Shown piece by piece: positions 1-60,533 of a DNA stretch of 60,533 nt. This DNA is from a virus. The stretch spans positions 1 to 60,533 of the IMG/VR virus record IMGVR_UViG_3300021959_009735. One strand, 5' to 3'. Both the position numbers and the translations under genes were made by a program. The notes beneath the pieces are model-generated. The model did not search any database and was not told where the DNA came from. It saw only the letters and a program-made list of their open reading frames with translations. Positions within the stretch are counted from its first letter, which is position 1. Each line of letters starts with the position of its first letter.

Positions 1-67
1 TTTGGTTTTAGGTTCCGGTATAAATAGCGGAGAGTATCCAAAAACTATCCAGTTGAGCTACAGGAGC
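1..67 (-). other. tRNA-like 5' fragment, degenerate or cut by the window edge
   Basis: On the minus strand, bases 67 to about 46 read like the 5' end of a tRNA: a seven-base acceptor half, TA, a GCTC D-stem half and an AACTGGATA D-loop. The expected GAGC partner is missing, no convincing anticodon arm follows, and the copy meets the window edge before a 3' acceptor half could appear. A TATAAATAG stretch (19-27) lies inside it. It may be a decayed tRNA, or a tRNA whose end is outside the window. Confidence 0.3.
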
Positions 68-74
68 ATTTTTG

Positions 75-148
75 TACCCTTGGTAGGAGTCGAACCCACA
101 AACAGCAGACCCTAAATCTACCGGCTTTGCCAATTTGCCTACAAGGGT
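75..148 (-). tRNA. tRNA with UAG anticodon (Leu by anticodon)
   Basis: A full cloverleaf can be folded on the minus strand. The acceptor stem ACCCTTG pairs with CAAGGGT. The D-arm has a GGC/GCC stem. The anticodon stem GTAGA/TCTGC carries the loop TTTAGGG, which places TAG at positions 34-36. The T-arm is GTGGG-TTCGACT-CCTAC, and the discriminator base is A. CCA is not encoded (CAA follows). The anticodon reads CUA leucine codons, but the variable region is only about 5 bases, whereas bacterial tRNA-Leu normally has a long variable arm, so the charging identity is uncertain. Confidence 0.85.
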
Positions 149-163
149 GTAGTTAAGGCCCTT

Positions 164-250
164 TTACCAGTTAATAATACGATCAATACCTTTGATAAGC
201 AATACTCCTAGAGTAAGAATTGTCAAAGGTAAGATCAAGAAGTTAAACAT
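164..250 (-). CDS. 28-residue single-pass membrane peptide
   Basis: A short ATG-started frame overlaps the 3' end of the 98-residue gene above it (the ATG lies inside that gene's last codons) and ends with TAA about 15 bases before the tRNA. The product starts MFNFLILPLTILTLGVLLIK and continues with a basic/amphipathic end (GIDRIINW). It is one hydrophobic helix followed by a short tail. Coupled start position and composition argue for a real gene. Its function is unknown; a small membrane effector or holin accessory are possibilities only. Confidence 0.5.
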   Translation of the reverse strand: MFNFLILPLTILTLGVLLIKGIDRIINW

Positions 251-539
251 AGTTATCGTTATCAAAAAAGTTATTCAATTCGGAAACAACTTTATCGATT
301 GGAAGATAGCCAGCAACCTGATTATCAGGGTCACAACTACCCGCAAACATGGATGAAGTAACCGTCTCATCTCCTCGAGTAATCATTACTTCAAAAGTAT
401 CTTTCCCATCTCCGTAGGCCATCCCGCCTCCTATGATGGAGACGGAATAACCCTTTAAGTTAAGATGGAATCGGAGGTGATTCATTCCCTTAACCGGAGC
501 CATGTTTGAGAGAATTAGGTCTTTAGTAAACTGTATCAT
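243..539 (-). CDS. Hypothetical protein, 98 aa
   Basis: A compact, probably soluble protein with no signal peptide, membrane helix or recognisable motif. The middle has a glycine-rich turn (IIGGGMAYGDGKD), and the C-terminus is acidic and asparagine-rich. The start lies directly against the stop of the DUF932 gene (zero spacing), so the two are probably co-translated. I do not recognise the family. Confidence 0.7.
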   Translation of the reverse strand: MIQFTKDLILSNMAPVKGMNHLRFHLNLKGYSVSIIGGGMAYGDGKDTFEVMITRGDETVTSSMFAGSCDPDNQVAGYLPIDKVVSELNNFFDNDNYV

Positions 540-1382
540 TTAAGCCACCATTTCGAGTGCGTAGTTGAACAATTCCTGATTTACTTTCAGGTCTTTCTCA
601 AAGCTTGCAATTGACCGAACCTTACGAGCTTTCTTTCCTGGGCGAAGAGAAGCAGTAAAGCCTCCATCAACCATAGACTCCTGGACTCGGTTAAAGACTC
701 GCCAGAGATCATCTCCTCGATCTTCTCGACGGATAGGTTCGAGAATTTCTTTGAGCGTATCTTCTGTCACTTCAATATCATGCTTTGTAGATCCAGTAGC
801 GATACCAGAGCGAAGAAGTACTGCCTGAAGAGCAAGATCGTACTGCTCCTGTTCTGTTAAGACACGTTCCTGCATCTTGTTCATGACAGTAACCTGCTCA
901 GGAAGAGCCTCTACAGTCTTGGCTACAATCTCACGAAGCTGGTCAAAGGTATATCCTTTGTGAGGAATACGGAACTTAGCAAAGTCTTCTGTCGAGACAA
1001 CCAATCCGTTAGAGCAAATCATACGGAAGAGTCCGACGTGGAACTTGAAAGCATTGAAGCCATCATGTGAGTTGGTTACAAGTAGCTGAGGATATACTTC
1101 GTCATCTCCGGTGATCTTGATATCCGGATTAGTAAAGACGACCATATGCTTGCTAAAGATCGTGCTATTCTTACGACGCTTACGCATCATAGCTCGAGTC
1201 GGATACCATCCAAGCTCGGCCAAGTCGTCGATGATCGTCTCTGTATCTGCGTGCTGGTATTGCTCGCTAAGGTCAGGATTGGTTGGTGCTTTCTCGAAGG
1301 CAACCGGACATACTTCCCGTACTTCGTCTTTAGACATGAACCGAAGTCCGCCTTCTTGATTCAGTGCTTGCATGTAATGCAT
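540..1382 (-). CDS. DUF932-family phage/plasmid protein
   Basis: This 280-residue protein resembles the DUF932 (phage/plasmid-like, TIGR03299-type) family. The best-matching part is the central block containing VTNSHDGFNAFKFHVGLFRM followed by ICSNGLV, which is characteristic of that family. The biochemical role is not established; members are common in large phages and plasmids and have been linked to replication or anti-defence only by context. The start at 1382 is supported by a strong Shine-Dalgarno (AAAGGAGAT, 6 bases upstream). The upstream gap of about 90 bases contains TATATTTGTTA, a weak form of the motif described elsewhere. The C-terminal quarter is rich in Lys/Arg. Confidence 0.8.
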   Translation of the reverse strand: MHYMQALNQEGGLRFMSKDEVREVCPVAFEKAPTNPDLSEQYQHADTETIIDDLAELGWYPTRAMMRKRRKNSTIFSKHMVVFTNPDIKITGDDEVYPQLLVTNSHDGFNAFKFHVGLFRMICSNGLVVSTEDFAKFRIPHKGYTFDQLREIVAKTVEALPEQVTVMNKMQERVLTEQEQYDLALQAVLLRSGIATGSTKHDIEVTEDTLKEILEPIRREDRGDDLWRVFNRVQESMVDGGFTASLRPGKKARKVRSIASFEKDLKVNQELFNYALEMVA

Positions 1383-1472
1383 TGTAGATCTCCTTTGTTT
1401 TGATTACTTACATAACAAATATAGACCCTAGATAGGTAGGTACCAACTATGTTGTGTAAGTTAAACGAATCT

Positions 1473-1913
1473 TTAACTATAGTACCTAACCTTGACGCCT
1501 GCCTCGTTGAGCATGGTAAGGCTGCGTTGACCGGATTCAAGCCACTTATCCTGATGTGTCACTCTATCTCGCTTGCAGACGATTTCTCTGATGCCGCTAT
1601 TGATGATTCCCCTTGTACAGTCTGCGCATGGAATCTCACAGGATAGGTATATGGTGCATCCTTCGGTACTTGCTCCGATGAGAGCTGCATTGTAGATGGC
1701 GTTACGTTCTGCATGCTCGAACCAGAAATACTTCTCAGGTCTCTCCTGACGCTCTAAAACAGAATCATCTATACCTCTCGGAAAGGAATTGTACCCTGTA
1801 GAGACAATCTCTCTATTACGTCCTACAATTACAGCTCCAATCTGAGTAGATCTGTCTTTGGATTTGAGTTTAACCTGTTCGGCTATATTAAGAAAGTATT
1901 CGTCCCAGTTCAT
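1473..1913 (-). CDS. Deoxycytidylate (dCMP) deaminase
   Basis: This zinc-dependent deaminase would convert dCMP to dUMP, feeding thymidylate synthesis by the ThyX encoded at 43 kb. The 146-residue protein carries the diagnostic HAE motif (FEHAERNAIYNAA), with a catalytic Glu, and the PCADC zinc ligands of the ComEB/T4-cd deaminase family. Its length is normal for the family. The ATG overlaps the end of the preceding gene by 4 bases (ATGA), indicating translational coupling. No allosteric extension is visible beyond the core fold. Confidence 0.92.
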   Translation of the reverse strand: MNWDEYFLNIAEQVKLKSKDRSTQIGAVIVGRNREIVSTGYNSFPRGIDDSVLERQERPEKYFWFEHAERNAIYNAALIGASTEGCTIYLSCEIPCADCTRGIINSGIREIVCKRDRVTHQDKWLESGQRSLTMLNEAGVKVRYYS

Positions 1914-2209
1914 GCTTTTTCTTTTATATCTCTAATCAATGTCCAAGTATCGATAGTTCTATCTACCATATCTACTTCTTGGAATCTTTCAAAGGCCGCT
2001 TCGAGTACACTGAGCCAATCTTTCTTAGGTACAACTATCTGGAAAGTATAGTCTACATCTTCTATAGCAATCTGAAATAGCTTGGCTTCTTTCTGACCTT
2101 CTCTGAAAGCTTCCTCTATACTATCGGTAGCTTCTAAGGAATACTTAATAGCTTCTCCAACGAAAGAGTTTCTAAAGTCTTCTGAACTCTCAAACGTAAG
2201 TTCTCTCAT
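1910..2209 (-). CDS. Hypothetical protein, 99 aa
   Basis: A soluble, acidic protein with two predicted helical segments (residues 8-42, and 65 to the end) and a beta-rich middle (DVDYTFQIVVPKKDW). No known motif was recognised. It sits between a 110-residue unknown gene, with which it overlaps by 20 bases, and dCMP deaminase, with which it overlaps by 4 bases, so it belongs to that small operon. Confidence 0.7.
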   Translation of the reverse strand: MRELTFESSEDFRNSFVGEAIKYSLEATDSIEEAFREGQKEAKLFQIAIEDVDYTFQIVVPKKDWLSVLEAAFERFQEVDMVDRTIDTWTLIRDIKEKA

Positions 2210-2522
2210 GTTCCTTTTTTCGTTCTTCTGGACGGACAGGATCTGGTCCGTAAATAATTTTGTTAGTACCTTCGTAGGGAACTATATCGTTCGTATGAAA
2301 TACATAGACAGGGCCAAAGTAGTCTACCGTTTCAATAGGATCTCCTTCAAGCCATCGACGGGGTGTACCGCCTACAGGACGAATCAGACGACGAGGTCCA
2401 TCGAAAGATCTAAACTCTCTTTCAGTTACTCTAATCCACTCTCCTAAAATAAAAGCCTCGCATACACTTGATGTATGAAAGTCGTATTCGAGCTTGATAA
2501 GATGTCCAGTCTTTTCTGACAT
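2190..2522 (-). CDS. Hypothetical protein, 110 aa
   Basis: A beta-rich, charged protein with a basic-proline segment (FDGPRRLIRPVGGTPRRW) and a proline/glutamate-rich C-terminus. No membrane helix or catalytic motif is visible. The 20-base overlap with the next gene and the 12-base gap to the membrane protein upstream place it in one transcription unit. Its function is unknown. Confidence 0.7.
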   Translation of the reverse strand: MSEKTGHLIKLEYDFHTSSVCEAFILGEWIRVTEREFRSFDGPRRLIRPVGGTPRRWLEGDPIETVDYFGPVYVFHTNDIVPYEGTNKIIYGPDPVRPEERKKEHERTYV

Positions 2523-2534
2523 GATCTTCTTAAT

Positions 2535-2891
2535 TTACTTCCAAAGGACTTGAATTGCAATAAGGGCCAAGCAAAGGACTAAACTTACTAGAGTCTTTAA
2601 CTCTATGCCTTCGTTGAAATGAAAGTTGACTAAAATAGCATAAAACAGGATTCCTATACTAAAGCCAATAAACCGGGCAGGCCATAGAAGTCCGTCCATT
2701 CCTGCTACAGTATACTTCGTACCCCAAATATAGAAAAACGAAATTATAATTCCTACTGCTGCAACCAGAAAAGTATTCTCTCTAAACCAATCTGTCTTCT
2801 CTAAGAACTGACCATTCAGCTGGTAGAAGGTAAGTAGGTGTGCTATCGAGAAGCTTCCTACTCCAAGTATGATATCGGGTACCTTAATCAA
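2535..2891 (-). CDS. Small integral membrane protein, 118 aa, about four helices
   Basis: Hydrophobic stretches around residues 5-22, 40-58, 70-88 and 95-115 predict four transmembrane helices with short charged loops. There is no cleavable signal peptide and no channel or transporter signature that I recognise. It is encoded just downstream of a secreted lysozyme-like protein, so a role in the envelope or lysis is conceivable, but nothing in the sequence proves it. Confidence 0.75.
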   Translation of the reverse strand: MIKVPDIILGVGSFSIAHLLTFYQLNGQFLEKTDWFRENTFLVAAVGIIISFFYIWGTKYTVAGMDGLLWPARFIGFSIGILFYAILVNFHFNEGIELKTLVSLVLCLALIAIQVLWK

Positions 2892-2921
2892 CGTAAAACC
2901 TTTTTGTTTAAATCTACGAAC

Positions 2922-3461
2922 CTATCCTTCTAGGTTCAACTCGAAGCCGCCAAATCTTCTCATGTACGATGTCATCGTGACATTGTTACCGTCTCTGGCA
3001 ACCTTACCTGTACGTAGGAATGTCTTGACCTGCTGAGGTCCTACAAGATGTGCTGCTGCAAGCATACCGCTTTCGGTTACCTTGACCCCGTATACCTTTC
3101 TACCTTCGTAGTGTTTGATGTAGTTACGAAGAACGAACTTGTTATGTTCTAGAAGCTTCATCATAGCTTCTTCTTGCAGTTCTGGAGAGTTGAGAAACTC
3201 CTTTCGAGTTACATTGTAGCCAAGTCCTCTAAGAGTATCTCTACCGAACTGGTACCTGCCCATATAGCCGTATCGGTTTATTACCCAGTACCTATTTCCG
3301 GACTCTTGATATCCAAGAGCATCCAGGAACAAGGTAAGCTCACTTGGTGGCTGTTCTACTTGAGCAACAAGCTCTATAGTAGAATCGGCTCCAGTGGATA
3401 CTGATCCGGGGGTAATGAACGCAAGGGACAGTACCCATGCAACAATAAATGTTCTGTTCAT
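2922..3461 (-). CDS. Secreted lysozyme / lytic-transglycosylase-like protein
   Basis: An N-terminal signal peptide (residues about 1-24, ending near STGADS) precedes a lysozyme-like domain. The segment ALGYQESGNRY places a Glu (about residue 54) where goose-type lysozymes and SLT transglycosylases have their catalytic acid. The phrase YGYMGRYQFG and the later AAAHLVGPQQV block are typical of this superfamily. It would cleave the glycan strand of peptidoglycan in the periplasm, during entry or at lysis. It is separate from the amidase endolysin at 22.1-22.6 kb. The substrate and the tail-versus-lysis role cannot be told from sequence alone. Confidence 0.75.
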   Translation of the reverse strand: MNRTFIVAWVLSLAFITPGSVSTGADSTIELVAQVEQPPSELTLFLDALGYQESGNRYWVINRYGYMGRYQFGRDTLRGLGYNVTRKEFLNSPELQEEAMMKLLEHNKFVLRNYIKHYEGRKVYGVKVTESGMLAAAHLVGPQQVKTFLRTGKVARDGNNVTMTSYMRRFGGFELNLEG

Positions 3462-3520
3462 GTCTCTTACCGTCTAGTCTTATAGTATAAGAAAGTTAAT
3501 GGCAGGAGGCAACTAGTTGA

Positions 3521-3673
3521 TTAAAACATATCAAGGAACCTGGGGTTGATCTTCTTCTCTCTAAGCTTCTCATTAAGCTCATGCTGCTTTACAAGCTGGT
3601 CGGCTACCTTTCTTTCGAGAGGCTTTCTACGCTTTCCTTTGAGTTCAGGTCGTTTTGGTTTCTTGTCTTCCAT
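3521..3673 (-). CDS. Small basic protein, 50 aa
   Basis: The frame starts MEDKKPKRPELKGKRRKPLE and runs to TAA without rare features. The product is lysine/arginine-rich with a predicted amphipathic helix in the second half (VADQLVKQHELNEKLREKK). The CTATTTATA element lies only 4 bases before the ATG, so the transcript could be leaderless. A nucleic-acid-binding role is plausible from its charge but unproven. Confidence 0.6.
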   Translation of the reverse strand: MEDKKPKRPELKGKRRKPLERKVADQLVKQHELNEKLREKKINPRFLDMF

Positions 3674-3677
3674 ATAC

Positions 3678-3686
3678 TATAAATAG
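3678..3686 (-). promoter_or_regulatory. CTATTTATA promoter-like element
   Basis: An exact coding-strand CTATTTATA, 4 bases upstream of the ATG of the 50-residue gene and just inside the end of the preceding HNH-like gene. It is one of eight exact copies in the window and the closest to a start codon. Confidence 0.5.
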
Positions 3687-3689
3687 TAA

Positions 3690-4325
3690 CTAAACTTTAT
3701 AGGCTATGAATTCAGATCCAGATGGTGCAGTATCTTCATACAGATTTAGATCCCTTAGGTGGTCAATCATGTATTCATCTAGCTCCCAATCGGGTTCTAC
3801 CTTGTTCGGTTCTTCTTGATAATTCTCCATAGCATGAAGTTCTCTTCCTGAGAAGATATCTCCAACGTACAGAAAGTAACAATTGTAGCAAAGCAGTCCA
3901 AGATTGCTTAGCTGAAAGTTTATCTTGTCTCCATCTTTGAAATGGAGAATGAGAGGAGCTCTAGCATCAACTAGCCTTTGTTCTGTAAAGCCGCAATGGT
4001 GGCATTTCTCTTCGAGCAGACCTTCAGAGATAATCCTCTCCTTAAGTCTCTTTCGATCTACATACTTACTAGGTACTCTTCCTTCAATAATGTCCTCCAA
4101 AGGAGATTCCTCTCCTGCAAACTTTGGAATACCTTTACCGGCTTGGTTAAGATGAAGTTCGAATAAAGACTTTCCAGACTCTTCATCTTTATACATCTTA
4201 GCATACTTCTTATAGTGATTATAAGAAACATGAAGATATCGAGACGCTGCCTTGTTGGACTTCGTTCTAGCCTGAGCTGCTAAGATCTGCTCTTTGGTTA
4301 TTATTTTCTTTGGACGTCCTGCCAC
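3690..4325 (-). CDS. HNH-like DNA-binding protein with N-terminal helix-turn-helix
   Basis: Residues about 1-60 (GRPKKIITKEQILAAQARTK onward) look like a helix-turn-helix module. Residues 105-155 follow the HNH layout, with a CHHCG knuckle, a loop LILHFKDGDK and a second CYNC knuckle. However, the histidine pair normally found as HH or DH is HF here, and the final His after the second knuckle is Tyr. The zinc fold may be kept while nuclease activity is weakened or lost. It could act as a regulator or a decayed homing endonuclease. It overlaps the end of the zinc-finger gene upstream by one base. Confidence 0.65.
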   Translation of the reverse strand: MAGRPKKIITKEQILAAQARTKSNKAASRYLHVSYNHYKKYAKMYKDEESGKSLFELHLNQAGKGIPKFAGEESPLEDIIEGRVPSKYVDRKRLKERIISEGLLEEKCHHCGFTEQRLVDARAPLILHFKDGDKINFQLSNLGLLCYNCYFLYVGDIFSGRELHAMENYQEEPNKVEPDWELDEYMIDHLRDLNLYEDTAPSGSEFIAYKV

Positions 4326-4648
4326 TAGTCATCATCTTCAGAAGAACTTTGGATGTACGCTTCCTTACCTGTTGTAGATTCATCGTCATCTTCAAAACTT
4401 ACAATCTTTTTAGGAATCGTTCTAGGCTTTTTATGTCCTCTAGTTGATTCCAGACTAGTGATAGCTTCATACGCCTCTCTTTCCAATACTTCTATTTCGG
4501 TATGGATCTCTTCTCCTACCCCATAGGTTACCATTCTACCAGCTTTTGCTGTAACACTCGAGCATGCTACACAGGTAGTTGTATTAGGAAGGGCTTCCAA
4601 ACGTCCTGCAGGAATATCATTCCCGCATTTCACACATAACTTAGTCAT
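4325..4648 (-). CDS. DksA/TraR-type C4 zinc-finger protein
   Basis: The N-terminus (CVKCGNDIPAGRLEALP, then CVAC) is the classic DksA/TraR zinc finger with two CxxC pairs and the IPxxRLEALP signature. Proteins with this finger bind the RNA polymerase secondary channel (DksA, TraR) or act as small regulators. The rest (residues 40-107) is an acidic helix plus an Asp/Ser-rich tail rather than the DksA coiled coil, so a modulator of host transcription is a guess. Its stop overlaps the start of the HNH-like gene. Confidence 0.75.
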   Translation of the reverse strand: MTKLCVKCGNDIPAGRLEALPNTTTCVACSSVTAKAGRMVTYGVGEEIHTEIEVLEREAYEAITSLESTRGHKKPRTIPKKIVSFEDDDESTTGKEAYIQSSSEDDD

Positions 4649-4651
4649 TCG

Positions 4652-5056
4652 TTATCCTAGCTTGTTTACTATTTTCCAAAGATCCTCTGGTGTTTTCAGA
4701 GGGTGTTCTTCTTTTTTACTCTGTACTTCTATCTCAACAACTCCATTGAAGTCTTCGTTCAAAGGAGCTTGATATACATAGTACATGATTAGCGAATGTT
4801 GCTCTTTATTAAAATGTAAGCTGAATAGGTTGTTGATTATGATAAGGAATTTCTCTTCATAGGTTGTTAGATCAATTCCTAATTCCTCTATTGCAAAAGC
4901 ACTTTCATCCTCTATCTGACGGAGGAGTTCGATGCACTGAATGAATAGTTTCTTCTCCAAAACTTCTTTTCCAAGTTCTTTTTTACGTACGGTTACCTTT
5001 CCTCCTATAGAGGAAATAATAATTTTACGAACTTCTCTAGGTGTTATCGTCCCCAT
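4652..5056 (-). CDS. Hypothetical protein, 134 aa
   Basis: A mostly helical soluble protein with no recognised motif. The N-terminus is basic (REVRKIIISSIGGKVTVRKK), and a central Asp/Glu-rich segment precedes two hydrophobic helices that look like a dimerisation core. It overlaps the preceding gene by 20 bases. Its function is unknown. Confidence 0.65.
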   Translation of the reverse strand: MGTITPREVRKIIISSIGGKVTVRKKELGKEVLEKKLFIQCIELLRQIEDESAFAIEELGIDLTTYEEKFLIIINNLFSLHFNKEQHSLIMYYVYQAPLNEDFNGVVEIEVQSKKEEHPLKTPEDLWKIVNKLG

Positions 5057-5405
5057 TTGCTACCCCCTTAAGAGCTTGTCTGATAATTCTGTCAATGTAT
5101 TCGATGTAGATGAAGAACCCGATAATTGTCTTATCTTTTAGGTTTCTATCTCTTTCAATTCGAATGCCATGCTTCGACAGACCATCCTCTAGCTTTGCTC
5201 CAAGTGCGATAGCAATGTCGTCTTGCTCAGTTTTGGTCAGTTGTCCAAAGTCTACAGGAAGAAACTGTACTTTGACTCCTTTCTTGTTTGGGTCTTCATT
5301 TACATCTACCTTCAGATAAAATTGATGACCCATAAAGTTTATTTTCACTGCCTCATTGAGTACAGTTTTGATTTCCTTCAAAAGGTATTCTCTAGCTTTA
5401 GACAT
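5037..5405 (-). CDS. Hypothetical protein, 122 aa
   Basis: A longer frame exists, but I place the start at the internal ATG (MSKAREYLLKE) because the CTATTTATA element sits 16 bases upstream of it and would lie within the longer reading. The product is a mixed alpha/beta soluble protein with a basic middle (SKHGIRIERDRNLKDK). I recognise no family. Small proteins of this kind often sit among phage structural or neck genes, but nothing here proves it. Confidence 0.65.
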   Translation of the reverse strand: MSKAREYLLKEIKTVLNEAVKINFMGHQFYLKVDVNEDPNKKGVKVQFLPVDFGQLTKTEQDDIAIALGAKLEDGLSKHGIRIERDRNLKDKTIIGFFIYIEYIDRIIRQALKGVANGDDNT

Positions 5406-5421
5406 AGTTTGATAGGTTTTA

Positions 5422-5430
5422 TATAAATAG
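5422..5430 (-). promoter_or_regulatory. CTATTTATA promoter-like element
   Basis: An exact copy 16 bases upstream of the chosen start of the 122-residue gene, in the 3' end of the preceding region. Confidence 0.5.
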
Positions 5431-5625
5431 TTACCCAAGTAAAAGACCGTTGCCGGAAACCGGACTGCTCTCTAGGATGTCGAAATGACTAACGTGGCGA
5501 GTTCGACGATACTCTTCCATGAGCTTATCAAAATCATCAGTAACCCATTCAACTACTCTAGTATGCGTCTCTCCTTGGCTATCAAATACCTCAAGCTTTA
5601 CTACGTATTTCTTTTTATTTTTCAT
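5431..5625 (-). CDS. Hypothetical protein, 64 aa
   Basis: A small, beta-rich protein starting MKNKKKYVVKLEVFDSQGET. The strand-loop-strand pattern and a basic start suggest a single small domain. It begins 2 bases after the stop of the 398-residue glycosyltransferase gene, so it is the last gene of the glycan island's operon or read from it. Confidence 0.55.
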   Translation of the reverse strand: MKNKKKYVVKLEVFDSQGETHTRVVEWVTDDFDKLMEEYRRTRHVSHFDILESSPVSGNGLLLG

Positions 5626-5627
5626 AA

Positions 5628-6824
5628 TTAATCGAATAGGTTCTTAATATAAATAAGATCTTTTTTAGAATCAACTATCTGTCTAACTTCTATGATAAAG
5701 TTTTGAACTTTGAATTTGCTTCCTGTGTTACCTTGAGCATGGATGATATCTGGGAGTTGGTTTAGGATAGCAAAGTCTTGACCAGAGAAGGTCTTACCGT
5801 CGAGACGGTATATTATATCTCCTGTCTCTAGATCCTCTTCTTTATCTAATACTCTGTAGAGGAGTTGACTGTCCGTATTTTCCTGCTCCTTCTCAATATA
5901 AGGTCCAATAAGATTACTATCTACATAGATTCTATTACACCAAGGTTCTAGTGCTTCAAGTAGGTCAGGGGTTGCGTTTTCTAATACAATAGATGTATCT
6001 AGTTTAGGGCTGGTGATAGGTTCCATCATTGCTGTATGCTTTACTCCTGTTCCCCATTTGCGAATAAATTCACGAGTAGAGTTGTTCATCAGCTTTTGCC
6101 ACTCTTTATCTTTTTCACCTTGAACAGAGCCGTGCTGGAACTGTCCGCCTCGTCCTGTAAAGTGGTATACTAAAGAGCTCCATACCTGTCTAAACTCAAA
6201 ACCAGCTAACGAAAGTCTATTAAAGACATCAGAATCTTCTCGGGCAGATTTAAGAGCCGGGTCATGGCCTCCAATCTTTCTGTAGTCATCTTTGTACATC
6301 ATCCATGGAGCAAACACTCCACCTGTTACTCTCGTATCATTTAAGCTACCCTCAACAAATGCGTTGAAGCCTTTTTCTACAAACTCCTCTGGCCAAATGC
6401 CGAATGCTCGAATAATCTTTTCTCCGGCATTAGGATGAAGAGGAGGTTCGACTCTTGTAGAGCAGACTACCTTACCTTTTTCAAGCTGTTCGAATGCCTT
6501 TAAGTCAGCATCTTTTCCTAAAACCATATCAGCGTGGAAGATGCTAAAGATCTCTGTCTCACTATTGTAGATTAGGTAATCATAGGCTTTACCTATCCCA
6601 AATAATTTAGATCCTAAAAAAGGATTAATGTGAATATCGAGATCATACTTCTCTTTATTCTCTCTGAGCCATTTTACGGTACTGCGTTCTTCATCATCAG
6701 CATCTACAAAAACAGAGATAGCATGATCAAAGCGATGAGCATTATCTCGGATAGAAGGAATACAGAGCTTGAGATACTCTAGGTTATTCTTGCTCGGTAT
6801 ACAGTATGTAATTTTAGGTATCAT
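5628..6824 (-). CDS. Family 2-like glycosyltransferase with extra C-terminal domain
   Basis: Residues 1-250 form a GT-A fold: an ITYCIPSKNN start, a FVDADDE strand, and HADM at the position of the metal-binding DxD. A later GGHDPALKSAREDSDVFNRL block matches the acceptor/ED region of GT2 enzymes. Residues about 270-398 are an additional domain of unknown type. It would transfer a sugar from a nucleotide-sugar donor; donor and acceptor are unknown. It is the promoter-distal enzyme of the glycan island and overlaps the preceding small zinc gene by 11 bases. Confidence 0.8.
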   Translation of the reverse strand: MIPKITYCIPSKNNLEYLKLCIPSIRDNAHRFDHAISVFVDADDEERSTVKWLRENKEKYDLDIHINPFLGSKLFGIGKAYDYLIYNSETEIFSIFHADMVLGKDADLKAFEQLEKGKVVCSTRVEPPLHPNAGEKIIRAFGIWPEEFVEKGFNAFVEGSLNDTRVTGGVFAPWMMYKDDYRKIGGHDPALKSAREDSDVFNRLSLAGFEFRQVWSSLVYHFTGRGGQFQHGSVQGEKDKEWQKLMNNSTREFIRKWGTGVKHTAMMEPITSPKLDTSIVLENATPDLLEALEPWCNRIYVDSNLIGPYIEKEQENTDSQLLYRVLDKEEDLETGDIIYRLDGKTFSGQDFAILNQLPDIIHAQGNTGSKFKVQNFIIEVRQIVDSKKDLIYIKNLFD

Positions 6825-7020
6825 AAGTCTTGTTTAGTTCATCTAGGTCTTTCTTAAGGCGGTCTAATGTTTTTTCTATAGTATAAATTCTACCCTTCAC
6901 GGTGGTTATAATGCTGTCTAGCTTCTCTTCCTTACCCTGCTCGCAGTTACAGAAGACAAACTCACCGTAAGCATCCTTATACGTTCCTCTATCTCTACAC
7001 TTTAAACATGCTACAGTCAT
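6814..7020 (-). CDS. Small CxxC zinc-binding coiled-coil protein, 68 aa
   Basis: I start this gene at the ATG overlapping the stop of the preceding glycosyltransferase (ATGA). The N-terminus MTVACLKCRDRG plus FCNCEQG supplies four cysteines in a CxxC...CxC arrangement resembling a DnaJ-type or rubredoxin-like knuckle. The rest (about 40 residues) is a predicted coiled coil rich in Lys/Asp/Glu. It could be an adaptor for the neighbouring glycan enzymes; function unknown. Confidence 0.65.
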   Translation of the reverse strand: MTVACLKCRDRGTYKDAYGEFVFCNCEQGKEEKLDSIITTVKGRIYTIEKTLDRLKKDLDELNKTYDT

Positions 7021-7886
7021 AGTATCTCCTTTCCTACCAAGCCGCAAATCATTCCGTAAGAATCAAATTTAGGAAGTCTTCCCCATTTTTCCAACCACTT
7101 CTTTATATTTTCTCTCTCGGCTTTAACTTGACGTTCTGAGCTTTGTCCGTTGTTCTCTTCGAGTCTATGACTTCCTCTAGCTCCAAAATGCCATACAACC
7201 GATTTAGTAGGCATTACAAACCTGATGTTCTGCTGAAGCATTCGAAGGAACAAGTCATGGTCGTCCCAACTTGCCGGAGCAAATCTTGGATCGTTTCCTC
7301 CTACTTCATCCCAAACATCCTTACGAATTAGTCCACTAACTCCTTCTCCCTTAGGTATCTCGGTATTCGGATTCATCTCTTTAAGCTGAGTGGCCCATTC
7401 CTCAAACCTGCTAGCATCAAAAGTATTCCAATATCCTCCGAAAGCATCAGGAGGTACAAGAGCAGTCCCTACTCTATCTGGAGAGTTAAACATGTTAGGT
7501 TCTACCCTGAAGGAGTTTACCCAAAGCTTTTCTTTCGGATACTTCTCGTGAACCTCTAATAGTCGGATATCCCAATCTTTGGTGACGTAAAAATCAGAAT
7601 GTAGAAAGTTAATAAACTTAGTCTGTACCTTGTCAGCACAGAAGTTCATGGATCCGCCAATCCCCTTGACGTTAGGATAGGTATCCTTTTCAGTGTATAC
7701 TTCTAAATTGAACCTGCTATGATTATTTTCTAACCATTCATTAGTACCATCTGTACAGTTCTCTGCGTGAATAACAAACGGTGCGTCTTTAAAGTAGCTA
7801 TTTTTGCGTACCGATTCTACTGCTATCTTTAAGTAATTGAGGTTATTGTACGTCCCTATACAGTGTGTTAATATGTGCTTTTTCAT
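7017..7886 (-). CDS. Family 2 glycosyltransferase
   Basis: The start is set at MKKHILTHCIGTYNN because that ATG overlaps the TGA of the methyltransferase gene (ATGA). The GT-A pattern includes CIGTYNNLNYLK at the N-terminus, a NFLHSDFYVTKDWD segment with the likely metal-binding Asp, and a GGNDPRFAPASWDDHDLFLR block in the acceptor region. The length (289 aa) is normal. A conserved WHFGARGSH motif near the C-terminus resembles the end of its neighbour at 5.6-6.8 kb (YHFTGRGGQ), so the two may be diverged copies. Confidence 0.85.
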   Translation of the reverse strand: MKKHILTHCIGTYNNLNYLKIAVESVRKNSYFKDAPFVIHAENCTDGTNEWLENNHSRFNLEVYTEKDTYPNVKGIGGSMNFCADKVQTKFINFLHSDFYVTKDWDIRLLEVHEKYPKEKLWVNSFRVEPNMFNSPDRVGTALVPPDAFGGYWNTFDASRFEEWATQLKEMNPNTEIPKGEGVSGLIRKDVWDEVGGNDPRFAPASWDDHDLFLRMLQQNIRFVMPTKSVVWHFGARGSHRLEENNGQSSERQVKAERENIKKWLEKWGRLPKFDSYGMICGLVGKEIL

Positions 7887-8539
7887 ATATCCAAAATCTC
7901 TACTGCTACTTGACAAATTGTAGTTCTAGCTAAAAACCGGTACTTAAATGAATCTAACCTAGCCTCACAGAACTCCATAAATGCTCTATATTCATGCATC
8001 CTATTATATATGTATTGAGGGTGGTCAGGAAAATGAGTTAGTTCATCAAACAGTAAAATAGTTCCAGGTACAAGAAGAGATGTAATGTTCTCAAGGACAA
8101 ATTTGGTAGAGGAGTAAAGATCAGCGTCCAGATGTATTATTTTTGCATACCAATTTTTATTCTTTTCTACGAATGTTGGAAGTGTGTCTTGAAATAAACC
8201 TACTTCAAATTCAACTTCTGGGAAATTGTTAATTATATTCTGAGGTGGTTTTCCGTTTGTAGAAAAGTGGCCCTGTGGGATTGTATGTTCCCCTAAGTCC
8301 CAACTTTCCGGAAGTCCGAAAAAGCTATCAAATCCTACTAATCTCGTTTCAGGATAGTTTGTACTAAACCATCCTATAGACGATCCGGAAGCAACTCCAA
8401 ATTCTAAAATAAACCCTCCAGTTAAAGTTACCGGCTTAACATACCTCTCCCACATCTTTTTACGGGCCCTTGGATTGGCTATCACCGGTACCTTTTCCAG
8501 TTGTTTCTCAAAAGGCGTATAAGATATAAGCTCCACCAT
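7883..8539 (-). CDS. TylF/MycF-type SAM-dependent O-methyltransferase
   Basis: A class I methyltransferase related to macrocin O-methyltransferase (TylF), which methylates sugar hydroxyls. The SAM site reads LEFGVASGSS (residues about 44-53). The metal/substrate motif HLDADLYSST (about 134-143) and a downstream LFDELTHFPDHPQ segment are typical of TylF. It probably methylates a sugar of the glycan made by this island. It overlaps both neighbours (TAATG upstream, ATGA downstream). Confidence 0.85.
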   Translation of the reverse strand: MVELISYTPFEKQLEKVPVIANPRARKKMWERYVKPVTLTGGFILEFGVASGSSIGWFSTNYPETRLVGFDSFFGLPESWDLGEHTIPQGHFSTNGKPPQNIINNFPEVEFEVGLFQDTLPTFVEKNKNWYAKIIHLDADLYSSTKFVLENITSLLVPGTILLFDELTHFPDHPQYIYNRMHEYRAFMEFCEARLDSFKYRFLARTTICQVAVEILDI

Positions 8540-9330
8540 TACTCGACCTGTGCCTCTTTTTCCCAGTTAATAAAATACGACATCCATTTTTCCTCTGCGT
8601 GAGTTGAGAAAGAGGGAATAGGGCTTAAAAGGTATTTTCTCTTCTCCTTGAGCATTTTAAATGTACTACCTCCCATAGGAAGGGGCTTACCTGTATGTAA
8701 CTTAACCATATCCTCGTAGTCCTCTAAAAGATTTTTAGAGCTTGTAGCCCAGGTCATTGTTGTACTGCTTGTCCGTTTCCAATGAACGCTGGTTGAAATG
8801 TACACCCTGGTTTGCTCTCCCTTTGCGTAAAGGTGTTTCGGATATCTAACTCCTTCAGGGCTCTCCAGATCTACTCTTCCGTGTCCCCATTCGTATCTCT
8901 TATCTTTTAGATTTTGATACTTATCCGGATGATCGTAAAGGGTGACGTAATCGGCTTTTAGGTCCACAAAAGCTTCTCTCAAGATATGAGCCGCTCCTCT
9001 ACGATGAATATAATCATCCTCTACAAAGTAAAAAATGATTTCTTCTCTGCGGCTCTCCTCTACTTGTTCCAGAAGATTTTTGGCCAGTTCAAGGCTTGCA
9101 AGAAAGGTTCCTGTATTCCCGTTTTGACTTAGAAATACTTTCTCTTTATCGGCATACTTACATACCATGTTGTATGTCTCTTCCTCAACCTTGTCACAGA
9201 TAACATAAAGATTCTCTTTACCGAACTCCCTAACGAAGTTCTTTAGACAGTTTTCTTTAGAGGCGTACTCGGGCTTAACTTTTTCTGGATTGCTAAAATC
9301 GCTAATCCTATAAATCGGAACAATTGTCAT
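8539..9330 (-). CDS. Putative GT-A glycosyltransferase
   Basis: The fold is read from the pattern: an N-terminal PIYRISDF strand, a central FYFVEDDYIH segment that fits a DxD-type metal site, and an acceptor-side region with many aromatic residues. It lacks the textbook GT2 signature, so a family number is not given. The length (263 aa) and the position between a sugar methyltransferase and another GT-like gene support a role in glycan assembly. A non-glycan function cannot be excluded. Confidence 0.6.
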   Translation of the reverse strand: MTIVPIYRISDFSNPEKVKPEYASKENCLKNFVREFGKENLYVICDKVEEETYNMVCKYADKEKVFLSQNGNTGTFLASLELAKNLLEQVEESRREEIIFYFVEDDYIHRRGAAHILREAFVDLKADYVTLYDHPDKYQNLKDKRYEWGHGRVDLESPEGVRYPKHLYAKGEQTRVYISTSVHWKRTSSTTMTWATSSKNLLEDYEDMVKLHTGKPLPMGGSTFKMLKEKRKYLLSPIPSFSTHAEEKWMSYFINWEKEAQVE

Positions 9331-10211
9331 TAGTTTCTATTTACGGTGAGGAAGTTCATCATTGCTCTTTGAGACTGTTCAGCATACTGCTTAAACACTT
9401 CATCGTCTCTTGTTGCGGATGTACCTACTCTCTTGTTTGGGTGTTTGTAGTTATGTCCTTTCAGTATTGATTTCACACATAGCTGAGAAATACCTTTTGA
9501 TCTGAAGAATTCTTGTGCACAAGTATCTTCTCTGACAAAATGCATATCTTCTGGAATGAAAGGATGAGGTAAGTCTCCGGAAAGACATAGAAGAGATCCA
9601 TCTACCTTCAACGGTACTTGTTGGATAGTGATTTCTCTACCTTCATTAAATTTATCTAATTCGTCTTGAGTAATCAAGTCTTTATACTTCCACGGAGCGT
9701 CTAAAAGTTCTATGCAGTCAGCTCGATGGTTATCTTCTGGGCATTGGCATGGTTTTGAATACCCTTGAAGCGCTTCATGAGTAACTACATCCCAGCTGTT
9801 ATCCCACATTGGGCGGGAGGCAAATGAAAGTACATGGGGTACATCTACATTAATCATCTCTAGAATTCTAAAGAACTCTCTTGGCATGATCGTATCTGTT
9901 TCACCCCACACATTATATTTAGCATCAGGATAGTACTCGTCTCTTCTCCAATCAGCTATATTGTAGAACGGATGAGCATCGTTCTTTTCAATAAATTCTA
10001 TCCTGGAGTAAAGGGGGTGGTTAACCAGCTCCCTAAGCGGATCGTTATGATCAAATCTATAATCGTATTTTTCTAAATAAGTCTGCCTGTTGAGGCAAAC
10101 TCTCAGTCGAACTTCTTCCTGAGCTAACTCTAGAGCATTCTGTACCGAGTTCAGACATTCGTTAATCATCTGATACTCGTACCACATAATATGTAGATTG
10201 TATATGGTCAC
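9330..10211 (-). CDS. Putative glycosyltransferase, GTG start
   Basis: This 293-residue protein starts with GTG inside a GTGA overlap with the preceding gene. The segment YNVWGETDTIMPREFF (residues about 98-113) has the layout of a GT-A DxD strand (ETDT). A Cys/His-rich insertion (CQCPEDNHRADC) follows and may bind a metal. No exact family was recognised. It is the kind of large-phage glycan gene that sits beside family 2 enzymes. Confidence 0.6.
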   Translation of the reverse strand: MTIYNLHIMWYEYQMINECLNSVQNALELAQEEVRLRVCLNRQTYLEKYDYRFDHNDPLRELVNHPLYSRIEFIEKNDAHPFYNIADWRRDEYYPDAKYNVWGETDTIMPREFFRILEMINVDVPHVLSFASRPMWDNSWDVVTHEALQGYSKPCQCPEDNHRADCIELLDAPWKYKDLITQDELDKFNEGREITIQQVPLKVDGSLLCLSGDLPHPFIPEDMHFVREDTCAQEFFRSKGISQLCVKSILKGHNYKHPNKRVGTSATRDDEVFKQYAEQSQRAMMNFLTVNRN

Positions 10212-11008
10212 AAATCTTCTAGAGCTATACGTTCAAATCTAACATCGGCCGGATTAGTATCAGATAAGATACGAACATTAATTTCATTTTCCAAGAACCA
10301 GTCGTACATTTCTTTTGTACAATCAATTGTGTTCTTCAACTCCTCGTACTCAGGACCTCCTCCTACATCTACTTTGTAGAGAGAAGTTGCATGTTGATCT
10401 ATCCAATTTTCGTCAACAGCCATTCTATCCTCAGAAGGATACTTTGAAAGGTCTCCGATGTCCCATCCGATCGTTACAATGTCTTTACATCCAAGATGCA
10501 TTGCAAGAGGAAATCCAGTCTCATACATGATGCCTGGTCCCCACACTGCCTTACCCTGTTCATAGAGCTTCCAGTTATCAAAATTACGAGAGAAGGATGT
10601 ACTCTGCTGCTTTGTAATCCAGGGGGTAGAGTAAACTGGGATAGCTAAGTTCATCTGATGATTCCAGTTTTTAATTCTTTCCAGCTCATTAGGCATGTTC
10701 ATTGCCGTTAGCTGCCAATGAATGATTGTGTCTTGAGAATAGTATTCGTATGGCTGGTAGTTATAGACGGAGATCAGATGGAAGTCGGCTACTTCTTTAA
10801 CATAATCGTAAGCTTGTTTACAAGTAATAACTAACTTACCGTCAAGCTTATCAAGCAGAGCTTGCCTATCGTGCGTAGTGAGGCTAGGTCCACATGTCAC
10901 CAAATAAGCTGTCTCGCCTCTATAGGCGTCTTTAAGTAACTTTATCCTTTCTAACGACTCTTCGACCGTTGTAATAAGTGTCTTAATCTTCCTGGTTTGC
11001 GAATTCAT
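10208..11008 (-). CDS. DUF115 / GT42-like transferase
   Basis: The start is placed at MNSQTRKIKT, whose ATG lies 26 bases inside the CMP-sugar synthetase gene. A Rossmann-type nucleotide loop AYLVTCGPSL (about residues 33-42), followed further on by a GFPLAMHLGCKDIVTIGWDI block, is shared by the DUF115/MptE-like proteins and the GT42 sialyltransferases (CstI/CstII type). Because the island also encodes a sialic-acid-type synthase and a CMP-sugar synthetase, a transferase using a CMP-nonulosonate is attractive, but this is inference. Confidence 0.55.
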   Translation of the reverse strand: MNSQTRKIKTLITTVEESLERIKLLKDAYRGETAYLVTCGPSLTTHDRQALLDKLDGKLVITCKQAYDYVKEVADFHLISVYNYQPYEYYSQDTIIHWQLTAMNMPNELERIKNWNHQMNLAIPVYSTPWITKQQSTSFSRNFDNWKLYEQGKAVWGPGIMYETGFPLAMHLGCKDIVTIGWDIGDLSKYPSEDRMAVDENWIDQHATSLYKVDVGGGPEYEELKNTIDCTKEMYDWFLENEINVRILSDTNPADVRFERIALEDL

Positions 11009-11678
11009 AGTATAGTTTTTCTGTAACCTTAAACTGCCAGGGTTCATCAATATCGAACGCTTCCAACTCAGGAACGTCAAATAGCTTAATTCCACCTGGT
11101 TCTTCAAACACACCCATAAACATATGCTCAGCGATTAAGTCTCGCCTAGAAGCATATAAACAGTGTGCTGCTTCAAAAGTAGGTTCTACTGCCTTTGTAT
11201 TCATTATCGTCTGTCCTTCTGGCCAAGGAGTGACTAAAGCACCGTTCATATTCCAATAGTAATTATGCTTTTTAATTACTCCAAATAAATTTTCTTCCTT
11301 CTGAAAGACGAACTGTTTAACAAATCGTTCAATCGTATCAATCTTAAGCAGAGGATTGCATCCAGAAATCAGAACTACATAGTCATGAGGGAGAAACTTG
11401 TGCCATTCGTATATAGTCCTTATGTCGTTATCATTATTAGCAGATTCATAAGACCTATGGTAAATTCTTACATCTTTTCCTGCTGCTATGTTTCTTAGCT
11501 CTTCTTCATGTACTGATGCGTAAATGTTACCGTTTGGGATTGCCTCACATTGAACAAGTTTATCTAAAACTAAATCAAACAGAGTAGTACCTGCGAAAGG
11601 TCTAACCATTTTACGAGGTACTCTTTCACTATTAAGTCTACTTTGAACAATAAAAGCAATATCTTTTATATTTTTCAT
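10983..11678 (-). CDS. CMP-nonulosonate / acylneuraminate cytidylyltransferase (SpsF/NeuA-like)
   Basis: It would activate a sialic-acid-like sugar with CTP. The N-terminal nucleotide motif reads VQSRLNSERVPRKM, matching the xARxxSxRxPxKN signature of CMP-NeuAc and CMP-Kdo synthetases and of SpsF. A second conserved region (VLISGCNPLL, and near the C-terminus ELEAFDIDEPWQF) agrees with the family. Its 231 residues are the usual size. It sits four genes after the NeuB-like synthase, and the pair suggests synthesis and activation of a nonulosonate in the infected cell. Confidence 0.85.
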   Translation of the reverse strand: MKNIKDIAFIVQSRLNSERVPRKMVRPFAGTTLFDLVLDKLVQCEAIPNGNIYASVHEEELRNIAAGKDVRIYHRSYESANNDNDIRTIYEWHKFLPHDYVVLISGCNPLLKIDTIERFVKQFVFQKEENLFGVIKKHNYYWNMNGALVTPWPEGQTIMNTKAVEPTFEAAHCLYASRRDLIAEHMFMGVFEEPGGIKLFDVPELEAFDIDEPWQFKVTEKLYYEFANQED

Positions 11679-11730
11679 CTAATTAAAGTCTAGTTAAACT
11701 GCGGTAAAACTATCAACCAGAACTACATAC

Positions 11731-11738
11731 ATAAATAG
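11731..11738 (-). promoter_or_regulatory. Partial CTATTTAT promoter-like element
   Basis: An eight-base coding-strand match (CTATTTAT followed by G) lies in the 72-base gap upstream of the CMP-sugar synthetase gene, about 52 bases before its ATG. It fits the position of a promoter that re-starts transcription inside the glycan island. Confidence 0.35.
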
Positions 11739-11750
11739 AGTAAGGTCTAT

Positions 11751-12470
11751 CTACATTTTAATTAGTTCTTTCACTCTAGGTTCTAATGGAAATCTCTTTA
11801 GACTTATTTCTGTACCTATATTGTAGTCGAACCCTTCTCCTAAGTTCTGAAGAGTTCTGGTGTCTTGGTCTAGTTCGGCTAAAAATTCAAAAGCAGAGCA
11901 GAATACATTTCTATACGAATCAAAAGTTCCTTCATAAGTTCTTCTGGTATCAGTTGGTTTTAAGCCGGGATGTTTAGTAAAGGCATGTATGTTAGTAAAT
12001 TCTCTATTGAAACCATCTAGTCCAGAAAAATAAATTTTTTGAGCTTTGGCTATTACTCCAAGTACAATAAGTCTAAGAGCTGCTCCAGCTTTTTGAGCTA
12101 CACTGTACTCTTTATACGGAATAGGAATATCGGAAGCATACACAGGGTTGTTTAATTTAGAGGTAAAGTCTACGAATTCCTTACTAGCTTGTTTACCTCT
12201 ATAGTATACCGGTTCGTAAAAGGTAAATGTATTATCGGTATTTAGCTTGTTTACTAGGGTATCGTTATCTAAAGGTGTATTATGTCCTAGCATGTAAACT
12301 CCTATTGGTACATCTAACAAGCGCTGCTCCATAAAAAAGTCATTACAGGTCCATATAGAGTCTACCTCAAGATTCTCCCACCTAACATCTAGAGTAGACG
12401 TACCTCCTCCTAGAACTAAAATTTTCTTCCCTATAAAATCTTTCTCAAAATTAAGTATATTACTGCCCAT
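11751..12470 (-). CDS. GT42/DUF115-like transferase, 239 aa
   Basis: A nucleotide-binding start KKILVLGGGTSTL (residues about 14-26), a WTCNDFF segment and a later KIYFSGLDGF followed by an HAFTKH histidine block follow the order of motifs in Campylobacter-type GT42 sialyltransferases. It has the same overall layout as the gene at 10.2-11.0 kb, and the two flank the CMP-sugar synthetase. Assignment as a sialyltransferase-like enzyme rests on motif order only; a DUF115 protein of other function is the alternative. Confidence 0.55.
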   Translation of the reverse strand: MGSNILNFEKDFIGKKILVLGGGTSTLDVRWENLEVDSIWTCNDFFMEQRLLDVPIGVYMLGHNTPLDNDTLVNKLNTDNTFTFYEPVYYRGKQASKEFVDFTSKLNNPVYASDIPIPYKEYSVAQKAGAALRLIVLGVIAKAQKIYFSGLDGFNREFTNIHAFTKHPGLKPTDTRRTYEGTFDSYRNVFCSAFEFLAELDQDTRTLQNLGEGFDYNIGTEISLKRFPLEPRVKELIKM

Positions 12471-12478
12471 GTAGTTCT

Positions 12479-13192
12479 TTACTTCGATTCCATTATAGCC
12501 AGTAGAGCAGGTGCCTGTATCCCTCCTCTTATATCTAAGATATGAAAATGATCTTTAAACAACAACTCAAGAGACTTTTTGGTAAAATAGTGAAAATGTC
12601 CGTCAAAGTTGTCATCAGGGTTTCTTAATGCCCTGTTGATGGGAACTTCTATGATAAGGTATTTGCCGGTTACTTTGTGGGCTTTTACTGGGAATTCTTT
12701 TACGTTCTCAACATGCTCTAAGACATGCCAAGATGTAACTACATCGTATTTCTTCGGCAAGTCCATATGGGTAAAAGCTCCGTGGTAGGTCACATACCCA
12801 TCTTTCTTTAAATTGTCCACACACAGGTCACTTATTTCAGTTGCTTCTAACTCATCTATTCTACCTCGTAACTTGTTAAGAAATGTTCCGCCTCCGGCGC
12901 CTACATCAAGTAAGCTTTTACATTCTTGCAAGTAAGGTTCAATAGCCGCTACTCTCTTGTTACAGATTTCATTTCTACGTTCATGAAACTTGTTAGTAAA
13001 TCTACCCTCTTTAACTTCTCCTCCTCCTCGGCTACCTTCGTTGGACCCTTTACGATATAGTTCTTTATGGTAAAGTAGCCCATCGCCAGTGTAGTTAAGA
13101 AAAACATGTCCACATTCGTTACATTTGTAAGTCTTGTGTTTAATTAGTGGATTGTTACTCGAGTTACAAATCAAACAGTTTTTTTGAGACAT
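12479..13192 (-). CDS. SAM methyltransferase with N-terminal zinc ribbon
   Basis: Residues 1-30 hold CLIC and CNEC pairs that form a zinc ribbon. Residues about 85-237 are a class I methyltransferase with the SAM motif LLDVGAGGGTFL, a HVLEHVEN acidic loop and a EVPINRAL strand. This domain order is that of the sugar C-methyltransferase / Methyltransf_23 proteins found in deoxysugar and polysaccharide loci. It overlaps the pyruvyl transferase gene by 22 bases. Its product is probably a methylated sugar; the substrate is unknown. Confidence 0.8.
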   Translation of the reverse strand: MSQKNCLICNSSNNPLIKHKTYKCNECGHVFLNYTGDGLLYHKELYRKGSNEGSRGGGEVKEGRFTNKFHERRNEICNKRVAAIEPYLQECKSLLDVGAGGGTFLNKLRGRIDELEATEISDLCVDNLKKDGYVTYHGAFTHMDLPKKYDVVTSWHVLEHVENVKEFPVKAHKVTGKYLIIEVPINRALRNPDDNFDGHFHYFTKKSLELLFKDHFHILDIRGGIQAPALLAIMESK

Positions 13193-14247
13193 TCTTTTAT
13201 AAATTTATTAGATTGCTGATACCAGGAAGGGAGGTTTGTTTCTCTTAGATTATACCATTTACGAGCAAGCTCAGAATTCTTTTCTGTCAACAAGTAAATT
13301 TTTCGATCTAATTCTTCTCTCCAATTCTCTTCTCTTATATCTATGTTGTATTCTTCATACCCGTTCAGAATAGAAAAATCCAAAACTTTATCTTGAGTGC
13401 TTAAATAGATGCCGGGTATGTTCAAGCCTATAGACATAAGCTGACCGTGTCCTCTCATGGCTACAATATAATCTATTTTTTTATAGTTTTCTATAAATCT
13501 ATCTAGATTATCTGTTTTTTTGTATATGTCGAATTCTTGAGGAGAGCATATACTATTGAGCTTAAAGCTCTGAGCATCTCTTATTGTGTGGGGAAATGTA
13601 AGTCTTCCTATGCTTAGATTTTTGACAGTTTCTAAATTGTTATCATTTAAAAACCTATTATCGTTTATGTACTTACCAACGTTGATCGCTGGCTGAAATC
13701 CACCGGTGATTAGTTCTTCTTTCTCTGGAATGTTAAACCTGTCGAGAAACAATAGTCCGGGATCGGGTATAATAGGTACTTTAGAGACATCTAATCCTAC
13801 CCAGTCCCTCATCTTTTCGTATGATCCGTCATTACGTACGCTAAATCCGGAGCTGTAGTCTATAGTTTCTTGAATAGCCTTGACAGCTTCTTCCCCATAC
13901 CCGGTGTTACCGCGAAATACATTCAAACCTACTCCATGAAAAAATACCGGGACAGGGCAAGCTTCTAGTATTTCTCTATTAAAAGGAAGTTTGTAGTTAG
14001 TACCTTGGCCGTGGTAATCTTCTATTAAACCTCCTCCTCCAACTAAAACAGCATCTACTTTTCCGGAAAGGGATGAGAAAAATTTCTTACAGTATGCTAC
14101 ATCATTTTTTCTGGCCCAAAAACTTTCTATGTTTTTCTGTGACCATTCAATGTTGGGTACGATCTCATTCCAACTTCTTCTAGCATTGACTAGTGCTATA
14201 CTGTCTCCTATATTACGATCATATACTCCCAGGTGAAGAATTCTCAT
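13171..14247 (-). CDS. Polysaccharide pyruvyl transferase
   Basis: This family (PF04230-type) adds a pyruvate ketal, from phosphoenolpyruvate, to a sugar in exopolysaccharides and cell-wall polymers. The evidence is the N-terminal HLGVYDRNIGDSIAL strand-loop, the VDAVLVGGGGLIED glycine-rich block, the VPVFFHGVGLN strand and the C-terminal YIVAMRGHGQLMSIGLNIPG motif with its conserved Arg-Gly-His. The 358-residue length is typical. A pyruvylated sugar would add negative charge to whatever the island decorates. Confidence 0.88.
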   Translation of the reverse strand: MRILHLGVYDRNIGDSIALVNARRSWNEIVPNIEWSQKNIESFWARKNDVAYCKKFFSSLSGKVDAVLVGGGGLIEDYHGQGTNYKLPFNREILEACPVPVFFHGVGLNVFRGNTGYGEEAVKAIQETIDYSSGFSVRNDGSYEKMRDWVGLDVSKVPIIPDPGLLFLDRFNIPEKEELITGGFQPAINVGKYINDNRFLNDNNLETVKNLSIGRLTFPHTIRDAQSFKLNSICSPQEFDIYKKTDNLDRFIENYKKIDYIVAMRGHGQLMSIGLNIPGIYLSTQDKVLDFSILNGYEEYNIDIREENWREELDRKIYLLTEKNSELARKWYNLRETNLPSWYQQSNKFIKECLKKTV

Positions 14248-14249
14248 AA

Positions 14250-15125
14250 CTACCCCCTCAGCTTTTTCCTTACTGGCAGTTCTGATTCTGTTACTTTAAT
14301 TTCTCCGTCTCCTAATGCTAGTTCAAGTTCTCTAACTCCTTTTACTAGCTTAATCAGTCCTTGAGGTTCGACCGATGATAAGTGATCACTTCCCCACATC
14401 GTACGGTCCAATGTGATATGCCTTTCGAGAATAGTGGCTCCCAAATAGACTGCTGCAACTGTTGTACCAAGTCTAAACTCATGACCAGAGTACCCTACCT
14501 CACATTTATAACGGTCTGCCAAGGTCATGATAGCCGCTAGGTTTAGCTCTTCAATTGGAGCTGGGTAGGTTGAGTTAGTGTGTAGCAGTGCATAAGAGGT
14601 AAGCTCTACTCCCTGGTCAAATCTGTACTTGTTCAGAACCTCTACAGCATGATCGATCTCCTCTACCGTGCTCATGCCGGTACTAAGAATTACTGTCTTA
14701 CCCTCTGCCCTTGCCGATGCCTTTAGTAGCTCATCATTGGTGAGCATAGCAGAAGGAATCTTAATAAACGGAATATCGTACTGTAGAAGAAACTCCAGCG
14801 AATCTAAATCCCAGGGTGAAGCCGACCATGCAATACCTTTTTCCTTACAGTAGCCATCGATTTCATCATACTCTTCTTTGCCGAATTCTACTCGGTACTT
14901 GTACTCCAGATAGGTCATTTCCCCCCAAGGAGTATCTCGCATTACGTTTTTCTGGTGCTCGGGTACGCAGACGTCTGGGTTTCTTTTCTGAAATTTTACT
15001 GCATTACATCCCGATAGAGCAGCAATGTCAATTAGCCGTTTAGCAATATCTAAATCGCCGTTGTGGTTGATGCCGATCTCGGCAATAATGTAAGTACCCT
15101 TCACTTCTTTTCCGTTGATGTACAT
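14250..15125 (-). CDS. Sialic-acid-type synthase (NeuB/SpsE family) lacking the SAF domain
   Basis: NeuB enzymes condense an N-acylhexosamine (or its 6-phosphate) with phosphoenolpyruvate to form a nine-carbon sugar. The TIM-barrel signatures are all visible: IIAEIGINHNGD at the start, KFQKRNPD, LSTGMSTVEEI, LLHTNSTYP and GYSGHE, then LERHITLDRTMWGSDH. At 291 residues the protein ends where the C-terminal SAF/antifreeze-like domain (about 60 residues) would start, so it is a SAF-less form. Epimerase genes for the precursor are not adjacent; the precursor may come from the host. Confidence 0.9.
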   Translation of the reverse strand: MYINGKEVKGTYIIAEIGINHNGDLDIAKRLIDIAALSGCNAVKFQKRNPDVCVPEHQKNVMRDTPWGEMTYLEYKYRVEFGKEEYDEIDGYCKEKGIAWSASPWDLDSLEFLLQYDIPFIKIPSAMLTNDELLKASARAEGKTVILSTGMSTVEEIDHAVEVLNKYRFDQGVELTSYALLHTNSTYPAPIEELNLAAIMTLADRYKCEVGYSGHEFRLGTTVAAVYLGATILERHITLDRTMWGSDHLSSVEPQGLIKLVKGVRELELALGDGEIKVTESELPVRKKLRG

Positions 15126-15493
15126 TATAGTTCTTCGATTCGTTTAGCTTTATCGTCGATTACTAGATCAAAATGGGGCTTTGGATTAGGAGATGTTCCA
15201 GTAATAAGTTCATGAAACTTAGCTCCCCAACGGTAGAGTTGTTCTCTAGTATGTTCTGTATAATCTACTTTAGATACAGCACCTCTAGCGGTCCAGTATA
15301 CAATTCTCCACCCTTCATCGTATAGTTTATTAATCTTATTAATGTTTTGATAGTTAGGCTCTGATAGATCATATCTACGGTCGCCTGAGTAGAAGCAGAT
15401 AGTCTCATCGATATCTACTAAGGCTGTTCTAACTTCACCTGGATCGGAGAATCTTTTAGCGGTCTTGAATTCTAAATCTTTAGAGGCTGTCAT
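15125..15493 (-). CDS. Small HAD-superfamily phosphatase
   Basis: Residues 24-33 read LVDIDETICF, the HAD motif I with nucleophile Asp and the +2 Asp. WTARG (about 70-74) is motif II, and the C-terminal KPHFDLVIDDKA supplies the Lys of motif III and the acidic pair of motif IV. The 122-residue size without a cap domain resembles the capsule/lipopolysaccharide phosphatases. Placed directly before the NeuB-like synthase (1-base overlap), it may dephosphorylate a nonulosonate phosphate. Confidence 0.8.
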   Translation of the reverse strand: MTASKDLEFKTAKRFSDPGEVRTALVDIDETICFYSGDRRYDLSEPNYQNINKINKLYDEGWRIVYWTARGAVSKVDYTEHTREQLYRWGAKFHELITGTSPNPKPHFDLVIDDKAKRIEEL

Positions 15494-16115
15494 ATAATTT
15501 ATTCTGCTTTTCTTGACGTTCTATAGTCTTAGGATGCCTTAGGGAATAATCTTCTACTGCCGGTAACTGAGCTGTTGTTTTAAATCCTGTAATACGTTCA
15601 TGTACCTTTCCGGTCCATTCAATACCTTCTCTGTTCCGGTAAATACGTCCTTGCCAGTCTGGCCAATTGATAAATCCAAACTCATTGACGTGCCATCTCC
15701 ATTTTGCAATATGCTCATCTGTAATTCCTTCTACTGTATTTACTCGAGGTACCCAGTAAAGATCTACTTCTTGATTCATTTCTAATAGAGAAGGAAGCAT
15801 TACCATTAAGCTTGGTGATACTTTCTCGTCAGCATCTATCTGAAAGATATAATCTTTAGAGCAGTATGCATTAAGTTTATTCTTCCATTGGGCAAAATCG
15901 CCATCGAAGAACCCTCTCCAGATATGAAAGTTAGGAAATTTATTTAAGGGTTGCAACTCCTCAAAGAGTTCTTCATCTCCGTTTTTAAGATCAAAGAGTA
16001 CAACTATCTCATCGTGAGGTCTTTTATTTTCTCTTAAGAACCCAACCAGGCTTCTTATCTCTTCTCTCTCGTTGCAGACTGTTATCGCAAACGATATGGA
16101 AGGTGCCTTGCTCAT
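15480..16115 (-). CDS. Family 2 glycosyltransferase, short form
   Basis: The protein opens with SFAITVCNEREEIRSLVGFL, the GT2 nucleotide-sugar strand. YIFQIDADEKVSPSLM carries the DxD-type DAD. Then YWVPRVNTVEG and a WRWHVNEFGF aromatic stretch follow. At 211 residues it is close to the minimal GT-A core, similar to WaaE/KdtX-like glucosyltransferases. It overlaps the HAD phosphatase gene by 14 bases. Confidence 0.85.
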   Translation of the reverse strand: MSKAPSISFAITVCNEREEIRSLVGFLRENKRPHDEIVVLFDLKNGDEELFEELQPLNKFPNFHIWRGFFDGDFAQWKNKLNAYCSKDYIFQIDADEKVSPSLMVMLPSLLEMNQEVDLYWVPRVNTVEGITDEHIAKWRWHVNEFGFINWPDWQGRIYRNREGIEWTGKVHERITGFKTTAQLPAVEDYSLRHPKTIERQEKQNKLYDSL

Positions 16116-16549
16116 AATACAAAAAATTCAATTACATCCAAAGCATCCATAAAACTATACTGGTCAAAATACTGGATATTTTTCATATCCATCTTATGCG
16201 TCTGTTCCTCTGGGAACTTGGTTTTATCTTCTTCTAAAATTGGAACAGCTTTTGCGGCTGCCCATCTCCAGGCATTGGCATCTGTACCGTCCAAAAAAAC
16301 CATTCCCTTCTCTGGGACTGTCATTGTTGCCGGGTACCATACTTTAGTTTCTTCGTCTACAAACTTTAAGTCTTTGTAAAGTTCTGGCAGGTCCTCGGCA
16401 GTATTCTTAGCTAAGTCGCTTCCTTCTACCATGAGAGTAGAGGTGGAGAAGCCGCATGTAAAGCACATCCACGTCTTTGTAGTTTGATCAATCTCTTGCT
16501 GATAGCAGGCATTGCTACCGCATCTTGCACAATCGGTTAACTTATCCAT
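16112..16549 (-). CDS. Zinc-ribbon protein, 145 aa
   Basis: CARCGSNAC at residues 7-15 and CFTCGFST at 29-36 form a four-Cys zinc ribbon. The remainder is an acidic, tryptophan-containing domain with no catalytic motif. Small zinc-ribbon proteins of this build occur in T4-like phages of marine bacteria, where their job is unknown. It overlaps both neighbours by a few bases within the glycan operon. Confidence 0.7.
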   Translation of the reverse strand: MDKLTDCARCGSNACYQQEIDQTTKTWMCFTCGFSTSTLMVEGSDLAKNTAEDLPELYKDLKFVDEETKVWYPATMTVPEKGMVFLDGTDANAWRWAAAKAVPILEEDKTKFPEEQTHKMDMKNIQYFDQYSFMDALDVIEFFVL

Positions 16550-17832
16550 TAATCTAATTTTTCTAGTTTTGGAAGCTGAAGGGATGGTAATTTGAGCTCA
16601 ATCTGCTTTGGAAACTCAGGAAGCTTTTCATCAAGTAGAATTCCAATCTCTTCCTTCATTGCCTGCAGGGAAAACTTTTTACTATTCTGTCTACCTAGAA
16701 TGTGAGAGCTCTTGAGGTAGTCTTTATACTTCTTAGCAACCTGTTTATAAACTGTACCAACCTGCGCATCGTCAGGCCTAAACCATTTAGCTTCTTTAAG
16801 GATAAGGTTGGGTAAGGTAGCTGTTGTATGAACATTATCTAATGTGCCTCCTACGAGAATACTAAGATCCGAGGGAAGAAAATCTAGATGTCCTGACCAT
16901 CCGGAGGCGATAACTGGCTTACCTGTAGCAACCCCGAACTCAAGTAAAGGTCTACCAAATCCTTCTCCCTTGGTAAAGCTTACAAGAGCTTTAATTTTAC
17001 GATGGTTATACAGCTGGTTTATTTCCTCATCGTAAAGCTCGCCATGGAGTAGGTATACGTTAGGTAGATTTCCCTTAACCGATCGTTTTATCTCTTCAAT
17101 CTTATTTAATACTGATTCTTGATCCTGAATTGAGCTACCTCCTTTTTGTACTTTAAGTAACAAGGCAGGAGCATTACGTCTGTTTTTGAAAGTTTCTAAA
17201 AACGTCTTAAGAGTATATCCAATATTTTTTCTATCTTCTCCTACTTTTCCCTGCATCCAGTGACCTATTACAAGGTAAACGAAATTCTCTTTTATTGAAG
17301 TAAGATCAAAAGATTTTTCATCCATTTTAAGCTGTCGGTACTTTGTAAGATCAACTCCCTCAAAAATAACAGCGGTATCCGTAGCAAGTTTAAATTCTTT
17401 TACGACCTGATCTGTTCTTTTATCTTTCTGCTCAAATGCACTATTTTTAAGAACTTCTATAGAATGCTTGCTAGAACCGATTATTAAGTCCATTCTATTA
17501 CAGCCTTCGAGCCAAGATGGATCGCATAAAGTAGTTTCTATACCAGCAGTTAATCCAATATTATACTTTCCAACAGGTTGAAATTCGTTAGGTACAGTAT
17601 GCTGTATCCATACATCTGGCACGGCGGTAAGGTTAGGTACTATAAGAGAGGCTAGTTGATGTTCCTCATGATCTTTTAAGTACCCAAATCTGGTGTTTCC
17701 CCATCTCTGAGAGAGGATCTGAATATCAAATCTATCCAGAGCAATAAGTGCTTTAATAAAATCTCTGGCTCTTGCTCCATACCCGCTGTAGGTATCTACC
17801 GGGCAAGAGATTGCTAACGTATTTTTACTCAT
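16549..17832 (-). CDS. GT4-like (GT-B) glycosyltransferase
   Basis: The N-terminus (YSGYGARARDFIKALIAL) has the glycine-rich donor-domain start of GT4 retaining glycosyltransferases. The C-terminal half contains KALVSFTKGEGFGRPLLEFG, the EGFGxPxxE signature that binds the nucleotide sugar, then GKPVIASGWSGHLDFL. Its 427 residues are typical. It follows another GT4 protein with an 8-base overlap; the two may act in succession. Confidence 0.88.
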   Translation of the reverse strand: MSKNTLAISCPVDTYSGYGARARDFIKALIALDRFDIQILSQRWGNTRFGYLKDHEEHQLASLIVPNLTAVPDVWIQHTVPNEFQPVGKYNIGLTAGIETTLCDPSWLEGCNRMDLIIGSSKHSIEVLKNSAFEQKDKRTDQVVKEFKLATDTAVIFEGVDLTKYRQLKMDEKSFDLTSIKENFVYLVIGHWMQGKVGEDRKNIGYTLKTFLETFKNRRNAPALLLKVQKGGSSIQDQESVLNKIEEIKRSVKGNLPNVYLLHGELYDEEINQLYNHRKIKALVSFTKGEGFGRPLLEFGVATGKPVIASGWSGHLDFLPSDLSILVGGTLDNVHTTATLPNLILKEAKWFRPDDAQVGTVYKQVAKKYKDYLKSSHILGRQNSKKFSLQAMKEEIGILLDEKLPEFPKQIELKLPSLQLPKLEKLD

Positions 17833-19288
17833 AACTATAGGTGTAGTCGATCAATTTGTGCTTAACATAGTTTACAGGACGAGGTCCGGTTTCAATGAGC
17901 TCATAAGAGTTTCTTGGAGTAAAGTTCTCGAACGCTTTGTCACAGCATTCAATTACCCTGTTAGCCATATTTTGAGCAGACATGTTTGACTCCTTTGATA
18001 GAACCCATTCTCTCCCTTTCAGACCCCTGCGCTCTCTTTCTTCCGGTCCTAATTCATATACCCATTTAAGGGCTGCTGCAACGTCTTCGGGCGAACATCT
18101 GTCGTCGTAGATGTACGGAGTAGCAGGAGATCCAGCAATACTAAGATTTGACGGAAATACTGCTGCTGCCCATTCGCCGCATTTGGTAAACGTTCTTCTA
18201 TGATTAGATGGGAAGTTAGCATCGAAGTCAATCCACTTTCCGTTATTATCTTCAAAGCGAGCCTGATCCTGCATACCGCCTGTAACGTTGAGAAGAATCA
18301 TCTTACCGGCCATCATAGACTCTGTAAGAGACAGTCCCCAGCCTTCATTTGACGAAATCAACATCGTAACATCTGCCACGTTATATAAAAGATTCATCTG
18401 AGCTGTCTGAAGAGGATCAGCAGAGAAGTATACGTTTACGTAGCTTGGATCACATAATGCTTCTTTTACTGCGTGAAGATCGGTTCCGTTATTATCCGAA
18501 GGTTGAGTATGCATAATGAGAGCACACTTCTTAGCCTTCTCTTCTCCAATCATATCGCAGAACATACGATAAGAGAGAACCACATCGGCAGGACGTTTGC
18601 GGTGAATGTTCCGAGAGTTCCAAAAAACTACAAAATCAATCTCTTTTCCTTTAAATAAGTCTTTTTTAAAGTCTTTGAACTTATCGAACGCTTCGTAATT
18701 CTCGTCGATCGGAAAGAAAAAATCTTCGTTGATTCCGTGAGGAACATATTCAATGATCTTATCCTCGGCATAGTCTCCTAAAACTAATTCATTAATGTTT
18801 TTAGTTTGCTTGGAGATAGCCATCAAAAGATCTACCGAACGATAGTACCCTCTATTATAAAGTGGTGATGGATAATCATCCCAAATGTTTAGGTAGAAGA
18901 TTGGAATCTTAGTTCTAATCTCTCTTTCCATGTCGAAGAGCCAGGACCAGTAGCGAGGGTCTGTAAAGATTAGAATCGCATCCGGCTTCTCTTCCTTGAG
19001 AAGCTTGCGAACCAACATAGAATCCCCATACCCGGTGTTGCCAAGAACTTTAACGGACGCGTCATTTATACCAGTAATATTGTTTACTTCGTCGGAAATG
19101 TCAAATCCTTTGCCGTGATCTGGATGCTTTACGGCACCTCCAACGTTTAGCCAGTTAAAGTGGTGGGCAGATCCTACCACAATCTCTCTAGCCATAGTTG
19201 CGACTCCGGAATGCATCCGAATATCATCGCATAGAAGCAGAATCTTTTTTCTATCCTTCTGCTCTAGATAGCGAAACTTATCTTTCAT
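17825..19288 (-). CDS. GT4-like (GT-B) glycosyltransferase, 487 aa
   Basis: A Rossmann N-domain (KKILLLCDDIRMHSGVATMA) is followed by a nucleotide-sugar C-domain with SSNEGWGLSLTESMMAGKM, the EGxGLxxxE type motif of GT4 enzymes. The middle carries WNSRNIHRKRP, a typical GT-B hinge strand. As the first enzyme gene of the island it starts about 5 bases after the small ribbon-helix-helix gene ends, so the regulator and enzyme share a transcript. Confidence 0.88.
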   Translation of the reverse strand: MKDKFRYLEQKDRKKILLLCDDIRMHSGVATMAREIVVGSAHHFNWLNVGGAVKHPDHGKGFDISDEVNNITGINDASVKVLGNTGYGDSMLVRKLLKEEKPDAILIFTDPRYWSWLFDMEREIRTKIPIFYLNIWDDYPSPLYNRGYYRSVDLLMAISKQTKNINELVLGDYAEDKIIEYVPHGINEDFFFPIDENYEAFDKFKDFKKDLFKGKEIDFVVFWNSRNIHRKRPADVVLSYRMFCDMIGEEKAKKCALIMHTQPSDNNGTDLHAVKEALCDPSYVNVYFSADPLQTAQMNLLYNVADVTMLISSNEGWGLSLTESMMAGKMILLNVTGGMQDQARFEDNNGKWIDFDANFPSNHRRTFTKCGEWAAAVFPSNLSIAGSPATPYIYDDRCSPEDVAAALKWVYELGPEERERRGLKGREWVLSKESNMSAQNMANRVIECCDKAFENFTPRNSYELIETGPRPVNYVKHKLIDYTYSYE

Positions 19289-19293
19289 GTAAC

Positions 19294-19476
19294 TTAGTCT
19301 ATTGTGATATCAATTTGATCATGTAGAAGCCTTCTATACTCTTCATCGGTAAGGTACAGAAATAAACTTCTATCAGCCAATTTTTGAAATGTGAATTTTC
19401 TCTTCACACATTCGACTTTAAATTTTTCAAAAAGGTCTTTTTCAACCTTTACGCTTGTCAACTTTTTACTATTCAT
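19294..19476 (-). CDS. Small ribbon-helix-helix-like protein, 60 aa
   Basis: I set the start at MNSKKLTSVKVEKDLF because a CTATTTATA element lies 20 bases upstream. The pattern, a basic strand (LTSVKVEKD) followed by two helices (EKFKVECVKRKFTFQKLADR), is that of ribbon-helix-helix DNA-binding proteins. It heads the 14-kb glycan island and is a reasonable candidate for its local repressor, but no operator is proven. Confidence 0.6.
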   Translation of the reverse strand: MNSKKLTSVKVEKDLFEKFKVECVKRKFTFQKLADRSLFLYLTDEEYRRLLHDQIDITID

Positions 19477-19496
19477 AACAATATATAAATATATAT

Positions 19497-19505
19497 TATA
19501 AATAG
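19497..19505 (-). promoter_or_regulatory. CTATTTATA promoter-like element upstream of the glycan island
   Basis: An exact copy, 20 bases before the ATG of the ribbon-helix-helix gene, followed by a very AT-rich stretch (ATATATATTTATATATTG). It is the most upstream promoter candidate for the glycan operon. Confidence 0.55.
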
Positions 19506-19514
19506 CCACTAGGC

Positions 19515-20450
19515 TTAAAAAGAAGGATTGCAGAGAGGGTTATCTTTAAATACGCAGAATCTACAATTATTCTTTGATGGCTTTTTCTGATATACCTTAT
19601 CGACGAATTGACCGGTACTATCAAAGCCTTCCTTAACAAACTCACCTATCTTTTTAAGAGCTCTTCCTCTATTAATCTTTCCAGCAGAAGGTTTGAATTC
19701 CTGTACTCTTCTTCCCATAGCCGGAAAGTCTGGATCTTTAGGAACTTTTCTTTTTACGATAAAGTACTCTACATCGATCTTATCTATGTCTGTGTCGAAT
19801 TGTTTGGCAAAGTACTCTTTGTATAAAAGCACCTGAGAGATCTTATCAGTATCCTTCTTGGCATAGTCTTTCCAGCCAGAAGTAGATGTTTTGATGTCAA
19901 CAATCCTGAATCGATCTGTATTCTTATTGTAGAATACGAGATCAATAAAGCCTTTAAAGTATAGATTCTCTTGAATTGGATAAAGGATTGGAGTCTCTAT
20001 TCCGGCTAGATAAGTTCCTTTGATCGGAAAATAAACGTTTCTCTTCTTCTTAAGATAGTCTAGAATCTGAATCCCATCTTCCAGGAAGGAGTCCAGTTCC
20101 TTTCCATCAGAGAAATGCTCATGGCCGTTTCTATACTTTTCTTTCTTATAGGTCTTGATCATACGCTCTCTTAAAAGCGCATGCAGATCTATTTCATCAG
20201 CCGCTTTAGCCGATTCAGAGTACATGACTTCCAGCCATTCCTGAACGGTCTCGTGTAGAGCTGTTCCGAAAGTTGTATAGATGGAAGGCTGGTATGGTGA
20301 TAAATTACGTACATAGGTTAAGTACCATTTGTGTGGACATTGGCTATACATATAGAACTGACTAAAAGAAATGTTCTTTTCATCTTCTTTTAACCGTCTA
20401 CCTTTAGCTTCCTGTATTAGTTTAACCTTCGGTGGGACCTTTTTCGGCAT
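19515..20450 (-). CDS. PD-(D/E)xK nuclease, Cas4/RecB-like with cysteine cluster
   Basis: The protein has a FSQFYMYSQCPHKWYL start, a GTALHETVQEW helix with the GxxxH motif, FKGFIDLVFY, and DIKTSTSGW with the catalytic D...(D/E)xK set. It ends CRFCVFKDNPLC, which with the Cys at residue about 35 supplies four cysteines for an iron-sulfur cluster as in Cas4 and AddB. A 5'-3' or 3'-5' single-strand exonuclease role in recombination or host DNA degradation is likely. The 311-residue length fits phage-encoded members of this family. Confidence 0.85.
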   Translation of the reverse strand: MPKKVPPKVKLIQEAKGRRLKEDEKNISFSQFYMYSQCPHKWYLTYVRNLSPYQPSIYTTFGTALHETVQEWLEVMYSESAKAADEIDLHALLRERMIKTYKKEKYRNGHEHFSDGKELDSFLEDGIQILDYLKKKRNVYFPIKGTYLAGIETPILYPIQENLYFKGFIDLVFYNKNTDRFRIVDIKTSTSGWKDYAKKDTDKISQVLLYKEYFAKQFDTDIDKIDVEYFIVKRKVPKDPDFPAMGRRVQEFKPSAGKINRGRALKKIGEFVKEGFDSTGQFVDKVYQKKPSKNNCRFCVFKDNPLCNPSF

Positions 20451-20625
20451 ATTCTTCTTTTAACTTCTCGATATAGGCTGTAGCATCCATAAGCTCTTCC
20501 TGTAGGTGCTGTAGCCATTCTAGGATTGATAAGTCATCCCTTTCGAGAGTAACTCCATATTTTTCTTTTCCCTTAGCAGCTCGACTTCGAATCTGCTCTA
20601 TAACCTGTTCTTCAATTCTGCTCAT
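20422..20625 (-). CDS. Small MazG-like phage protein, 67 aa
   Basis: A helix-rich protein with a KGKEKYGVTLERDDLSILEW segment and a second helix (LQHLQEELMDATAYIEKL) carrying an EExxD pattern. This arrangement is common in phage proteins annotated as MazG-like or dATP/dGTP-pyrophosphohydrolase-like. The ATG overlaps the TAA of the -1 frame extension of the upstream gene (TAATG), which supports that the extension is translated. It overlaps the nuclease gene by 29 bases. Confidence 0.6.
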   Translation of the reverse strand: MSRIEEQVIEQIRSRAAKGKEKYGVTLERDDLSILEWLQHLQEELMDATAYIEKLKEEYAEKGPTEG

Positions 20626-20866
20626 TATAGGTAACGTTTTCCTTTATTGTATTCTTTTTTCAATATCTTACCTCTTCTACCGTCTGATAGTAAGACATGA
20701 TACCATGATGGCGTCTTCTGTAAGATACGGACAATGTGAGGAGGTTCCAACTTTTCAGGTTCTACACTTACTTCCGGTTCAGTCTTTTCAGGTTCTATAC
20801 TTACCGGTTCTTCCTCAACAGGCTCTTGAACTTCTTCCCGAGGCGTTTCAACCTCGGGTTGGACTT
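20625..20866 (-). CDS. -1 frame extension of the coiled-coil membrane protein (79 residues)
   Basis: After a -1 slip at the AAAAAAG heptamer, the reading frame stays open for 79 codons to a TAA that overlaps the next gene's ATG. The first 40 residues are acidic/proline-rich and contain a near-perfect 21-base tandem repeat (SIEPEKTEPE then SVEPEKLEPP). The last 37 residues (HIVRILQKTPSWYHVLLSDG onward) have the look of a small folded, basic domain. The transframe protein from the ATG at 21784 would have 386 residues. A single-base assembly deletion in the A-tract is the rival explanation. Confidence 0.7.
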
Positions 20867-21784
20867 TTTTACGGCATCATCGACCTCCTCTTCCTCCTCG
20901 TAAGGAAGCTCTTTCTCCTTTGGAACCTCTAATGTTCCATCTTCATGTTCTAACTCTCCGTAAAGAGTTTCTTTTGGCCTAAGCTGTGCAAAAGCAAAGT
21001 TAGCCGCAATAACCAGAGAAATAGCTAAGGGGTCAAATACAAAGATAATAACAAGAAGTAGAATATTTACAATCCTACTCATTTCCCATCCTGTAACTTC
21101 ACTAATATACTTAAGCGGACCAAGCTCGGCAGCAATCTCTGAGTTTGATTCTAAGTCTAAGATTTGGATTTGAATCGATTGAAGTGAGTCTGCTGCGGTA
21201 GTTCTCTTAGCCTGTACCTCTCTTCTATTGGCTTCTTCAGAAGCAATCCGCTCTTGGGCAAGTCTAAGTTCGGCTGTTGATACGGTGTTTCTTAGCCCGG
21301 TAGCCGAGGTCGTATCTCTAACCTGAATCTGAGTAGCTCTAGCTTTAGAGAGCTCATTAATGGTAGTAGAGATACGTTCTAACTCCTGATCATAACGTGA
21401 GACATCTTCGGAAAAGAATGCTTCTTTCTGCTCTAGAAACTCTATACGCTTTTCTGATACCGTGTATGCGCTGTAGGTCTCTTGATAGGCTGCTGATAAG
21501 AATCCGTAGATCCCCATCGATGTAATTAAGACGAGTACAAAGGCTGCTACCGTTAGGTAAGTTCGTAGAATTTTATTTAACTTGTCCCAATACTGGTACA
21601 GAAGAGATGCTATTACGAGCTTAGATACTTCCAGCGAACCTGCCATGACAATGACCTGTAGCTGTGCTCCGGCAAAAAGCTTACTCAAACCGTAGACACT
21701 ATAGAATGCTGCTGATCCTGATACGGATAAAGCAGATAGAGCTATAATAATAGGTAGAGTTACCTTTTTTATCTTATCGTACAT
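20801..21784 (-). CDS. Coiled-coil membrane protein, zero-frame product, 327 aa
   Basis: Four membrane segments are visible, three near the N-terminus (about residues 8-30, 38-60, 75-98) and one at 245-275. A long alternating Lys/Glu/Gln coiled coil (about 110-215) lies between them, and an acidic Glu-rich stretch near 295-303. The zero frame ends 20 residues after the slippery site with a very basic tail (LKRLGKKFKSLLRKNR). A GTG 12 codons upstream lies inside the preceding terminator hairpin, so I chose the ATG at 21784. Function unknown. Confidence 0.8.
   Translation of the reverse strand: MYDKIKKVTLPIIIALSALSVSGSAAFYSVYGLSKLFAGAQLQVIVMAGSLEVSKLVIASLLYQYWDKLNKILRTYLTVAAFVLVLITSMGIYGFLSAAYQETYSAYTVSEKRIEFLEQKEAFFSEDVSRYDQELERISTTINELSKARATQIQVRDTTSATGLRNTVSTAELRLAQERIASEEANRREVQAKRTTAADSLQSIQIQILDLESNSEIAAELGPLKYISEVTGWEMSRIVNILLLVIIFVFDPLAISLVIAANFAFAQLRPKETLYGELEHEDGTLEVPKEKELPYEEEEEVDDAVKKSNPRLKRLGKKFKSLLRKNR
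20837..20870 (-). promoter_or_regulatory. Programmed -1 ribosomal frameshift signal
   Basis: The coding strand reads A AAA AAG (20870-20864), in the zero frame split as xxA AAA AAG, the canonical bacterial slippery heptamer. Five bases later (TCCAA) a perfect 7-bp stem CCCGAGG/CCTCGGG with an 8-base loop begins (20858-20852 pairing with 20843-20837). Heptamer, phase, spacer and stem all fit the known -1 mechanism used by dnaX and phage tail genes. The -1 frame then runs 79 codons to a stop overlapping the next start. Confidence 0.8.
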
Positions 21785-21798
21785 CTTATCAATATAAG

Positions 21799-21840
21799 AA
21801 AGAAAACCCCTAGAATCCACTATAAAGCTTCATCTAGGGG
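21799..21840 (-). terminator. Rho-independent terminator (bidirectional-like)
   Basis: An 8-bp perfect stem CCCCTAGA/TCTAGGGG (21840-21833 and 21814-21807) encloses an 18-base loop and is followed by TTTTCTTTC on the coding strand. It ends the holin-like gene 8 bases upstream, and flanking A/T tracts on both sides would let it work in either direction. The GTG of an extended upstream frame for the next gene falls in the loop side of this hairpin. Confidence 0.75.
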
Positions 21841-21847
21841 CTTTTTC

Positions 21848-22102
21848 TTAGGCTGCGTCTGTTTTTTCTGCTTCTTCAACAGGCTTTTTGGCGATAGAGA
21901 ATTTCTCTACGGCTGAGAATCCTAAGCCTGCTGCTACGAGGTAGAGCATACCATTATAAACGAACTCTTCTAAAGGAAGTGCAAAGAAGAGGTTAGCAAC
22001 AAATGCTACAAAGCATAGAGCTGCTGCAACTAGCGTAACTGTTCTTTTGGAGGATGCCTGTCCGTGGACGTCGGAAAGCATTTTATTGAGCCATTTTTTC
22101 AT
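21848..22102 (-). CDS. Two-helix membrane protein, holin-like
   Basis: This 84-residue protein has two hydrophobic helices (about residues 22-40 and 48-66), a short basic N-terminus (MKKWLNKML) and an Ala/Glu/Lys-rich C-terminus. It lies directly after the amidase gene and ends in a strong terminator, which is the usual place for a second lysis gene. It could be a holin or an antiholin; the sequence does not decide. Confidence 0.65.
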   Translation of the reverse strand: MKKWLNKMLSDVHGQASSKRTVTLVAAALCFVAFVANLFFALPLEEFVYNGMLYLVAAGLGFSAVEKFSIAKKPVEEAEKTDAA

Positions 22103-22118
22103 GTTTCTTTGGGTTAAG

Positions 22119-22610
22119 TTATTCGCTAAGTGCTTTTACAAAAGCATCCCAGTCGAAGGCTGCTCCTGGGTCTGTTTTGCCTTTTCCTGCGCCTCTAACA
22201 TCATCTCCAGATACATCCGAGTGTCTTACTACTCTTTCTACAGGAATGTTGTACTCCTTCATCCACCATTTGCATACCTCTACAGCACAGTCGAACTGGG
22301 CTTGGGTGTATGTGCCAGGTGTCTCGATTGCTTTGGAGAATGTTCCGAAGTCATGTTCTCCGGGGACTAGTAGTTCGAATCCTAAGTAATGGCCGTTGAG
22401 CAATTCTAATCCCATATGAGCACTCTTTCCGGCATGAGCTGCCTTCTGAGTTGATTCAAGCATCTTGTCATACTTTCCATCTGGGGTGATAAATCCATGA
22501 ACGGAAAGCTTAACGGATTTGAGAAAATCTTTGGCCGGCTTAGGACCTTCTGGCAGCTTTAGAAACTCTGCCATAGAGTGAACGATTATACCTTTCGGTG
22601 TAAATGCCAT
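22119..22610 (-). CDS. N-acetylmuramoyl-L-alanine amidase (endolysin)
   Basis: The Amidase_2 fold is indicated by GIIVHSMAEF (first zinc His), AAHAGKS (a second His), and VVRHSDVSGDDVRGAGKGKTDPG (third His with the conserved DPG). These three residues coordinate zinc in T7 lysozyme-like and PGRP-type amidases. The 163 residues are enough for the catalytic domain alone, with no cell-wall-binding module. It would cut the bond between muramic acid and the stem peptide at lysis. Membrane genes on both sides form a lysis cassette. Confidence 0.9.
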   Translation of the reverse strand: MAFTPKGIIVHSMAEFLKLPEGPKPAKDFLKSVKLSVHGFITPDGKYDKMLESTQKAAHAGKSAHMGLELLNGHYLGFELLVPGEHDFGTFSKAIETPGTYTQAQFDCAVEVCKWWMKEYNIPVERVVRHSDVSGDDVRGAGKGKTDPGAAFDWDAFVKALSE

Positions 22611-22637
22611 TTAGAATAAAAGTTTTTAGGTTAAAAA

Positions 22638-23018
22638 TTAATCTTCGTCAGCACATGAGCAATGGTAAGGTGTTCCGCAATCATCACAGAATTTGCTCAT
22701 AGGTACTGGTTCTTCTACAACTTCTTCTAAGTCGTCTACTCCATCTACATCGTCGACGGCTTCTAGAAGTTTATTATCTCTTTCGGCGCTATTGAACCAG
22801 TAGTCAATAACTCTGTTATAGGAGCCAATGAAAGCACCAAGTACAAGTAGGAGTATTTCTTTCCACTCCTGAGCCATTCCTGCCATTGTATCAACGGGTC
22901 CAAGAAGAGCCCAGCCAATTCCTAAAACGATAACAAGAAAGGTTAACATGGTGAGCAATGTAATGCTCATTCTTCCTCTTTGCATCTTATTATAAATGTG
23001 TAATATGTTTTTGTCCAT
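22638..23018 (-). CDS. Holin-type membrane protein with C-terminal zinc knuckle
   Basis: Two hydrophobic helices (about residues 18-42 and 55-72) with the sequence LVLGAFIGSYNRVIDYWF match the 3-TM/GTA-type phage holins. Residues 82-102 are an acidic Asp/Glu/Val run, and the C-terminus has CDDCGTPYHCSC, an unusual zinc-binding knuckle not expected in a holin. It starts the amidase cassette; a CTATTTATA element lies 31 bases upstream of its ATG. Confidence 0.7.
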   Translation of the reverse strand: MDKNILHIYNKMQRGRMSITLLTMLTFLVIVLGIGWALLGPVDTMAGMAQEWKEILLLVLGAFIGSYNRVIDYWFNSAERDNKLLEAVDDVDGVDDLEEVVEEPVPMSKFCDDCGTPYHCSCADED

Positions 23019-23049
23019 TTGGGTTAAAAGTTATGTTACTTCTATCCCG

Positions 23050-23058
23050 TATAAATAG
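23050..23058 (-). promoter_or_regulatory. CTATTTATA promoter-like element for the lysis cassette
   Basis: An exact copy, directly after a strong terminator and 31 bases before the holin start. Terminator followed by this element is the clearest case here for it being a promoter. Confidence 0.6.
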
Positions 23059-23060
23059 CT

Positions 23061-23085
23061 AAAAGAAAAGGGGCCCGAAGGCCCC
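23061..23085 (-). terminator. Rho-independent terminator, tetraloop type
   Basis: The coding strand reads GGGGCC-TTCG-GGCCCC followed by TTTTCTTTT: a perfect 6-bp GC stem with a UUCG tetraloop and a U-rich tail. A second, longer stem ACCAGGC/GCCTGGT at 23105-23126 lies 20 bases upstream, so two hairpins in tandem end the zinc-finger operon. Confidence 0.85.
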
Positions 23086-23104
23086 TCTTCCCTACACCAC
23101 GTTT

Positions 23105-23126
23105 ACCAGGCCCACCACAGCCTGGT
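23105..23126 (-). terminator. Accessory stem-loop upstream of the main terminator
   Basis: A 7-bp stem ACCAGGC/GCCTGGT with an 8-base loop begins about 10 bases after the stop of the 83-residue zinc-finger gene. No U-run follows, so it probably assists the stronger hairpin at 23070-23085 or protects the transcript's 3' end. Confidence 0.5.
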
Positions 23127-23135
23127 CCCCGTTTT

Positions 23136-23387
23136 TTAAGCTGTAAATTCCTGTGTGCTAGGTTCTTGAATCTCTCGTGGAAGAAATTCTTTATTAACGT
23201 GATTGCACTTCAGGCAGGCAAAGACTGGAATTGGAATGTAGGATGGCATTCCGGTTCCGGTTACGAAGCCGGATGCTTTACGGATGTAGATTCCCTGCTG
23301 GAAATATTGATGTCCGCATTCATCGCATGTAGTCTCATCTGTCTGATCCAGGCTGATGTTGACTTGTGGTTGTTTATTAAATTCCAT
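23136..23387 (-). CDS. Zinc-knuckle protein, 83 aa
   Basis: TTCDECGHQYF (residues about 20-30) and FACLKCNHVNKEF (about 56-68) form a four-Cys zinc ribbon. Proteins of this build occur in T4-like marine phages but have no known function. Its start overlaps the stop of the preceding histone-like gene by one base. The C-terminus is short and acidic. Confidence 0.7.
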   Translation of the reverse strand: MEFNKQPQVNISLDQTDETTCDECGHQYFQQGIYIRKASGFVTGTGMPSYIPIPVFACLKCNHVNKEFLPREIQEPSTQEFTA

Positions 23388-23815
23388 TATGCATCTTTTT
23401 TAGATGGTCTCTTAGTTGTCTTTCGAGGTGTTGGTTTAGCCTTTGGCTTGGCAGCTGTCTTACGACGAGGTGTCTTTTTGACATCCTCTTTAGCGGACGC
23501 TTTTTTAGCTGCTGCTTTGTCGGCGGCTGTTACATGGCTTTTTTCGCCATCTGGGTCGGCTTTTTTAGCTGCTGGTTTACGTCCACGTCGTGGTTTGCCT
23601 GCTGCTGCATCTGCTACATCACCGACCTGCTTGGCAACCGTTTTAGTAGCTTTCACTACATCGGTTGCCTCCTCCTTAACACGACGAACACGTTTATCAA
23701 CAACATCCGGAATGTTATTGCCATCTTCGTCGGCAAGCTTACCTTTCTTGATAAGTACTCGGCCAACAACATATGCAACTGCAACAAGGGCTAGTAGAAT
23801 TAAAACTAGTTTCAT
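23387..23815 (-). CDS. Membrane-anchored, lysine/alanine-rich histone H1-like protein
   Basis: Residues 1-21 are a hydrophobic anchor or signal (MKLVLILLALVAVAYVVGRV), followed by an acidic DEDGNNIPDVVD loop that resembles a calcium-binding EF-hand or thrombospondin-3 motif. The rest (about residues 55-142) is a string of Lys-Ala-Pro-Thr segments (PRRGRKPAAKK, AADKAAAKKASAK) of histone H1 composition. It could tether DNA, or a polyanion, to the membrane, or act as a condensing protein. No homologue was checked. Confidence 0.6.
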   Translation of the reverse strand: MKLVLILLALVAVAYVVGRVLIKKGKLADEDGNNIPDVVDKRVRRVKEEATDVVKATKTVAKQVGDVADAAAGKPRRGRKPAAKKADPDGEKSHVTAADKAAAKKASAKEDVKKTPRRKTAAKPKAKPTPRKTTKRPSKKDA

Positions 23816-23842
23816 TGTACAATTGTGTTTAGTTTATATAGA

Positions 23843-23850
23843 ATAAATAT
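23843..23850 (-). promoter_or_regulatory. ATATTTAT promoter-like element
   Basis: A partial match (ATATTTAT, lacking the leading C) lies 27 bases before the start of the histone-like gene, followed by TCTATATAAAC. Confidence 0.3.
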
Positions 23851-23855
23851 AACCT

Positions 23856-24059
23856 TTAATACTTTACTCTACGAGAGTATCTCTTCGAGTTTGCTTTACG
23901 ACGCTTACGTTCTAAGCGGCGCTTAACGGAAGGTTTGGTGAACTCTTGCTTACTTTTGTATAAGTCAAGAATACCTGACTCGCGTACTTTGCGGCGAAAT
24001 CGTCCTAATGCTTTAAGGATGTTCTCCTTCTTACCAATCTTTACCCCAATTCCATTCAT
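23856..24059 (-). CDS. rpsU: Ribosomal protein bS21 homologue
   Basis: The 67 residues match bS21: VKIGKKENILKALGRFRRKV, then a DLYKSKQEFTKPSVKRRLER stretch and a basic tail (RKRRKANSKRYSRRVKY). bS21 sits in the small-subunit platform near the anti-Shine-Dalgarno sequence and affects initiation. A few large phages are known to encode it, presumably to bias host ribosomes toward phage messages. Its length is the host type. It starts with an AT-rich leader (the ATG follows ATAAATTTATAT). Confidence 0.9.
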   Translation of the reverse strand: MNGIGVKIGKKENILKALGRFRRKVRESGILDLYKSKQEFTKPSVKRRLERKRRKANSKRYSRRVKY

Positions 24060-24065
24060 ATAAAT

Positions 24066-24530
24066 TTATTTTGTGGTGTTCCACATCTCCAAGTTGTCGC
24101 GATATTTCACGCATGTTTCATAAAATTCTCTCGCCCCGCCTTCAAAGCCATCCGCCATCACCTTGTCTACCAGAGTATTGCCGAAGGCCATCCGCATACC
24201 GCTATCCAGCATCTCCATACGAGTAATCTCATAATTCATATGAGCCTCGCGGAGTTTTTTGATACGTTTGCTATAGACCCACTCGCGATCTCTTCGGAAG
24301 TTTCTAACGGTTTCAAACGAGGATCGGGGGTTTTTATCCATGTAATCTTCTACATCCTGCTCTAACATCTCGTATTCTTCTCCAATCATATTTTTCCATG
24401 GAGAGATATCGAAATTATCATGTTCGATCATTTGCAGGATAAGAGGACGGCTGTCGCCTTTTTTGGGACGAGTAAGAGGTTGTTTAGTTTTCTTCCCTCT
24501 CTGCCAATATGTAAACGGACTAAAACCCAT
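24066..24530 (-). CDS. Hypothetical protein, 154 aa
   Basis: A mainly helical, charged protein with a basic N-terminus (WQRGKKTKQPLTRPKKGDSR) that may contact nucleic acid or another protein, and helices with alternating Met/Arg/Glu. No motif was recognised. It sits between a GNAT-like gene and bS21, with 6-20 base gaps, suggesting one transcript. Confidence 0.6.
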   Translation of the reverse strand: MGFSPFTYWQRGKKTKQPLTRPKKGDSRPLILQMIEHDNFDISPWKNMIGEEYEMLEQDVEDYMDKNPRSSFETVRNFRRDREWVYSKRIKKLREAHMNYEITRMEMLDSGMRMAFGNTLVDKVMADGFEGGAREFYETCVKYRDNLEMWNTTK

Positions 24531-24548
24531 AACTACAATATAACCTTT

Positions 24549-25001
24549 TTAGTTGATGTTTCCAACTACTCCGTCAAGCTTTTTACCGTAGAGAGTATTC
24601 TCAAATTTGTTATACCCTTCGGTATAGACATGAACAGAGGATGCTGCCGGGTGATTGTAGTCTTCGATGACTGCCCTTAGGAGGGCTTCATCATCATTAC
24701 GGCGCCCGGTCTTGCCAAGAAAAACATCGTACATGTAGTTTTGGTAGAACCAAACATGTCCAAGTGGTTTATCTCCTTCTTTGAAGAGGTAGGCCACACA
24801 TCCGTCTTTAATTCTCTCTTGAGCTTCAAGTAGCGTAAAAGAGTGTACCTGCCGTGTTTTATTCTCTAGATCGACAGAGTCCGCAAATGCTCGCATATTT
24901 GCCTCAAAGTTCTTCTCATTCACGTAAGTAAACGAGAGGTTGGGGCGGACTTTAGGAGTTTTAGTAAAACCTTTTTTGATAGTATAACGTGTGTCTTTCA
25001 T
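24549..25001 (-). CDS. GNAT-like acetyltransferase fold protein (uncertain)
   Basis: The order of segments (NMRAFADSVDL, QERIKDGCVAYLFKEGDKPL then GHVWFYQNYM) resembles the beta-bulge region of GNAT N-acetyltransferases, but the canonical acetyl-CoA loop Q/RxxGxG/A is not clear. The last third (DDEALLRAVIEDYNHPAASS) could be the family's C-terminal helices. At 150 residues the size fits. I would treat this as a structural guess; a hypothetical protein is the safer label. Confidence 0.4.
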   Translation of the reverse strand: MKDTRYTIKKGFTKTPKVRPNLSFTYVNEKNFEANMRAFADSVDLENKTRQVHSFTLLEAQERIKDGCVAYLFKEGDKPLGHVWFYQNYMYDVFLGKTGRRNDDEALLRAVIEDYNHPAASSVHVYTEGYNKFENTLYGKKLDGVVGNIN

Positions 25002-25024
25002 TTAGACCACCTTAGAAGGCGTTA

Positions 25025-25207
25025 TTATTTTTGTGTTTTTTCTTTCGTGTGTACTTCGTCTTGTCCGAATGACGTTTTGAAATCATCTTTCGGCCAATCT
25101 GGTAGGCTAGTTCTCGTTCTTTGTAGCCCTCCGGTAGCGGGTTCTTTTTGTTTGGCTGGCTCATTCCAACTCTCCTCGAAGTAAATGAAGTCGTTGCTGT
25201 AACTCAT
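25025..25207 (-). CDS. Hypothetical protein, 60 aa
   Basis: A short, polar peptide starting MSYSNDFIYFEESWNEPAKQ, rich in Lys/Glu/Thr with no clear fold. A TATATTTATA element abuts the start codon, consistent with its own promoter and perhaps a leaderless message. Its function is unknown. Confidence 0.5.
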   Translation of the reverse strand: MSYSNDFIYFEESWNEPAKQKEPATGGLQRTRTSLPDWPKDDFKTSFGQDEVHTKEKTQK

Positions 25208-25209
25208 AT

Positions 25210-25220
25210 TATAAATATAG
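25210..25220 (-). promoter_or_regulatory. CTATATTTATA promoter-like element
   Basis: CTATATTTATA is the recurrent element with a two-base insertion (AT). It ends only 2 bases from the ATG at 25207, which would leave a leaderless or near-leaderless mRNA if it acts as a -10. Confidence 0.4.
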
Positions 25221-25267
25221 AACCTACTAGTCTAAAAGGCAACTGTTTGTAAAAATTCGCGCGTGGC

Positions 25268-25506
25268 TTATAGAAAGACGAGCCCCACATCTGCGCCCAC
25301 TACTATGCAGCCTAGATTATAAGCTGGCACGTAATAGGCATATCCGTACGGGTCGAGTACTTCCTCAAAGATTTTCTTTTGCAGCTCTGGTGAGTTTCCT
25401 GTTATGATCTTACCAGAGAAGAGCGGTATTCTGTAAGAATTGTAAAGCCAATCTTCTACAGCCTTAATGGCTTCTTCGTGGGTTAAGCCATGCAGATCAA
25501 TTTCCA

Positions 25507-25507
<1 letters not shown>
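25268..25507 (-). CDS. Small Smr-domain protein
   Basis: The 79-residue protein matches an Smr (small MutS-related) domain. LDLHGL-type start EIDLHGLTHEEAIKAVEDWL is the family's N-terminal motif, and KIITGNSPELQKKIFEEVL is its second conserved helix-strand. The usual TGxG motif is present only as TGNS. Smr domains nick branched DNA or bind RNA. It starts 1 base before the GroEL stop and is likely co-transcribed. Confidence 0.75.
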
Positions 25508-27435
<1,928 letters not shown>

Positions 27436-27439
<4 letters not shown>

Positions 27440-27615
27440 GATTCTGTTTCAAGAATGAGTGCTGCGATAAAATAGAATATGGTTGTAAAGGGGTTAGCGC
27501 AAATCAGGGCTACTGTTGCCAGTCTAATTACGGTAGGGTCTATGTCAACATACTCTGCTATTCCTTTGCAGACACCTAAAATCTTTCCAGTACGACTTCG
27601 ATAGATCCTTCTCAT
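27436..27615 (-). CDS. PspC-domain small membrane protein, 59 aa
   Basis: This gene is easily missed. Starting at ATG 27615 (which overlaps the TGA of the 92-residue gene above), the product MRRIYRSRTGKILGVCKGIA, then EYVDIDPTVIRL, is a PspC domain: a basic start, the GVCxGIAEYxxxDPT signature and a membrane helix. Its TGA overlaps the ATG of groES. PspC partners respond to envelope stress. Position between a DUF-type gene and groES suggests that stress control and chaperoning are one unit. Confidence 0.85.
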
Positions 27616-27890
27616 AAACTTACGGCGTTAGTAATCTCTGATTTAATGTTATCGTATGTTTCGATATACTCTTTGAGCGATACTGTCTCGTTGCTCTTCT
27701 CGAGCATAAGCAATTCTGCTACTCTAGCTACAGCGTTTGAAAATGAACCGTAGTATCCTTTGCCGAGAGTGCTACCCTCTTTCATGATAGTATACTGCTT
27801 ATCGTCTTGAGTAAGGTAGTACGGAGCAAGGAACTCTTCTCGGATGATAACCCGAGTCTTAGTTTCACCTTTCTTACGTCCACGTGCCAT
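27612..27890 (-). CDS. Hypothetical phage protein, 92 aa
   Basis: A basic start (MARGRKKGETKTRVIIREEF) is followed by beta strands and two C-terminal helices (SFSNAVARVAELLML). The YYLTQDDKQYTIMKEG segment resembles small uncharacterised proteins seen in other phages. No function is known. Its stop overlaps the start of the PspC-like gene, and an upstream GAGG may be its ribosome-binding site. Confidence 0.7.
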   Translation of the reverse strand: MARGRKKGETKTRVIIREEFLAPYYLTQDDKQYTIMKEGSTLGKGYYGSFSNAVARVAELLMLEKSNETVSLKEYIETYDNIKSEITNAVSL

Positions 27891-27947
27891 ATAAAAAACC
27901 TCTTTTGTTTGTATATCTAAAGATACGAAATATTATCAAGAAAGCAA

Positions 27948-27960
27948 ACCTTAGGGCAAG
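27948..27960. repeat. Left arm of a 13-bp inverted repeat flanking hsp20
   Basis: The plus-strand ACCTTAGGGCAAG here is the exact reverse complement of bases 28440-28452. The two arms lie on either side of the Hsp20 gene, 479 bases apart. They are too far apart for a simple hairpin terminator, and could be paired binding sites for a regulator or a remnant of an insertion. Confidence 0.75.
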
Positions 27961-27966
27961 ATTTTT

Positions 27967-28386
27967 TTACTTGATTTTAAGTGCTCTAGGCTTGGACTCT
28001 TCAGCGAATGGAATATCAATCAACAAGAGGCCATTATTAAATTTAGCATCTGCTTTCGATAGATCAAAGCGTGAGGAGAATCTGTAACCTAAGTTAAAAG
28101 ATCGACGGGAGATACCGTGAGCATGGTAGGTACGATCTCCAGTATCCTGGTCGTTAGCTTTTTCGTGTTTAATCCGAATGGATGAGTATTCGATCAGAAC
28201 TTCGATATCTTTCTTATCGATACCGGTACAGGCTACCTCGATGTGGATTCCATCGGGGTCTTCGTAGATGTCTACGGGATGTGAGATTTTCGTTTCTGCT
28301 GCGGGAGCGAAGGCTCCAGCGCTTTCGAAAAAGTTTCTTACGAGAATATCGAACGGAGTACGTTCGTGAAATCTTAATGCAGTCAT
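27967..28386 (-). CDS. Small heat shock protein, Hsp20/IbpA family
   Basis: The 139 residues contain an alpha-crystallin domain: HPVDIYEDPDGIHIEVACTG, then DKKDIEVLIEYSSIRIKHEK, followed by HAHGISRRSFNLGY and the LLLIDIPF strand. The C-terminal I-x-I/V type tail is seen as ALKIK. It would hold unfolded proteins for GroESL encoded 0.5 kb downstream. Large marine T4-like phages often carry an hsp20. A perfect 13-bp inverted repeat flanks the gene. Confidence 0.92.
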   Translation of the reverse strand: MTALRFHERTPFDILVRNFFESAGAFAPAAETKISHPVDIYEDPDGIHIEVACTGIDKKDIEVLIEYSSIRIKHEKANDQDTGDRTYHAHGISRRSFNLGYRFSSRFDLSKADAKFNNGLLLIDIPFAEESKPRALKIK

Positions 28387-28439
28387 GTCATTAATGGTTG
28401 CGGTACCCTGAGGTTACCTGGTTAATAAGTATATAACTA

Positions 28440-28452
28440 CTTGCCCTAAGGT
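28440..28452. repeat. Right arm of a 13-bp inverted repeat flanking hsp20
   Basis: CTTGCCCTAAGGT, complementary to the arm at 27948-27960. It lies 54 bases upstream of the Hsp20 start, between a promoter-like TATATTTATA (28466-28473) and the start codon, where an operator would be expected. Confidence 0.75.
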
Positions 28453-28465
28453 CGTTTCTTGAGTA

Positions 28466-28473
28466 TATAAATA
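28466..28473 (-). promoter_or_regulatory. TATTTATA promoter-like element for hsp20
   Basis: TATATTTATATAC on the coding strand, about 80 bases before the Hsp20 ATG and just upstream of the right arm of the inverted repeat. The leading C of the consensus is replaced by A. Confidence 0.4.
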
Positions 28474-28482
28474 TACGAACGT

Positions 28483-29148
28483 TTAAGAAAAGATCCAACC
28501 CTTTGAGTTGGCATGGTCGCAGTATATTCCTTTAACCTGGATCTCATCTTCAAACATGTAGATTCTTTTTAGATCTGTTCTTGTATGTATCCATTCCGAT
28601 ATTGCTCTAGGTCCGAATGGTTCGTACGGAATAGTAAGATCGGTAGACTTGAGAAGAGATCTTGCTTTTGCAAATTCGATTAGATCGAAAAAATGTCCTG
28701 GGTTCGAAAACAAAAGACAGTCGTCATTCATTCTCAAATTTACTTGTTTCTGACGAGGAAGTGTACGAACCGGAATAAAAATTTCAGGATATGGTTCATG
28801 TATTCTTTTTTCCGGCGGTATCGATCTACGGTAAGCTAACTTAACTTTCATGAGATCGTCTAATCCACGTCCCCGACTCCATGAAATATCTAAATCTACA
28901 TACCATCCACCTTGATCTGCTAAAATCAGATACTTAGCAAAATTATATTTGTTAATGAAAGAGTTAAGTGAGTTAAAATACTCTAACTCTTTATGTTTCT
29001 TTAGAAGACGGTCTACATCTTTCTCGGCCCACAAAATAGTAGTCCAGGTAGGATGCCTAGTAACAAAAGACTGATAGCAGTCTTGAAACGGTTTAGGAAA
29101 GCCTCCTATAGTAAGGAAATGGGCTGTACTGCTAACCTTTGGGTTCAT
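28483..29148 (-). CDS. GT32-like (OCH1-type, DXD sugar-binding) glycosyltransferase
   Basis: The N-terminus reads IGGFPKPFQDCYQSFVTRHP, the strand that begins DXD-type Gly_transf_sug proteins. A TILWAEKDVD segment follows, and ADQGGWYVDLDISW (residues about 77-90) carries the DxD metal site. The 221-residue size is short for the family but covers the catalytic core. It would add a single sugar. It is separate from the two large glycan islands and overlaps the DUF2452-like gene by 17 bases. Confidence 0.8.
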   Translation of the reverse strand: MNPKVSSTAHFLTIGGFPKPFQDCYQSFVTRHPTWTTILWAEKDVDRLLKKHKELEYFNSLNSFINKYNFAKYLILADQGGWYVDLDISWSRGRGLDDLMKVKLAYRRSIPPEKRIHEPYPEIFIPVRTLPRQKQVNLRMNDDCLLFSNPGHFFDLIEFAKARSLLKSTDLTIPYEPFGPRAISEWIHTRTDLKRIYMFEDEIQVKGIYCDHANSKGWIFS

Positions 29149-29551
29149 CCGGCTCTACCTTAATCCATTTATCTTCTGAGTCTAGTTTAAAAGCGCCGAT
29201 GAAGAATTGATTCCATTCATGCGGTGCAATCAAAGAGAGGAATAATGTTCTATTCTTTCTCTGATATAGGTAGTATGTATGTCCTTTTACGGGTATAAAT
29301 CGATAATCACTTTTATATACAAGCTTGTTCCATTCGAACTGTTCTATTAACTGACGGTACTCTTCTTTGATCTCTTCGTATTTAGTACGAAAATAATTAT
29401 TCGTCTTAACAGCCTGTTCTACTCTCCACCCTACAGTATCATCCGGCTTGATAGCCGGAGCTCCTACATTGCTTGCATACGGGAGGACACCCGGATTGTA
29501 TGCAACCATAGGATTGTCTGGGGAGCTTGTTTCTTCTTTCTTAGTGGCCAT
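29132..29551 (-). CDS. DUF2452-like protein
   Basis: The central part (NPGVLPYASNVGAPAIKPDD, a Trp-Arg-Val strand and then KTNNYFRTKYEEIKEEY) and the beta-rich ending (SLIAPHEWNQFF) match the layout I recall for DUF2452. The biological role of that family is not known to me. It overlaps both neighbours, including the DNA polymerase start by 11 bases, which suggests a role linked to replication. Confidence 0.55.
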   Translation of the reverse strand: MATKKEETSSPDNPMVAYNPGVLPYASNVGAPAIKPDDTVGWRVEQAVKTNNYFRTKYEEIKEEYRQLIEQFEWNKLVYKSDYRFIPVKGHTYYLYQRKNRTLFLSLIAPHEWNQFFIGAFKLDSEDKWIKVEPDEPKG

Positions 29552-31856
29552 CTCTAAAGTTGTTTGCGATTTCAGGCGGAGCCTTAAGCGTTACGCCCGG
29601 TAGTACGAGATTAGTTTCCATAATCTCTTGAACGATAGGAGCAAAAGCCTCGGCCTGATCTTCGGCTACGTTAATGATTAACTGGTCATGAATCTGAGCT
29701 TGAACGATAGCATCGAAGCCAAGTTCTTTAGCCTTACGATTGATTTGAACAGCTGCACGGTTAACCACAGCAGCTGCTAAGCTCTGCAATTGAAAATTAA
29801 GCGTATTATTCAGACCGTTACGATAGTCTCGGTAGACCTGCATAACTTTCTCTTTGCCATACCGGCCGGTTAGTTCTTTACGGAAACGCCAGTCCATAAT
29901 CTGATCACCGAAGTGGCCATGAATTTTACGCACCTTATCAAGATGGCGGATACGGCCAACATAGTTAGTAATGAAGCCGTTAGACTTAACCTGTTTACGG
30001 GAGTTCTCTCTCCATTCCTTTAGCTGAGGAAATCCATCGAGGTAGCCAGCAACAAGCTTCTCAGCCTCTTTGGTAGGAATACCAAGTGTCATACCGAGAG
30101 CGTAGGCTTCCATGCCGTAGGCGATACCTAGCGAGTAAGCTTTAGCTTGATTACGCTTAACCGGATCAACCTTCTTAAGGAAGTTCGGAGCACTCTTATC
30201 GGCGGATACGCCCTGAAGTTTCTCGGTCTGAATAGCTACAGTAGAATAGAAGTCGTAGCCTTTGTTGAAGATCTCCTGCAGCTTAACGTCCCCGGTGACG
30301 GAGGCAAAGCAATGCGGCTCTAGAGATTCGTAGTCAGAGTCGATAACTTTACGGCCTTTGCCTGCGATCAGGAAGGCTCGAACAAGGTTATTATACCGGA
30401 CAACGATAGGAGCATCTTCACCGTCTTCCTTCGGCTTAGGTAGCTGCTGTGCATCAGAGCCGTATCGGCCGGAGACGGTACCATTCTGCTTGAAGTAGAA
30501 GTAGTATCGGCCGTCTTCGTGACCAAAGAGGAAACGCTCTACGTAGGTAGACTTGATCTTCAGCAGCTTATTGTAGATGCGAAGGTTTTCAGCCCACTCG
30601 TACTTCTTAGAAAGCTCCTCAAGCTGATCCATATCGAACTTATCACGGCCAGTCTTAGTCTTCGTAGTAGCTTTCTCGCCCATATAGTCGAAGACAATCT
30701 CACCAAGGTGGAGCTTAGACTGAATATTAACCCAATCGCCGTCGTTAGAGTCTTTCCACATCGAGGTAGAGATGCGAAGGATCTCGTTAGCCTCTAGATG
30801 CTCAAGCTTACCATCTTGCAAGAAGCTTTTGACCGGAGAGTCTTCTAACGTTTCGATATTCTTCTGAGTAAGAGAATGCTTGCCGGTCTTTTCGCTTCGA
30901 GGTAGAGGTAGAGAGTAACGCTTTACAAGCTCTTGAGCCCAGTTACCTTTATTCGAAGGAGGAAAGTTTTTAAGAGCAGTATCTACTACCCAGGCTTCTC
31001 CTTCTTTCGTACCGATAAGAGACTTGATCACGATCTCTTTATTCTTCTCAAGATCGGCCGTAATTTCATCATACGTTTTCTGAAGCAGCTCTAGGTCAAC
31101 CTCGACGCCGTACTCTTCCATAGGCACAGTTACCTCTCGGTAGATCGGCATAACCTCTTCTTCGAAGAAAAACTCCCACAAGCCTTCTTCTTTAAGCTGC
31201 GGAAGATAGAGGTTGCAGATACGAAGGGTAAGGTCGGTATCGGCAGATGCGTACTTAGATAGGATCTCAAGATCAGCTTTGTAGATCTGAAAGTCAGTCT
31301 TAGTTACGCTGCCTCCGTTGGCTTTGATCGACTCTTTGAGTTCGATCTGCTCTTTGTTAGCAGCCTCTTCGACATCCAGCCCTAGAGCCTCCTGGTTCAT
31401 AATCGCAATCGATTTCAAACCGAAAGGAGGACCAAAGCCAAAGGCACCGTCTTCTTTTACCGTATGAACAAGCATGGCGGTATCGACCCAGAGACTCGGA
31501 AGAAGATCAACTCCGTAGAAGTTTTTCGTATACCTCGTATCAAACGAGGCATTATGCATCACAAGCCTCTTACCTTCGAGTAGGGAGATGATTTTTCTCG
31601 CAATAGTATGAGCAGGTTTACCCTCTATTGACGTCTCAAGTAGCTCTTGCTGCTCAGGGTCCCACACCATAGTCGTCATATAGAAGCCGATGCCTTCTTC
31701 GCCGGAGACGGAGAAGCCTATGATCTGACCTTTACGCATATTAAGCGAGTCAGTCTCGGTATCGTAAGCAATTATATCTGAGGAGTTGATGTGTTGAATC
31801 AGGAGGTCGACGGTCTCTTTAGAGTCGACGGTATAGTATTTCTTTTCTAGCTGCAT
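29541..31856 (-). CDS. Family A DNA polymerase with 3'-5' exonuclease
   Basis: The exonuclease domain has ExoI YDTETDSL (D32, E34), ExoII HNASFD (102-106) and ExoIII YASAD (202-206), so proofreading residues are kept. Polymerase motif A reads DSDYESLEPH (D508), and the O-helix RNQAKAYSLGIAYG has R568, K572 and Y580. The position equal to E. coli Phe762 is Leu576. Motif C is HDQ (723-725) instead of the usual HDE. The 771-residue protein has no 5'-3' exonuclease domain; that function is encoded at 57.9-58.9 kb. Confidence 0.96.
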   Translation of the reverse strand: MQLEKKYYTVDSKETVDLLIQHINSSDIIAYDTETDSLNMRKGQIIGFSVSGEEGIGFYMTTMVWDPEQQELLETSIEGKPAHTIARKIISLLEGKRLVMHNASFDTRYTKNFYGVDLLPSLWVDTAMLVHTVKEDGAFGFGPPFGLKSIAIMNQEALGLDVEEAANKEQIELKESIKANGGSVTKTDFQIYKADLEILSKYASADTDLTLRICNLYLPQLKEEGLWEFFFEEEVMPIYREVTVPMEEYGVEVDLELLQKTYDEITADLEKNKEIVIKSLIGTKEGEAWVVDTALKNFPPSNKGNWAQELVKRYSLPLPRSEKTGKHSLTQKNIETLEDSPVKSFLQDGKLEHLEANEILRISTSMWKDSNDGDWVNIQSKLHLGEIVFDYMGEKATTKTKTGRDKFDMDQLEELSKKYEWAENLRIYNKLLKIKSTYVERFLFGHEDGRYYFYFKQNGTVSGRYGSDAQQLPKPKEDGEDAPIVVRYNNLVRAFLIAGKGRKVIDSDYESLEPHCFASVTGDVKLQEIFNKGYDFYSTVAIQTEKLQGVSADKSAPNFLKKVDPVKRNQAKAYSLGIAYGMEAYALGMTLGIPTKEAEKLVAGYLDGFPQLKEWRENSRKQVKSNGFITNYVGRIRHLDKVRKIHGHFGDQIMDWRFRKELTGRYGKEKVMQVYRDYRNGLNNTLNFQLQSLAAAVVNRAAVQINRKAKELGFDAIVQAQIHDQLIINVAEDQAEAFAPIVQEIMETNLVLPGVTLKAPPEIANNFRDGH

Positions 31857-32225
31857 TTACCTGTAGTCCTTTCTAATAAAGTCTTTCTCATCGTACGATT
31901 TCAAAATATGGCACTGCTTACACACAAGCTGATAGTTAGAAGGCTGCTCACCTTCTTCCGTATGTTTAATATCGGAATTAATATGATCAACATCAAGTAG
32001 AGTTGACAACTCTTTGAGTGGTCTTTCCGGAAAATACTCTCTAGGATCATACCCACATTCCTCGCATACTAAGTCTCCAGCTACTACTTTCTCTACCTTG
32101 TAATGAAGCCAAGGACGAACTGGTGCGTTCGGACCGTAAATCTTGTACTGGGCATGTACGTCGCAGTACTTGGCGAAATGATGTTGACTGGTGATCGGAC
32201 GGTTACACCATTTAACGTGACACAT
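31857..32225 (-). CDS. HNH endonuclease
   Basis: CEECGYDPREYF supplies the first CxxC, and LLDVDHINSDIKHTEEG the catalytic DH, followed by the NYQLVCKQCHILKSY ending with the conserved N...CxxCH. All HNH residues are intact, unlike the HNH-like gene at 3.7-4.3 kb. A Cys/His-rich segment at the N-terminus (CHVKWCNRPITSQHH) may be a second zinc-binding part. It lies directly upstream of the DNA polymerase gene, a typical spot for a free-standing homing endonuclease. Confidence 0.85.
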   Translation of the reverse strand: MCHVKWCNRPITSQHHFAKYCDVHAQYKIYGPNAPVRPWLHYKVEKVVAGDLVCEECGYDPREYFPERPLKELSTLLDVDHINSDIKHTEEGEQPSNYQLVCKQCHILKSYDEKDFIRKDYR

Positions 32226-32319
32226 AACCTTCTTTCTTGATGTACTTTATAATAGCACCTAAAAGGTTACGATCAAACAAGTTAGTAGGCTTTTTAATAC
32301 CTCCATCAAAATTCTCCAT
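32212..32319 (-). CDS. Small ORF, 35 aa
   Basis: The frame (MENFDGGIKKPTNLFDRNLL, then GAIIKYIKKEGYVSR) starts 14 bases inside the end of the 81-residue gene and stops 14 bases inside the HNH gene, filling an otherwise empty 80-base gap. Overlap at both ends and codon-like composition argue for translation. The product could be a short amphipathic helix; function unknown. Confidence 0.45.
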   Translation of the reverse strand: MENFDGGIKKPTNLFDRNLLGAIIKYIKKEGYVSR

Positions 32320-32551
32320 ATAAATCCCAGATTTCTTTCTCTGGTTCAGGAGCATCCTCGAGCTTGATAACATAGAGCTTGCCTCCAAGAGGATCTAATC
32401 TATACTCTCCTTTGAATCCTGTCTTGCGTAGGTAGTTTGTCAGAGCCTGTACTAGGCCTTCTACTACTGTAGTTTTGTCGATAAACAGTCTCCAGTTATC
32501 TCCCGGAGGTACACGTTCGGCGATTTGCTCTAAGATTTCTTCTTTCATCAA
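32306..32551 (-). CDS. Hypothetical protein, 81 aa
   Basis: An alpha/beta protein with a basic-hydrophobic middle (LVQALTNYLRKTGFKGEYRL) and an acidic C-terminus. No recognised motif. The start overlaps the preceding gene by 4 bases (ATGA). Confidence 0.6.
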   Translation of the reverse strand: MMKEEILEQIAERVPPGDNWRLFIDKTTVVEGLVQALTNYLRKTGFKGEYRLDPLGGKLYVIKLEDAPEPEKEIWDLYGEF

Positions 32552-33135
32552 AACAGTTTAGAATATAGTCCTATTGAAACTCCAACTTTATCAGCCCCTA
32601 CTACTCCATAGGTTGCCGTTAGCATCTTGGATGATTTGGTTTTAAATCCAATCGATGGACCAAAATATGAAAAGTCCGTCTGAGTTCCACCTGCCATGAG
32701 TCCAATGTAAAACTCTCTTTTACGTTTTGGTGGAAGCTGGATTGTGGTTGTAATTGTTTCTCTGATGGAAGGAATTCTATAATCCCATACAACCGATCTT
32801 TCTACGATTTTATTCTCAGTTACCGTATCGGTAATGTATCCGAATCCAAGGCTGTCTACCTTGAGAGTATCGCTGTAGATGTATCTTGCAAAATAATCTT
32901 CGATGATTGCAAGGGTATCAACATCGAGAGGCATCTCAACCGTATCCCGAACCACCCTATCAATGTACTTCGGTACATACTTTGGAACTTCTTTTAGAAC
33001 TTCTGTAAATACGGTATCAATTTCTGTAACCGTTGTAATAATTGGCTCCTGAGGTTCTGGGTCAGGAGTGAAGAAGAGGATATAAACGCCGATAAAGATG
33101 ACTAGACCGGCGATGATCATGTCTTTTAGTTTCAT
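32548..33135 (-). CDS. Membrane-anchored protein with C-terminal barrel-like region (DUF6808-like)
   Basis: An N-terminal helix (residues about 8-24) is followed by a periplasmic segment with repeated Val-Asp-Thr (VTEIDTVFTEVLKEVP, then DRVVRDTVEMP). Residues about 140-195 (GLMAGGTQTDFSYFGPSIGF onward) look like beta strands of an outer-membrane insert ending in F. It has the same arrangement as the 234-residue gene at 44.8-45.5 kb. It resembles uncharacterised Bacteroidota-phage proteins (DUF6808 type, from memory). An envelope-spanning or spanin-like function is possible. Confidence 0.5.
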   Translation of the reverse strand: MKLKDMIIAGLVIFIGVYILFFTPDPEPQEPIITTVTEIDTVFTEVLKEVPKYVPKYIDRVVRDTVEMPLDVDTLAIIEDYFARYIYSDTLKVDSLGFGYITDTVTENKIVERSVVWDYRIPSIRETITTTIQLPPKRKREFYIGLMAGGTQTDFSYFGPSIGFKTKSSKMLTATYGVVGADKVGVSIGLYSKLF

Positions 33136-33136
33136 T

Positions 33137-33727
33137 TTACTTGCAAGCTATTTCTGATTCTTCCCATTCTTTTTCTGGACGAACGTTAGGGAAGTAAAAG
33201 CACTTTTTCTGTCCAGAAGTCTCCCATGTAATGTTCTTAAAAAAGCCGGTTGGAACATGTCCGCCCGTTTCTAAGATTTCATGACCATCTTTAAACTCTA
33301 CTACGATTTCTATAAGAAGGTTATCTTCATCATCCCATTTTCTTTCTTCAGCTTCCAATAGTCTCCATTCTCCTCTGTTCAGATTTTTATGCTGGAGTGT
33401 TGAGTTTAGGTACGAGAATGTTGTTTTGATATTCTCTTTGGAGTCCGAGAAATGGGCTGCAGGAGCCATGTGTCCCTTATCCCAAACATTTCCGTAGTAG
33501 TCGTTGTTGTCCGATGTATGGTAGTCTTTCTCTTTATAGAAGTTCATCGATCCTCTATCGGCATTTTTCGGACGATTGCTTGCCCTATATGTTACCCTTA
33601 GAGGCTGTTCACGTTCTTGAGAATACTCAACTACGTAGATACCTTTATCAACGGTTACTACATCCTGACCTTGGGCCAGGTTGATGAAAAAGGCTGTAAA
33701 GAATACAGTAAGAATAAGTCTTCGCAT
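33137..33727 (-). CDS. Secreted DNA/RNA non-specific endonuclease (beta-beta-alpha metal type)
   Basis: A signal peptide (MRRLILTVFFTAFFINLAQG, cleaved near residue 20) precedes an Endonuclease_NS domain. The KGHMAPAAHFSDSKEN segment carries the DRGH-type motif as DKGH (catalytic His) and the ensuing STLQHKNLNRGEW the metal-binding Asn. Nuclease of this class degrades DNA and RNA without sequence preference. Exported to the periplasm, it might destroy competing or host DNA, or supply nucleotides. A CTATTTATA element lies 14 bases before its start. Confidence 0.88.
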   Translation of the reverse strand: MRRLILTVFFTAFFINLAQGQDVVTVDKGIYVVEYSQEREQPLRVTYRASNRPKNADRGSMNFYKEKDYHTSDNNDYYGNVWDKGHMAPAAHFSDSKENIKTTFSYLNSTLQHKNLNRGEWRLLEAEERKWDDEDNLLIEIVVEFKDGHEILETGGHVPTGFFKNITWETSGQKKCFYFPNVRPEKEWEESEIACK

Positions 33728-33741
33728 TGGCTTTTTTATTA

Positions 33742-33750
33742 TATAAATAG
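33742..33750 (-). promoter_or_regulatory. CTATTTATA promoter-like element for the nuclease gene
   Basis: An exact copy 14 bases before the nuclease ATG, overlapping the last codons and stop region of queF. It would give the exported nuclease a promoter of its own. Confidence 0.55.
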
Positions 33751-33751
33751 C

Positions 33752-34660
33752 CTACTGCCTCAAGGTCTTATCCAACCTGATGTCCATATCTGTAAATACG
33801 TCTGGGATCCTATGAGCATGAGTTGCTCGCACCGGATTAATATCGATACCTCCTCTTCGAGTATACAGACAAGCAACCATTAGCTCATCTGGCTTATATG
33901 CTTCCATGAGATGGATAAATGTCATTTCGCAAACCTCCTCATGAAAATGATTTACCTTTCTATGACTTACAATATACTTTGCCAGAGAGGCTGGGTCTGG
34001 TATGAGAGAGGATCTAATGCTAATATAAATGTCTCCCCAATCCGGCTGGTTTGTAACACGGCAGTTTGATCTTAGAAGATCAGATTTGAACTTTGTGCTG
34101 AGGGGTGCGTCTAGAACTTCTTTAACTTTAAGCTGCGAAGCATCGGATTTGTATGAGTTAAACTCTAGACTATCTAGATCAACCAAGCTGCCTAGGTCCA
34201 TGAATCCGTATAGACCTTGAGATGCTTCAAAGATGGTTGTAAAAAGTTTTGCTTCAGCTTTAGTCTCTAAGAGTTCGGATAGATCTTTAGATACTCTTGT
34301 CTCAATCTCTCGAATAACCTCAGCAGTACTATCTCCCATTACCGTCATGTTAAACGAATTGAGATAGAGCTTGATCGACTTAGATTCTACATGGTATTGA
34401 GAATCGGCCGGACACCAGATCTTAAGCATACCTGAGACTGGAAGACCTTTGGAGGTGAGAGCCGAAACCTCGTATGCATTCCAAACATCTCCTCCTACGA
34501 AAGGCAGATTGTTTTCTTCGATGCCGTATGCTTCTCGATTGAGAATACGAGGAATCTTAACTAGAAGTTCTGGATCGTAGCTGTCTTTGTATCCGGCTCC
34601 GCCTACCTGGCCTAGGTGCTTTGCTGCAATTTCTGATACTGCGTTGTAATTATCTGACAT
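33752..34660 (-). CDS. queF: QueF, preQ0 reductase (long, unimodular form)
   Basis: QueF reduces the nitrile 7-cyano-7-deazaguanine (preQ0) to 7-aminomethyl-7-deazaguanine (preQ1) with NADPH. The 302-residue protein matches the E. coli-type long QueF. The NADPH motif ESKSIKLYLNSFN is at residues 92-104, the catalytic Cys is C200 in LLRSNCRVTNQPDWG with D207, and the end YTRRGGIDINP is present. Its presence tells that preQ1, not preQ0, is the intended base or intermediate. It is followed closely by the secreted nuclease gene. Confidence 0.95.
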   Translation of the reverse strand: MSDNYNAVSEIAAKHLGQVGGAGYKDSYDPELLVKIPRILNREAYGIEENNLPFVGGDVWNAYEVSALTSKGLPVSGMLKIWCPADSQYHVESKSIKLYLNSFNMTVMGDSTAEVIREIETRVSKDLSELLETKAEAKLFTTIFEASQGLYGFMDLGSLVDLDSLEFNSYKSDASQLKVKEVLDAPLSTKFKSDLLRSNCRVTNQPDWGDIYISIRSSLIPDPASLAKYIVSHRKVNHFHEEVCEMTFIHLMEAYKPDELMVACLYTRRGGIDINPVRATHAHRIPDVFTDMDIRLDKTLRQ

Positions 34661-34664
34661 AATT

Positions 34665-34817
34665 TTATTTTGTTTGTTTGTCGTAGATCGTCAGAGAAAT
34701 TCCCCAACGGAGCCATTGAAATTCAAGATAGAGGTACCACTTTGGCTCTGTAGTAATATAGAGAGCCGGTAGTATTTACCACTGATTTGAATAGGTGAAT
34801 GTTTCAAGTCTTCTCAT
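34665..34817 (-). pseudogene. Small phage gene interrupted by an in-frame TAA (or read through)
   Basis: From ATG 34817 the frame reads MRRLETFTYSNQW, then TAA (34778-34776), then continues without further stops as ILPALYITTEPKWYLYLEFQ and WLRWGISLTIYDKQTK to a TAA at 34665. The second part is tryptophan/tyrosine-rich and folded-looking. A single change (TAT or TAC to TAA) would restore a 50-residue protein. TAA is used as a normal stop elsewhere in the window. It starts 14 bases inside the preceding gene and ends just before queF. A sequencing error, nonsense mutation or stop readthrough are all possible. Confidence 0.65.
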
Positions 34818-35055
34818 TTTCTTCATCTAGTTTCTCCAAATATGCTTCGTAGATTCTATCAAAGTTTTCTTCTAAAAACCAAAACGGATAAGTCTTAACT
34901 TTTCCCTGATAGGTTTTATTGTGTACATACCTATCTTCCCACCTAACTTTCATTCTTTTCGCCTCCTTGAATACAGCAAGACCTACATTCGGTCCTGCCG
35001 GGGTGGTTAGATATTCGGCGAGACTGTACATCCTTTCCGGCTCTTCGTAATACAT
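34804..35055 (-). CDS. Hypothetical protein, 83 aa
   Basis: A charged, helix-rich protein with WEDRYVHNKTYQGKV and a C-terminal acidic helix (EAYLEKLDEENEKT). No motif recognised. It starts 1 base after the P-loop protein's stop. Confidence 0.6.
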   Translation of the reverse strand: MYYEEPERMYSLAEYLTTPAGPNVGLAVFKEAKRMKVRWEDRYVHNKTYQGKVKTYPFWFLEENFDRIYEAYLEKLDEENEKT

Positions 35056-35056
35056 T

Positions 35057-35575
35057 TCATTTAATATATTCCAAAATCTGATTTACTCTTTGCATAGGAG
35101 ATCCAGATACCGTTAAGAATCTATCTCCGTAATACTCTTTCAAAAGCCGTAGGAAAGTTTCATCAGCTAGCTTTCTCCAATCTTCATTCGTACTTCTTTC
35201 TCCATCATCTACGCTTGCAAACTCAATCGGAAAATAAACCAAATGAGTATATTCGTCTTTTACCTCTTCAAAGCAATCTTTTACATAGTTTAGCGTCTTA
35301 TCCTCTACATCTGTAATCAAGCTATATACTAGAGTATCAAGCATACACCTATCTAGTACAAGATTGAAAGGCATTAGAAGAGCCTTGAGGTGAAAAGCTA
35401 AGATAGCAAGCTGAGTCTCATCTGTACCTTCTTCATTGATCGGATATCCATACCGCATCACCGTACGAGTACTCTCGTTGATAAACTCGTACTTAGGAAG
35501 TTTATTCTTGAGAAGCTCATATACAGTCGTCTTCCCCGTACTAGATGAGCCTACTAATGCAATACGTTTAATCAT
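35057..35575 (-). CDS. P-loop AAA/kinase-like ATPase, NadR/AAA_28 type
   Basis: The Walker A motif GSSSTGKTTVYELL (residues 9-22) and a later LVLDRCMLDTLVYSL strand are typical of the AAA_28 / NadR C-terminal kinase-like P-loop. The 172-residue protein may phosphorylate a nucleoside or nucleotide, or act in NAD salvage. A lid region near residues 125-140 (DDGERSTNEDWRKL) resembles that of small nucleotide kinases. Its substrate is unknown. Confidence 0.75.
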   Translation of the reverse strand: MIKRIALVGSSSTGKTTVYELLKNKLPKYEFINESTRTVMRYGYPINEEGTDETQLAILAFHLKALLMPFNLVLDRCMLDTLVYSLITDVEDKTLNYVKDCFEEVKDEYTHLVYFPIEFASVDDGERSTNEDWRKLADETFLRLLKEYYGDRFLTVSGSPMQRVNQILEYIK

Positions 35576-35592
35576 AATACTTAAATATAAGA

Positions 35593-35823
35593 TTAATCCA
35601 ATACAAAATCAACATTTGCATCTATTAAATTCCTACGAAACTCTTCTCTAACAGTAATAAAAGTATTGATTTCATCCTCTGAGTATTTTTCGAGGTTGTG
35701 TTTAACTTCATTGCGTAAGTATTGATCATAGTTCCATAATGCCGAAGCAATACTCAATCCCTTGGAGGCAAGTTGAAACTCTCTTTCTTCTTCTGGTAAG
35801 TTGAATTCTAGTGTTGCTTTCAT
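35593..35823 (-). CDS. Small conserved phage protein, 76 aa
   Basis: I start at MKATLEFNLPEEEREF, because an upstream part of the frame overlaps the preceding gene. The pattern, MKATLEFNLPEE followed by a helix with ALWNYDQYLRNEVKH, is one I remember from many large phages, where its role is unknown. The rest is a basic/acidic helix. The start lies 1 base after the stop of the 173-residue gene. Confidence 0.7.
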   Translation of the reverse strand: MKATLEFNLPEEEREFQLASKGLSIASALWNYDQYLRNEVKHNLEKYSEDEINTFITVREEFRRNLIDANVDFVLD

Positions 35824-35824
35824 A

Positions 35825-36346
35825 TTAATCCCACCATCCTCTGATTCCGGATCCATCTTCTTTGCCGGATCCAATAATTACTTTCCACATCTTATCAAAA
35901 ATCTCTTCTTCTATCTCATCGGCTCGTTTGAATACAGCTTTCGTATGAGGATCTTCGTTCGATAGGTATAGAAAGTTACCGTCCTCCTGCTTTTCAAACC
36001 ATTCTTCGAAAGGTCTGGGTTTCATAGGGCCGAGTTCTTTTTCTGCTAATTCTACAGCGTTGTCCATATTCTGAACGTACCAGACAAACAGTCTCATGGA
36101 ATTGACTCGTTTCTCTCTCATGTCTTCAACCTCGTTGACATACTTCTCTATCGCATCTGCGGTTAATTCTATTGAACGAGAGAACAGATTGAGATTGAAC
36201 CTATAGTCCCATGTTCTGAAGTTCCATACTTCTTTCCTAAAATGCCAGAAATTGCTCAGGCTGTAATATAGAGACTTGAAGAATATTTTCACTTTATTCC
36301 TTTTTACCAGTTTTTCTAGCTTTTTTATATCTAGATCCGACTTCAC
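35825..36346 (-). CDS. Conserved phage protein, 173 aa
   Basis: A helical protein with basic N-terminus (KLEKLVKRNKVKIFFKSLYY), a Trp/Phe/Arg-rich centre (FWHFRKEVWNFRTWDYRF) and an acidic middle. The RTWDYRFNL segment is found in small uncharacterised phage proteins. No enzymatic motif. It begins directly after the formyltransferase gene (1-base gap), so it shares the DNA-modification transcript. Confidence 0.6.
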   Translation of the reverse strand: MKSDLDIKKLEKLVKRNKVKIFFKSLYYSLSNFWHFRKEVWNFRTWDYRFNLNLFSRSIELTADAIEKYVNEVEDMREKRVNSMRLFVWYVQNMDNAVELAEKELGPMKPRPFEEWFEKQEDGNFLYLSNEDPHTKAVFKRADEIEEEIFDKMWKVIIGSGKEDGSGIRGWWD

Positions 36347-36347
36347 T

Positions 36348-36896
36348 TTAACTACCTAAGTGTTTTTCTAAAAAGGCTGTCCATAGTCCGTGAGACAGCT
36401 TAGATAATATATGAAAAGTTCCGTCCATATCCAACCCTTCTCCTCTAACTGCCGCCTGTGCTATAATTCTACCTTCGTCTACACCTTCAGAGACATTATG
36501 CAGTACTGATCCAATCCATTCGTAGTTGCCCATCCAGGCCCTCATTTGAGGATCTTTTCCTTTGAGTTCTGGGTAGAGGGTGATGAGTCCGGGATGACCG
36601 TTGTATATGTCATAATTCTCGCACATCCACGGCGACATAATTCTAAGCCATCCATGTAACGTAATGATGGGATTGTAGTATCCGTAGAGTACGGCTCGTA
36701 ACTCTTCGTCCGAAGGTCGGTTAGAAACTTTGATAATTTCACCAGGATACTCCTCAATTAACTTAGGGTTGATTGTCCGAAGGTCTTCCGGACGTTCGTT
36801 TGTTATAATTAGGTCCGGCCAGTAGTCTAAATCTCTGGCTAGATTTCTAATCTCTGTACCGGTCTGGCTAAAGAAGGTTATCCAAGGTCGCTTCAT
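36348..36896 (-). CDS. DpdL-like formyltransferase (7-deazaguanine DNA modification)
   Basis: The protein has the formyltransferase fold of PurN/Fmt: IITLHGWLRIMSPW, then YNGHPGLITLYPEL with N99 and H101, and HNVSEGVDEGRI with D140, the three catalytic residues. It lacks the extra domains of Fmt and is 182 residues long. A formyltransferase named DpdL has been reported to make 7-(formylamino)methyl-7-deazaguanine in phage DNA (from memory). Its ATG overlaps the dpdA stop (ATGA), so substrate and enzyme are matched by position. A PurN role in purine synthesis is less likely. Confidence 0.8.
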   Translation of the reverse strand: MKRPWITFFSQTGTEIRNLARDLDYWPDLIITNERPEDLRTINPKLIEEYPGEIIKVSNRPSDEELRAVLYGYYNPIITLHGWLRIMSPWMCENYDIYNGHPGLITLYPELKGKDPQMRAWMGNYEWIGSVLHNVSEGVDEGRIIAQAAVRGEGLDMDGTFHILSKLSHGLWTAFLEKHLGS

Positions 36897-37720
36897 ACTA
36901 CCGGATCAATCAAATCAAGAGTTCCGTTTACAAACCATCTGAATCTCTGCATATTGTACTTCATCATCTGAAGCTGTTCGTAAGATACCTCTGAGTTGAT
37001 GAGAGTGAAGAGCTTTTCAGACGCTTTATCCCACAGTCCTTGATCAGAGTACTCAATATGCTTGAGACCGTGTACAACCGGGTTGGATGTATCTAGGGAA
37101 TAAATCCAATCCATGTCATCCGCCTCTTTGTAGAACATAAACTCTTGAGGTAGAGAACATCCAAGAAGGTGGTGCTTACGGTTTGTATTGATTACTCCGT
37201 TAGCCTTGAGTTTGCTTAGTAGAGTAACCCTACCGAGCATCCAGCTTACAAGCTTATTAGAATGCGGGACTAGATCTTCATAGAGAGAAAAATCAAACGG
37301 GAATGCAATCATATCGATATCAAGCTTATCAAACTCCTGATACAGGCTTGCAATCTCAATATAGGATTGACCTTGGATGACCGCTATCTTTTTGCCCGGA
37401 AGATCAGAATACTTCTCCATCCACGTTCTAACGTTTCTCAAAGTACCAGAAGAATCTTCTAGAACATCTGGAATGATATACCAGGTCGGTCTAAACTTCT
37501 CAATCCACTCTGCATACCGATCCATATCGAATGCAGTACCGAGTTCGAAAATTGAGTTATCTAGAATAATTTCTCGACCGGCATCTCTAGCTTTTTCGAA
37601 CATAGCCAGATATTCTGGACTTTCGTCGAAGAGGTGAACTAGAGCGTAATCGTAGTCTGTAAACTTTTGAACTTCTTCAAAAACACTTATTGTGCTCTCA
37701 TGAGCAATCTTAATCGGCAT
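36893..37720 (-). CDS. dpdA: DpdA, DNA 7-deazaguanine transglycosylase (TGT-like)
   Basis: A tRNA-guanine-transglycosylase-related TIM barrel. LDNSIFEL (53-60), IIPDVLED (82-89), IAVIQGQS (112-119), HHLLGCSLPQ (183-192) and SLDTSNP (208-214) with D210 correspond to the substrate, QxG and nucleophile regions of TGT. At 275 residues it is the short form seen in phages, without the tRNA-binding part. It would exchange guanine in DNA for the preQ base. It starts 11 bases inside the end of the 70-residue gene and is followed by the formyltransferase. Confidence 0.85.
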   Translation of the reverse strand: MPIKIAHESTISVFEEVQKFTDYDYALVHLFDESPEYLAMFEKARDAGREIILDNSIFELGTAFDMDRYAEWIEKFRPTWYIIPDVLEDSSGTLRNVRTWMEKYSDLPGKKIAVIQGQSYIEIASLYQEFDKLDIDMIAFPFDFSLYEDLVPHSNKLVSWMLGRVTLLSKLKANGVINTNRKHHLLGCSLPQEFMFYKEADDMDWIYSLDTSNPVVHGLKHIEYSDQGLWDKASEKLFTLINSEVSYEQLQMMKYNMQRFRWFVNGTLDLIDPVV

Positions 37721-37922
37721 CTTCTATATCTAATTCTGAAATGGAGTTAATTGAGTCTGTGTACTCTTTAGTGACTTTATCAAGAGCACTGAGAGCCTCT
37801 TGCAGCTGTTGAGATAAAATCGAGTTAATTGCCTCTACCGCTACCTTATACGGAACTACGTCTATATTGAGAGTAGGGTGATGAATTTTATTCTCTTCTA
37901 AAGTTTTGTATACGTCATTCAT
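37710..37922 (-). CDS. Hypothetical protein, 70 aa
   Basis: A small, acidic, mostly helical protein (residues about 30-70 form coiled-coil-like helices: SILSQQLQEALSALDKVTKE). Nothing recognised. It sits between the MazG-like and DpdA genes with overlaps at both ends. Confidence 0.55.
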   Translation of the reverse strand: MNDVYKTLEENKIHHPTLNIDVVPYKVAVEAINSILSQQLQEALSALDKVTKEYTDSINSISELDIEDAD

Positions 37923-38446
37923 TTGATTTGGCTGAGTTCTTCTTCGGTAAAGAATTGACTCAGATTAGGTGAAAAGTAATTGATGCTTTTCATAACCTTC
38001 TTATCTCGAGTACGATATACAATGTAGTATTCGCCTACTTTCTCGAAGTGGCAAGGCTCACCTTGCTGTTCGGCTCGTACACGTACTGTCTCTTCTGCTT
38101 CTTCTACCGAGGTACAAACTTTACTCATATTGGAGGCCTGTACTTCGGCGTAAGCCGGAAGCAGCTTATCCTTCAGTCCAAATGCCATGGTAGCATTACC
38201 TACTGCAACATACAGTAGATCGCAAATAGCATCTAGTACCGATACGATGTCTTTTTCTTGGACTGCCTCAGCCAACTCCTCAGTTTCTTCTTTGATGAAG
38301 TTGATAACGAAGTCAGTGATTTTCTGTTCTGGTACAATAGCCCGATAGTAATTAGGCTTGCCGAAAGTGTGATTAAAGATTTCAACTTCATCGACGAATG
38401 GTACGTTAGGGTTGGTTGGTAGTGTTTTCTGTTCTGTCATAATCAT
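37919..38446 (-). CDS. MazG-like nucleotide pyrophosphohydrolase
   Basis: Residues about 50-90 carry KEETEELAEAVQEKDIVSVL followed by DAICDLLYVAVG, the EExxE...D..D helices that bind magnesium in MazG and PRA-PH enzymes. Such proteins hydrolyse NTPs or dNTPs, and phages use them to adjust nucleotide pools or host alarmones. At 175 residues it is a single-domain form with a C-terminal extension. Two possible start codons 2 codons apart both overlap the cupin gene. Confidence 0.8.
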   Translation of the reverse strand: MIMTEQKTLPTNPNVPFVDEVEIFNHTFGKPNYYRAIVPEQKITDFVINFIKEETEELAEAVQEKDIVSVLDAICDLLYVAVGNATMAFGLKDKLLPAYAEVQASNMSKVCTSVEEAEETVRVRAEQQGEPCHFEKVGEYYIVYRTRDKKVMKSINYFSPNLSQFFTEEELSQIK

Positions 38447-38771
38447 CTTGTAATCTTACAATGTCATCTTCACCAAAATACGAACCAGTTTGCACTTCTA
38501 CAAATGCTGCGGGAATATTTCCTTTATTCCAAGCTCGGTGATGCACACCTAGTCCAATCTCGATGGTATCTCCATCAACTAAAGTGAATTCATGACCTTG
38601 ACGGATAACTGTCAAGGTTCCTCCAACACAGGTCCAGACTTCTTTTCGCTTAGTATGGTACTGGTAGGAGAGTCTCTGACCTGGGTTGACGAAGATCTCT
38701 TTTACCTTACAATACGTAGTATCGTGAAGGACTGTAAAGAATCCCCAGGGTCGCTGTTCTAGTTTCGACAT
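38406..38771 (-). CDS. Cupin, phosphomannose-isomerase type II-like
   Basis: The single cupin domain matches the C-terminal PMI of ManC/GMP enzymes: RPWGFFTVLHD, a KEIFVNPGQRLSYQYHTKRKE strand with the metal His residues, WTCVGGTLTVIRQG, and GSYFGEDDIVRLQDDYDR. It is 121 residues, so lacks the guanylyltransferase part. It could isomerise mannose 6-phosphate/fructose 6-phosphate to feed sugar-nucleotide supply for the glycan islands, or be a lone binding cupin. Confidence 0.75.
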   Translation of the reverse strand: MSKLEQRPWGFFTVLHDTTYCKVKEIFVNPGQRLSYQYHTKRKEVWTCVGGTLTVIRQGHEFTLVDGDTIEIGLGVHHRAWNKGNIPAAFVEVQTGSYFGEDDIVRLQDDYDRTENTTNQP

Positions 38772-39475
38772 TTTCCTGCTAGTTCGATGTTCTTATAAAA
38801 TTCTGCTCTAGCACTATCTTCATCTAGGAAGCACCCCGAAAGCTGTGCCGTTTGCATAGAAGCTCCCTGGTGCTTAACCCCTCGGCATGAGACGCAGTTG
38901 TGTGTAGCATCTACCATGACGGCTACTCCAAGATTATTTTCACAAATCTTATCGATTGCGTTATGGATGGCAACCGTAAGCTGCTCTTGGATTGCTCCTC
39001 GACGGGCAAAGTGCTCTACAATTCGATTGAGCTTAGATAGTCCAACTACCTTACCATCTTTGTTCGGCACATAAGCTACGCTTACATGACCTTTGATGGT
39101 CTGGTGATGATGTGAGCACATCGATGTAATCGGAATATTAGATTCCTGAACAAGGCCGGTATATCCATCTGCCGGGAAAGCTGTAATCGCATCTAGAGGT
39201 TCGAATCGACCTCTCCATAGATCGTTTACATATGCTTTTGCAACCCGAGTAGGAGTATCGGCCGAGTTCGGATCATTTTTCCAATCGCATCCTAGAGCTT
39301 CTAGAAAGCGTCCGAAATGAACGGCTGCCTCTCTAATAATTTCATCTTTTTCTTCGGTAGAAAGATGGGCATTCTCTCTTTGATCTGAAAGCTGCCTGTA
39401 TTTGAGTTGAGTACTGATACCGTTTGCAAAGCCGGCAGGTACAATCTCTGTATCTGATATAAACTTTTTAGCCAT
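38759..39475 (-). CDS. folE: GTP cyclohydrolase I (FolE)
   Basis: The enzyme opens GTP to dihydroneopterin triphosphate, the first step of the preQ0 and folate pathways. It has CSHHHQTIKGHVSVAYVPNK with zinc Cys and His, then GLSKLNRIVEHFARRGAIQE and CVSCRGVKHQGASM with the second zinc Cys. The 238 residues are the usual length. It overlaps the cupin gene by 13 bases and lies next to QueE, supporting the 7-deazaguanine role rather than folate. Confidence 0.95.
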   Translation of the reverse strand: MAKKFISDTEIVPAGFANGISTQLKYRQLSDQRENAHLSTEEKDEIIREAAVHFGRFLEALGCDWKNDPNSADTPTRVAKAYVNDLWRGRFEPLDAITAFPADGYTGLVQESNIPITSMCSHHHQTIKGHVSVAYVPNKDGKVVGLSKLNRIVEHFARRGAIQEQLTVAIHNAIDKICENNLGVAVMVDATHNCVSCRGVKHQGASMQTAQLSGCFLDEDSARAEFYKNIELAGKCRN

Positions 39476-39476
39476 A

Positions 39477-39668
39477 TTAATCTTTCAATAACGTTTTATC
39501 GGATGATCCGGTATACGTGTCAGTTGATATATTATACGAAATATTCTCGTCTAATACAACTGATTGTAGTTTTTCTTTCAGTTCATCCCACTGTTTAGGT
39601 GTGGTCGTATAGTCGTTGCATGCGGCTACAAATCCTTGCATCCACAAGACAAATTCTCTAGGTGTCAT
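39477..39668 (-). CDS. Small phage protein, 63 aa
   Basis: Begins MTPREFVLWMQGFVAACNDY and continues with a helix plus a Ser/Thr-rich C-terminus. Very similar openings (TPREFVLWMQGF) are common among small proteins of tailed phages, but no function is known. It is fitted between queE and folE with 1-2 base gaps. Confidence 0.7.
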   Translation of the reverse strand: MTPREFVLWMQGFVAACNDYTTTPKQWDELKEKLQSVVLDENISYNISTDTYTGSSDKTLLKD

Positions 39669-39670
39669 CT

Positions 39671-40447
39671 TTAAACCTCTCTTTGAGTATCAAATGCGAT
39701 GATATGTGGACGTCCGGTAAACCTGTACTGATGCTTTGTACACCAGTCCATCACCATCGGATAGATTCGGATAAGCTCCTCTCTTTCATCTCCAGGAGGC
39801 ATGATCCAAATCCGCTCTCTTGGTACATTCAGTTCAGCCATAAATTCCTGAATCTCATTCCAGGTATCAGGATCTTCTACCGGATTGACAACTACCTTCA
39901 TATGGTAGTTATCATGATACTCGATAGATTGCTTGATAGATTCTTTATTCAGCCTGAACTTATTATGCACTTTAACAAATCGTTCATCTACGACTTGTCC
40001 TTGAGGAGTTATAGCTCCAATTTCCGGTACACTGTTGCTAAACTTCGGAGAGAAGGAAACTAGGTCTAACGGGTAGTCTGTCTCTAGGAAATGACTACCT
40101 TCGGTCTCCATCGTAATGATAATTCCTCTTTCGTTAGCAAAATGAGTAAGCTCATTTACTAGAGCACCATGCATAGAAGGCGAACCTCCCGTTAGCATCA
40201 TCTCCGTAATGTGGGGATATTCATCGTAGATGTCGATAATATCTTGAAAGGTATATTTACCCTTCTCTGGATGGATGCTGGTGTACCAGCTATCGCACCA
40301 TCCTCCTTCTCCGAAAAAGCACCGGTGTGTACATCCGGTAGTTCTTACTGCGATTGTTGGTAGCCCTGCTCTACTACCTTCTGATTGGATGCAGGCATAA
40401 AGTTCAACGATAGGGAGAACTTTAGAGTAGTCTTCTATTCTATTCAT
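39671..40447 (-). CDS. queE: QueE, 7-carboxy-7-deazaguanine synthase, variant cluster motif
   Basis: QueE is a radical-SAM enzyme converting CPH4 to 7-carboxy-7-deazaguanine. The GC(T)HRC segment and FFGEGGWCDSWY give the cluster-binding cysteines C39, C43 and C51, spaced CX3CX7C rather than CX3CX2C. This expanded form also occurs, from memory, in phage QueE sequences. The rest matches QueE (LTGGSPSMHGALVNEL is the GGE-like region, then TMETEGSHFLE). It overlaps nothing but is 3 bases from the 63-residue gene. Confidence 0.9.
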   Translation of the reverse strand: MNRIEDYSKVLPIVELYACIQSEGSRAGLPTIAVRTTGCTHRCFFGEGGWCDSWYTSIHPEKGKYTFQDIIDIYDEYPHITEMMLTGGSPSMHGALVNELTHFANERGIIITMETEGSHFLETDYPLDLVSFSPKFSNSVPEIGAITPQGQVVDERFVKVHNKFRLNKESIKQSIEYHDNYHMKVVVNPVEDPDTWNEIQEFMAELNVPRERIWIMPPGDEREELIRIYPMVMDWCTKHQYRFTGRPHIIAFDTQREV

Positions 40448-40483
40448 ATGGTTGTTTTTAAAGTGGTGCTACGACACTCTGTC

Positions 40484-40948
40484 TTAGGGTTGATAAATAG
40501 CTGAGTTTTTGTTATGCTCGTAGAATTCTAGCTTTTTCACTCTAACTCTACCCTCAGTTTCTTTATCTACGAAGGTATTAATCTTCTCGTATAAATATTC
40601 GGCGAACCTCTCTGCTCCTACGGCCGGGACGACTCTTAGTTGAATGATTCCTTGTTCGTCTAGAAGTTTAAATCTTCCAAGAGCCGGATCATCGTCGGCA
40701 ATAATAACTGTATGGTCTAGCAAATGGTCAAACCATTCTTTAGGAGACATGCCTTCAATTTTATTGACTGCACGTTTCATTCCTCCAAAATCCCAGACCC
40801 AGTTTCGATGATCTAAATCACCTTCAAACCATACCCGGAAAGAAACTCCGTAACCGTGTAGGTATTTGCAATGTGTTGTTACTGCCTTCCATTGACGAAA
40901 GCAAGTAGAAAATCCGTCGAATAACTTAGTAGATGTGAATTTTGCCAT
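40484..40948 (-). CDS. queD: QueD-like 6-carboxytetrahydropterin synthase
   Basis: QueD makes CPH4 from dihydroneopterin triphosphate. The 154-residue protein shows THCKYLHGYGVSFRVWFEGD with Cys27 and His31 of the active site, WVWDFGGMKRAVNK, and a LLDHTVII segment. The Zn-binding histidines equal to E. coli H16 and H33 are Cys16 and Tyr33 here. This STCFRQW/HGYG form is a known subclass of PTPS-like proteins in phages, from memory. It is essential for the pathway only if it keeps QueD activity. Confidence 0.8.
   Translation of the reverse strand: MAKFTSTKLFDGFSTCFRQWKAVTTHCKYLHGYGVSFRVWFEGDLDHRNWVWDFGGMKRAVNKIEGMSPKEWFDHLLDHTVIIADDDPALGRFKLLDEQGIIQLRVVPAVGAERFAEYLYEKINTFVDKETEGRVRVKKLEFYEHNKNSAIYQP
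40493..40500 (-). promoter_or_regulatory. CTATTTAT promoter-like element upstream of queE
   Basis: An eight-base coding-strand CTATTTAT with C instead of A at the ninth position (CTATTTATC), at the 3' end of queD, about 46 bases before the queE start. Confidence 0.35.
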
Positions 40949-40954
40949 AACTGA

Positions 40955-41833
40955 TTATTTTAATTCTTTAATATAAGAACGAAGTCTATCTTGAGGCAAC
41001 CATTCAAGGTGTTTTAGTGAATCATCTGACTCACGTAATGTCTCCTGGTAGTTACCTTTCTGGTTCGGAACGTATACTTTTTTACATCCAAATCTTTCAA
41101 TGAACATATCTGCTACTTCATTAATAGAGTAGTTATGACCGGTCCCTAGTTCCCATTCAAAAATATCTTCCGGAAGTACTCCTAGACCAATACGAAGTAA
41201 CCCTTGTACAATATCGTCAACGTGTGTAAAATCTCTTCTCTGCTCTCCATCTCCGACAATAGTAATAGGTTCTTCGGTGTTGACCTGATGTCTCCACTTT
41301 CCTATAACCGCCGCGAAAGGATCGTCAACGAGTTCTCCTTCACCGTACACGTTGTAGAATCTAGCAATCTGGGCATCTACTCCGTATACGGTTCTGTACA
41401 TTTTGCATAGATCTTCCCCTACTTTTTTTGCAGTAGCATAAGGGGAAATTTCCGGGTCATGCCATCTAGAGGAAGAACCTGCGTATACAACTCTAGCATT
41501 TCCTATCATTCGAGCAAAGTCTAAGACCTCTTGAGTGCCGGTAGCATTAACTCTAAAGAACTCTGATGGATCATCGAACGATGGTTGAATACGGCTGAGA
41601 GCAGCCAGGTGGAAGATAACATCGTACCTATCGTGTGCCCGATGCCTATGAAAAAATTCTAGATCGAAAATCTCTTCTATATCTCCGTAAAAGTATTTAC
41701 AAAGTTTGTTTTTGGGAAGAGTGCTGGGGTGAGATCTATCATCCAAGCTATGGACATCGTAACCTGATTTAACCAGGGCGTTAACGAGGTGCTTACCTAT
41801 AAAGCCTTCACCGCCCGTAACTAAAACCTTCAA
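40955..41833 (-). CDS. NAD-dependent sugar epimerase/dehydratase (extended SDR), TTG start
   Basis: The protein has the extended short-chain dehydrogenase core: VTGGEGFIGKHLV (NAD-binding), FHLAALSRIQPSFDDP, and the catalytic SSRWHDPEISPYATAKK with YxxxK. The RFYNVYGEGE and GTGHNYSINE segments bind the sugar nucleotide. I begin it at a TTG (41833) because the dockerin-like gene ends just upstream and an AGAGGA Shine-Dalgarno lies 5 bases before. The 292-residue length fits. It may supply an activated hexose for the glycan islands. Confidence 0.88.
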   Translation of the reverse strand: MKVLVTGGEGFIGKHLVNALVKSGYDVHSLDDRSHPSTLPKNKLCKYFYGDIEEIFDLEFFHRHRAHDRYDVIFHLAALSRIQPSFDDPSEFFRVNATGTQEVLDFARMIGNARVVYAGSSSRWHDPEISPYATAKKVGEDLCKMYRTVYGVDAQIARFYNVYGEGELVDDPFAAVIGKWRHQVNTEEPITIVGDGEQRRDFTHVDDIVQGLLRIGLGVLPEDIFEWELGTGHNYSINEVADMFIERFGCKKVYVPNQKGNYQETLRESDDSLKHLEWLPQDRLRSYIKELK

Positions 41834-41835
41834 TC

Positions 41836-42390
41836 TTAATCCTCTAGATAATTTAAAAGTTTGTCGCCGTCTTCCGATTCTACGGCTAAGTCTCCGTCGA
41901 AATCTGCTCTCCATATTACACACTCAAACGTTTCTGGGTAAACTGTTCTTACGTTAATAGTATTGTTTGCAATGTTTCTGATTTGAATAATATCGTAGGG
42001 TGTTATACCGTCCATCTCGATATCGCCTACAATGCCGGGACATTCTTGAGTATGGTAGAGATTAACCGTTGGTGCGTTCATATACCATTGGAAGTAAGCA
42101 TCCGCATCCTTGTCGGTTACAGTCCCATCTCCATCGTAATCGGCCCTCCAAAGAGCGCATGCATATTCAACTCCGCTTTGAGCTACTCCTTCAACGCTAT
42201 TACCTAAAGATAGGTCTAATATCAAGGAAGCATTAAAGACTCCGTGATTCTTATTTGAAGGAGAAGGTTTACCGAGGTCAACTCTCTGTACGGTGGGACA
42301 GTCTTCTGGTCCTACTTCTTTATCCTCTGAGTTAACTGAGTCGCATGCTACGAGGCCACAAATGGAAAGGATGAGCAATAACTTTTTCAT
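41836..42390 (-). CDS. Dockerin-like calcium-binding lipoprotein
   Basis: MKKLLLILSICGLVAC is a type II signal peptide with lipobox LVAC, so the mature protein is lipid-anchored. In the body ADYDGDGTVTDKDADAYFQW (about 80-99) and ADFDGDLAVESEDGDKLLN (about 163-181), with a GDIEMDGITPYDIIQIRNIA segment between, are EF-hand-type loops arranged like a dockerin. Dockerins bind cohesins; the T9SS protein at 47.9-49.9 kb has a cohesin-like region. The start at 42390 follows a CTATTTATA element by 15 bases. Confidence 0.7.
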   Translation of the reverse strand: MKKLLLILSICGLVACDSVNSEDKEVGPEDCPTVQRVDLGKPSPSNKNHGVFNASLILDLSLGNSVEGVAQSGVEYACALWRADYDGDGTVTDKDADAYFQWYMNAPTVNLYHTQECPGIVGDIEMDGITPYDIIQIRNIANNTINVRTVYPETFECVIWRADFDGDLAVESEDGDKLLNYLED

Positions 42391-42405
42391 AACAAGTAAT
42401 TTTAT

Positions 42406-42414
42406 TATAAATAG
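42406..42414 (-). promoter_or_regulatory. CTATTTATA promoter-like element for the dockerin-like gene
   Basis: An exact copy lying 15 bases upstream of the ATG at 42390, between a membrane-protein gene's stop and this lipoprotein. Confidence 0.55.
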
Positions 42415-42429
42415 CACTGCTTTACCTCT

Positions 42430-42702
42430 TTATCTACGGTGATCGGTTAAAATCGCATGAATAGACTTATATGTCATATTGATGACAATTGCAGCTCCAA
42501 GACCAAGTACGAATGGAACTTCTGATAGATCAAAGACAACAAGTCCAGCCGCTGTGTAGATTGCTGTAAAGATCAAATCAACGAATACCCCTCCTAGAGC
42601 CATCTGCATACCCTCTTTGGGCTTCTTCTGGCTATAGATAATAATTACTGCGTTAATTGGTACGAGAAAAAAGAGCAGTCCTACCCCTACGAAAAAACTC
42701 AT
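42430..42702 (-). CDS. Small membrane protein, 90 aa, three helices
   Basis: Hydrophobic segments at about residues 4-24, 34-52 and 60-78 are separated by short basic turns (SQKKPKEGM). The end is polar (KSIHAILTDHRR). Its ATG overlaps the stop of a 34-residue peptide gene (ATGA). Function unknown. Confidence 0.7.
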   Translation of the reverse strand: MSFFVGVGLLFFLVPINAVIIIYSQKKPKEGMQMALGGVFVDLIFTAIYTAAGLVVFDLSEVPFVLGLGAAIVINMTYKSIHAILTDHRR

Positions 42703-42803
42703 TGATCACTCCATGTAGATTTATCTTGGTTTACATACCAGATAGCCCAGATACTGATACCTGCGGCGAAGATAATTGCTCCTACTATGATTGCTGCGTA
42801 CAT
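42699..42803 (-). CDS. 34-residue single-pass membrane peptide
   Basis: The frame starts immediately after the thyX stop (TAA ATG) and ends TGA overlapping the next gene's ATG. The product MYAAIIVGAIIFAAGISIWA, then IWYVNQDKSTWSDQ, is a single hydrophobic helix with a polar tail. Coupled stops and starts on both sides argue strongly for expression. Its role is unknown. Confidence 0.7.
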   Translation of the reverse strand: MYAAIIVGAIIFAAGISIWAIWYVNQDKSTWSDQ

Positions 42804-43436
42804 TTAATATTCTAAAGCTTTTGAAATGATTGGAAATTGTTCTTTGAAGATAGCTTTTATTGCTTTGGCTACCTCTTGAATTTCTTTTTGAGCATGACCA
42901 TCGTCTCTTAGCTCGAGAAAATGAATCCAAGAACGAATAGATCCGGTCATATGAATTTTTGTTTTGGTGGCAAGTGGAAGAACAAAACGGGCTGTCTCTC
43001 TTGCTACACCTGATGCGATTAATGCGCTGTATAATTCTGAGGCTGCACCGAAATGTAGCTTAACCATTTCGTCAATAATCTGTTCCCTCTCGGGATCAAA
43101 ACGGGTAGTAGAAGACTGCCGGTTATCTTCGGCCTGCTTTCTAAACTCGATTGGCTCAAAAATATCTTTTAGAAGATTAACATCTTGATACCTCTGAGAG
43201 AATTCCTGAAATGTAAAAGAACGATGGCGGATCAGCTGAATGCCGATAGCTTTTGAGGTGTCAATCTCTACGGTCATATAGGAATGCTCAAATGGAGACC
43301 AATGTCGATGTTTGATCAGATAGTTTAGAAGCCCTTCCGGCTGTCCTCTTTTATCTTCTCTTTTCGATGATACTCGAGCAACCTCCACAATATGTTCTTC
43401 CGCCTGTGGAGTGGTGGCCATAAGCTTTACGTTCAT
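42804..43436 (-). CDS. thyX: Flavin-dependent thymidylate synthase (ThyX)
   Basis: ThyX methylates dUMP to dTMP with FAD and NADPH. The diagnostic motif RHRSFTFQEFSQRY (RHRxxSxxxxSxR) is present, along with HWSPFEHSYMT near the N-terminus, a His/Glu site for FAD. I start at 43436 because a strong GGAGG lies 7 bases before it and the upstream peptide gene's stop overlaps (ATGA). The 210-residue length is right. With dCMP deaminase and the B12-dependent reductase it gives the phage its own thymidine supply. Confidence 0.95.
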   Translation of the reverse strand: MNVKLMATTPQAEEHIVEVARVSSKREDKRGQPEGLLNYLIKHRHWSPFEHSYMTVEIDTSKAIGIQLIRHRSFTFQEFSQRYQDVNLLKDIFEPIEFRKQAEDNRQSSTTRFDPEREQIIDEMVKLHFGAASELYSALIASGVARETARFVLPLATKTKIHMTGSIRSWIHFLELRDDGHAQKEIQEVAKAIKAIFKEQFPIISKALEY

Positions 43437-43606
43437 ACTAATTCCTCCCAAATTCCTACTAACTCGCTTAGTACTAGTACACCGGCACCGATAACTAAAT
43501 CAAACGGAAGGAGGACGTATGCAACAATCCTCACTCCCGATTTGATAAAGCTAACAATCTGGTGCCATTTCTGATTCGGCATTTTCTCCAGATTCTTATC
43601 CTGCAT
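43433..43606 (-). CDS. 57-residue membrane peptide in the queC-thyX overlap
   Basis: From ATG 43606 (11 bases inside queC) the frame reads MQDKNLEKMPNQKWHQIVSF, then IKSGVRIVAYVLLPFDLVIG and AGVLVLSELVGIWEELV. One hydrophobic helix carries the middle. Its TGA overlaps the thyX ATG. An internal ATG 8 codons downstream is an alternative start. The order and overlaps suggest that translation of thyX depends on it. Confidence 0.75.
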   Translation of the reverse strand: MQDKNLEKMPNQKWHQIVSFIKSGVRIVAYVLLPFDLVIGAGVLVLSELVGIWEELV

Positions 43607-44474
43607 ATCCTGCTAGCACCTCCTCTGCATGAGCTTTGGCTACTTCCCAAGAGACCGGACCAGTTTCGTCTTCGTACTGTACCGGGTCTGGGCGTCCAAG
43701 TTTAATAAAAGCTTCGATGCGTTCTACCGAAGAAGCCGACTTATAGTCAGAGTTTCCGGATGGGAACGGCTTATAGGAAGTGTTAGTCAGAGAATATACC
43801 GTATCGAAATCTAATCCAAGATTTTCACAGCATGCTAGACCATCTTCCAGAATGGTAAACTTATCTCCATCAAGGTAGGGAGTAGAATACGTTACCTTGT
43901 CTGAATCCCAGTTTCCGACCAGGAAGGCTTCGTAATCTGCATCTCTAAACTCTTGACGGCAGTCTGGATAGATTGCATGGTCTCCGGCATGAATACCGAG
44001 TGCGATTTCAACCGGACAATCCCATTCGTTTGCAATCGAAAGAGCTACGGACTGGATGATAGAAGAGAAGATCTTATTCCGGTTCGGTACAACCGTTGCC
44101 TTCATATTGTCTTCGGCGTAATGCCCTTCAGGTACATCTTCTCCGCCAGAGACTAGATTAGAATTTAAAAGATCAGATAGCCCATCCAGCTTGATAATCT
44201 GATGCTTAATTGGATAGAACATTCTCTTACCGGGATTCTGCTCTAATGCATGTCCATTCAGGTAACGTACAAGATCGGAAGCTCGGTTTAGTTCTACTCT
44301 ATGTTTCTGTCCGTAATCAAAGGATAGGGCTGTTACGTCATATCCTGCGTTAAGGAGGTGTAAGAGTAGGGTGGAGGAGTCCATCCCTCCGCTAAGACTT
44401 AGTACTGCTTTTTTTGGAAATAAATCGGCTTGCATTTGTTTAACCGTTGGTGAGTCAGTATTGTGATATTGCAT
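43596..44474 (-). CDS. queC: QueC-like 7-cyano-7-deazaguanine synthase
   Basis: QueC converts 7-carboxy-7-deazaguanine to preQ0 using ATP and ammonia. The PP-loop SGGMDSSTLLLHL (residues 28-40), ALSFDYGQKHRVEL and IALGIHAGDHAIYPDCR support the family. The C-terminal CxxC zinc set (usual SCYxG...CGxCxxC) is missing; instead the end reads SLTNTSYKPFP and KSASSVERIEAF. The zinc-free C-terminus is an unusual feature that may be compensated. The gene lies between the 57-residue peptide and thioredoxin. Confidence 0.85.
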   Translation of the reverse strand: MQYHNTDSPTVKQMQADLFPKKAVLSLSGGMDSSTLLLHLLNAGYDVTALSFDYGQKHRVELNRASDLVRYLNGHALEQNPGKRMFYPIKHQIIKLDGLSDLLNSNLVSGGEDVPEGHYAEDNMKATVVPNRNKIFSSIIQSVALSIANEWDCPVEIALGIHAGDHAIYPDCRQEFRDADYEAFLVGNWDSDKVTYSTPYLDGDKFTILEDGLACCENLGLDFDTVYSLTNTSYKPFPSGNSDYKSASSVERIEAFIKLGRPDPVQYEDETGPVSWEVAKAHAEEVLAGYAG

Positions 44475-44506
44475 AGACTCCTAATGCATATGAGAATGTA
44501 CGAACG

Positions 44507-44776
44507 TTACTGTAAAGATTCAACTGCATCTACAAGATCAGACTTTTTCATGGGTCCGATTACGGTTGCGTATGTTTCCATATTTTCTTTGAGAAATACT
44601 GTGGTAGGAATGCTTTTAATTCCGTACTTCTCCGATAGCCCTTCAGTGTCTTCATCTATATCGATAGTTTCAAAAACTACTCCGGTATCGGACATTTGCT
44701 TTTGAACTTCGTCAAAAACTGGTTTATAAATTCGGCATGGTCCGCACCATGAGGCTGTAAATCTAAGTACTTTCAT
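44507..44776 (-). CDS. Thioredoxin
   Basis: The CGPC active site lies in RFTASWCGPCRIYKPVFDEV and the cis-Pro region is KYGIKSIPTTVFLKEN. The 89-residue protein is slightly shorter than E. coli TrxA. It could reduce the B12 ribonucleotide reductase via C609/C614 or, as in T7, act as a polymerase processivity factor. It begins 5 bases after the preceding gene's stop. Confidence 0.92.
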   Translation of the reverse strand: MKVLRFTASWCGPCRIYKPVFDEVQKQMSDTGVVFETIDIDEDTEGLSEKYGIKSIPTTVFLKENMETYATVIGPMKKSDLVDAVESLQ

Positions 44777-44781
44777 ATTTT

Positions 44782-45486
44782 TTATTCTCTTATTCCGATG
44801 AATGTGTATGTGGCTCCGACTCCCAAGAGAGGGGCAAAGCCGTCTAAGGTGTAACCATATCCTCCGAATAAGCCTAGACCTAGACGAGGTTTTTTAGCAC
44901 GGTGTGCATTTTTAATATTGTAGGGCGGTCCTTGAATATCTGTGATCCGAACGTTAGGGTACATCGAGAATACCCCTACCTTGAGGGTATGATCTGTAAT
45001 ATTGATATCTGTAGCAACGTTTAGGTTCACACTTGCTTCAGAAAACTCGAAATCAAAGTCTTTCGGAACATCTAAATCGTAATCCCACCTAAATTTTGTA
45101 ATTCCTTTAACTCGAAGTGCTCCTTGACGATCCGTATCTACAAGCGTGAATGGAATTTCATGAAACTTATCTGCATCCGCTCCACCAACCGTAACCCGGA
45201 CTGTGTCTCGAACAATGACAGTATCTCGTTTAACGACTACTTTAGGGGGTAGGTAAACTACTCTAGGCTTTTTTAAGCTGAGTTCATTATACCTCAGTTC
45301 GGCTACGACCAGAGAATCTTCTAACTCTACGACATAATCTTCAAAAAGCCTTTCGACCTCTTTAGCTTCGTCAAGTTGAGCGTTCAAGTCGGTGATTTCT
45401 GTATTTCGATCTTGAATAGTAGTATAGGCGTAGAACGGTATAACTATTAATGCAATACCTAGAATAAACGCTGCAAATTTTTTCAT
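44782..45486 (-). CDS. Membrane-anchored coiled-coil/barrel protein (DUF6808-like)
   Basis: An N-terminal helix (residues 3-21), a coiled coil (NTEITDLNAQLDEAKEVERL) and a DTVIVRDTVRVT repeat are followed by beta strands ending at GVGATYTFIGIRE. The design, membrane anchor plus periplasmic rod plus barrel-like end, is shared with the 195-residue gene at 32.5-33.1 kb; the two look like diverged relatives. An envelope-bridging (spanin-like) role is possible; it is not established. Confidence 0.5.
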   Translation of the reverse strand: MKKFAAFILGIALIVIPFYAYTTIQDRNTEITDLNAQLDEAKEVERLFEDYVVELEDSLVVAELRYNELSLKKPRVVYLPPKVVVKRDTVIVRDTVRVTVGGADADKFHEIPFTLVDTDRQGALRVKGITKFRWDYDLDVPKDFDFEFSEASVNLNVATDINITDHTLKVGVFSMYPNVRITDIQGPPYNIKNAHRAKKPRLGLGLFGGYGYTLDGFAPLLGVGATYTFIGIRE

Positions 45487-45490
45487 AACC

Positions 45491-45958
45491 TTAGAATATC
45501 AGTTTATCTACTTCTGTAAAACTTTCGTCTACCGTTTTCTTAATTAAGTTTAGAAGGATTGAGTTTGCAAAATCTTCCTCACTCTCTATCATAGAGTAGA
45601 AATTAGACCTTACAGATTTGGTAATCAAGGACCGCTGGTTTAAATTTTGTGTAAAATCATTCTTATGATCTACAAAAGTTATCTCCATGGTAAGAGCTAC
45701 GTCTTCGTTCCTTGCTTTAAATATAGCAAAAGAAAGTCCGGTATCAAACCGTTCGTAGGAAATAAATTTTGGATATACATGAACATCAGCCTCAGAAGGA
45801 TCGCTTACAATGCGTACGTTAGGAATATCTTGAACGTATTCTTCTAGAAGTATCTGGGTAGTTCTAGATACTAGAGCGTTACTGAAGATTGCTTCATCAC
45901 TTTCATTGGTTGCAGGATGAACAAAGATAGAAATTATAGAGAGAAGGATAGCTAACAT
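45491..45958 (-). CDS. LptE-like secreted protein (tentative)
   Basis: After a hydrophobic N-terminus (MLAILLSIISIFVHPATN) the order of segments (FSNALVSRTTQILLEEY, then NVRIVSDPSEADVHVYPKFI, SYERF, and a final LIKKTVDESF) resembles the Bacteroidota LptE/LPS-assembly lipoproteins: a helix, an edge strand and a C-terminal helix. There is no obvious lipobox. It lies in an operon with a CsgG-like lipoprotein and a beta barrel, so a chaperone for outer-membrane assembly is the best guess. Confidence 0.4.
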   Translation of the reverse strand: MLAILLSIISIFVHPATNESDEAIFSNALVSRTTQILLEEYVQDIPNVRIVSDPSEADVHVYPKFISYERFDTGLSFAIFKARNEDVALTMEITFVDHKNDFTQNLNQRSLITKSVRSNFYSMIESEEDFANSILLNLIKKTVDESFTEVDKLIF

Positions 45959-46893
45959 TAGAATAAGTATTTAGCTCCCAGTAGAACACCCGGAGATGTA
46001 AATTCTCTACTATCTGTGCGGTAGTTTATACTGGCAGCAAGGTTTAAGCCAAAGGTTGGTGATAACTTCCATGTAAACGATAGGTTTGGATTTACCTTAA
46101 CATGATCTTCAAACCAGTAACTTAACTTAAAAACCTTCACATAATAAATATAAGATAGAACTAGTGTAGAATTGATTGAAAAGTATGGATTTGAATACAG
46201 TTTATTAGACACGCCTACAATAAGAGACGTGTCCTGAAACCTGTAGTTATTCAAGATCCCAAAAGTAACTGAGTTAAATGCAAAGCCGCTCAGCTTTCTA
46301 GTCTTGTAGTATACGCCGTTAAACAAATTACCTAGAAAATCACCCTCAATATACAGGCCTCCAAAGCTTTCTACTCGATTCCACTTCTCATTTAGCGGCT
46401 TCATTCTATAATACCCTAGAGCCGACTTCTGACTATTTCCAAAACTGGATAAAGCTCCGTACTTAAGACCTGTTTTGAGATTTTGAGTAGAGTATCCAGA
46501 ACCAGCTCTAAACTCTGATGGAGAGAAGTAAGCTAAATCTGAGCTTAGTACTAGAAGAGGTGCTCCGAGTTCAACTTCTCCTGAATCAGCAATTCTTTTT
46601 GACGAAGAGGTTACTAACTCCTGTATTTCTGCACACGGGTAGTATTCATTCCAAAGCCTATTAACTTTATCCATCCAAGCAATATACGTACCGTCTTGCA
46701 TTTCAAATCTGTTGAACGTCTCCGATTCACCAAAAAAGAAAACAGTAAAGGTGTCGTTTTTCTGCGACACCTCTACCTGAACAGTTCGATTCTGCTCAGT
46801 ACAAATTTCTCTGTACCTGTACTTAAAAAAGGTCTGTCCGCTGGACGGACTACTCCATAGGACCAGTAATATAACAGTTAGAAGAAACCGCAT
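45958..46893 (-). CDS. Outer-membrane beta-barrel protein
   Basis: A signal peptide (MRFLLTVILLVLWSSPSSGQ) is followed by alternating short beta strands with aromatic residues and a final strand ending in Phe (GVLLGAKYLF), the C-terminal recognition signature for BAM-assembled barrels. Six Tyr/Trp-rich hairpins are visible between residues 150 and 311. I do not recognise a specific porin or transporter. It overlaps the LptE-like gene's start by one base. Confidence 0.7.
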   Translation of the reverse strand: MRFLLTVILLVLWSSPSSGQTFFKYRYREICTEQNRTVQVEVSQKNDTFTVFFFGESETFNRFEMQDGTYIAWMDKVNRLWNEYYPCAEIQELVTSSSKRIADSGEVELGAPLLVLSSDLAYFSPSEFRAGSGYSTQNLKTGLKYGALSSFGNSQKSALGYYRMKPLNEKWNRVESFGGLYIEGDFLGNLFNGVYYKTRKLSGFAFNSVTFGILNNYRFQDTSLIVGVSNKLYSNPYFSINSTLVLSYIYYVKVFKLSYWFEDHVKVNPNLSFTWKLSPTFGLNLAASINYRTDSREFTSPGVLLGAKYLF

Positions 46894-46898
46894 TCATT

Positions 46899-47585
46899 TT
46901 ACAACCAGCCTCTTCTCTGAGCTCTTCTTATAAGATTTACCGTTGCTGTCTCTAAAGACTTCTGGGTAGCCATACCTACGGTGGATTGGTCAAACTTCAT
47001 ATCCGGGTTGGTTAAGAAGCCTGTACCTTTCTGGGTAGATTGTCCCAGGCCAGAAGCAACAATGTATTCTCCATTTTCTACGCTAACGAGTCTGATCTGA
47101 AAGCCAACGTTTGTCGTGTTGGTAACTTCAGAGCTTAATCTCTCTACAGATTCGTTTGTAGAAGTGGAGAACTCATAAAGCTCAGCATATACGAAGAATT
47201 TAGGAAGTACGAGAGCACCGGTTTTGAGTTCGGTACCTGCAGCACCGATTCCGGCATCCGAAAGATCCCATTGATCGAGCATCTTGTTTAAGATTTCTTC
47301 TTTTTCTTCTGTATATCTGAAGAAGCCAGTCTCTTCGAAGTTTTCAAGAATACGGTTTGTAAGTCCAAGTCCGACTCTCTTCTCAGCTAGAGCTGGGTAC
47401 TGATCTACGATCTCTTTTGTTACAGAAATGTTCATCACCTGAATCGGTGTTCTTTCTCCTGTATTGTAGTCTAGATCATAGATCGACTGCTGTTTTTCGT
47501 AATCTGCTTGATAATCTTCAACCTGCACTGTAGAAGCACAGCCTGTTAATAGAAACGGAATTAAGAGTAAAATAAGTTTTTTCAT
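46899..47585 (-). CDS. CsgG-like outer-membrane lipoprotein
   Basis: I start at MKKLILLLIPFLLTGCAST, a lipoprotein signal with lipobox LTGC. The body resembles CsgG, the curli secretion pore: IQVMNISVTKEIVDQYPALA, GLTNRILENFEETGFF, LVLPKFFVYAELYEF and VGFQIRLVSVENGEYI, and ends GMATQKSLETATVNLIRRAQ. CsgG oligomerises into a nine-subunit channel. In the host group the CsgG fold occurs in curli-like systems; the phage copy lies next to other envelope genes but without a CsgA-type subunit. Confidence 0.65.
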   Translation of the reverse strand: MKKLILLLIPFLLTGCASTVQVEDYQADYEKQQSIYDLDYNTGERTPIQVMNISVTKEIVDQYPALAEKRVGLGLTNRILENFEETGFFRYTEEKEEILNKMLDQWDLSDAGIGAAGTELKTGALVLPKFFVYAELYEFSTSTNESVERLSSEVTNTTNVGFQIRLVSVENGEYIVASGLGQSTQKGTGFLTNPDMKFDQSTVGMATQKSLETATVNLIRRAQRRGWL

Positions 47586-47589
47586 AGGT

Positions 47590-47937
47590 TTAGTTCTTTT
47601 TTCTACGTGCAAGTAATCTATCTTTAGCCGAAGGAGGTGGAGCTGGTTCTTCAACTACCTCTTCCTTCTTTTCTTCTTTAGCAGGCACCTCTACTACTCT
47701 CTCACGAATAATCTGAGGAGGTGGAGCTGTCTGGGTCTGAGTATTATTATTTTCGATTACGATTGTTGGCATAACGGGCTGTTGTACTACCTGTTCGGTT
47801 TGAGCAGGTTCGTCACCGCCGCCAATAAGGTTCTCAAACTGCGTAACGACTACGCCGCCGGCTGCCGTCAAAACAGTTGCAAGAACCCCAATTACGGTTT
47901 TTTTGAGGTCACTTCCTCCGTTTTCTTCTTCGCTCAT
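47590..47937 (-). CDS. Membrane protein with proline-rich (TonB-like) region
   Basis: Residues 12-33 are a hydrophobic helix (TVIGVLATVLTAAGGVVVTQ), followed by a Pro/Gln/Thr-rich stretch (QTQTAPPPQIIRERVVEVPA, then EEKKEEVVEEPAPPPSAKD) and a basic C-terminus (RLLARRKKN). The design resembles a TonB-like or spanin-like bridge across the periplasm, but no C-terminal TonB domain is present. Sits between the T9SS protein and the CsgG-like gene. Confidence 0.6.
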   Translation of the reverse strand: MSEEENGGSDLKKTVIGVLATVLTAAGGVVVTQFENLIGGGDEPAQTEQVVQQPVMPTIVIENNNTQTQTAPPPQIIRERVVEVPAKEEKKEEVVEEPAPPPSAKDRLLARRKKN

Positions 47938-47941
47938 TTTT

Positions 47942-49891
47942 CTATTTGATTAAGTGAATTGGTTGTGTGCTAACTGTTGAACCGGCAACCAGTCTAACAA
48001 AGTAAGTTCCGCTTACAAGATTGTCTGCGTCTAATCTTATTCTGTAGACATTTCCGGCCATAACAATACTATCGTAGAGAGTTTTCACTTCTCTACCCAT
48101 GATATCATAAACCTTTACTGTAGCATATTCCGTATTTCCAGCCTCAATCTCTACCGTAGTAGTTGGATTGAATGGGTTCGGGTAGACACTACTAATTTTT
48201 ATGCCCTCTGGAAGGGTATCGTCTCTTTCTGCATTCACGCCTGAAGCATTATTATTTGCAATAAAGACGGCTCCGTTTGCAGAAACCGGGATGTCGTCTC
48301 CGTTAATATCTCCCGCTGTGTTCTTAGATCCGAACTCTAGGGCAGACTGTTGGTCATTTCCTGCAAGTACCTGAAAGTATAATCTAATTAGAATTAAATC
48401 GTCGTTTGTAATAATAGGGAAGTTTCCGCCGCTACCATCCATCCCGCCGTAATCCAAAAATCCGTCACCAGGATTGAAATAAAGCATCCATGAGTTAGAT
48501 AAGACGGGGGAGTCCGCCGACAGGAAAGTTAGAATATCTTTGTCGTACTCTAGTCTTAATCCGAATGAGCTAATATTCTGCTCTTTGGTATTAAAGTAAA
48601 CTGGTACCTCGACAACTGCACCGGGAGCAGCTTCTGTATTAGGAACAAATACGGTAATACTATCCCCGTTAGCAAACATCGAGTTGCTCGAAGAACGCTT
48701 ACCTCCTCCTGGAACCGAACCTCCTAGAGAAGTCTGGTTAACGTCTCCGAGAATGACTGTGTAGAAATCCTCCGTCATATCGCTCTGTCCGTTGTAATTG
48801 GCTAGAACGTATGTCCAGTTTGTCCCCTGAGGTTCGAATCCAAGAGGTCCAACCCCAAGAGCTGTGGTAGTTGTAGAGTCTGAGTCTAGGACGTATTTAA
48901 CTGTTTCCGGTTTTACGATCATAAGATCTCTATATCCGCCCTGGCCTAGAGTAGACCAGTTGGTAAACCTGTTTGCATGATATGCATAGTTTGTATATGC
49001 ATCGGCGATCGTAGATGTATGCGAGTGGTTAACGTCAGAGGCAAGAAGCTGTGTGGACGTGTACGTTGTTTTACCGTTTGCATATAGAAGCTGTTTGTAT
49101 GAGTCTGTTGTTGAGAGAGCATTATCAGAATCGATGTCTTCTGTCTTAAATATAAAAGAGAACTCCGTAGTTCCGTCTACAAAGTAACCGTAGTAGTACT
49201 CATAGTATACCATCTCATAATATCCGGAAGTGTTTGTCTTAGTTGGATTACCTCCTAAAACTGTAGTAATATACGTACTTCCTTTATAAAGCTGATATTC
49301 TAAGTTTGTAATACCTTTTTCGGTAGCAATATCTTTAACGTATCCGTAATACTTTCTATGAGGAATATTGACAGCTCCGCCGTGAGATGTAGATCCAATT
49401 GAGATGTCGGCTCCTTGGGCGTTGGACCCAACAGGAGAGTAGGTACCAAAAGAAAAAGCCGTTATGTTAGCTTCATTACTGTACAGGAGGCTATTATGAA
49501 TATTCTTGAATCTTAAACGAACGATAGAGGTATCCGGGAAGGATGTCGTGGTTGAAGCTCCTGTATATACTACACTGACAAGGACCTCATCGTTTGTGGT
49601 ATCGTCGTTGTATGAAATTGTATAGCTTGATCCTATAAGATTTTCAACTTCGTATACGTTTTCAAAAGTATCTCCATCATACGAAATCTTAAACTGAACC
49701 GAGGTAACGTATCCGGTGTATGCCGAACCGTCAAAATAAACTTCTACTTTTGTAGTATCGTTGAACGGAGATGTATCGTATTCATCCGTTAGAACGACCC
49801 ATGGCTTACTCTGGCCGTTTCCTGAGGTTTGAGCGAGTGCTCCAAGTGGTCCTAGGGTAAGCAGTAGGACAAGGGATAAAAATTTTTTCAC
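47942..49891 (-). CDS. T9SS-secreted surface protein with cohesin-like domain
   Basis: The 649-residue protein, started by GTG, has a signal peptide (about 1-21), a beta-rich N-half, two EF-hand-like segments (DIDSDNALSTTDSYKQLLY and SDVNHSHTSTIADAYTNYAY), a cohesin-like domain (about residues 420-540: SITVFVPNTEAAPGAVVEVP, then GLRLEYDKDILTF), and a C-terminal T9SS type A sorting domain (about 568-649: YPNPFNPTTTVEIE, VKVYDIMGREV, ending SGTYFVRLVAG). Such a domain needs the host's Por/T9SS machinery for export to the cell surface. Rare for a phage. Confidence 0.85.
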   Translation of the reverse strand: MKKFLSLVLLLTLGPLGALAQTSGNGQSKPWVVLTDEYDTSPFNDTTKVEVYFDGSAYTGYVTSVQFKISYDGDTFENVYEVENLIGSSYTISYNDDTTNDEVLVSVVYTGASTTTSFPDTSIVRLRFKNIHNSLLYSNEANITAFSFGTYSPVGSNAQGADISIGSTSHGGAVNIPHRKYYGYVKDIATEKGITNLEYQLYKGSTYITTVLGGNPTKTNTSGYYEMVYYEYYYGYFVDGTTEFSFIFKTEDIDSDNALSTTDSYKQLLYANGKTTYTSTQLLASDVNHSHTSTIADAYTNYAYHANRFTNWSTLGQGGYRDLMIVKPETVKYVLDSDSTTTTALGVGPLGFEPQGTNWTYVLANYNGQSDMTEDFYTVILGDVNQTSLGGSVPGGGKRSSSNSMFANGDSITVFVPNTEAAPGAVVEVPVYFNTKEQNISSFGLRLEYDKDILTFLSADSPVLSNSWMLYFNPGDGFLDYGGMDGSGGNFPIITNDDLILIRLYFQVLAGNDQQSALEFGSKNTAGDINGDDIPVSANGAVFIANNNASGVNAERDDTLPEGIKISSVYPNPFNPTTTVEIEAGNTEYATVKVYDIMGREVKTLYDSIVMAGNVYRIRLDADNLVSGTYFVRLVAGSTVSTQPIHLIK

Positions 49892-49941
49892 GTTTGCTAA
49901 TAGTCTATTAAGTGTAACAGGCTATAACTTTTTTAGCAAAC
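49892..49941 (-). promoter_or_regulatory. 5' UTR hairpin before the surface-protein gene
   Basis: A perfect 9-bp inverted repeat GTTTGCTAA/TTAGCAAAC (49941-49933 and 49900-49892) encloses 32 bases and ends at the GTG start. When paired it would bury the translation start, so a translation-control role is possible. An exact CTATTTATA element lies 30 bases upstream (49963-49971). Confidence 0.5.
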
Positions 49942-49962
49942 CTTTAAGCGAAACTATCAGCT

Positions 49963-49971
49963 TATAAATAG
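49963..49971 (-). promoter_or_regulatory. CTATTTATA promoter-like element for the envelope operon
   Basis: An exact copy, about 72 bases before the GTG start of the T9SS surface protein and immediately upstream of the 5' UTR hairpin. Confidence 0.55.
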
Positions 49972-49989
49972 AGTATATATTCCGACTAA

Positions 49990-51714
49990 TTAGTTTTCTC
50001 TCCTTTCATGTCCTTCGTAGTACTGTATTCTATCATGTTTGATAGGCGAAGCTAGTAGTACTCCTCCTTTAATCTTTTTTCTAAACGTTTCTTGAAAGAT
50101 ATGGGACATCCAGGTCTGTTCAAACGGATGATCGAATCTAGTATCGATAAACATTTTTCTGTTACCCTCCTTAGACACAATCACAGGCCAGTTACAATAG
50201 TATACTTCTCCAACTGCATATCCAAGTCCTTCGTAATTCTCTATCCGATCAAACTTAGTTCTAGGAGCGTTTGGATCTGCGCCTGCTTCTGGTAGCTTGT
50301 CGTAATCTGGCCATATCAGGCTTCTAATGTTTTGAGGTACGTTATACCAACTGGTCTGGATGTTATTATCCCAGAAAAGTTCCGTAAATGACAATTTGAG
50401 AAAATCTAATCCTTCTTTTTCTATAATCGTATGAGCCTTACTGAATAGGTCTTCGATAAACATTCTGAATCCCATTCTGCAGAATTTCCCGCTTTGGTCT
50501 ATACCGTTTACTGTCATATCGTCTTCAAAGAAGATCATATAATCAGCATCTGATTCGTTGAAATGATCTGCGGCGATTTGCCTGCCTCCACATATTCCCG
50601 TATTCTTTTCCTGCCCAAGGTACGTAAATCCTCTCGTTTTGCATATCTTCTCATTAGTTCTCTTAGCGTCTACTTCGTTAGAATTATCTATCACGTAAAC
50701 ATTGGATTTTTCGATCCAATCGGGAGTTTTGTCGAACGACTCTAAGACATGTTCTAGCTGTTCGGGAAAGTTGAACGTTAGTATGTAGGTACTTGTTTTA
50801 AGGTTGGTAAGGCTTTTTCTCTTTTTTGCGTACCTTTTACCAGTAGTCTCTATCTCGTGGTCTGAATCTCCTCTGTTTATTCCCTCTTTGGTAGCAACTG
50901 CAAGCCCGTTCTTTACATTTTCAAAAAAAGTAGATAAAAGGCCATTTTGGTCTATATCAAAATAATCAACCGTCGAACTATGTCGATAAACTAGTATAGA
51001 GAAAATAGATTCCTCCGTACCCATTAATCCTTCACTTAGAGATCTATTAAGATATCCATAGTAGAGATTATTTATTTCCTCTACCGTGTCTTTAGGGCCT
51101 CCAAAAAATCCTCCTCTGGCTACTCTTTTGACAGTTGCTCCAGCATACTCATTTAACTTATCGTACTCAAAACCATGTACCTCTTTATTAGCCTCGTACG
51201 GAAAACAAATGAAGGAAAACTTAGAGACTATGCTTGGTATTTTTTCAAGAACTTTATCGTGGGTAAAATACCCCGGATGCACTGTATTCGCTATACCGGC
51301 GTCAATCCAAAATAGGTACTCTGAGTTGAACTTTTCTAGAATTCTAGCATCGTTAAGAAGAAACATTTTCGACATAACAACCGGATTGTACATATCCAGT
51401 TGTGCCTGGGTTGAGTCTGGAAGCCAGGAAGCTTGATTATACCATTTAGGATCTGTTCTAATTTTTTGAATTCGGTCGTAGAAAGATTCCTTAAACCAGT
51501 CGAGTTTTCTGAGTATGAACTGAGTATTGTGGGGTACTCTTCTCTCTTCTACAAAACTCTTTAGGTGCTCATCTCCAAATATAATAAAATTACAATCTGT
51601 CTCTAGAAGCGAACTTAGACGGTTATAATACTGGTTACGAGAGCGTGCCCAATCTTTCGATAACTCACCTCTACCAATATCCCAAAAACCTGTTACCAGT
51701 GTAACTTTACTCAT
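49990..51714 (-). CDS. Two-domain glycosyltransferase (HtrL/YibB-like plus GT2)
   Basis: Residues 1-280 resemble HtrL/YibB: VTLVTGFWDIGRGELSKDWA, YLFWIDAGIANTV, and LMGTEESIFSIL. Residues about 300-574 are a GT2 domain: STYILTFNFPEQLEHVLESF, a IDNSNEVDAKR region and YMIFFEDDMTVNG, whose EDD fits the DxD site. The two domains may add sugars in sequence. The gene ends an operon of three glycosyltransferases. Confidence 0.8.
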   Translation of the reverse strand: MSKVTLVTGFWDIGRGELSKDWARSRNQYYNRLSSLLETDCNFIIFGDEHLKSFVEERRVPHNTQFILRKLDWFKESFYDRIQKIRTDPKWYNQASWLPDSTQAQLDMYNPVVMSKMFLLNDARILEKFNSEYLFWIDAGIANTVHPGYFTHDKVLEKIPSIVSKFSFICFPYEANKEVHGFEYDKLNEYAGATVKRVARGGFFGGPKDTVEEINNLYYGYLNRSLSEGLMGTEESIFSILVYRHSSTVDYFDIDQNGLLSTFFENVKNGLAVATKEGINRGDSDHEIETTGKRYAKKRKSLTNLKTSTYILTFNFPEQLEHVLESFDKTPDWIEKSNVYVIDNSNEVDAKRTNEKICKTRGFTYLGQEKNTGICGGRQIAADHFNESDADYMIFFEDDMTVNGIDQSGKFCRMGFRMFIEDLFSKAHTIIEKEGLDFLKLSFTELFWDNNIQTSWYNVPQNIRSLIWPDYDKLPEAGADPNAPRTKFDRIENYEGLGYAVGEVYYCNWPVIVSKEGNRKMFIDTRFDHPFEQTWMSHIFQETFRKKIKGGVLLASPIKHDRIQYYEGHERREN

Positions 51715-52963
51715 CGACGTTTACTTTGATAGATACAACTTCTCTTTTGCCCCACCCTTTAGATTTACTATGAGGCCACACAACCCAGCGGTCAGGAAGT
51801 TCACCTATGAACTCTCTGTAAATTGTGACGAACTCTCCAGATTTTTTAAGTAATCTGTTAATTTCTTTTTCATCAGCATCTTTTCGATATATGGGTGTGC
51901 CGTCTTCTTTTTCGAAAACGACTGCCCAGAAATCATAGTCATCCTCCGGAAAGATACTTTTATGGACATCTAAATAGTGGGCAAACCTCTTAAGGAAAGA
52001 TGCATCGTATTCCTCTTCTGTTTCAAACGTAGGGTTAGGTGGATATTCGAACTCAAGAGTATGTTGCTGGACGCTTCGGTCTTTGAATCTTATCCCAGCA
52101 TATCTTTCGTAATCCTGTATAGTTCGGTCTGTTCCGAGACCATACTTTTCTAGAGGAATAGGAGTACCTGTATCAACTCCTAAAAGTTCTCTCATTTTTT
52201 TATGGGTAGCTTTATTTTTTTCTACCCATTCATTATCGTCCCAGTGCTTAGTTCTACCTTCTCTGGTGTATTCATGCCAGGCAATAATCTTATGTGGATG
52301 GTAGATATCGTATCCGTGCGTATACGATCTAAGCGCTAGAGAAATTTCCTCGCCGTGGAAGTAGTATTCAGGATCATGAGGCACTTCTCTGCAATGAGTT
52401 CCGGATGTAAACGTAAAATGAGCTGAGTAAAATCTCCCAGGAACAGGCTTATCTATTTCGTCCCACTCTTCAATAGTGCCAGGTCTGAAAAATACTACCC
52501 CTTCTGGGGTAAATCTATCGAAATGCATCTTCCAAGGATGTTCGGATCTTCCTAGAGGGTCATTTTTAGGATCGTAAGAAGGGATATAGGCAGTAAGAAG
52601 TGGTTTTTCAACACCATCTTTTCGTAGACCTTCGTACATATTAATTAATTCAGTATCCCAACCTTGGATAAATCTATGGTGAGAATCCAGCTGTAGAGTG
52701 TATTTCTGACCTCTGTACTGCTGTTGAATTAAATTGCGGGCCCAGCAGGCACCCTCTGATTCAGAGTAGGGAATATCTAAAATAATCACTCTTTCATCAT
52801 TAACATATTCATCTAACGTATCCCATTTGTCGTCAGAAGAGTGCTGCCAGGCCACGCAAACTTTAAGATTGTCAGGTTTATCTGCTTTCTCAAACAGATC
52901 TTTTAGAGTTGGCCTGAGTTCAGGGTCTCTATAACTGGCAATCTGTACAAATATTTTACTCAT
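51707..52963 (-). CDS. GlcNAc-transferase-like glycosyltransferase (PF11397 type)
   Basis: IFVQIASYRDPELRPTLKDL is the start signature of the GlcNAc family. Then YTLQLDSHHRFIQGWD with a metal-binding DSH replaces the DxD, HCREVPHDPEYYFHGEEISL and DIYHPHKIIAWHEYTR complete the conserved blocks. In eukaryotic parasites this family modifies proteins (Skp1). Here it would add GlcNAc or a related sugar to a phage or host protein or glycan. The length (418) is normal. Confidence 0.8.
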   Translation of the reverse strand: MSKIFVQIASYRDPELRPTLKDLFEKADKPDNLKVCVAWQHSSDDKWDTLDEYVNDERVIILDIPYSESEGACWARNLIQQQYRGQKYTLQLDSHHRFIQGWDTELINMYEGLRKDGVEKPLLTAYIPSYDPKNDPLGRSEHPWKMHFDRFTPEGVVFFRPGTIEEWDEIDKPVPGRFYSAHFTFTSGTHCREVPHDPEYYFHGEEISLALRSYTHGYDIYHPHKIIAWHEYTREGRTKHWDDNEWVEKNKATHKKMRELLGVDTGTPIPLEKYGLGTDRTIQDYERYAGIRFKDRSVQQHTLEFEYPPNPTFETEEEYDASFLKRFAHYLDVHKSIFPEDDYDFWAVVFEKEDGTPIYRKDADEKEINRLLKKSGEFVTIYREFIGELPDRWVVWPHSKSKGWGKREVVSIKVNVDE

Positions 52964-53868
52964 AAAAACAGTTTATAGAATGAATCGCTACCTGGGGGTG
53001 CTCCAAGATGGTTAGGTTCATCAGGCTCATCGTGACTCCAGTAATTGAAAGGTAGATATCCCTGATCAGAGAAATTATCCACAAACACTCCAGAAAGTAC
53101 TTCTTCTTCTAAAGATAAGACATCTTCATCAAATAGGCAATCTACAACTTTATTAACTTTTTCACAAAATTCAACTACAGTTTTTTTCCTACCACCGAAC
53201 AATCCTCCAACAATATGAGTTACCTTTTCCTTATCGAAAAAATTCGTCAGCTCCGCTGGGCGATGGTACCAGCCATCTAATCCTAGAAATGTTAAATCTT
53301 TAGAAGTTTTTTTTAAAAGTTTAGGAAAGAAATCAGGGTTACTGATAGAGCTTTTATTCTGTGGCCATAATCTGGTCTCATCTGGTTTAGTATGGAGTTC
53401 CATTCCTCCAAGACTATATGGAATAAGTCCGTGATGAAATAGTCCCCCATCTACCCAGTAGAAGTACTCTGTGTCAAAAAGCCCTTCTTTAATAGTACGG
53501 TCTAAAAACTGTGTCTTAGAAAGACAGATATGATGGTTCCTGTCGTTACGTATATACGGTACACCTTCTATTAAACCTTTCTTATCTATAATGCCTTGTT
53601 TTTCTTTAAGGTTGTAAATACTATTAGAATGCCTATATGTGTTAAGATCGTGTATGATTATTTTATAATTTGTAAAATCATGTATCTTAAAATATTCTTG
53701 AAGTTGTTCACCTGTATGTTTCTCCGTAAATACAACAATATTAGAATTTAAAAAGAGTAGGTTGGTAAACGGTGCCAGATAGTGGTCCCAACTGTAACCT
53801 CTTCCTCCAATCCTAGAATAGGGAGAACAGTTATACAAACAAGTGACTATAGTTGTGTTCTTAGTCAT
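52960..53868 (-). CDS. HtrL/YibB-like glycosyltransferase
   Basis: A second HtrL/YibB-type protein: TTIVTCLYNCSPYSRIGGRG at the start, TEYFYWVDGGLFHHGLIPYS in the middle and VGGLFGGRKKTVVEF, equivalent to the segments in the 574-residue protein next door. The 302 residues are a single domain. The gene starts 18 bases after the ribonucleotide reductase stop and overlaps the GlcNAc transferase gene by 4 bases. Confidence 0.75.
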   Translation of the reverse strand: MTKNTTIVTCLYNCSPYSRIGGRGYSWDHYLAPFTNLLFLNSNIVVFTEKHTGEQLQEYFKIHDFTNYKIIIHDLNTYRHSNSIYNLKEKQGIIDKKGLIEGVPYIRNDRNHHICLSKTQFLDRTIKEGLFDTEYFYWVDGGLFHHGLIPYSLGGMELHTKPDETRLWPQNKSSISNPDFFPKLLKKTSKDLTFLGLDGWYHRPAELTNFFDKEKVTHIVGGLFGGRKKTVVEFCEKVNKVVDCLFDEDVLSLEEEVLSGVFVDNFSDQGYLPFNYWSHDEPDEPNHLGAPPGSDSFYKLFL

Positions 53869-53886
53869 ATAAAAAAGAAGTACCTA

Positions 53887-55740
53887 TTAAACTACTTCAC
53901 ATCCATCGGCTGCACAGGCAAGCTCTCCAGACAAATCTGTATTGTCTGTAAGTTCGACGATCTTGGTTAGATCTACAGCCTTGAGATGTGTAATTAGCTC
54001 ATCGTATGTTTCTTTATCCGTATCTTCGAATGGAGCCTGTTTGTAAGTTCCACCGTGATAGGGAAGTACTGAGAGTCCGTTGAAGGTTTCTCTGTTCTCC
54101 CAAATCCATTTTCCGACCAAATCCCATTCGTCATCTTTAACCGAAATGGTTGCAGAAACATTATGGGTATTTTGACCGTCGATGTGTCCGGGACGGACCC
54201 ACTCTGTATTCCATCTCTTAACTCTTTCGAGGAAGTCTACGACTTCTTCTGTACGAAGAATGGAACCCTCTGGTGCTTTCTGCGGAATAGAAATAACGGC
54301 CTGATCGTGCGGGCGGAAGAATTCATCTTCTACAAGCTCCGGATGGTTATCGGCCAGGTACTGGTAGATCGATTCGTTCTTTCCAACTCTAATTCTACGG
54401 ATGTAGTAGTCGTTATGCCATGCATGAATACCTGAGGAGCTACCGAGAACAAGGCTAGATGTACCGGACGGCTTAACCGTAGTAGTACGTGCTGCAGGAT
54501 TAATCTCTACAATCTCTGCAATTCTCTGATTCTCTTCTTTTACATGCTCGGCTGCTTCTGTAAGGTCAAGATCGGCACATTTATTTGAACCAATACCGGT
54601 CATACCTACTCCGATGAGAGCATCCTTTTCTGTAGTTCTCTTCCAAATGTTTCTCAGGTAGTGGAAGTCTGTATAGGTAGCCTGAAGTGTTCCGATGAAT
54701 GCTGCAGCTCTTGCTCTTGCATTTAGATCTTCCTGATCAACGACTGTAGAAGCATTGATCTCTGTTAGGTTACAAAACTGGTAAGGGCGAAGTCCGATCT
54801 CACAGCATGGGTTTGTACCCCAATCTTTATCGTATGAGAAGTAGAGACCGGGTTCTCCCGAACCACTATTTTTAACTTTCTCCCAAATCTCTAAGAATCT
54901 TTCGTGAGTGATCTTATGACGAAGGATAACAGCGGAGTTATTTGATCTTCCTCTCTGAGCGTTTGTCTCCCACCAGTTTCCAAACTTGCAGGTGAGCATA
55001 TCTTCATCATCGATGGAGAATAAAGAAATGAGAGCAGCGCGGCGGATCCCTCCGGCTAAGACTGCGTCCGCAATGTAGCAGACGATATCGTGTACCTCTA
55101 GGGTTGTTAGTTTATCTCCTACCTCTTTAGCATCCAGTACACTTTTTATATTGTGGATACAGTCTTTGAGGGGCTGTGGACCGGGGGCTTTTCCGCCGCT
55201 TGTTACCAGAATCGCACCTTTTGGGCGAATATCAGAGAAGTCAAAGAGGGGAGTCGACTTGCCTTCAAAGTAAGCACGGAACAATACTTTGATTGCATCG
55301 GCCCAGCCTTCGATAGAATCTCCGATCAAGAAGCGTCTAGTCCTGTCTAGAGGCTTTCTGATTACTGGTAGCTGCTCTACATGATGCTTCTGGACGGAGT
55401 ACCCTACTCCTGTTCCGCCAAGAAGCAAAAACATAATCTCAGGAAATACATCAATATGATCGATGGGTGCATACGCACAATTATATACTCTGTTCGGAGA
55501 AATTTCAATCGGCTTGCCGCCAAACTGAAGAGATCTCATTGAGGGTAGCACTTTCTTATCGTATACAAACTTGTATACTTCTTCGATCTCATCCTTGAGC
55601 TGTGGATGAGTATTTTGGTGCATTTCTTTATTTCGCGTAACAAGTTCATTCCAGTCTTCTCTGCGCTGCAGGTATGGGTTGTACTTTGCGTACTTCATGT
55701 AGACTGTGATGTCCGATAAGATCTGGCTGCTAATTTCCAT
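53887..55740 (-). CDS. nrdJ: Adenosylcobalamin-dependent (class II) ribonucleotide reductase, monomeric
   Basis: It reduces ribonucleotides to deoxyribonucleotides with coenzyme B12 and no oxygen. The LPSMRSLQFGG start and the catalytic set match Lactobacillus RTPR: C88 and C323 are the redox pair, and N310-P-C312-C-E314 is the radical site, with the 312-323 spacing equal to 408-419. C609 and C614 are the C-terminal shuttle Cys. At 617 residues it is about 120 shorter than RTPR. It needs host cobalamin or uptake. The phage thioredoxin at 44.5 kb may be the reductant. Confidence 0.93.
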   Translation of the reverse strand: MEISSQILSDITVYMKYAKYNPYLQRREDWNELVTRNKEMHQNTHPQLKDEIEEVYKFVYDKKVLPSMRSLQFGGKPIEISPNRVYNCAYAPIDHIDVFPEIMFLLLGGTGVGYSVQKHHVEQLPVIRKPLDRTRRFLIGDSIEGWADAIKVLFRAYFEGKSTPLFDFSDIRPKGAILVTSGGKAPGPQPLKDCIHNIKSVLDAKEVGDKLTTLEVHDIVCYIADAVLAGGIRRAALISLFSIDDEDMLTCKFGNWWETNAQRGRSNNSAVILRHKITHERFLEIWEKVKNSGSGEPGLYFSYDKDWGTNPCCEIGLRPYQFCNLTEINASTVVDQEDLNARARAAAFIGTLQATYTDFHYLRNIWKRTTEKDALIGVGMTGIGSNKCADLDLTEAAEHVKEENQRIAEIVEINPAARTTTVKPSGTSSLVLGSSSGIHAWHNDYYIRRIRVGKNESIYQYLADNHPELVEDEFFRPHDQAVISIPQKAPEGSILRTEEVVDFLERVKRWNTEWVRPGHIDGQNTHNVSATISVKDDEWDLVGKWIWENRETFNGLSVLPYHGGTYKQAPFEDTDKETYDELITHLKAVDLTKIVELTDNTDLSGELACAADGCEVV

Positions 55741-55783
55741 TTAGTATAGTATTATTAAGGTTGCAAATGCTTGATTGGGTTTA

Positions 55784-55791
55784 ATAAATAG
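55784..55791 (-). promoter_or_regulatory. CTATTTAT promoter-like element upstream of the reductase gene
   Basis: CTATTTATT on the coding strand (last base T, not A), about 43 bases before the reductase ATG and directly after the helicase gene. Confidence 0.4.
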
Positions 55792-55800
55792 AATATATAT

Positions 55801-57153
55801 CTAACCTTGAGCCTGTTCTAGAGAGAAAAATTTTCGTGCTACTTCCTGGTATGGTTTTTCCTCTTTATTCAAGAGATTATCCATATCCATCTCACCTAGA
55901 AGGTTAATATGCCCATTGTTTGTATCCATCTCAAGGTCGTATGTCATACCGTCCATGCCGTATCGATTTTTCATAACATGCATGCGGCCTGTTCCCAGAA
56001 CCTTGTCTTCTTTCTTTCTTGAAAGAGATAGACAGATATCAGCAACCATCATCTTATCGTATGATCCTGCCGCCTTGTCGCCCTCGATCACATCGTCCTT
56101 AGCACCCATACGGTTAACCTGGGAAGGTGTTAGGACTGGTATTTTTAATTCTTTGGCGAGACCTTTAGTTGCGATAAACACATCATCGATCTCATCCTTG
56201 CGTTCGGAAAACTTTCTATTTTTAGAAGGAGCTCTCAGGTAATCTACATAGTCGATAATAATCATATCTGGCTTATGTTCCATGTCAACACATTTTTGAA
56301 CGTGAGCCTTGATAGTGCTGATACCTGCAGATTTAGGAGCATACTCTTTTACGATCAAGCTACCTTTAAGATTGTCTACCTGATAATGAACTTCATCTCG
56401 ATGTTTATTCACAATATCAATACTATGTCCGGTAAAGTAGCAGTCAAAGCGCTTTCCAACGTAGTCTTCTCCTAGCTCTAGAGTATAGTAGTTCACCTTG
56501 AACCCTAGCTTGACCGCATGAGCTGCTGCTGCAACCATGAGCCAGGACTTGCCTGCGCCTGGGTTACCGAACATAATAATGAGGTCTCCAGGTCCCCAAC
56601 CACCTTGGGTTGCTTTATTGACCAAAGGCCAAGGAGACGGTACAGCTGGACGGTAGTCCACTCTATATCGAGACTCAATATCTTTATTATATTCGTGGCC
56701 GATATTTTTATCCATACCGGCTTTCATAGCAGATTCAATACGGGACCGGATAGAATCGTAATCTCCTGCATTGAGAAGCTCGGCACTCTCCAAAAGAGCT
56801 TGCTTAAGTTCCTGATTCTTGCAGAAGGTAGTAAACTCTTCTTCAACATACTCTAGATCATCCTGAGATGCTTGGTAGGAGTTGCGTAACTCTTCTTTGA
56901 CGGCTACTTGAAGTACCTCGTTTTCGATCTTTTGAAGTTCTACCTTGAGAACGTCCATGGTGATCGTAGTATGGTATTTATCAAAGTAGGCGTTTACCTG
57001 CTCAATAATCCATTTATGTGAATCGGAATCGAAATAATCTGGTCTGAGTACATCTCTTACGTTGAGCAAAAAGCCTTTGTCCGTAAGAAGAGCACCTAAT
57101 ACTTTTATCTGAAAACCTTTTCCGTACTGCGTTAATTTTTGCAGAGCTGCCAT
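55801..57153 (-). CDS. dnaB: DnaB-type replicative helicase
   Basis: A RecA-fold helicase with Walker A GNPGAGKSWLM (residues 196-206), Walker B region PDMIIIDYVDYLR and the Gln/Arg motifs near VLTPSQVNRMG and GRMHVMKNRYG. The N-terminal part is a DnaB-like dimerisation domain. At 450 residues it has the length of phage gp41/DnaB-like helicases. A GIY-YIG gene separates it from the exonuclease gene. No helicase-loader gene is seen in this window. Confidence 0.9.
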   Translation of the reverse strand: MAALQKLTQYGKGFQIKVLGALLTDKGFLLNVRDVLRPDYFDSDSHKWIIEQVNAYFDKYHTTITMDVLKVELQKIENEVLQVAVKEELRNSYQASQDDLEYVEEEFTTFCKNQELKQALLESAELLNAGDYDSIRSRIESAMKAGMDKNIGHEYNKDIESRYRVDYRPAVPSPWPLVNKATQGGWGPGDLIIMFGNPGAGKSWLMVAAAAHAVKLGFKVNYYTLELGEDYVGKRFDCYFTGHSIDIVNKHRDEVHYQVDNLKGSLIVKEYAPKSAGISTIKAHVQKCVDMEHKPDMIIIDYVDYLRAPSKNRKFSERKDEIDDVFIATKGLAKELKIPVLTPSQVNRMGAKDDVIEGDKAAGSYDKMMVADICLSLSRKKEDKVLGTGRMHVMKNRYGMDGMTYDLEMDTNNGHINLLGEMDMDNLLNKEEKPYQEVARKFFSLEQAQG

Positions 57154-57190
57154 TTATTTATCCTTTGTTCATAACTTTTAATTTAAAACC

Positions 57191-57868
57191 TTATATTGCG
57201 TATCTCCAACCAAATCCCCCAGATGTTTTACACTTTCCGGAAAGTACTGCTTGAATAGCATGTGGATTATAACCATCGTTCCTAGTGTCAATAATCATCT
57301 CATAACGTTTAAGTACCTGTCCTGTAGTCTTATCAAGTTTTTCAATAGCCTTTCGATTATAGGTACGTGGTACTCCTTTTCTGACCGCTGATAGAGCCTT
57401 TTTGTGGGTGTCGGAAAAAGATTTACCTTTCAAGGCACTTGAGATCTTAATCTTAGTAAGTTCCGAATGAGAGCAGTCTTTTTTTGAAAGCCGTTCTTTC
57501 TGTATGTCCGAGAGAAGTTCGCGAGTTTGTTGTGTATGTTTCTTACCTATAGAACTACGTCTTATTTTATCTCGATGCTCTTTTGATAGCGGCTTTCCCT
57601 GTCTGCATGGAGTAATAGTGTCGATAATATTATAGAAATTATCATCTGATTTGCATTGTAGTTTTTTTAACCAAAATACCTCTCGATTATTAAGTTCGTC
57701 AAGATTAGAGCAGTATTCGATAATTTCCTTTTCAAAGTTATTCTTACCGTATTTTTTTATTGCCGCTTTCAAATATTTTCCAGAACCCAAATACGATTCT
57801 CTATTTTTGCTATCTTTTCCTAAATACTTTTTTCCGTTTACTAGGTTAGTTGTTATGTAAATGACCAT
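57191..57868 (-). CDS. GIY-YIG homing endonuclease with NUMOD repeats
   Basis: MVIYITTNLVNGKKYLGKDS is the degenerate GIY-YIG start (IYI...KYLG). Later segments with repeated SKEHRDKIRRSSIGKKHTQQ and a SDTHKKALSAVRKG pattern are NUMOD3 DNA-binding modules, and KAIEKLDKTTGQVLKRYEMI resembles NUMOD1. It lies between DnaB and the exonuclease gene without splitting either, so it is a free-standing homing endonuclease that targets a neighbouring replication gene. Confidence 0.9.
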   Translation of the reverse strand: MVIYITTNLVNGKKYLGKDSKNRESYLGSGKYLKAAIKKYGKNNFEKEIIEYCSNLDELNNREVFWLKKLQCKSDDNFYNIIDTITPCRQGKPLSKEHRDKIRRSSIGKKHTQQTRELLSDIQKERLSKKDCSHSELTKIKISSALKGKSFSDTHKKALSAVRKGVPRTYNRKAIEKLDKTTGQVLKRYEMIIDTRNDGYNPHAIQAVLSGKCKTSGGFGWRYAI

Positions 57869-57913
57869 ATTTTTACTAATATATAGTCACTGTCTTAATT
57901 TCTGTAGGGTCAT

Positions 57914-58948
57914 TTATAACTCTCTTGCTCTAAAACCTGTTAATGGTCGGAAGGTCTCTAACCAAGCTTCCGTATTCTTGGTTATGCCTTCAATTTTATC
58001 GTTATCTAAATAATGTAAGAAAGTACCTGTCTGTAGTCTCGGTGCAGGCTCTTTCAATACATCTAATATAATGTCTAATTCCCTATCGTCCAACGTCGAC
58101 TCCTGAATATTCATCAACTCATAGTTGGTTTTTACTTTATCCCAATCGTAGATAATTTTAGCAAAGATCTTTTTACCTTCAATGTTCTCTTCGCAAACAT
58201 CGTAGATATAGTCTAAAGTGATTCCAGGTTGTTCTACGATCAAAGGAAACTCTTTGAGGAGAGTTTTAATTCCTAGACCTTTTACGCCTGCCAGGTTATC
58301 TGAGTTATCCCCAAGAAGTGCTTTTGCTATAAGATAATTCGAAGGGGGCATCTTAAGCTCTTCTTCAATATTATCTCTAGTAAAAACTTTCTTCTTAACC
58401 GGAGCATAAACTTCGATGTTAGGGTCGATTATCTGTAGAAAGTCTTTATCCGAAGAAACGATAGTTGATTTTTTTCCGTATCTCGATGCATTGATCGCTA
58501 TAACAGAAATAATATCATCTGCTTCTAATTTGTCCATCATTATCATATGGACTGGAAGACATTCTAGATAATCTATTAGGCGGTTGAGCTGGGCTGTAAT
58601 CGATTCGCTTTCTTCTTTTTTGGTATCGAACAGGCCCCAGTTTGTAATCTTAGTATGTTCTCGCTGTGCTTTGTATTCCGGATTTATATTTTTCCGGTTC
58701 ATACTTCCGCCCAGTCCGTCGAATACGCAGATTACTTTTGTAGGATCGAACGTACGTACAAGGTAGCCTAACGACCTAAGGAACCCCACAAGGCCACCGA
58801 TATGGTGGCCCTGCGGAGTCATGGTCTTAAGTATAGAAAAGCTACGGATGAGTGTATTCATCGAGTCGATGATCAAGAGATGATCATTCTCTCCTCTAGG
58901 AGGACGCTCCTCTATTTTGTTTAGGATGTTATCGTACTTACTCGCCAT
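57914..58948 (-). CDS. 5'-3' exonuclease (FEN1/RNase H-type)
   Basis: Residues about 24-30 give LLIIDSMNTLIRSF with the first catalytic Asp, VICVFDG the second metal strand, EADDIISVIA and VSSDKDFLQ further acidic residues of the PIN-like core, and a DNSDNLAGVKGLGIKT H3TH region. Such enzymes remove primers and 5' flaps in replication. The family A polymerase here lacks its own 5'-3' domain, so this protein supplies it. The length (344 aa) is near that of T4 RNase H. It overlaps the recombinase gene by 11 bases. Confidence 0.9.
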   Translation of the reverse strand: MASKYDNILNKIEERPPRGENDHLLIIDSMNTLIRSFSILKTMTPQGHHIGGLVGFLRSLGYLVRTFDPTKVICVFDGLGGSMNRKNINPEYKAQREHTKITNWGLFDTKKEESESITAQLNRLIDYLECLPVHMIMMDKLEADDIISVIAINASRYGKKSTIVSSDKDFLQIIDPNIEVYAPVKKKVFTRDNIEEELKMPPSNYLIAKALLGDNSDNLAGVKGLGIKTLLKEFPLIVEQPGITLDYIYDVCEENIEGKKIFAKIIYDWDKVKTNYELMNIQESTLDDRELDIILDVLKEPAPRLQTGTFLHYLDNDKIEGITKNTEAWLETFRPLTGFRAREL

Positions 58949-60011
58949 TGGTCAGTCCTATATCTCTAAAATCTTCCTCTAAGTCCCCTTCCTCAATGAG
59001 ATCAAAATCGACTGAGCCTAGTAGCGATAGCCACGTATCCTTATGTTGGTCCTTGTACTTATCAATAGCTTTCTTATCGTCCGGAATAAACCCGTGAGTT
59101 GTCATAACGATACGTCCTCTGGTAGTCACACCGCTGATATGGTTCTTTTCTACCTGAATATTCGTACGTTTTGCAAACTCTACCTGCTTTCCGTTCTTGA
59201 TAGCCTTGATCTTAGACGTACCCGGATTGGTAATATTACCGAAGGTTACTACTAAAGTGGCATCATACCACATAGACATACCTCCCTTATTGAGAATCTT
59301 GGGCTGTCCCATAGGAGATTCAGGCTTCATAGTCCAAACTTTGTTGATCGCAACAAGAGTATTGGTATACTTAGAAGAAGCCTTTCTCGATAGTAGAATC
59401 TTCTGATTAAGGTTATTGCCAAACTGGGTAGACATAGCACCTGCGTTCCATTCGTTATTGTTCTTGTTAGAACGAACGGATAGCTCACACGGCACCGAGC
59501 CAATACTATCCCAGAAGAAACATAGATCGTAAGGTAGATTGCCTTTGTTCTGCTCATCGATAAGATCGGCAATGAATACTGCTACATCTTCAATCGTATT
59601 CAGAGAACCACGATCTGCGTATAAGAAGAATCCTTGATAGTCTTCTATTTCACCACTATCGCCTCTAACCTCTTCGAACTGGAGACCCATCTCCCGGGCA
59701 TGTTCCCAAGACCATTTCATCTCTGTGATGATGAAGACCGGTAGAATGCCCATCTTCTGGGTGCTTACAGCTGCTTCGATGAGTGCTGTAGTCTTTCCGG
59801 TATCACTATGCCCCCGAAGGAGTGTGATATGGCCTGTAGGAATGCCTGGAATAGATGTGATCTCCTGGAATGCTTCCGATAGAGGAATCCATCCTTGATC
59901 TTTGAACTTTACAGACGTACTGGCAAAACCTTTCTTTTTCTTGAATGCGCCAAGATTGAAGTTACCCTTGACGATATCTTCAGCCTTAGCTTTAGTTTTT
60001 GATTTAGCCAT
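58938..60011 (-). CDS. UvsX/RecA-like recombinase
   Basis: The Walker A motif is RGHSDTGKTTALIEA (residues 66-80); the Walker B region reads YDLCFFWDSIGSV. NEWNAGAMSTQFGNNLNQ and the KGGMSMWYDATLVVTFG strand match UvsX/RecA L1/L2-type regions. At 357 residues it is like T4 UvsX. It would promote strand exchange in recombination-dependent replication. Its start overlaps the stop of the gp32-like gene. Confidence 0.9.
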   Translation of the reverse strand: MAKSKTKAKAEDIVKGNFNLGAFKKKKGFASTSVKFKDQGWIPLSEAFQEITSIPGIPTGHITLLRGHSDTGKTTALIEAAVSTQKMGILPVFIITEMKWSWEHAREMGLQFEEVRGDSGEIEDYQGFFLYADRGSLNTIEDVAVFIADLIDEQNKGNLPYDLCFFWDSIGSVPCELSVRSNKNNNEWNAGAMSTQFGNNLNQKILLSRKASSKYTNTLVAINKVWTMKPESPMGQPKILNKGGMSMWYDATLVVTFGNITNPGTSKIKAIKNGKQVEFAKRTNIQVEKNHISGVTTRGRIVMTTHGFIPDDKKAIDKYKDQHKDTWLSLLGSVDFDLIEEGDLEEDFRDIGLTNGE

Positions 60012-60533
60012 TAATCGTTAAAGAGTTCATCGAATTTAGAGACAGGGTCGGACTTTACTGCAGACTTATTCTCAAGAGAGAAGTCAGTGCTTTCTTTTTT
60101 CTCCCAAGAAAACTTTCCAGTCTCTCTAAAGTTCTTATCCTCTGCATCCGAAGATGTAGATTCAGTAGCTTGAGGAGCCGGGGTTGTCTCTTCTTCGTCC
60201 GAGGTACCGTTTACGTAGTTATGAAGCTGTCTTTTGATAAAGTCGTAATCGTACTGGGAGAACGATGTTTTAGGTTCTGGCTGTTCTTTAAGCCATGTCT
60301 CTACCAAATTATTATCACTATGCAGCTCTGTCATCTTAGGTTTAATACGAACTGTAGTTACTGGGTAGGGATTACCTTCCGTAACTTCAACTACCATATC
60401 GAAACCGTTTACTACGTCTGTGTAGTCTCCGATGTCTTCGTCTTCGGCAAGCGATAGAAGTGCTTTGTAAACGGTCTTACTAAAGCCCCAAAGACGAACA
60501 CCTTTGTCTTCCTCACCACGTACCACAACGGGT
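60011..60533 (-). CDS. gp32-like single-strand DNA-binding protein, 5' end missing
   Basis: The reading frame stays open to the right edge (the GTG at 60526 is internal, preceded in frame by PV), so the N-terminal part is outside the window. The segment RGEEDKGVRLWGFSKTVYKA and then VEVTEGNPYPVTTVRIKPKM are in the conserved core of T4 gp32. The C-terminal third is acidic and Ser/Thr-rich (TSDEEETTPAPQATESTSSD), the usual protein-protein tail. It coats single-stranded DNA and pairs with the recombinase gene that follows. Confidence 0.88.
   Translation of the reverse strand, partial: PVVVRGEEDKGVRLWGFSKTVYKALLSLAEDEDIGDYTDVVNGFDMVVEVTEGNPYPVTTVRIKPKMTELHSDNNLVETWLKEQPEPKTSFSQYDYDFIKRQLHNYVNGTSDEEETTPAPQATESTSSDAEDKNFRETGKFSWEKKESTDFSLENKSAVKSDPVSKFDELFND

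Follow-up and report, generated by a model that had tools for sequence, protein, structure and literature searches.

Pelagiphages and the OM43 phage Melnitz are known to carry CsgG, and roles in lysis control, aggregation and uptake have been suggested for it there (PMC9004378, PMC9599517, PMC7029224). In these phages the gene belongs to curli (type VIII secretion, T8SS) modules with the arrangement CsgF-CsgG-CsgA/B-FecR-adenylate cyclase (PMC7029224, PMC9599517, PMC9004378), and a role in lysis has been put forward specifically for CsgGF of Melnitz (PMC9004378). The CsgG of pelagiphage HTVC008M is a true curli CsgG, matching the PDB CsgG with an E-value of 1e-49. How phages of Bacteroidota-type bacteria pass the outer membrane is poorly known. 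Cultured flavophages encode GH19 endolysins with nearby membrane proteins (PMC8776804), Bacteroidetes phages have no recognised two-component spanins (PMC12596118), and phage proteins tagged for the type IX secretion system (T9SS) have earlier been reported in Cryophage (PMC7468147).

Here we analyze an envelope locus in the viral record IMGVR_UViG_3300021959_009735, whose 60,533 nucleotides, a linear contig, constitute the window. Inspection of the open reading frames bore out the six consecutive genes described in an initial annotation of this DNA: they are tightly packed on the minus strand, reading from 49891 to 44782. A promoter scan yielded a score no better than those of shuffled sequences. 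The features discussed below are the following:

47942..49891, minus strand: SURF/COH, exported surface protein (Pfam/NCBIfam above cut-off; tblastn to immuto gp14/gp15; family profile E 5e-110)
47590..47937, minus strand: TM, inner-membrane protein with linker (TM scan; immuto gp16 E 8e-8; alignment)
46899..47585, minus strand: CSGG, CsgG-fold envelope protein with lipobox LTGC (41% identity to immuto gp17; AF2 and Foldseek)
45958..46893, minus strand: BAR, N-terminal domain and outer-membrane barrel (family profile E 2e-70; AF2 and Foldseek; alignment)
45491..45958, minus strand: LPTE-like, second, smaller CsgG-fold protein (family profile E 2e-4; hhalign to the CSGG family)
44782..45486, minus strand: DUF6808 TM/coiled-coil protein, a downstream neighbour outside the core (Pfam DUF6808 E 1e-6)
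22638..23018, minus strand: hol119, holin-like membrane protein (family profile E 6e-33)
22119..22610, minus strand: N-acetylmuramoyl-L-alanine amidase endolysin (family profile E 1e-83; PHROG lysis families E 2e-16)
21848..22102, minus strand: hol87, small holin-like membrane protein (family profile E 2e-9)

The first gene was annotated as a T9SS-targeted cohesin-like protein, and this description held: Pfam places a cohesin domain at residues 412-514 (E 8e-12) and a T9SS type A sorting domain at residues 569-643 (E 1e-9), the latter also recognised above cut-off by TIGR04183 (E 1e-10). With this C-terminal sorting domain and a hydrophobic N-terminus predicted to act as an export signal, the protein fits a T9SS substrate as judged from its sequence. 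Among 23 representatives of the surface-protein family, cohesin domains occur in 11, T9SS tails in 8 and C-type lectin domains in 5, and dockerin, PA14 and laminin-G domains are also present. Near the module, 34 loci encode a secreted protein that has an HExxH motif. In a subset of module loci, a separate lipoprotein (lipo121) lies between the surface protein and TM. The second protein is, as first described, a proline-rich membrane protein, with a single TM segment (residues 14-32) followed by a P/Q/N-rich tail that constitutes a disordered linker of about 80 residues, predicted to be periplasmic. All sampled relatives end this tail in a tryptophan that the window copy lacks, and this C-terminal residue is a candidate docking motif.

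Three further proteins are predicted to belong to the periplasmic and outer-membrane part of the system; of these, BAR and the small CsgG-fold protein, like TM, obtained no function from Pfam, PHROGs or NCBIfam for their window copies. The AF2 model of CSGG, built on a 14-sequence alignment with a pLDDT of 75 (the AF2 models used here are of moderate confidence), has E. coli CsgG (4uv2) as its top PDB fold match in Foldseek, with an E-value of 4e-9 and a TM-score of about 0.5; GNA1162, PelC and LptE rank below it. By fold, CSGG thereby qualifies as a CsgG-type outer-membrane subunit; the pore named in the initial annotation is at most putative. The likeness to CsgG is recognised by structure only: the window protein matches no Pfam family, the CsgG Pfam family is matched by 2 of 14 CSGG relatives (best E 0.0012), a genome search with PF03783 was negative, the CsgG-like profile retrieved nothing from the PDB by sequence, and hhalign of the family against one pelagiphage CsgG aligned the N-terminal region alone (Prob 6%). 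Relative to pelagiphage CsgG, hairpin 1 is of similar length, with mixed hydrophobicity, and hairpin 2 is short (21-25 versus about 34 residues). The initial designation of CsgG-like lipoprotein stands for the fold and, given the LTGC lipobox, for the window copy, but does not extend to most relatives, which have no clear lipobox and carry signal peptides with AQ-type endings.

BAR combines an N-terminal domain bearing a conserved cysteine pair with a modelled barrel of 11-12 strands, and in relatives the two are separated by a low-complexity linker that can reach about 250 residues. The strand count and a Foldseek match to the 12-strand porins KdgM/NanC (E about 1e-5) support its original description as an outer-membrane barrel; the amyloid exporter FapF is weakly matched, among many porins. 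The small protein at 45491-45958, previously termed LptE-like, is more aptly called a second paralogue with the CsgG fold, since hhalign relates it to the CSGG family with a probability of 97.7% (E 2e-12), and the module therefore holds two CsgG-fold proteins. An identity as LptE was rejected on the same grounds, and membership in an LptDE system is not indicated, the barrel resembling 12-strand porins and not LptD. The sixth gene had been counted as a membrane rod belonging to the operon. Its product carries a C-terminal DUF6808 domain, and because it was found only in the window's own population, being absent from all other module loci, we left it out of the conserved module. No credible tblastn match in cultured phages was obtained for the barrel, small CsgG-fold or rod proteins.

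Five of the six genes (SURF/COH, TM, CSGG, BAR and the small CsgG-fold protein) constitute a strict module. Single-sequence scans with the CsgG-like protein or the barrel returned matches from the window's own population only, and it was a two-sequence CsgG-like profile (window and immuto) that opened up the family, detecting 106 CsgG-like relatives in IMG/VR. Independent seed scans detected 203 relatives of the small CsgG-fold protein and 414 of the TM protein, using for the latter a profile of the closer subset of an alignment that in full has no conserved blocks. The module is found on over a hundred IMG/VR phage contigs. Cohesion was evaluated on distinct loci with full flanks drawn from the best 80 matches of each seed scan, so the locus sets lean to closer relatives. 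Seeding with the small CsgG-fold protein (best 80 of 203) yielded 40 distinct loci, all with the CsgG-like protein and barrel, and 39 each with the surface and TM proteins; seeding with TM (best 80 of 414) yielded 45, all with the CsgG-like, barrel and surface proteins, and 44 with the small CsgG-fold protein. The CSGG and barrel core therefore remains together in 85 of 85 loci from the best 80 matches per seed, with one or two loci lacking a single further member. This strongly supports the initial proposal of a coherent envelope system and contradicts the scattering of the operon in related phages that had been named as its refutation. Across 84,980 bacterial and archaeal genomes, the CsgG-like gene was detected on two contigs only, both phage-like and carrying holin-like, GH19 endolysin or tail-collar genes, and the module is therefore essentially phage-borne. 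Its relatives infect, or are binned with, Flavobacterium/Bacteroidetes. The assertion that nothing similar is standard in phages proved wrong as worded, since many uncultivated phages and one cultured phage group have the module; it was also too strong because phage-borne CsgG is known from pelagiphages.

The cultured representative is Flavobacterium phage vB_FspM_immuto (NC_055915), in which gp15-gp19 encode homologous proteins in a gene order identical to that of the window. The immuto genes correspond to the cohesin and T9SS protein (gp14/15), TM (gp16), the CsgG-like protein (gp17, 41% identical to the window CSGG), the barrel (gp18) and the small CsgG-fold protein (gp19), and carry only hypothetical or cohesin annotations. 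Thioredoxin and QueC genes follow the module in both phages. Immuto differs from the window in having the surface protein split into gp14 and gp15, in encoding an extra lectin protein and in lacking the DUF6808 rod. Its module is surrounded by genes of nucleotide metabolism and lies away from structural genes.

Lysis genes lie within or beside the module of many relatives; they encode holin-like proteins, an amidase, or a GH19 endolysin that bears a peptidoglycan-binding domain. Of the holin-like proteins, hol138 belongs to a Pfam phage holin family, whereas the small membrane proteins hol119 and hol87 have no confident PHROG holin match and are putative holins, so labelled from their context and TM segments. 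Many phages have a relative of hol119 inside the module, relatives of hol87 adjoin it, and those of the amidase adjoin it in five loci (L057, L059, L066, L068 and L071). Documented gene orders include TM-hol119-amidase-c38-CSGG-BAR and LPTE-SURF-lipoprotein-TM-hol119-hol87-CSGG-OMP-GH19 lysin, and hol119 may precede TM, lie between TM and CsgG, lie between CsgG and the barrel, or follow the barrel. Such repeated reshuffling within one cluster speaks for a functional link and against a single frozen order. Among 24 loci dereplicated at 90% CsgG identity, a putative endolysin lies within about 11 kb in 15 and any lysis gene in 19. With an expected endolysin proximity of about 10%, assuming one endolysin per 100-150 kb genome, 15 of 24 corresponds to a rough binomial probability of 5e-10, which is only indicative because the lineages are not independent. 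Conversely, seeding with hol119 recovered a CsgG-like gene in 47 of 80 loci, and in most loci without the module hol119 either neighbours an endolysin gene or is the sole recognised gene within reach. A coiled-coil protein with a C-terminal TM segment, resembling a unimolecular spanin, coexists with the module in some relatives. The window homologues of hol119, the amidase and hol87 are grouped at 21848-23018, 22 kb from the module, and the holin and endolysin genes of immuto are likewise not adjacent to it.

We interpret the module as a trans-envelope complex that is linked to lysis and would act late, on the outer membrane and the cell surface, a reading to which we assign a probability of about 0.42 and for which we infer complex assembly, late timing and a role in breaching the outer membrane. 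According to this interpretation, the TM protein would sit in the inner membrane with its flexible linker reaching across the periplasm, the two CsgG-fold proteins and the 12-strand barrel would form a periplasmic and outer-membrane assembly to which the barrel contributes its own periplasmic domain and, in relatives, a linker, and the host T9SS would export the cohesin/lectin proteins to the outer face. Made late, beside the holin and endolysin, the complex would weaken or open the outer membrane and the attached surface layer once the wall has been cut, allowing virus release. In favor of this interpretation are the strict five-gene core recovered with two different seeds, the interleaving of holin-like and endolysin genes in several orders, the nearby endolysin in 15 of 24 dereplicated loci, the CsgG-like gene in 47 of 80 hol119-seeded loci, and the predicted locations of the parts, which together reach from the inner membrane through the periplasm and outer membrane to the surface. 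The lysis role put forward for CsgGF of Melnitz (PMC9004378) points the same way. The lack of recognised two-component spanins in Bacteroidetes phages (PMC12596118) leaves room for another outer-membrane step. Against it, closeness to lysis genes may reflect shared late transcription alone, the holin and endolysin genes are not adjacent to the module in immuto or the window, and hol119 owes its holin label to context and TM segments. To our knowledge, moreover, no lysis mechanism needs T9SS-exported lectin or cohesin proteins. There is a real chance that the module is a new lysis system, and we tentatively entertain, as a somewhat doubtful proposal, that it is an unrecognised one of phages on T9SS-bearing bacteria, in which tether, CsgG-fold pair, barrel and surface proteins would open the outer membrane and surface layer, replacing or adding to spanins. 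A strictly conserved module spanning every envelope layer and travelling with lysis genes makes the question of outer-membrane passage testable in a cultured and harmless pair of phage and host, immuto and Flavobacterium sp. LMO8.

The purposes suggested in the initial annotation (superinfection exclusion, adhesion, altered host range, export) leave aside the lysis genes, the most informative part of the module's context. Surface display for adhesion or superinfection exclusion, taken up from that annotation, is nevertheless a serious rival to the lysis-linked interpretation, and one that we regard as quite possible: a T9SS-exported cohesin/lectin coat held by the CsgG-fold/barrel complex would promote adhesion ('sibling capture') or exclude competing phages, and the lysis genes would be mere late-operon neighbours. 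The surface proteins favor such a coat by their T9SS tags and by their cohesin, C-type lectin, PA14, laminin-G and dockerin domains, Cryophage provides a precedent for T9SS-tagged proteins (PMC7468147), and equivalent ideas have been proposed for pelagiphage curli modules (PMC7029224, PMC9599517); however, phage Melnitz, which bears CsgGF, showed no clumping (PMC9004378), and the many orders in which holin and endolysin genes interleave with TM and CsgG would be left unexplained.

We consider it unlikely that the CsgG-fold ring and barrel provide an outer-membrane conduit, as in curli and Fap, for a phage protein such as the second surface protein or the endolysin. The top structural match of CSGG to CsgG and the weak match of the barrel to FapF, among many porins, are compatible with such a channel, but hairpin 2 of CSGG is shorter than in pelagiphage CsgG, the operon has no CsgA/B/E/F-like Pfam match, and the surface proteins are already T9SS-tagged. 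Receptor-binding proteins can carry lectin and cohesin domains, which would suit an ordinary virion or tail component, an alternative that the initial annotation itself had named. This reading is highly improbable, and we reject it because four of the proteins (cohesin, CsgG-like, barrel and small CsgG-fold) bear export signals in the family and the cohesin protein has a T9SS tag; the location of the immuto module away from structural genes also argues against it. The probability beyond these four readings belongs to possibilities not listed here.

Compared with described systems, the topology and adjacency seen in the window would suit two-component spanins, the TM protein being predicted to lie N-in with a periplasmic tail, like an i-spanin, and the window CSGG being a predicted lipoprotein; holin-like and endolysin genes inside the module in relatives are likewise reminiscent of holin-endolysin-spanin cassettes. 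Unlike in such cassettes, the TM protein has no coiled coil and the outer-membrane and surface part is a large, multi-protein one; most CSGG relatives have no clear lipobox, and the window endolysin lies 22 kb away. Because some loci also encode separate u-spanin-like proteins, the simple equation of the module with the missing spanin was dropped. PelC, LptE and GNA1162 represent CsgG-related lipoprotein folds that match the CSGG model below CsgG, in systems from which the module differs in operon type, with no LptD- or PelB-type barrel identified here. Assignment to curli or type VIII secretion is not supported by sequence, the window protein falling outside the CsgG family model and no CsgA/B/E/F Pfam family being found in the six window proteins or their immuto counterparts. 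No published description of the module was found in the literature searched, which took in few subscription journals, and neither the CsgG-like family nor its T9SS surface partners and lysis context appear to have been described before. As in the pelagiphage and Melnitz modules, a CsgG-family outer-membrane protein is encoded by the phage in a conserved multigene envelope module foreign to the host, and a role in lysis or aggregation is proposed for both; unlike those curli modules, the one described here combines a distantly related CsgG fold and a second paralogue of that fold with a separate barrel, a linker protein of the inner membrane, T9SS-exported cohesin/lectin proteins and interleaved lysis genes. 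The presence of CsgG-family proteins in envelope modules of phages from two distant host groups hints at a common benefit of changing the outer membrane at a late stage of infection.

At a number of related loci carrying the five-gene envelope module, the cohesin gene is adjoined, often in divergent orientation, by a gene of protein cluster c7_151 (L006, L013, L031, L054 and others). Members of this cluster are small exported proteins with an invariant HExxH motif (34/34), and we regard the c7_151 protein as a putative metalloprotease that is secreted and associated with the module; no copy of it was found in the window. Other genes of the window include:

23136-23387, minus strand: zinc-ribbon-like protein, 83 aa, adjoining hol119
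25507-27141, minus strand: GroEL-like chaperonin, full-length, 544 aa (translation inspected by eye)
43596-44474, minus strand: QueC, 7-cyano-7-deazaguanine synthase, 64% identity to gp28 of Flavobacterium phage immuto
49990-52963, minus strand, two genes: HtrL/YibB-like and glycosyltransferase-2 fusion, 574 aa; GlcNAc-type glycosyltransferase (PF11397, E 2e-77)

The last two genes immediately precede the operon on its upstream side, are missing at other module loci, and possibly encode surface glycan modifiers. An extended minus-strand gene series (7017-19288), in which two glycosyltransferase genes (phrog_2170) occur along with methyltransferase genes, looks as though it served glycan or DNA modification. 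Because QueC is present in the window and a QueE-like gene lies close by in locus L002, a 7-deazaguanine modification pathway is suggested, its target being DNA or tRNA. The chaperonin gene is carried by the phage contig itself.

In locus L086, an 80-aa protein similar to the 83-aa zinc-ribbon-like one adjoins the small CsgG-fold gene. Some members of the holin-like family hol119 (L085, L083, L084) bear at their C-terminus an Asp-rich repeat, VDEDGDGIMDGIDFDGDGKID, which looks like a calcium-binding, dockerin-like motif; the same members also have a zinc-ribbon-like end. Proteins of cluster c40 from module neighbourhoods (L057, L065, L071, L047) combine a signal peptide, a coiled coil and a C-terminal transmembrane segment, a layout resembling that of unimolecular spanins, but without a lipobox.
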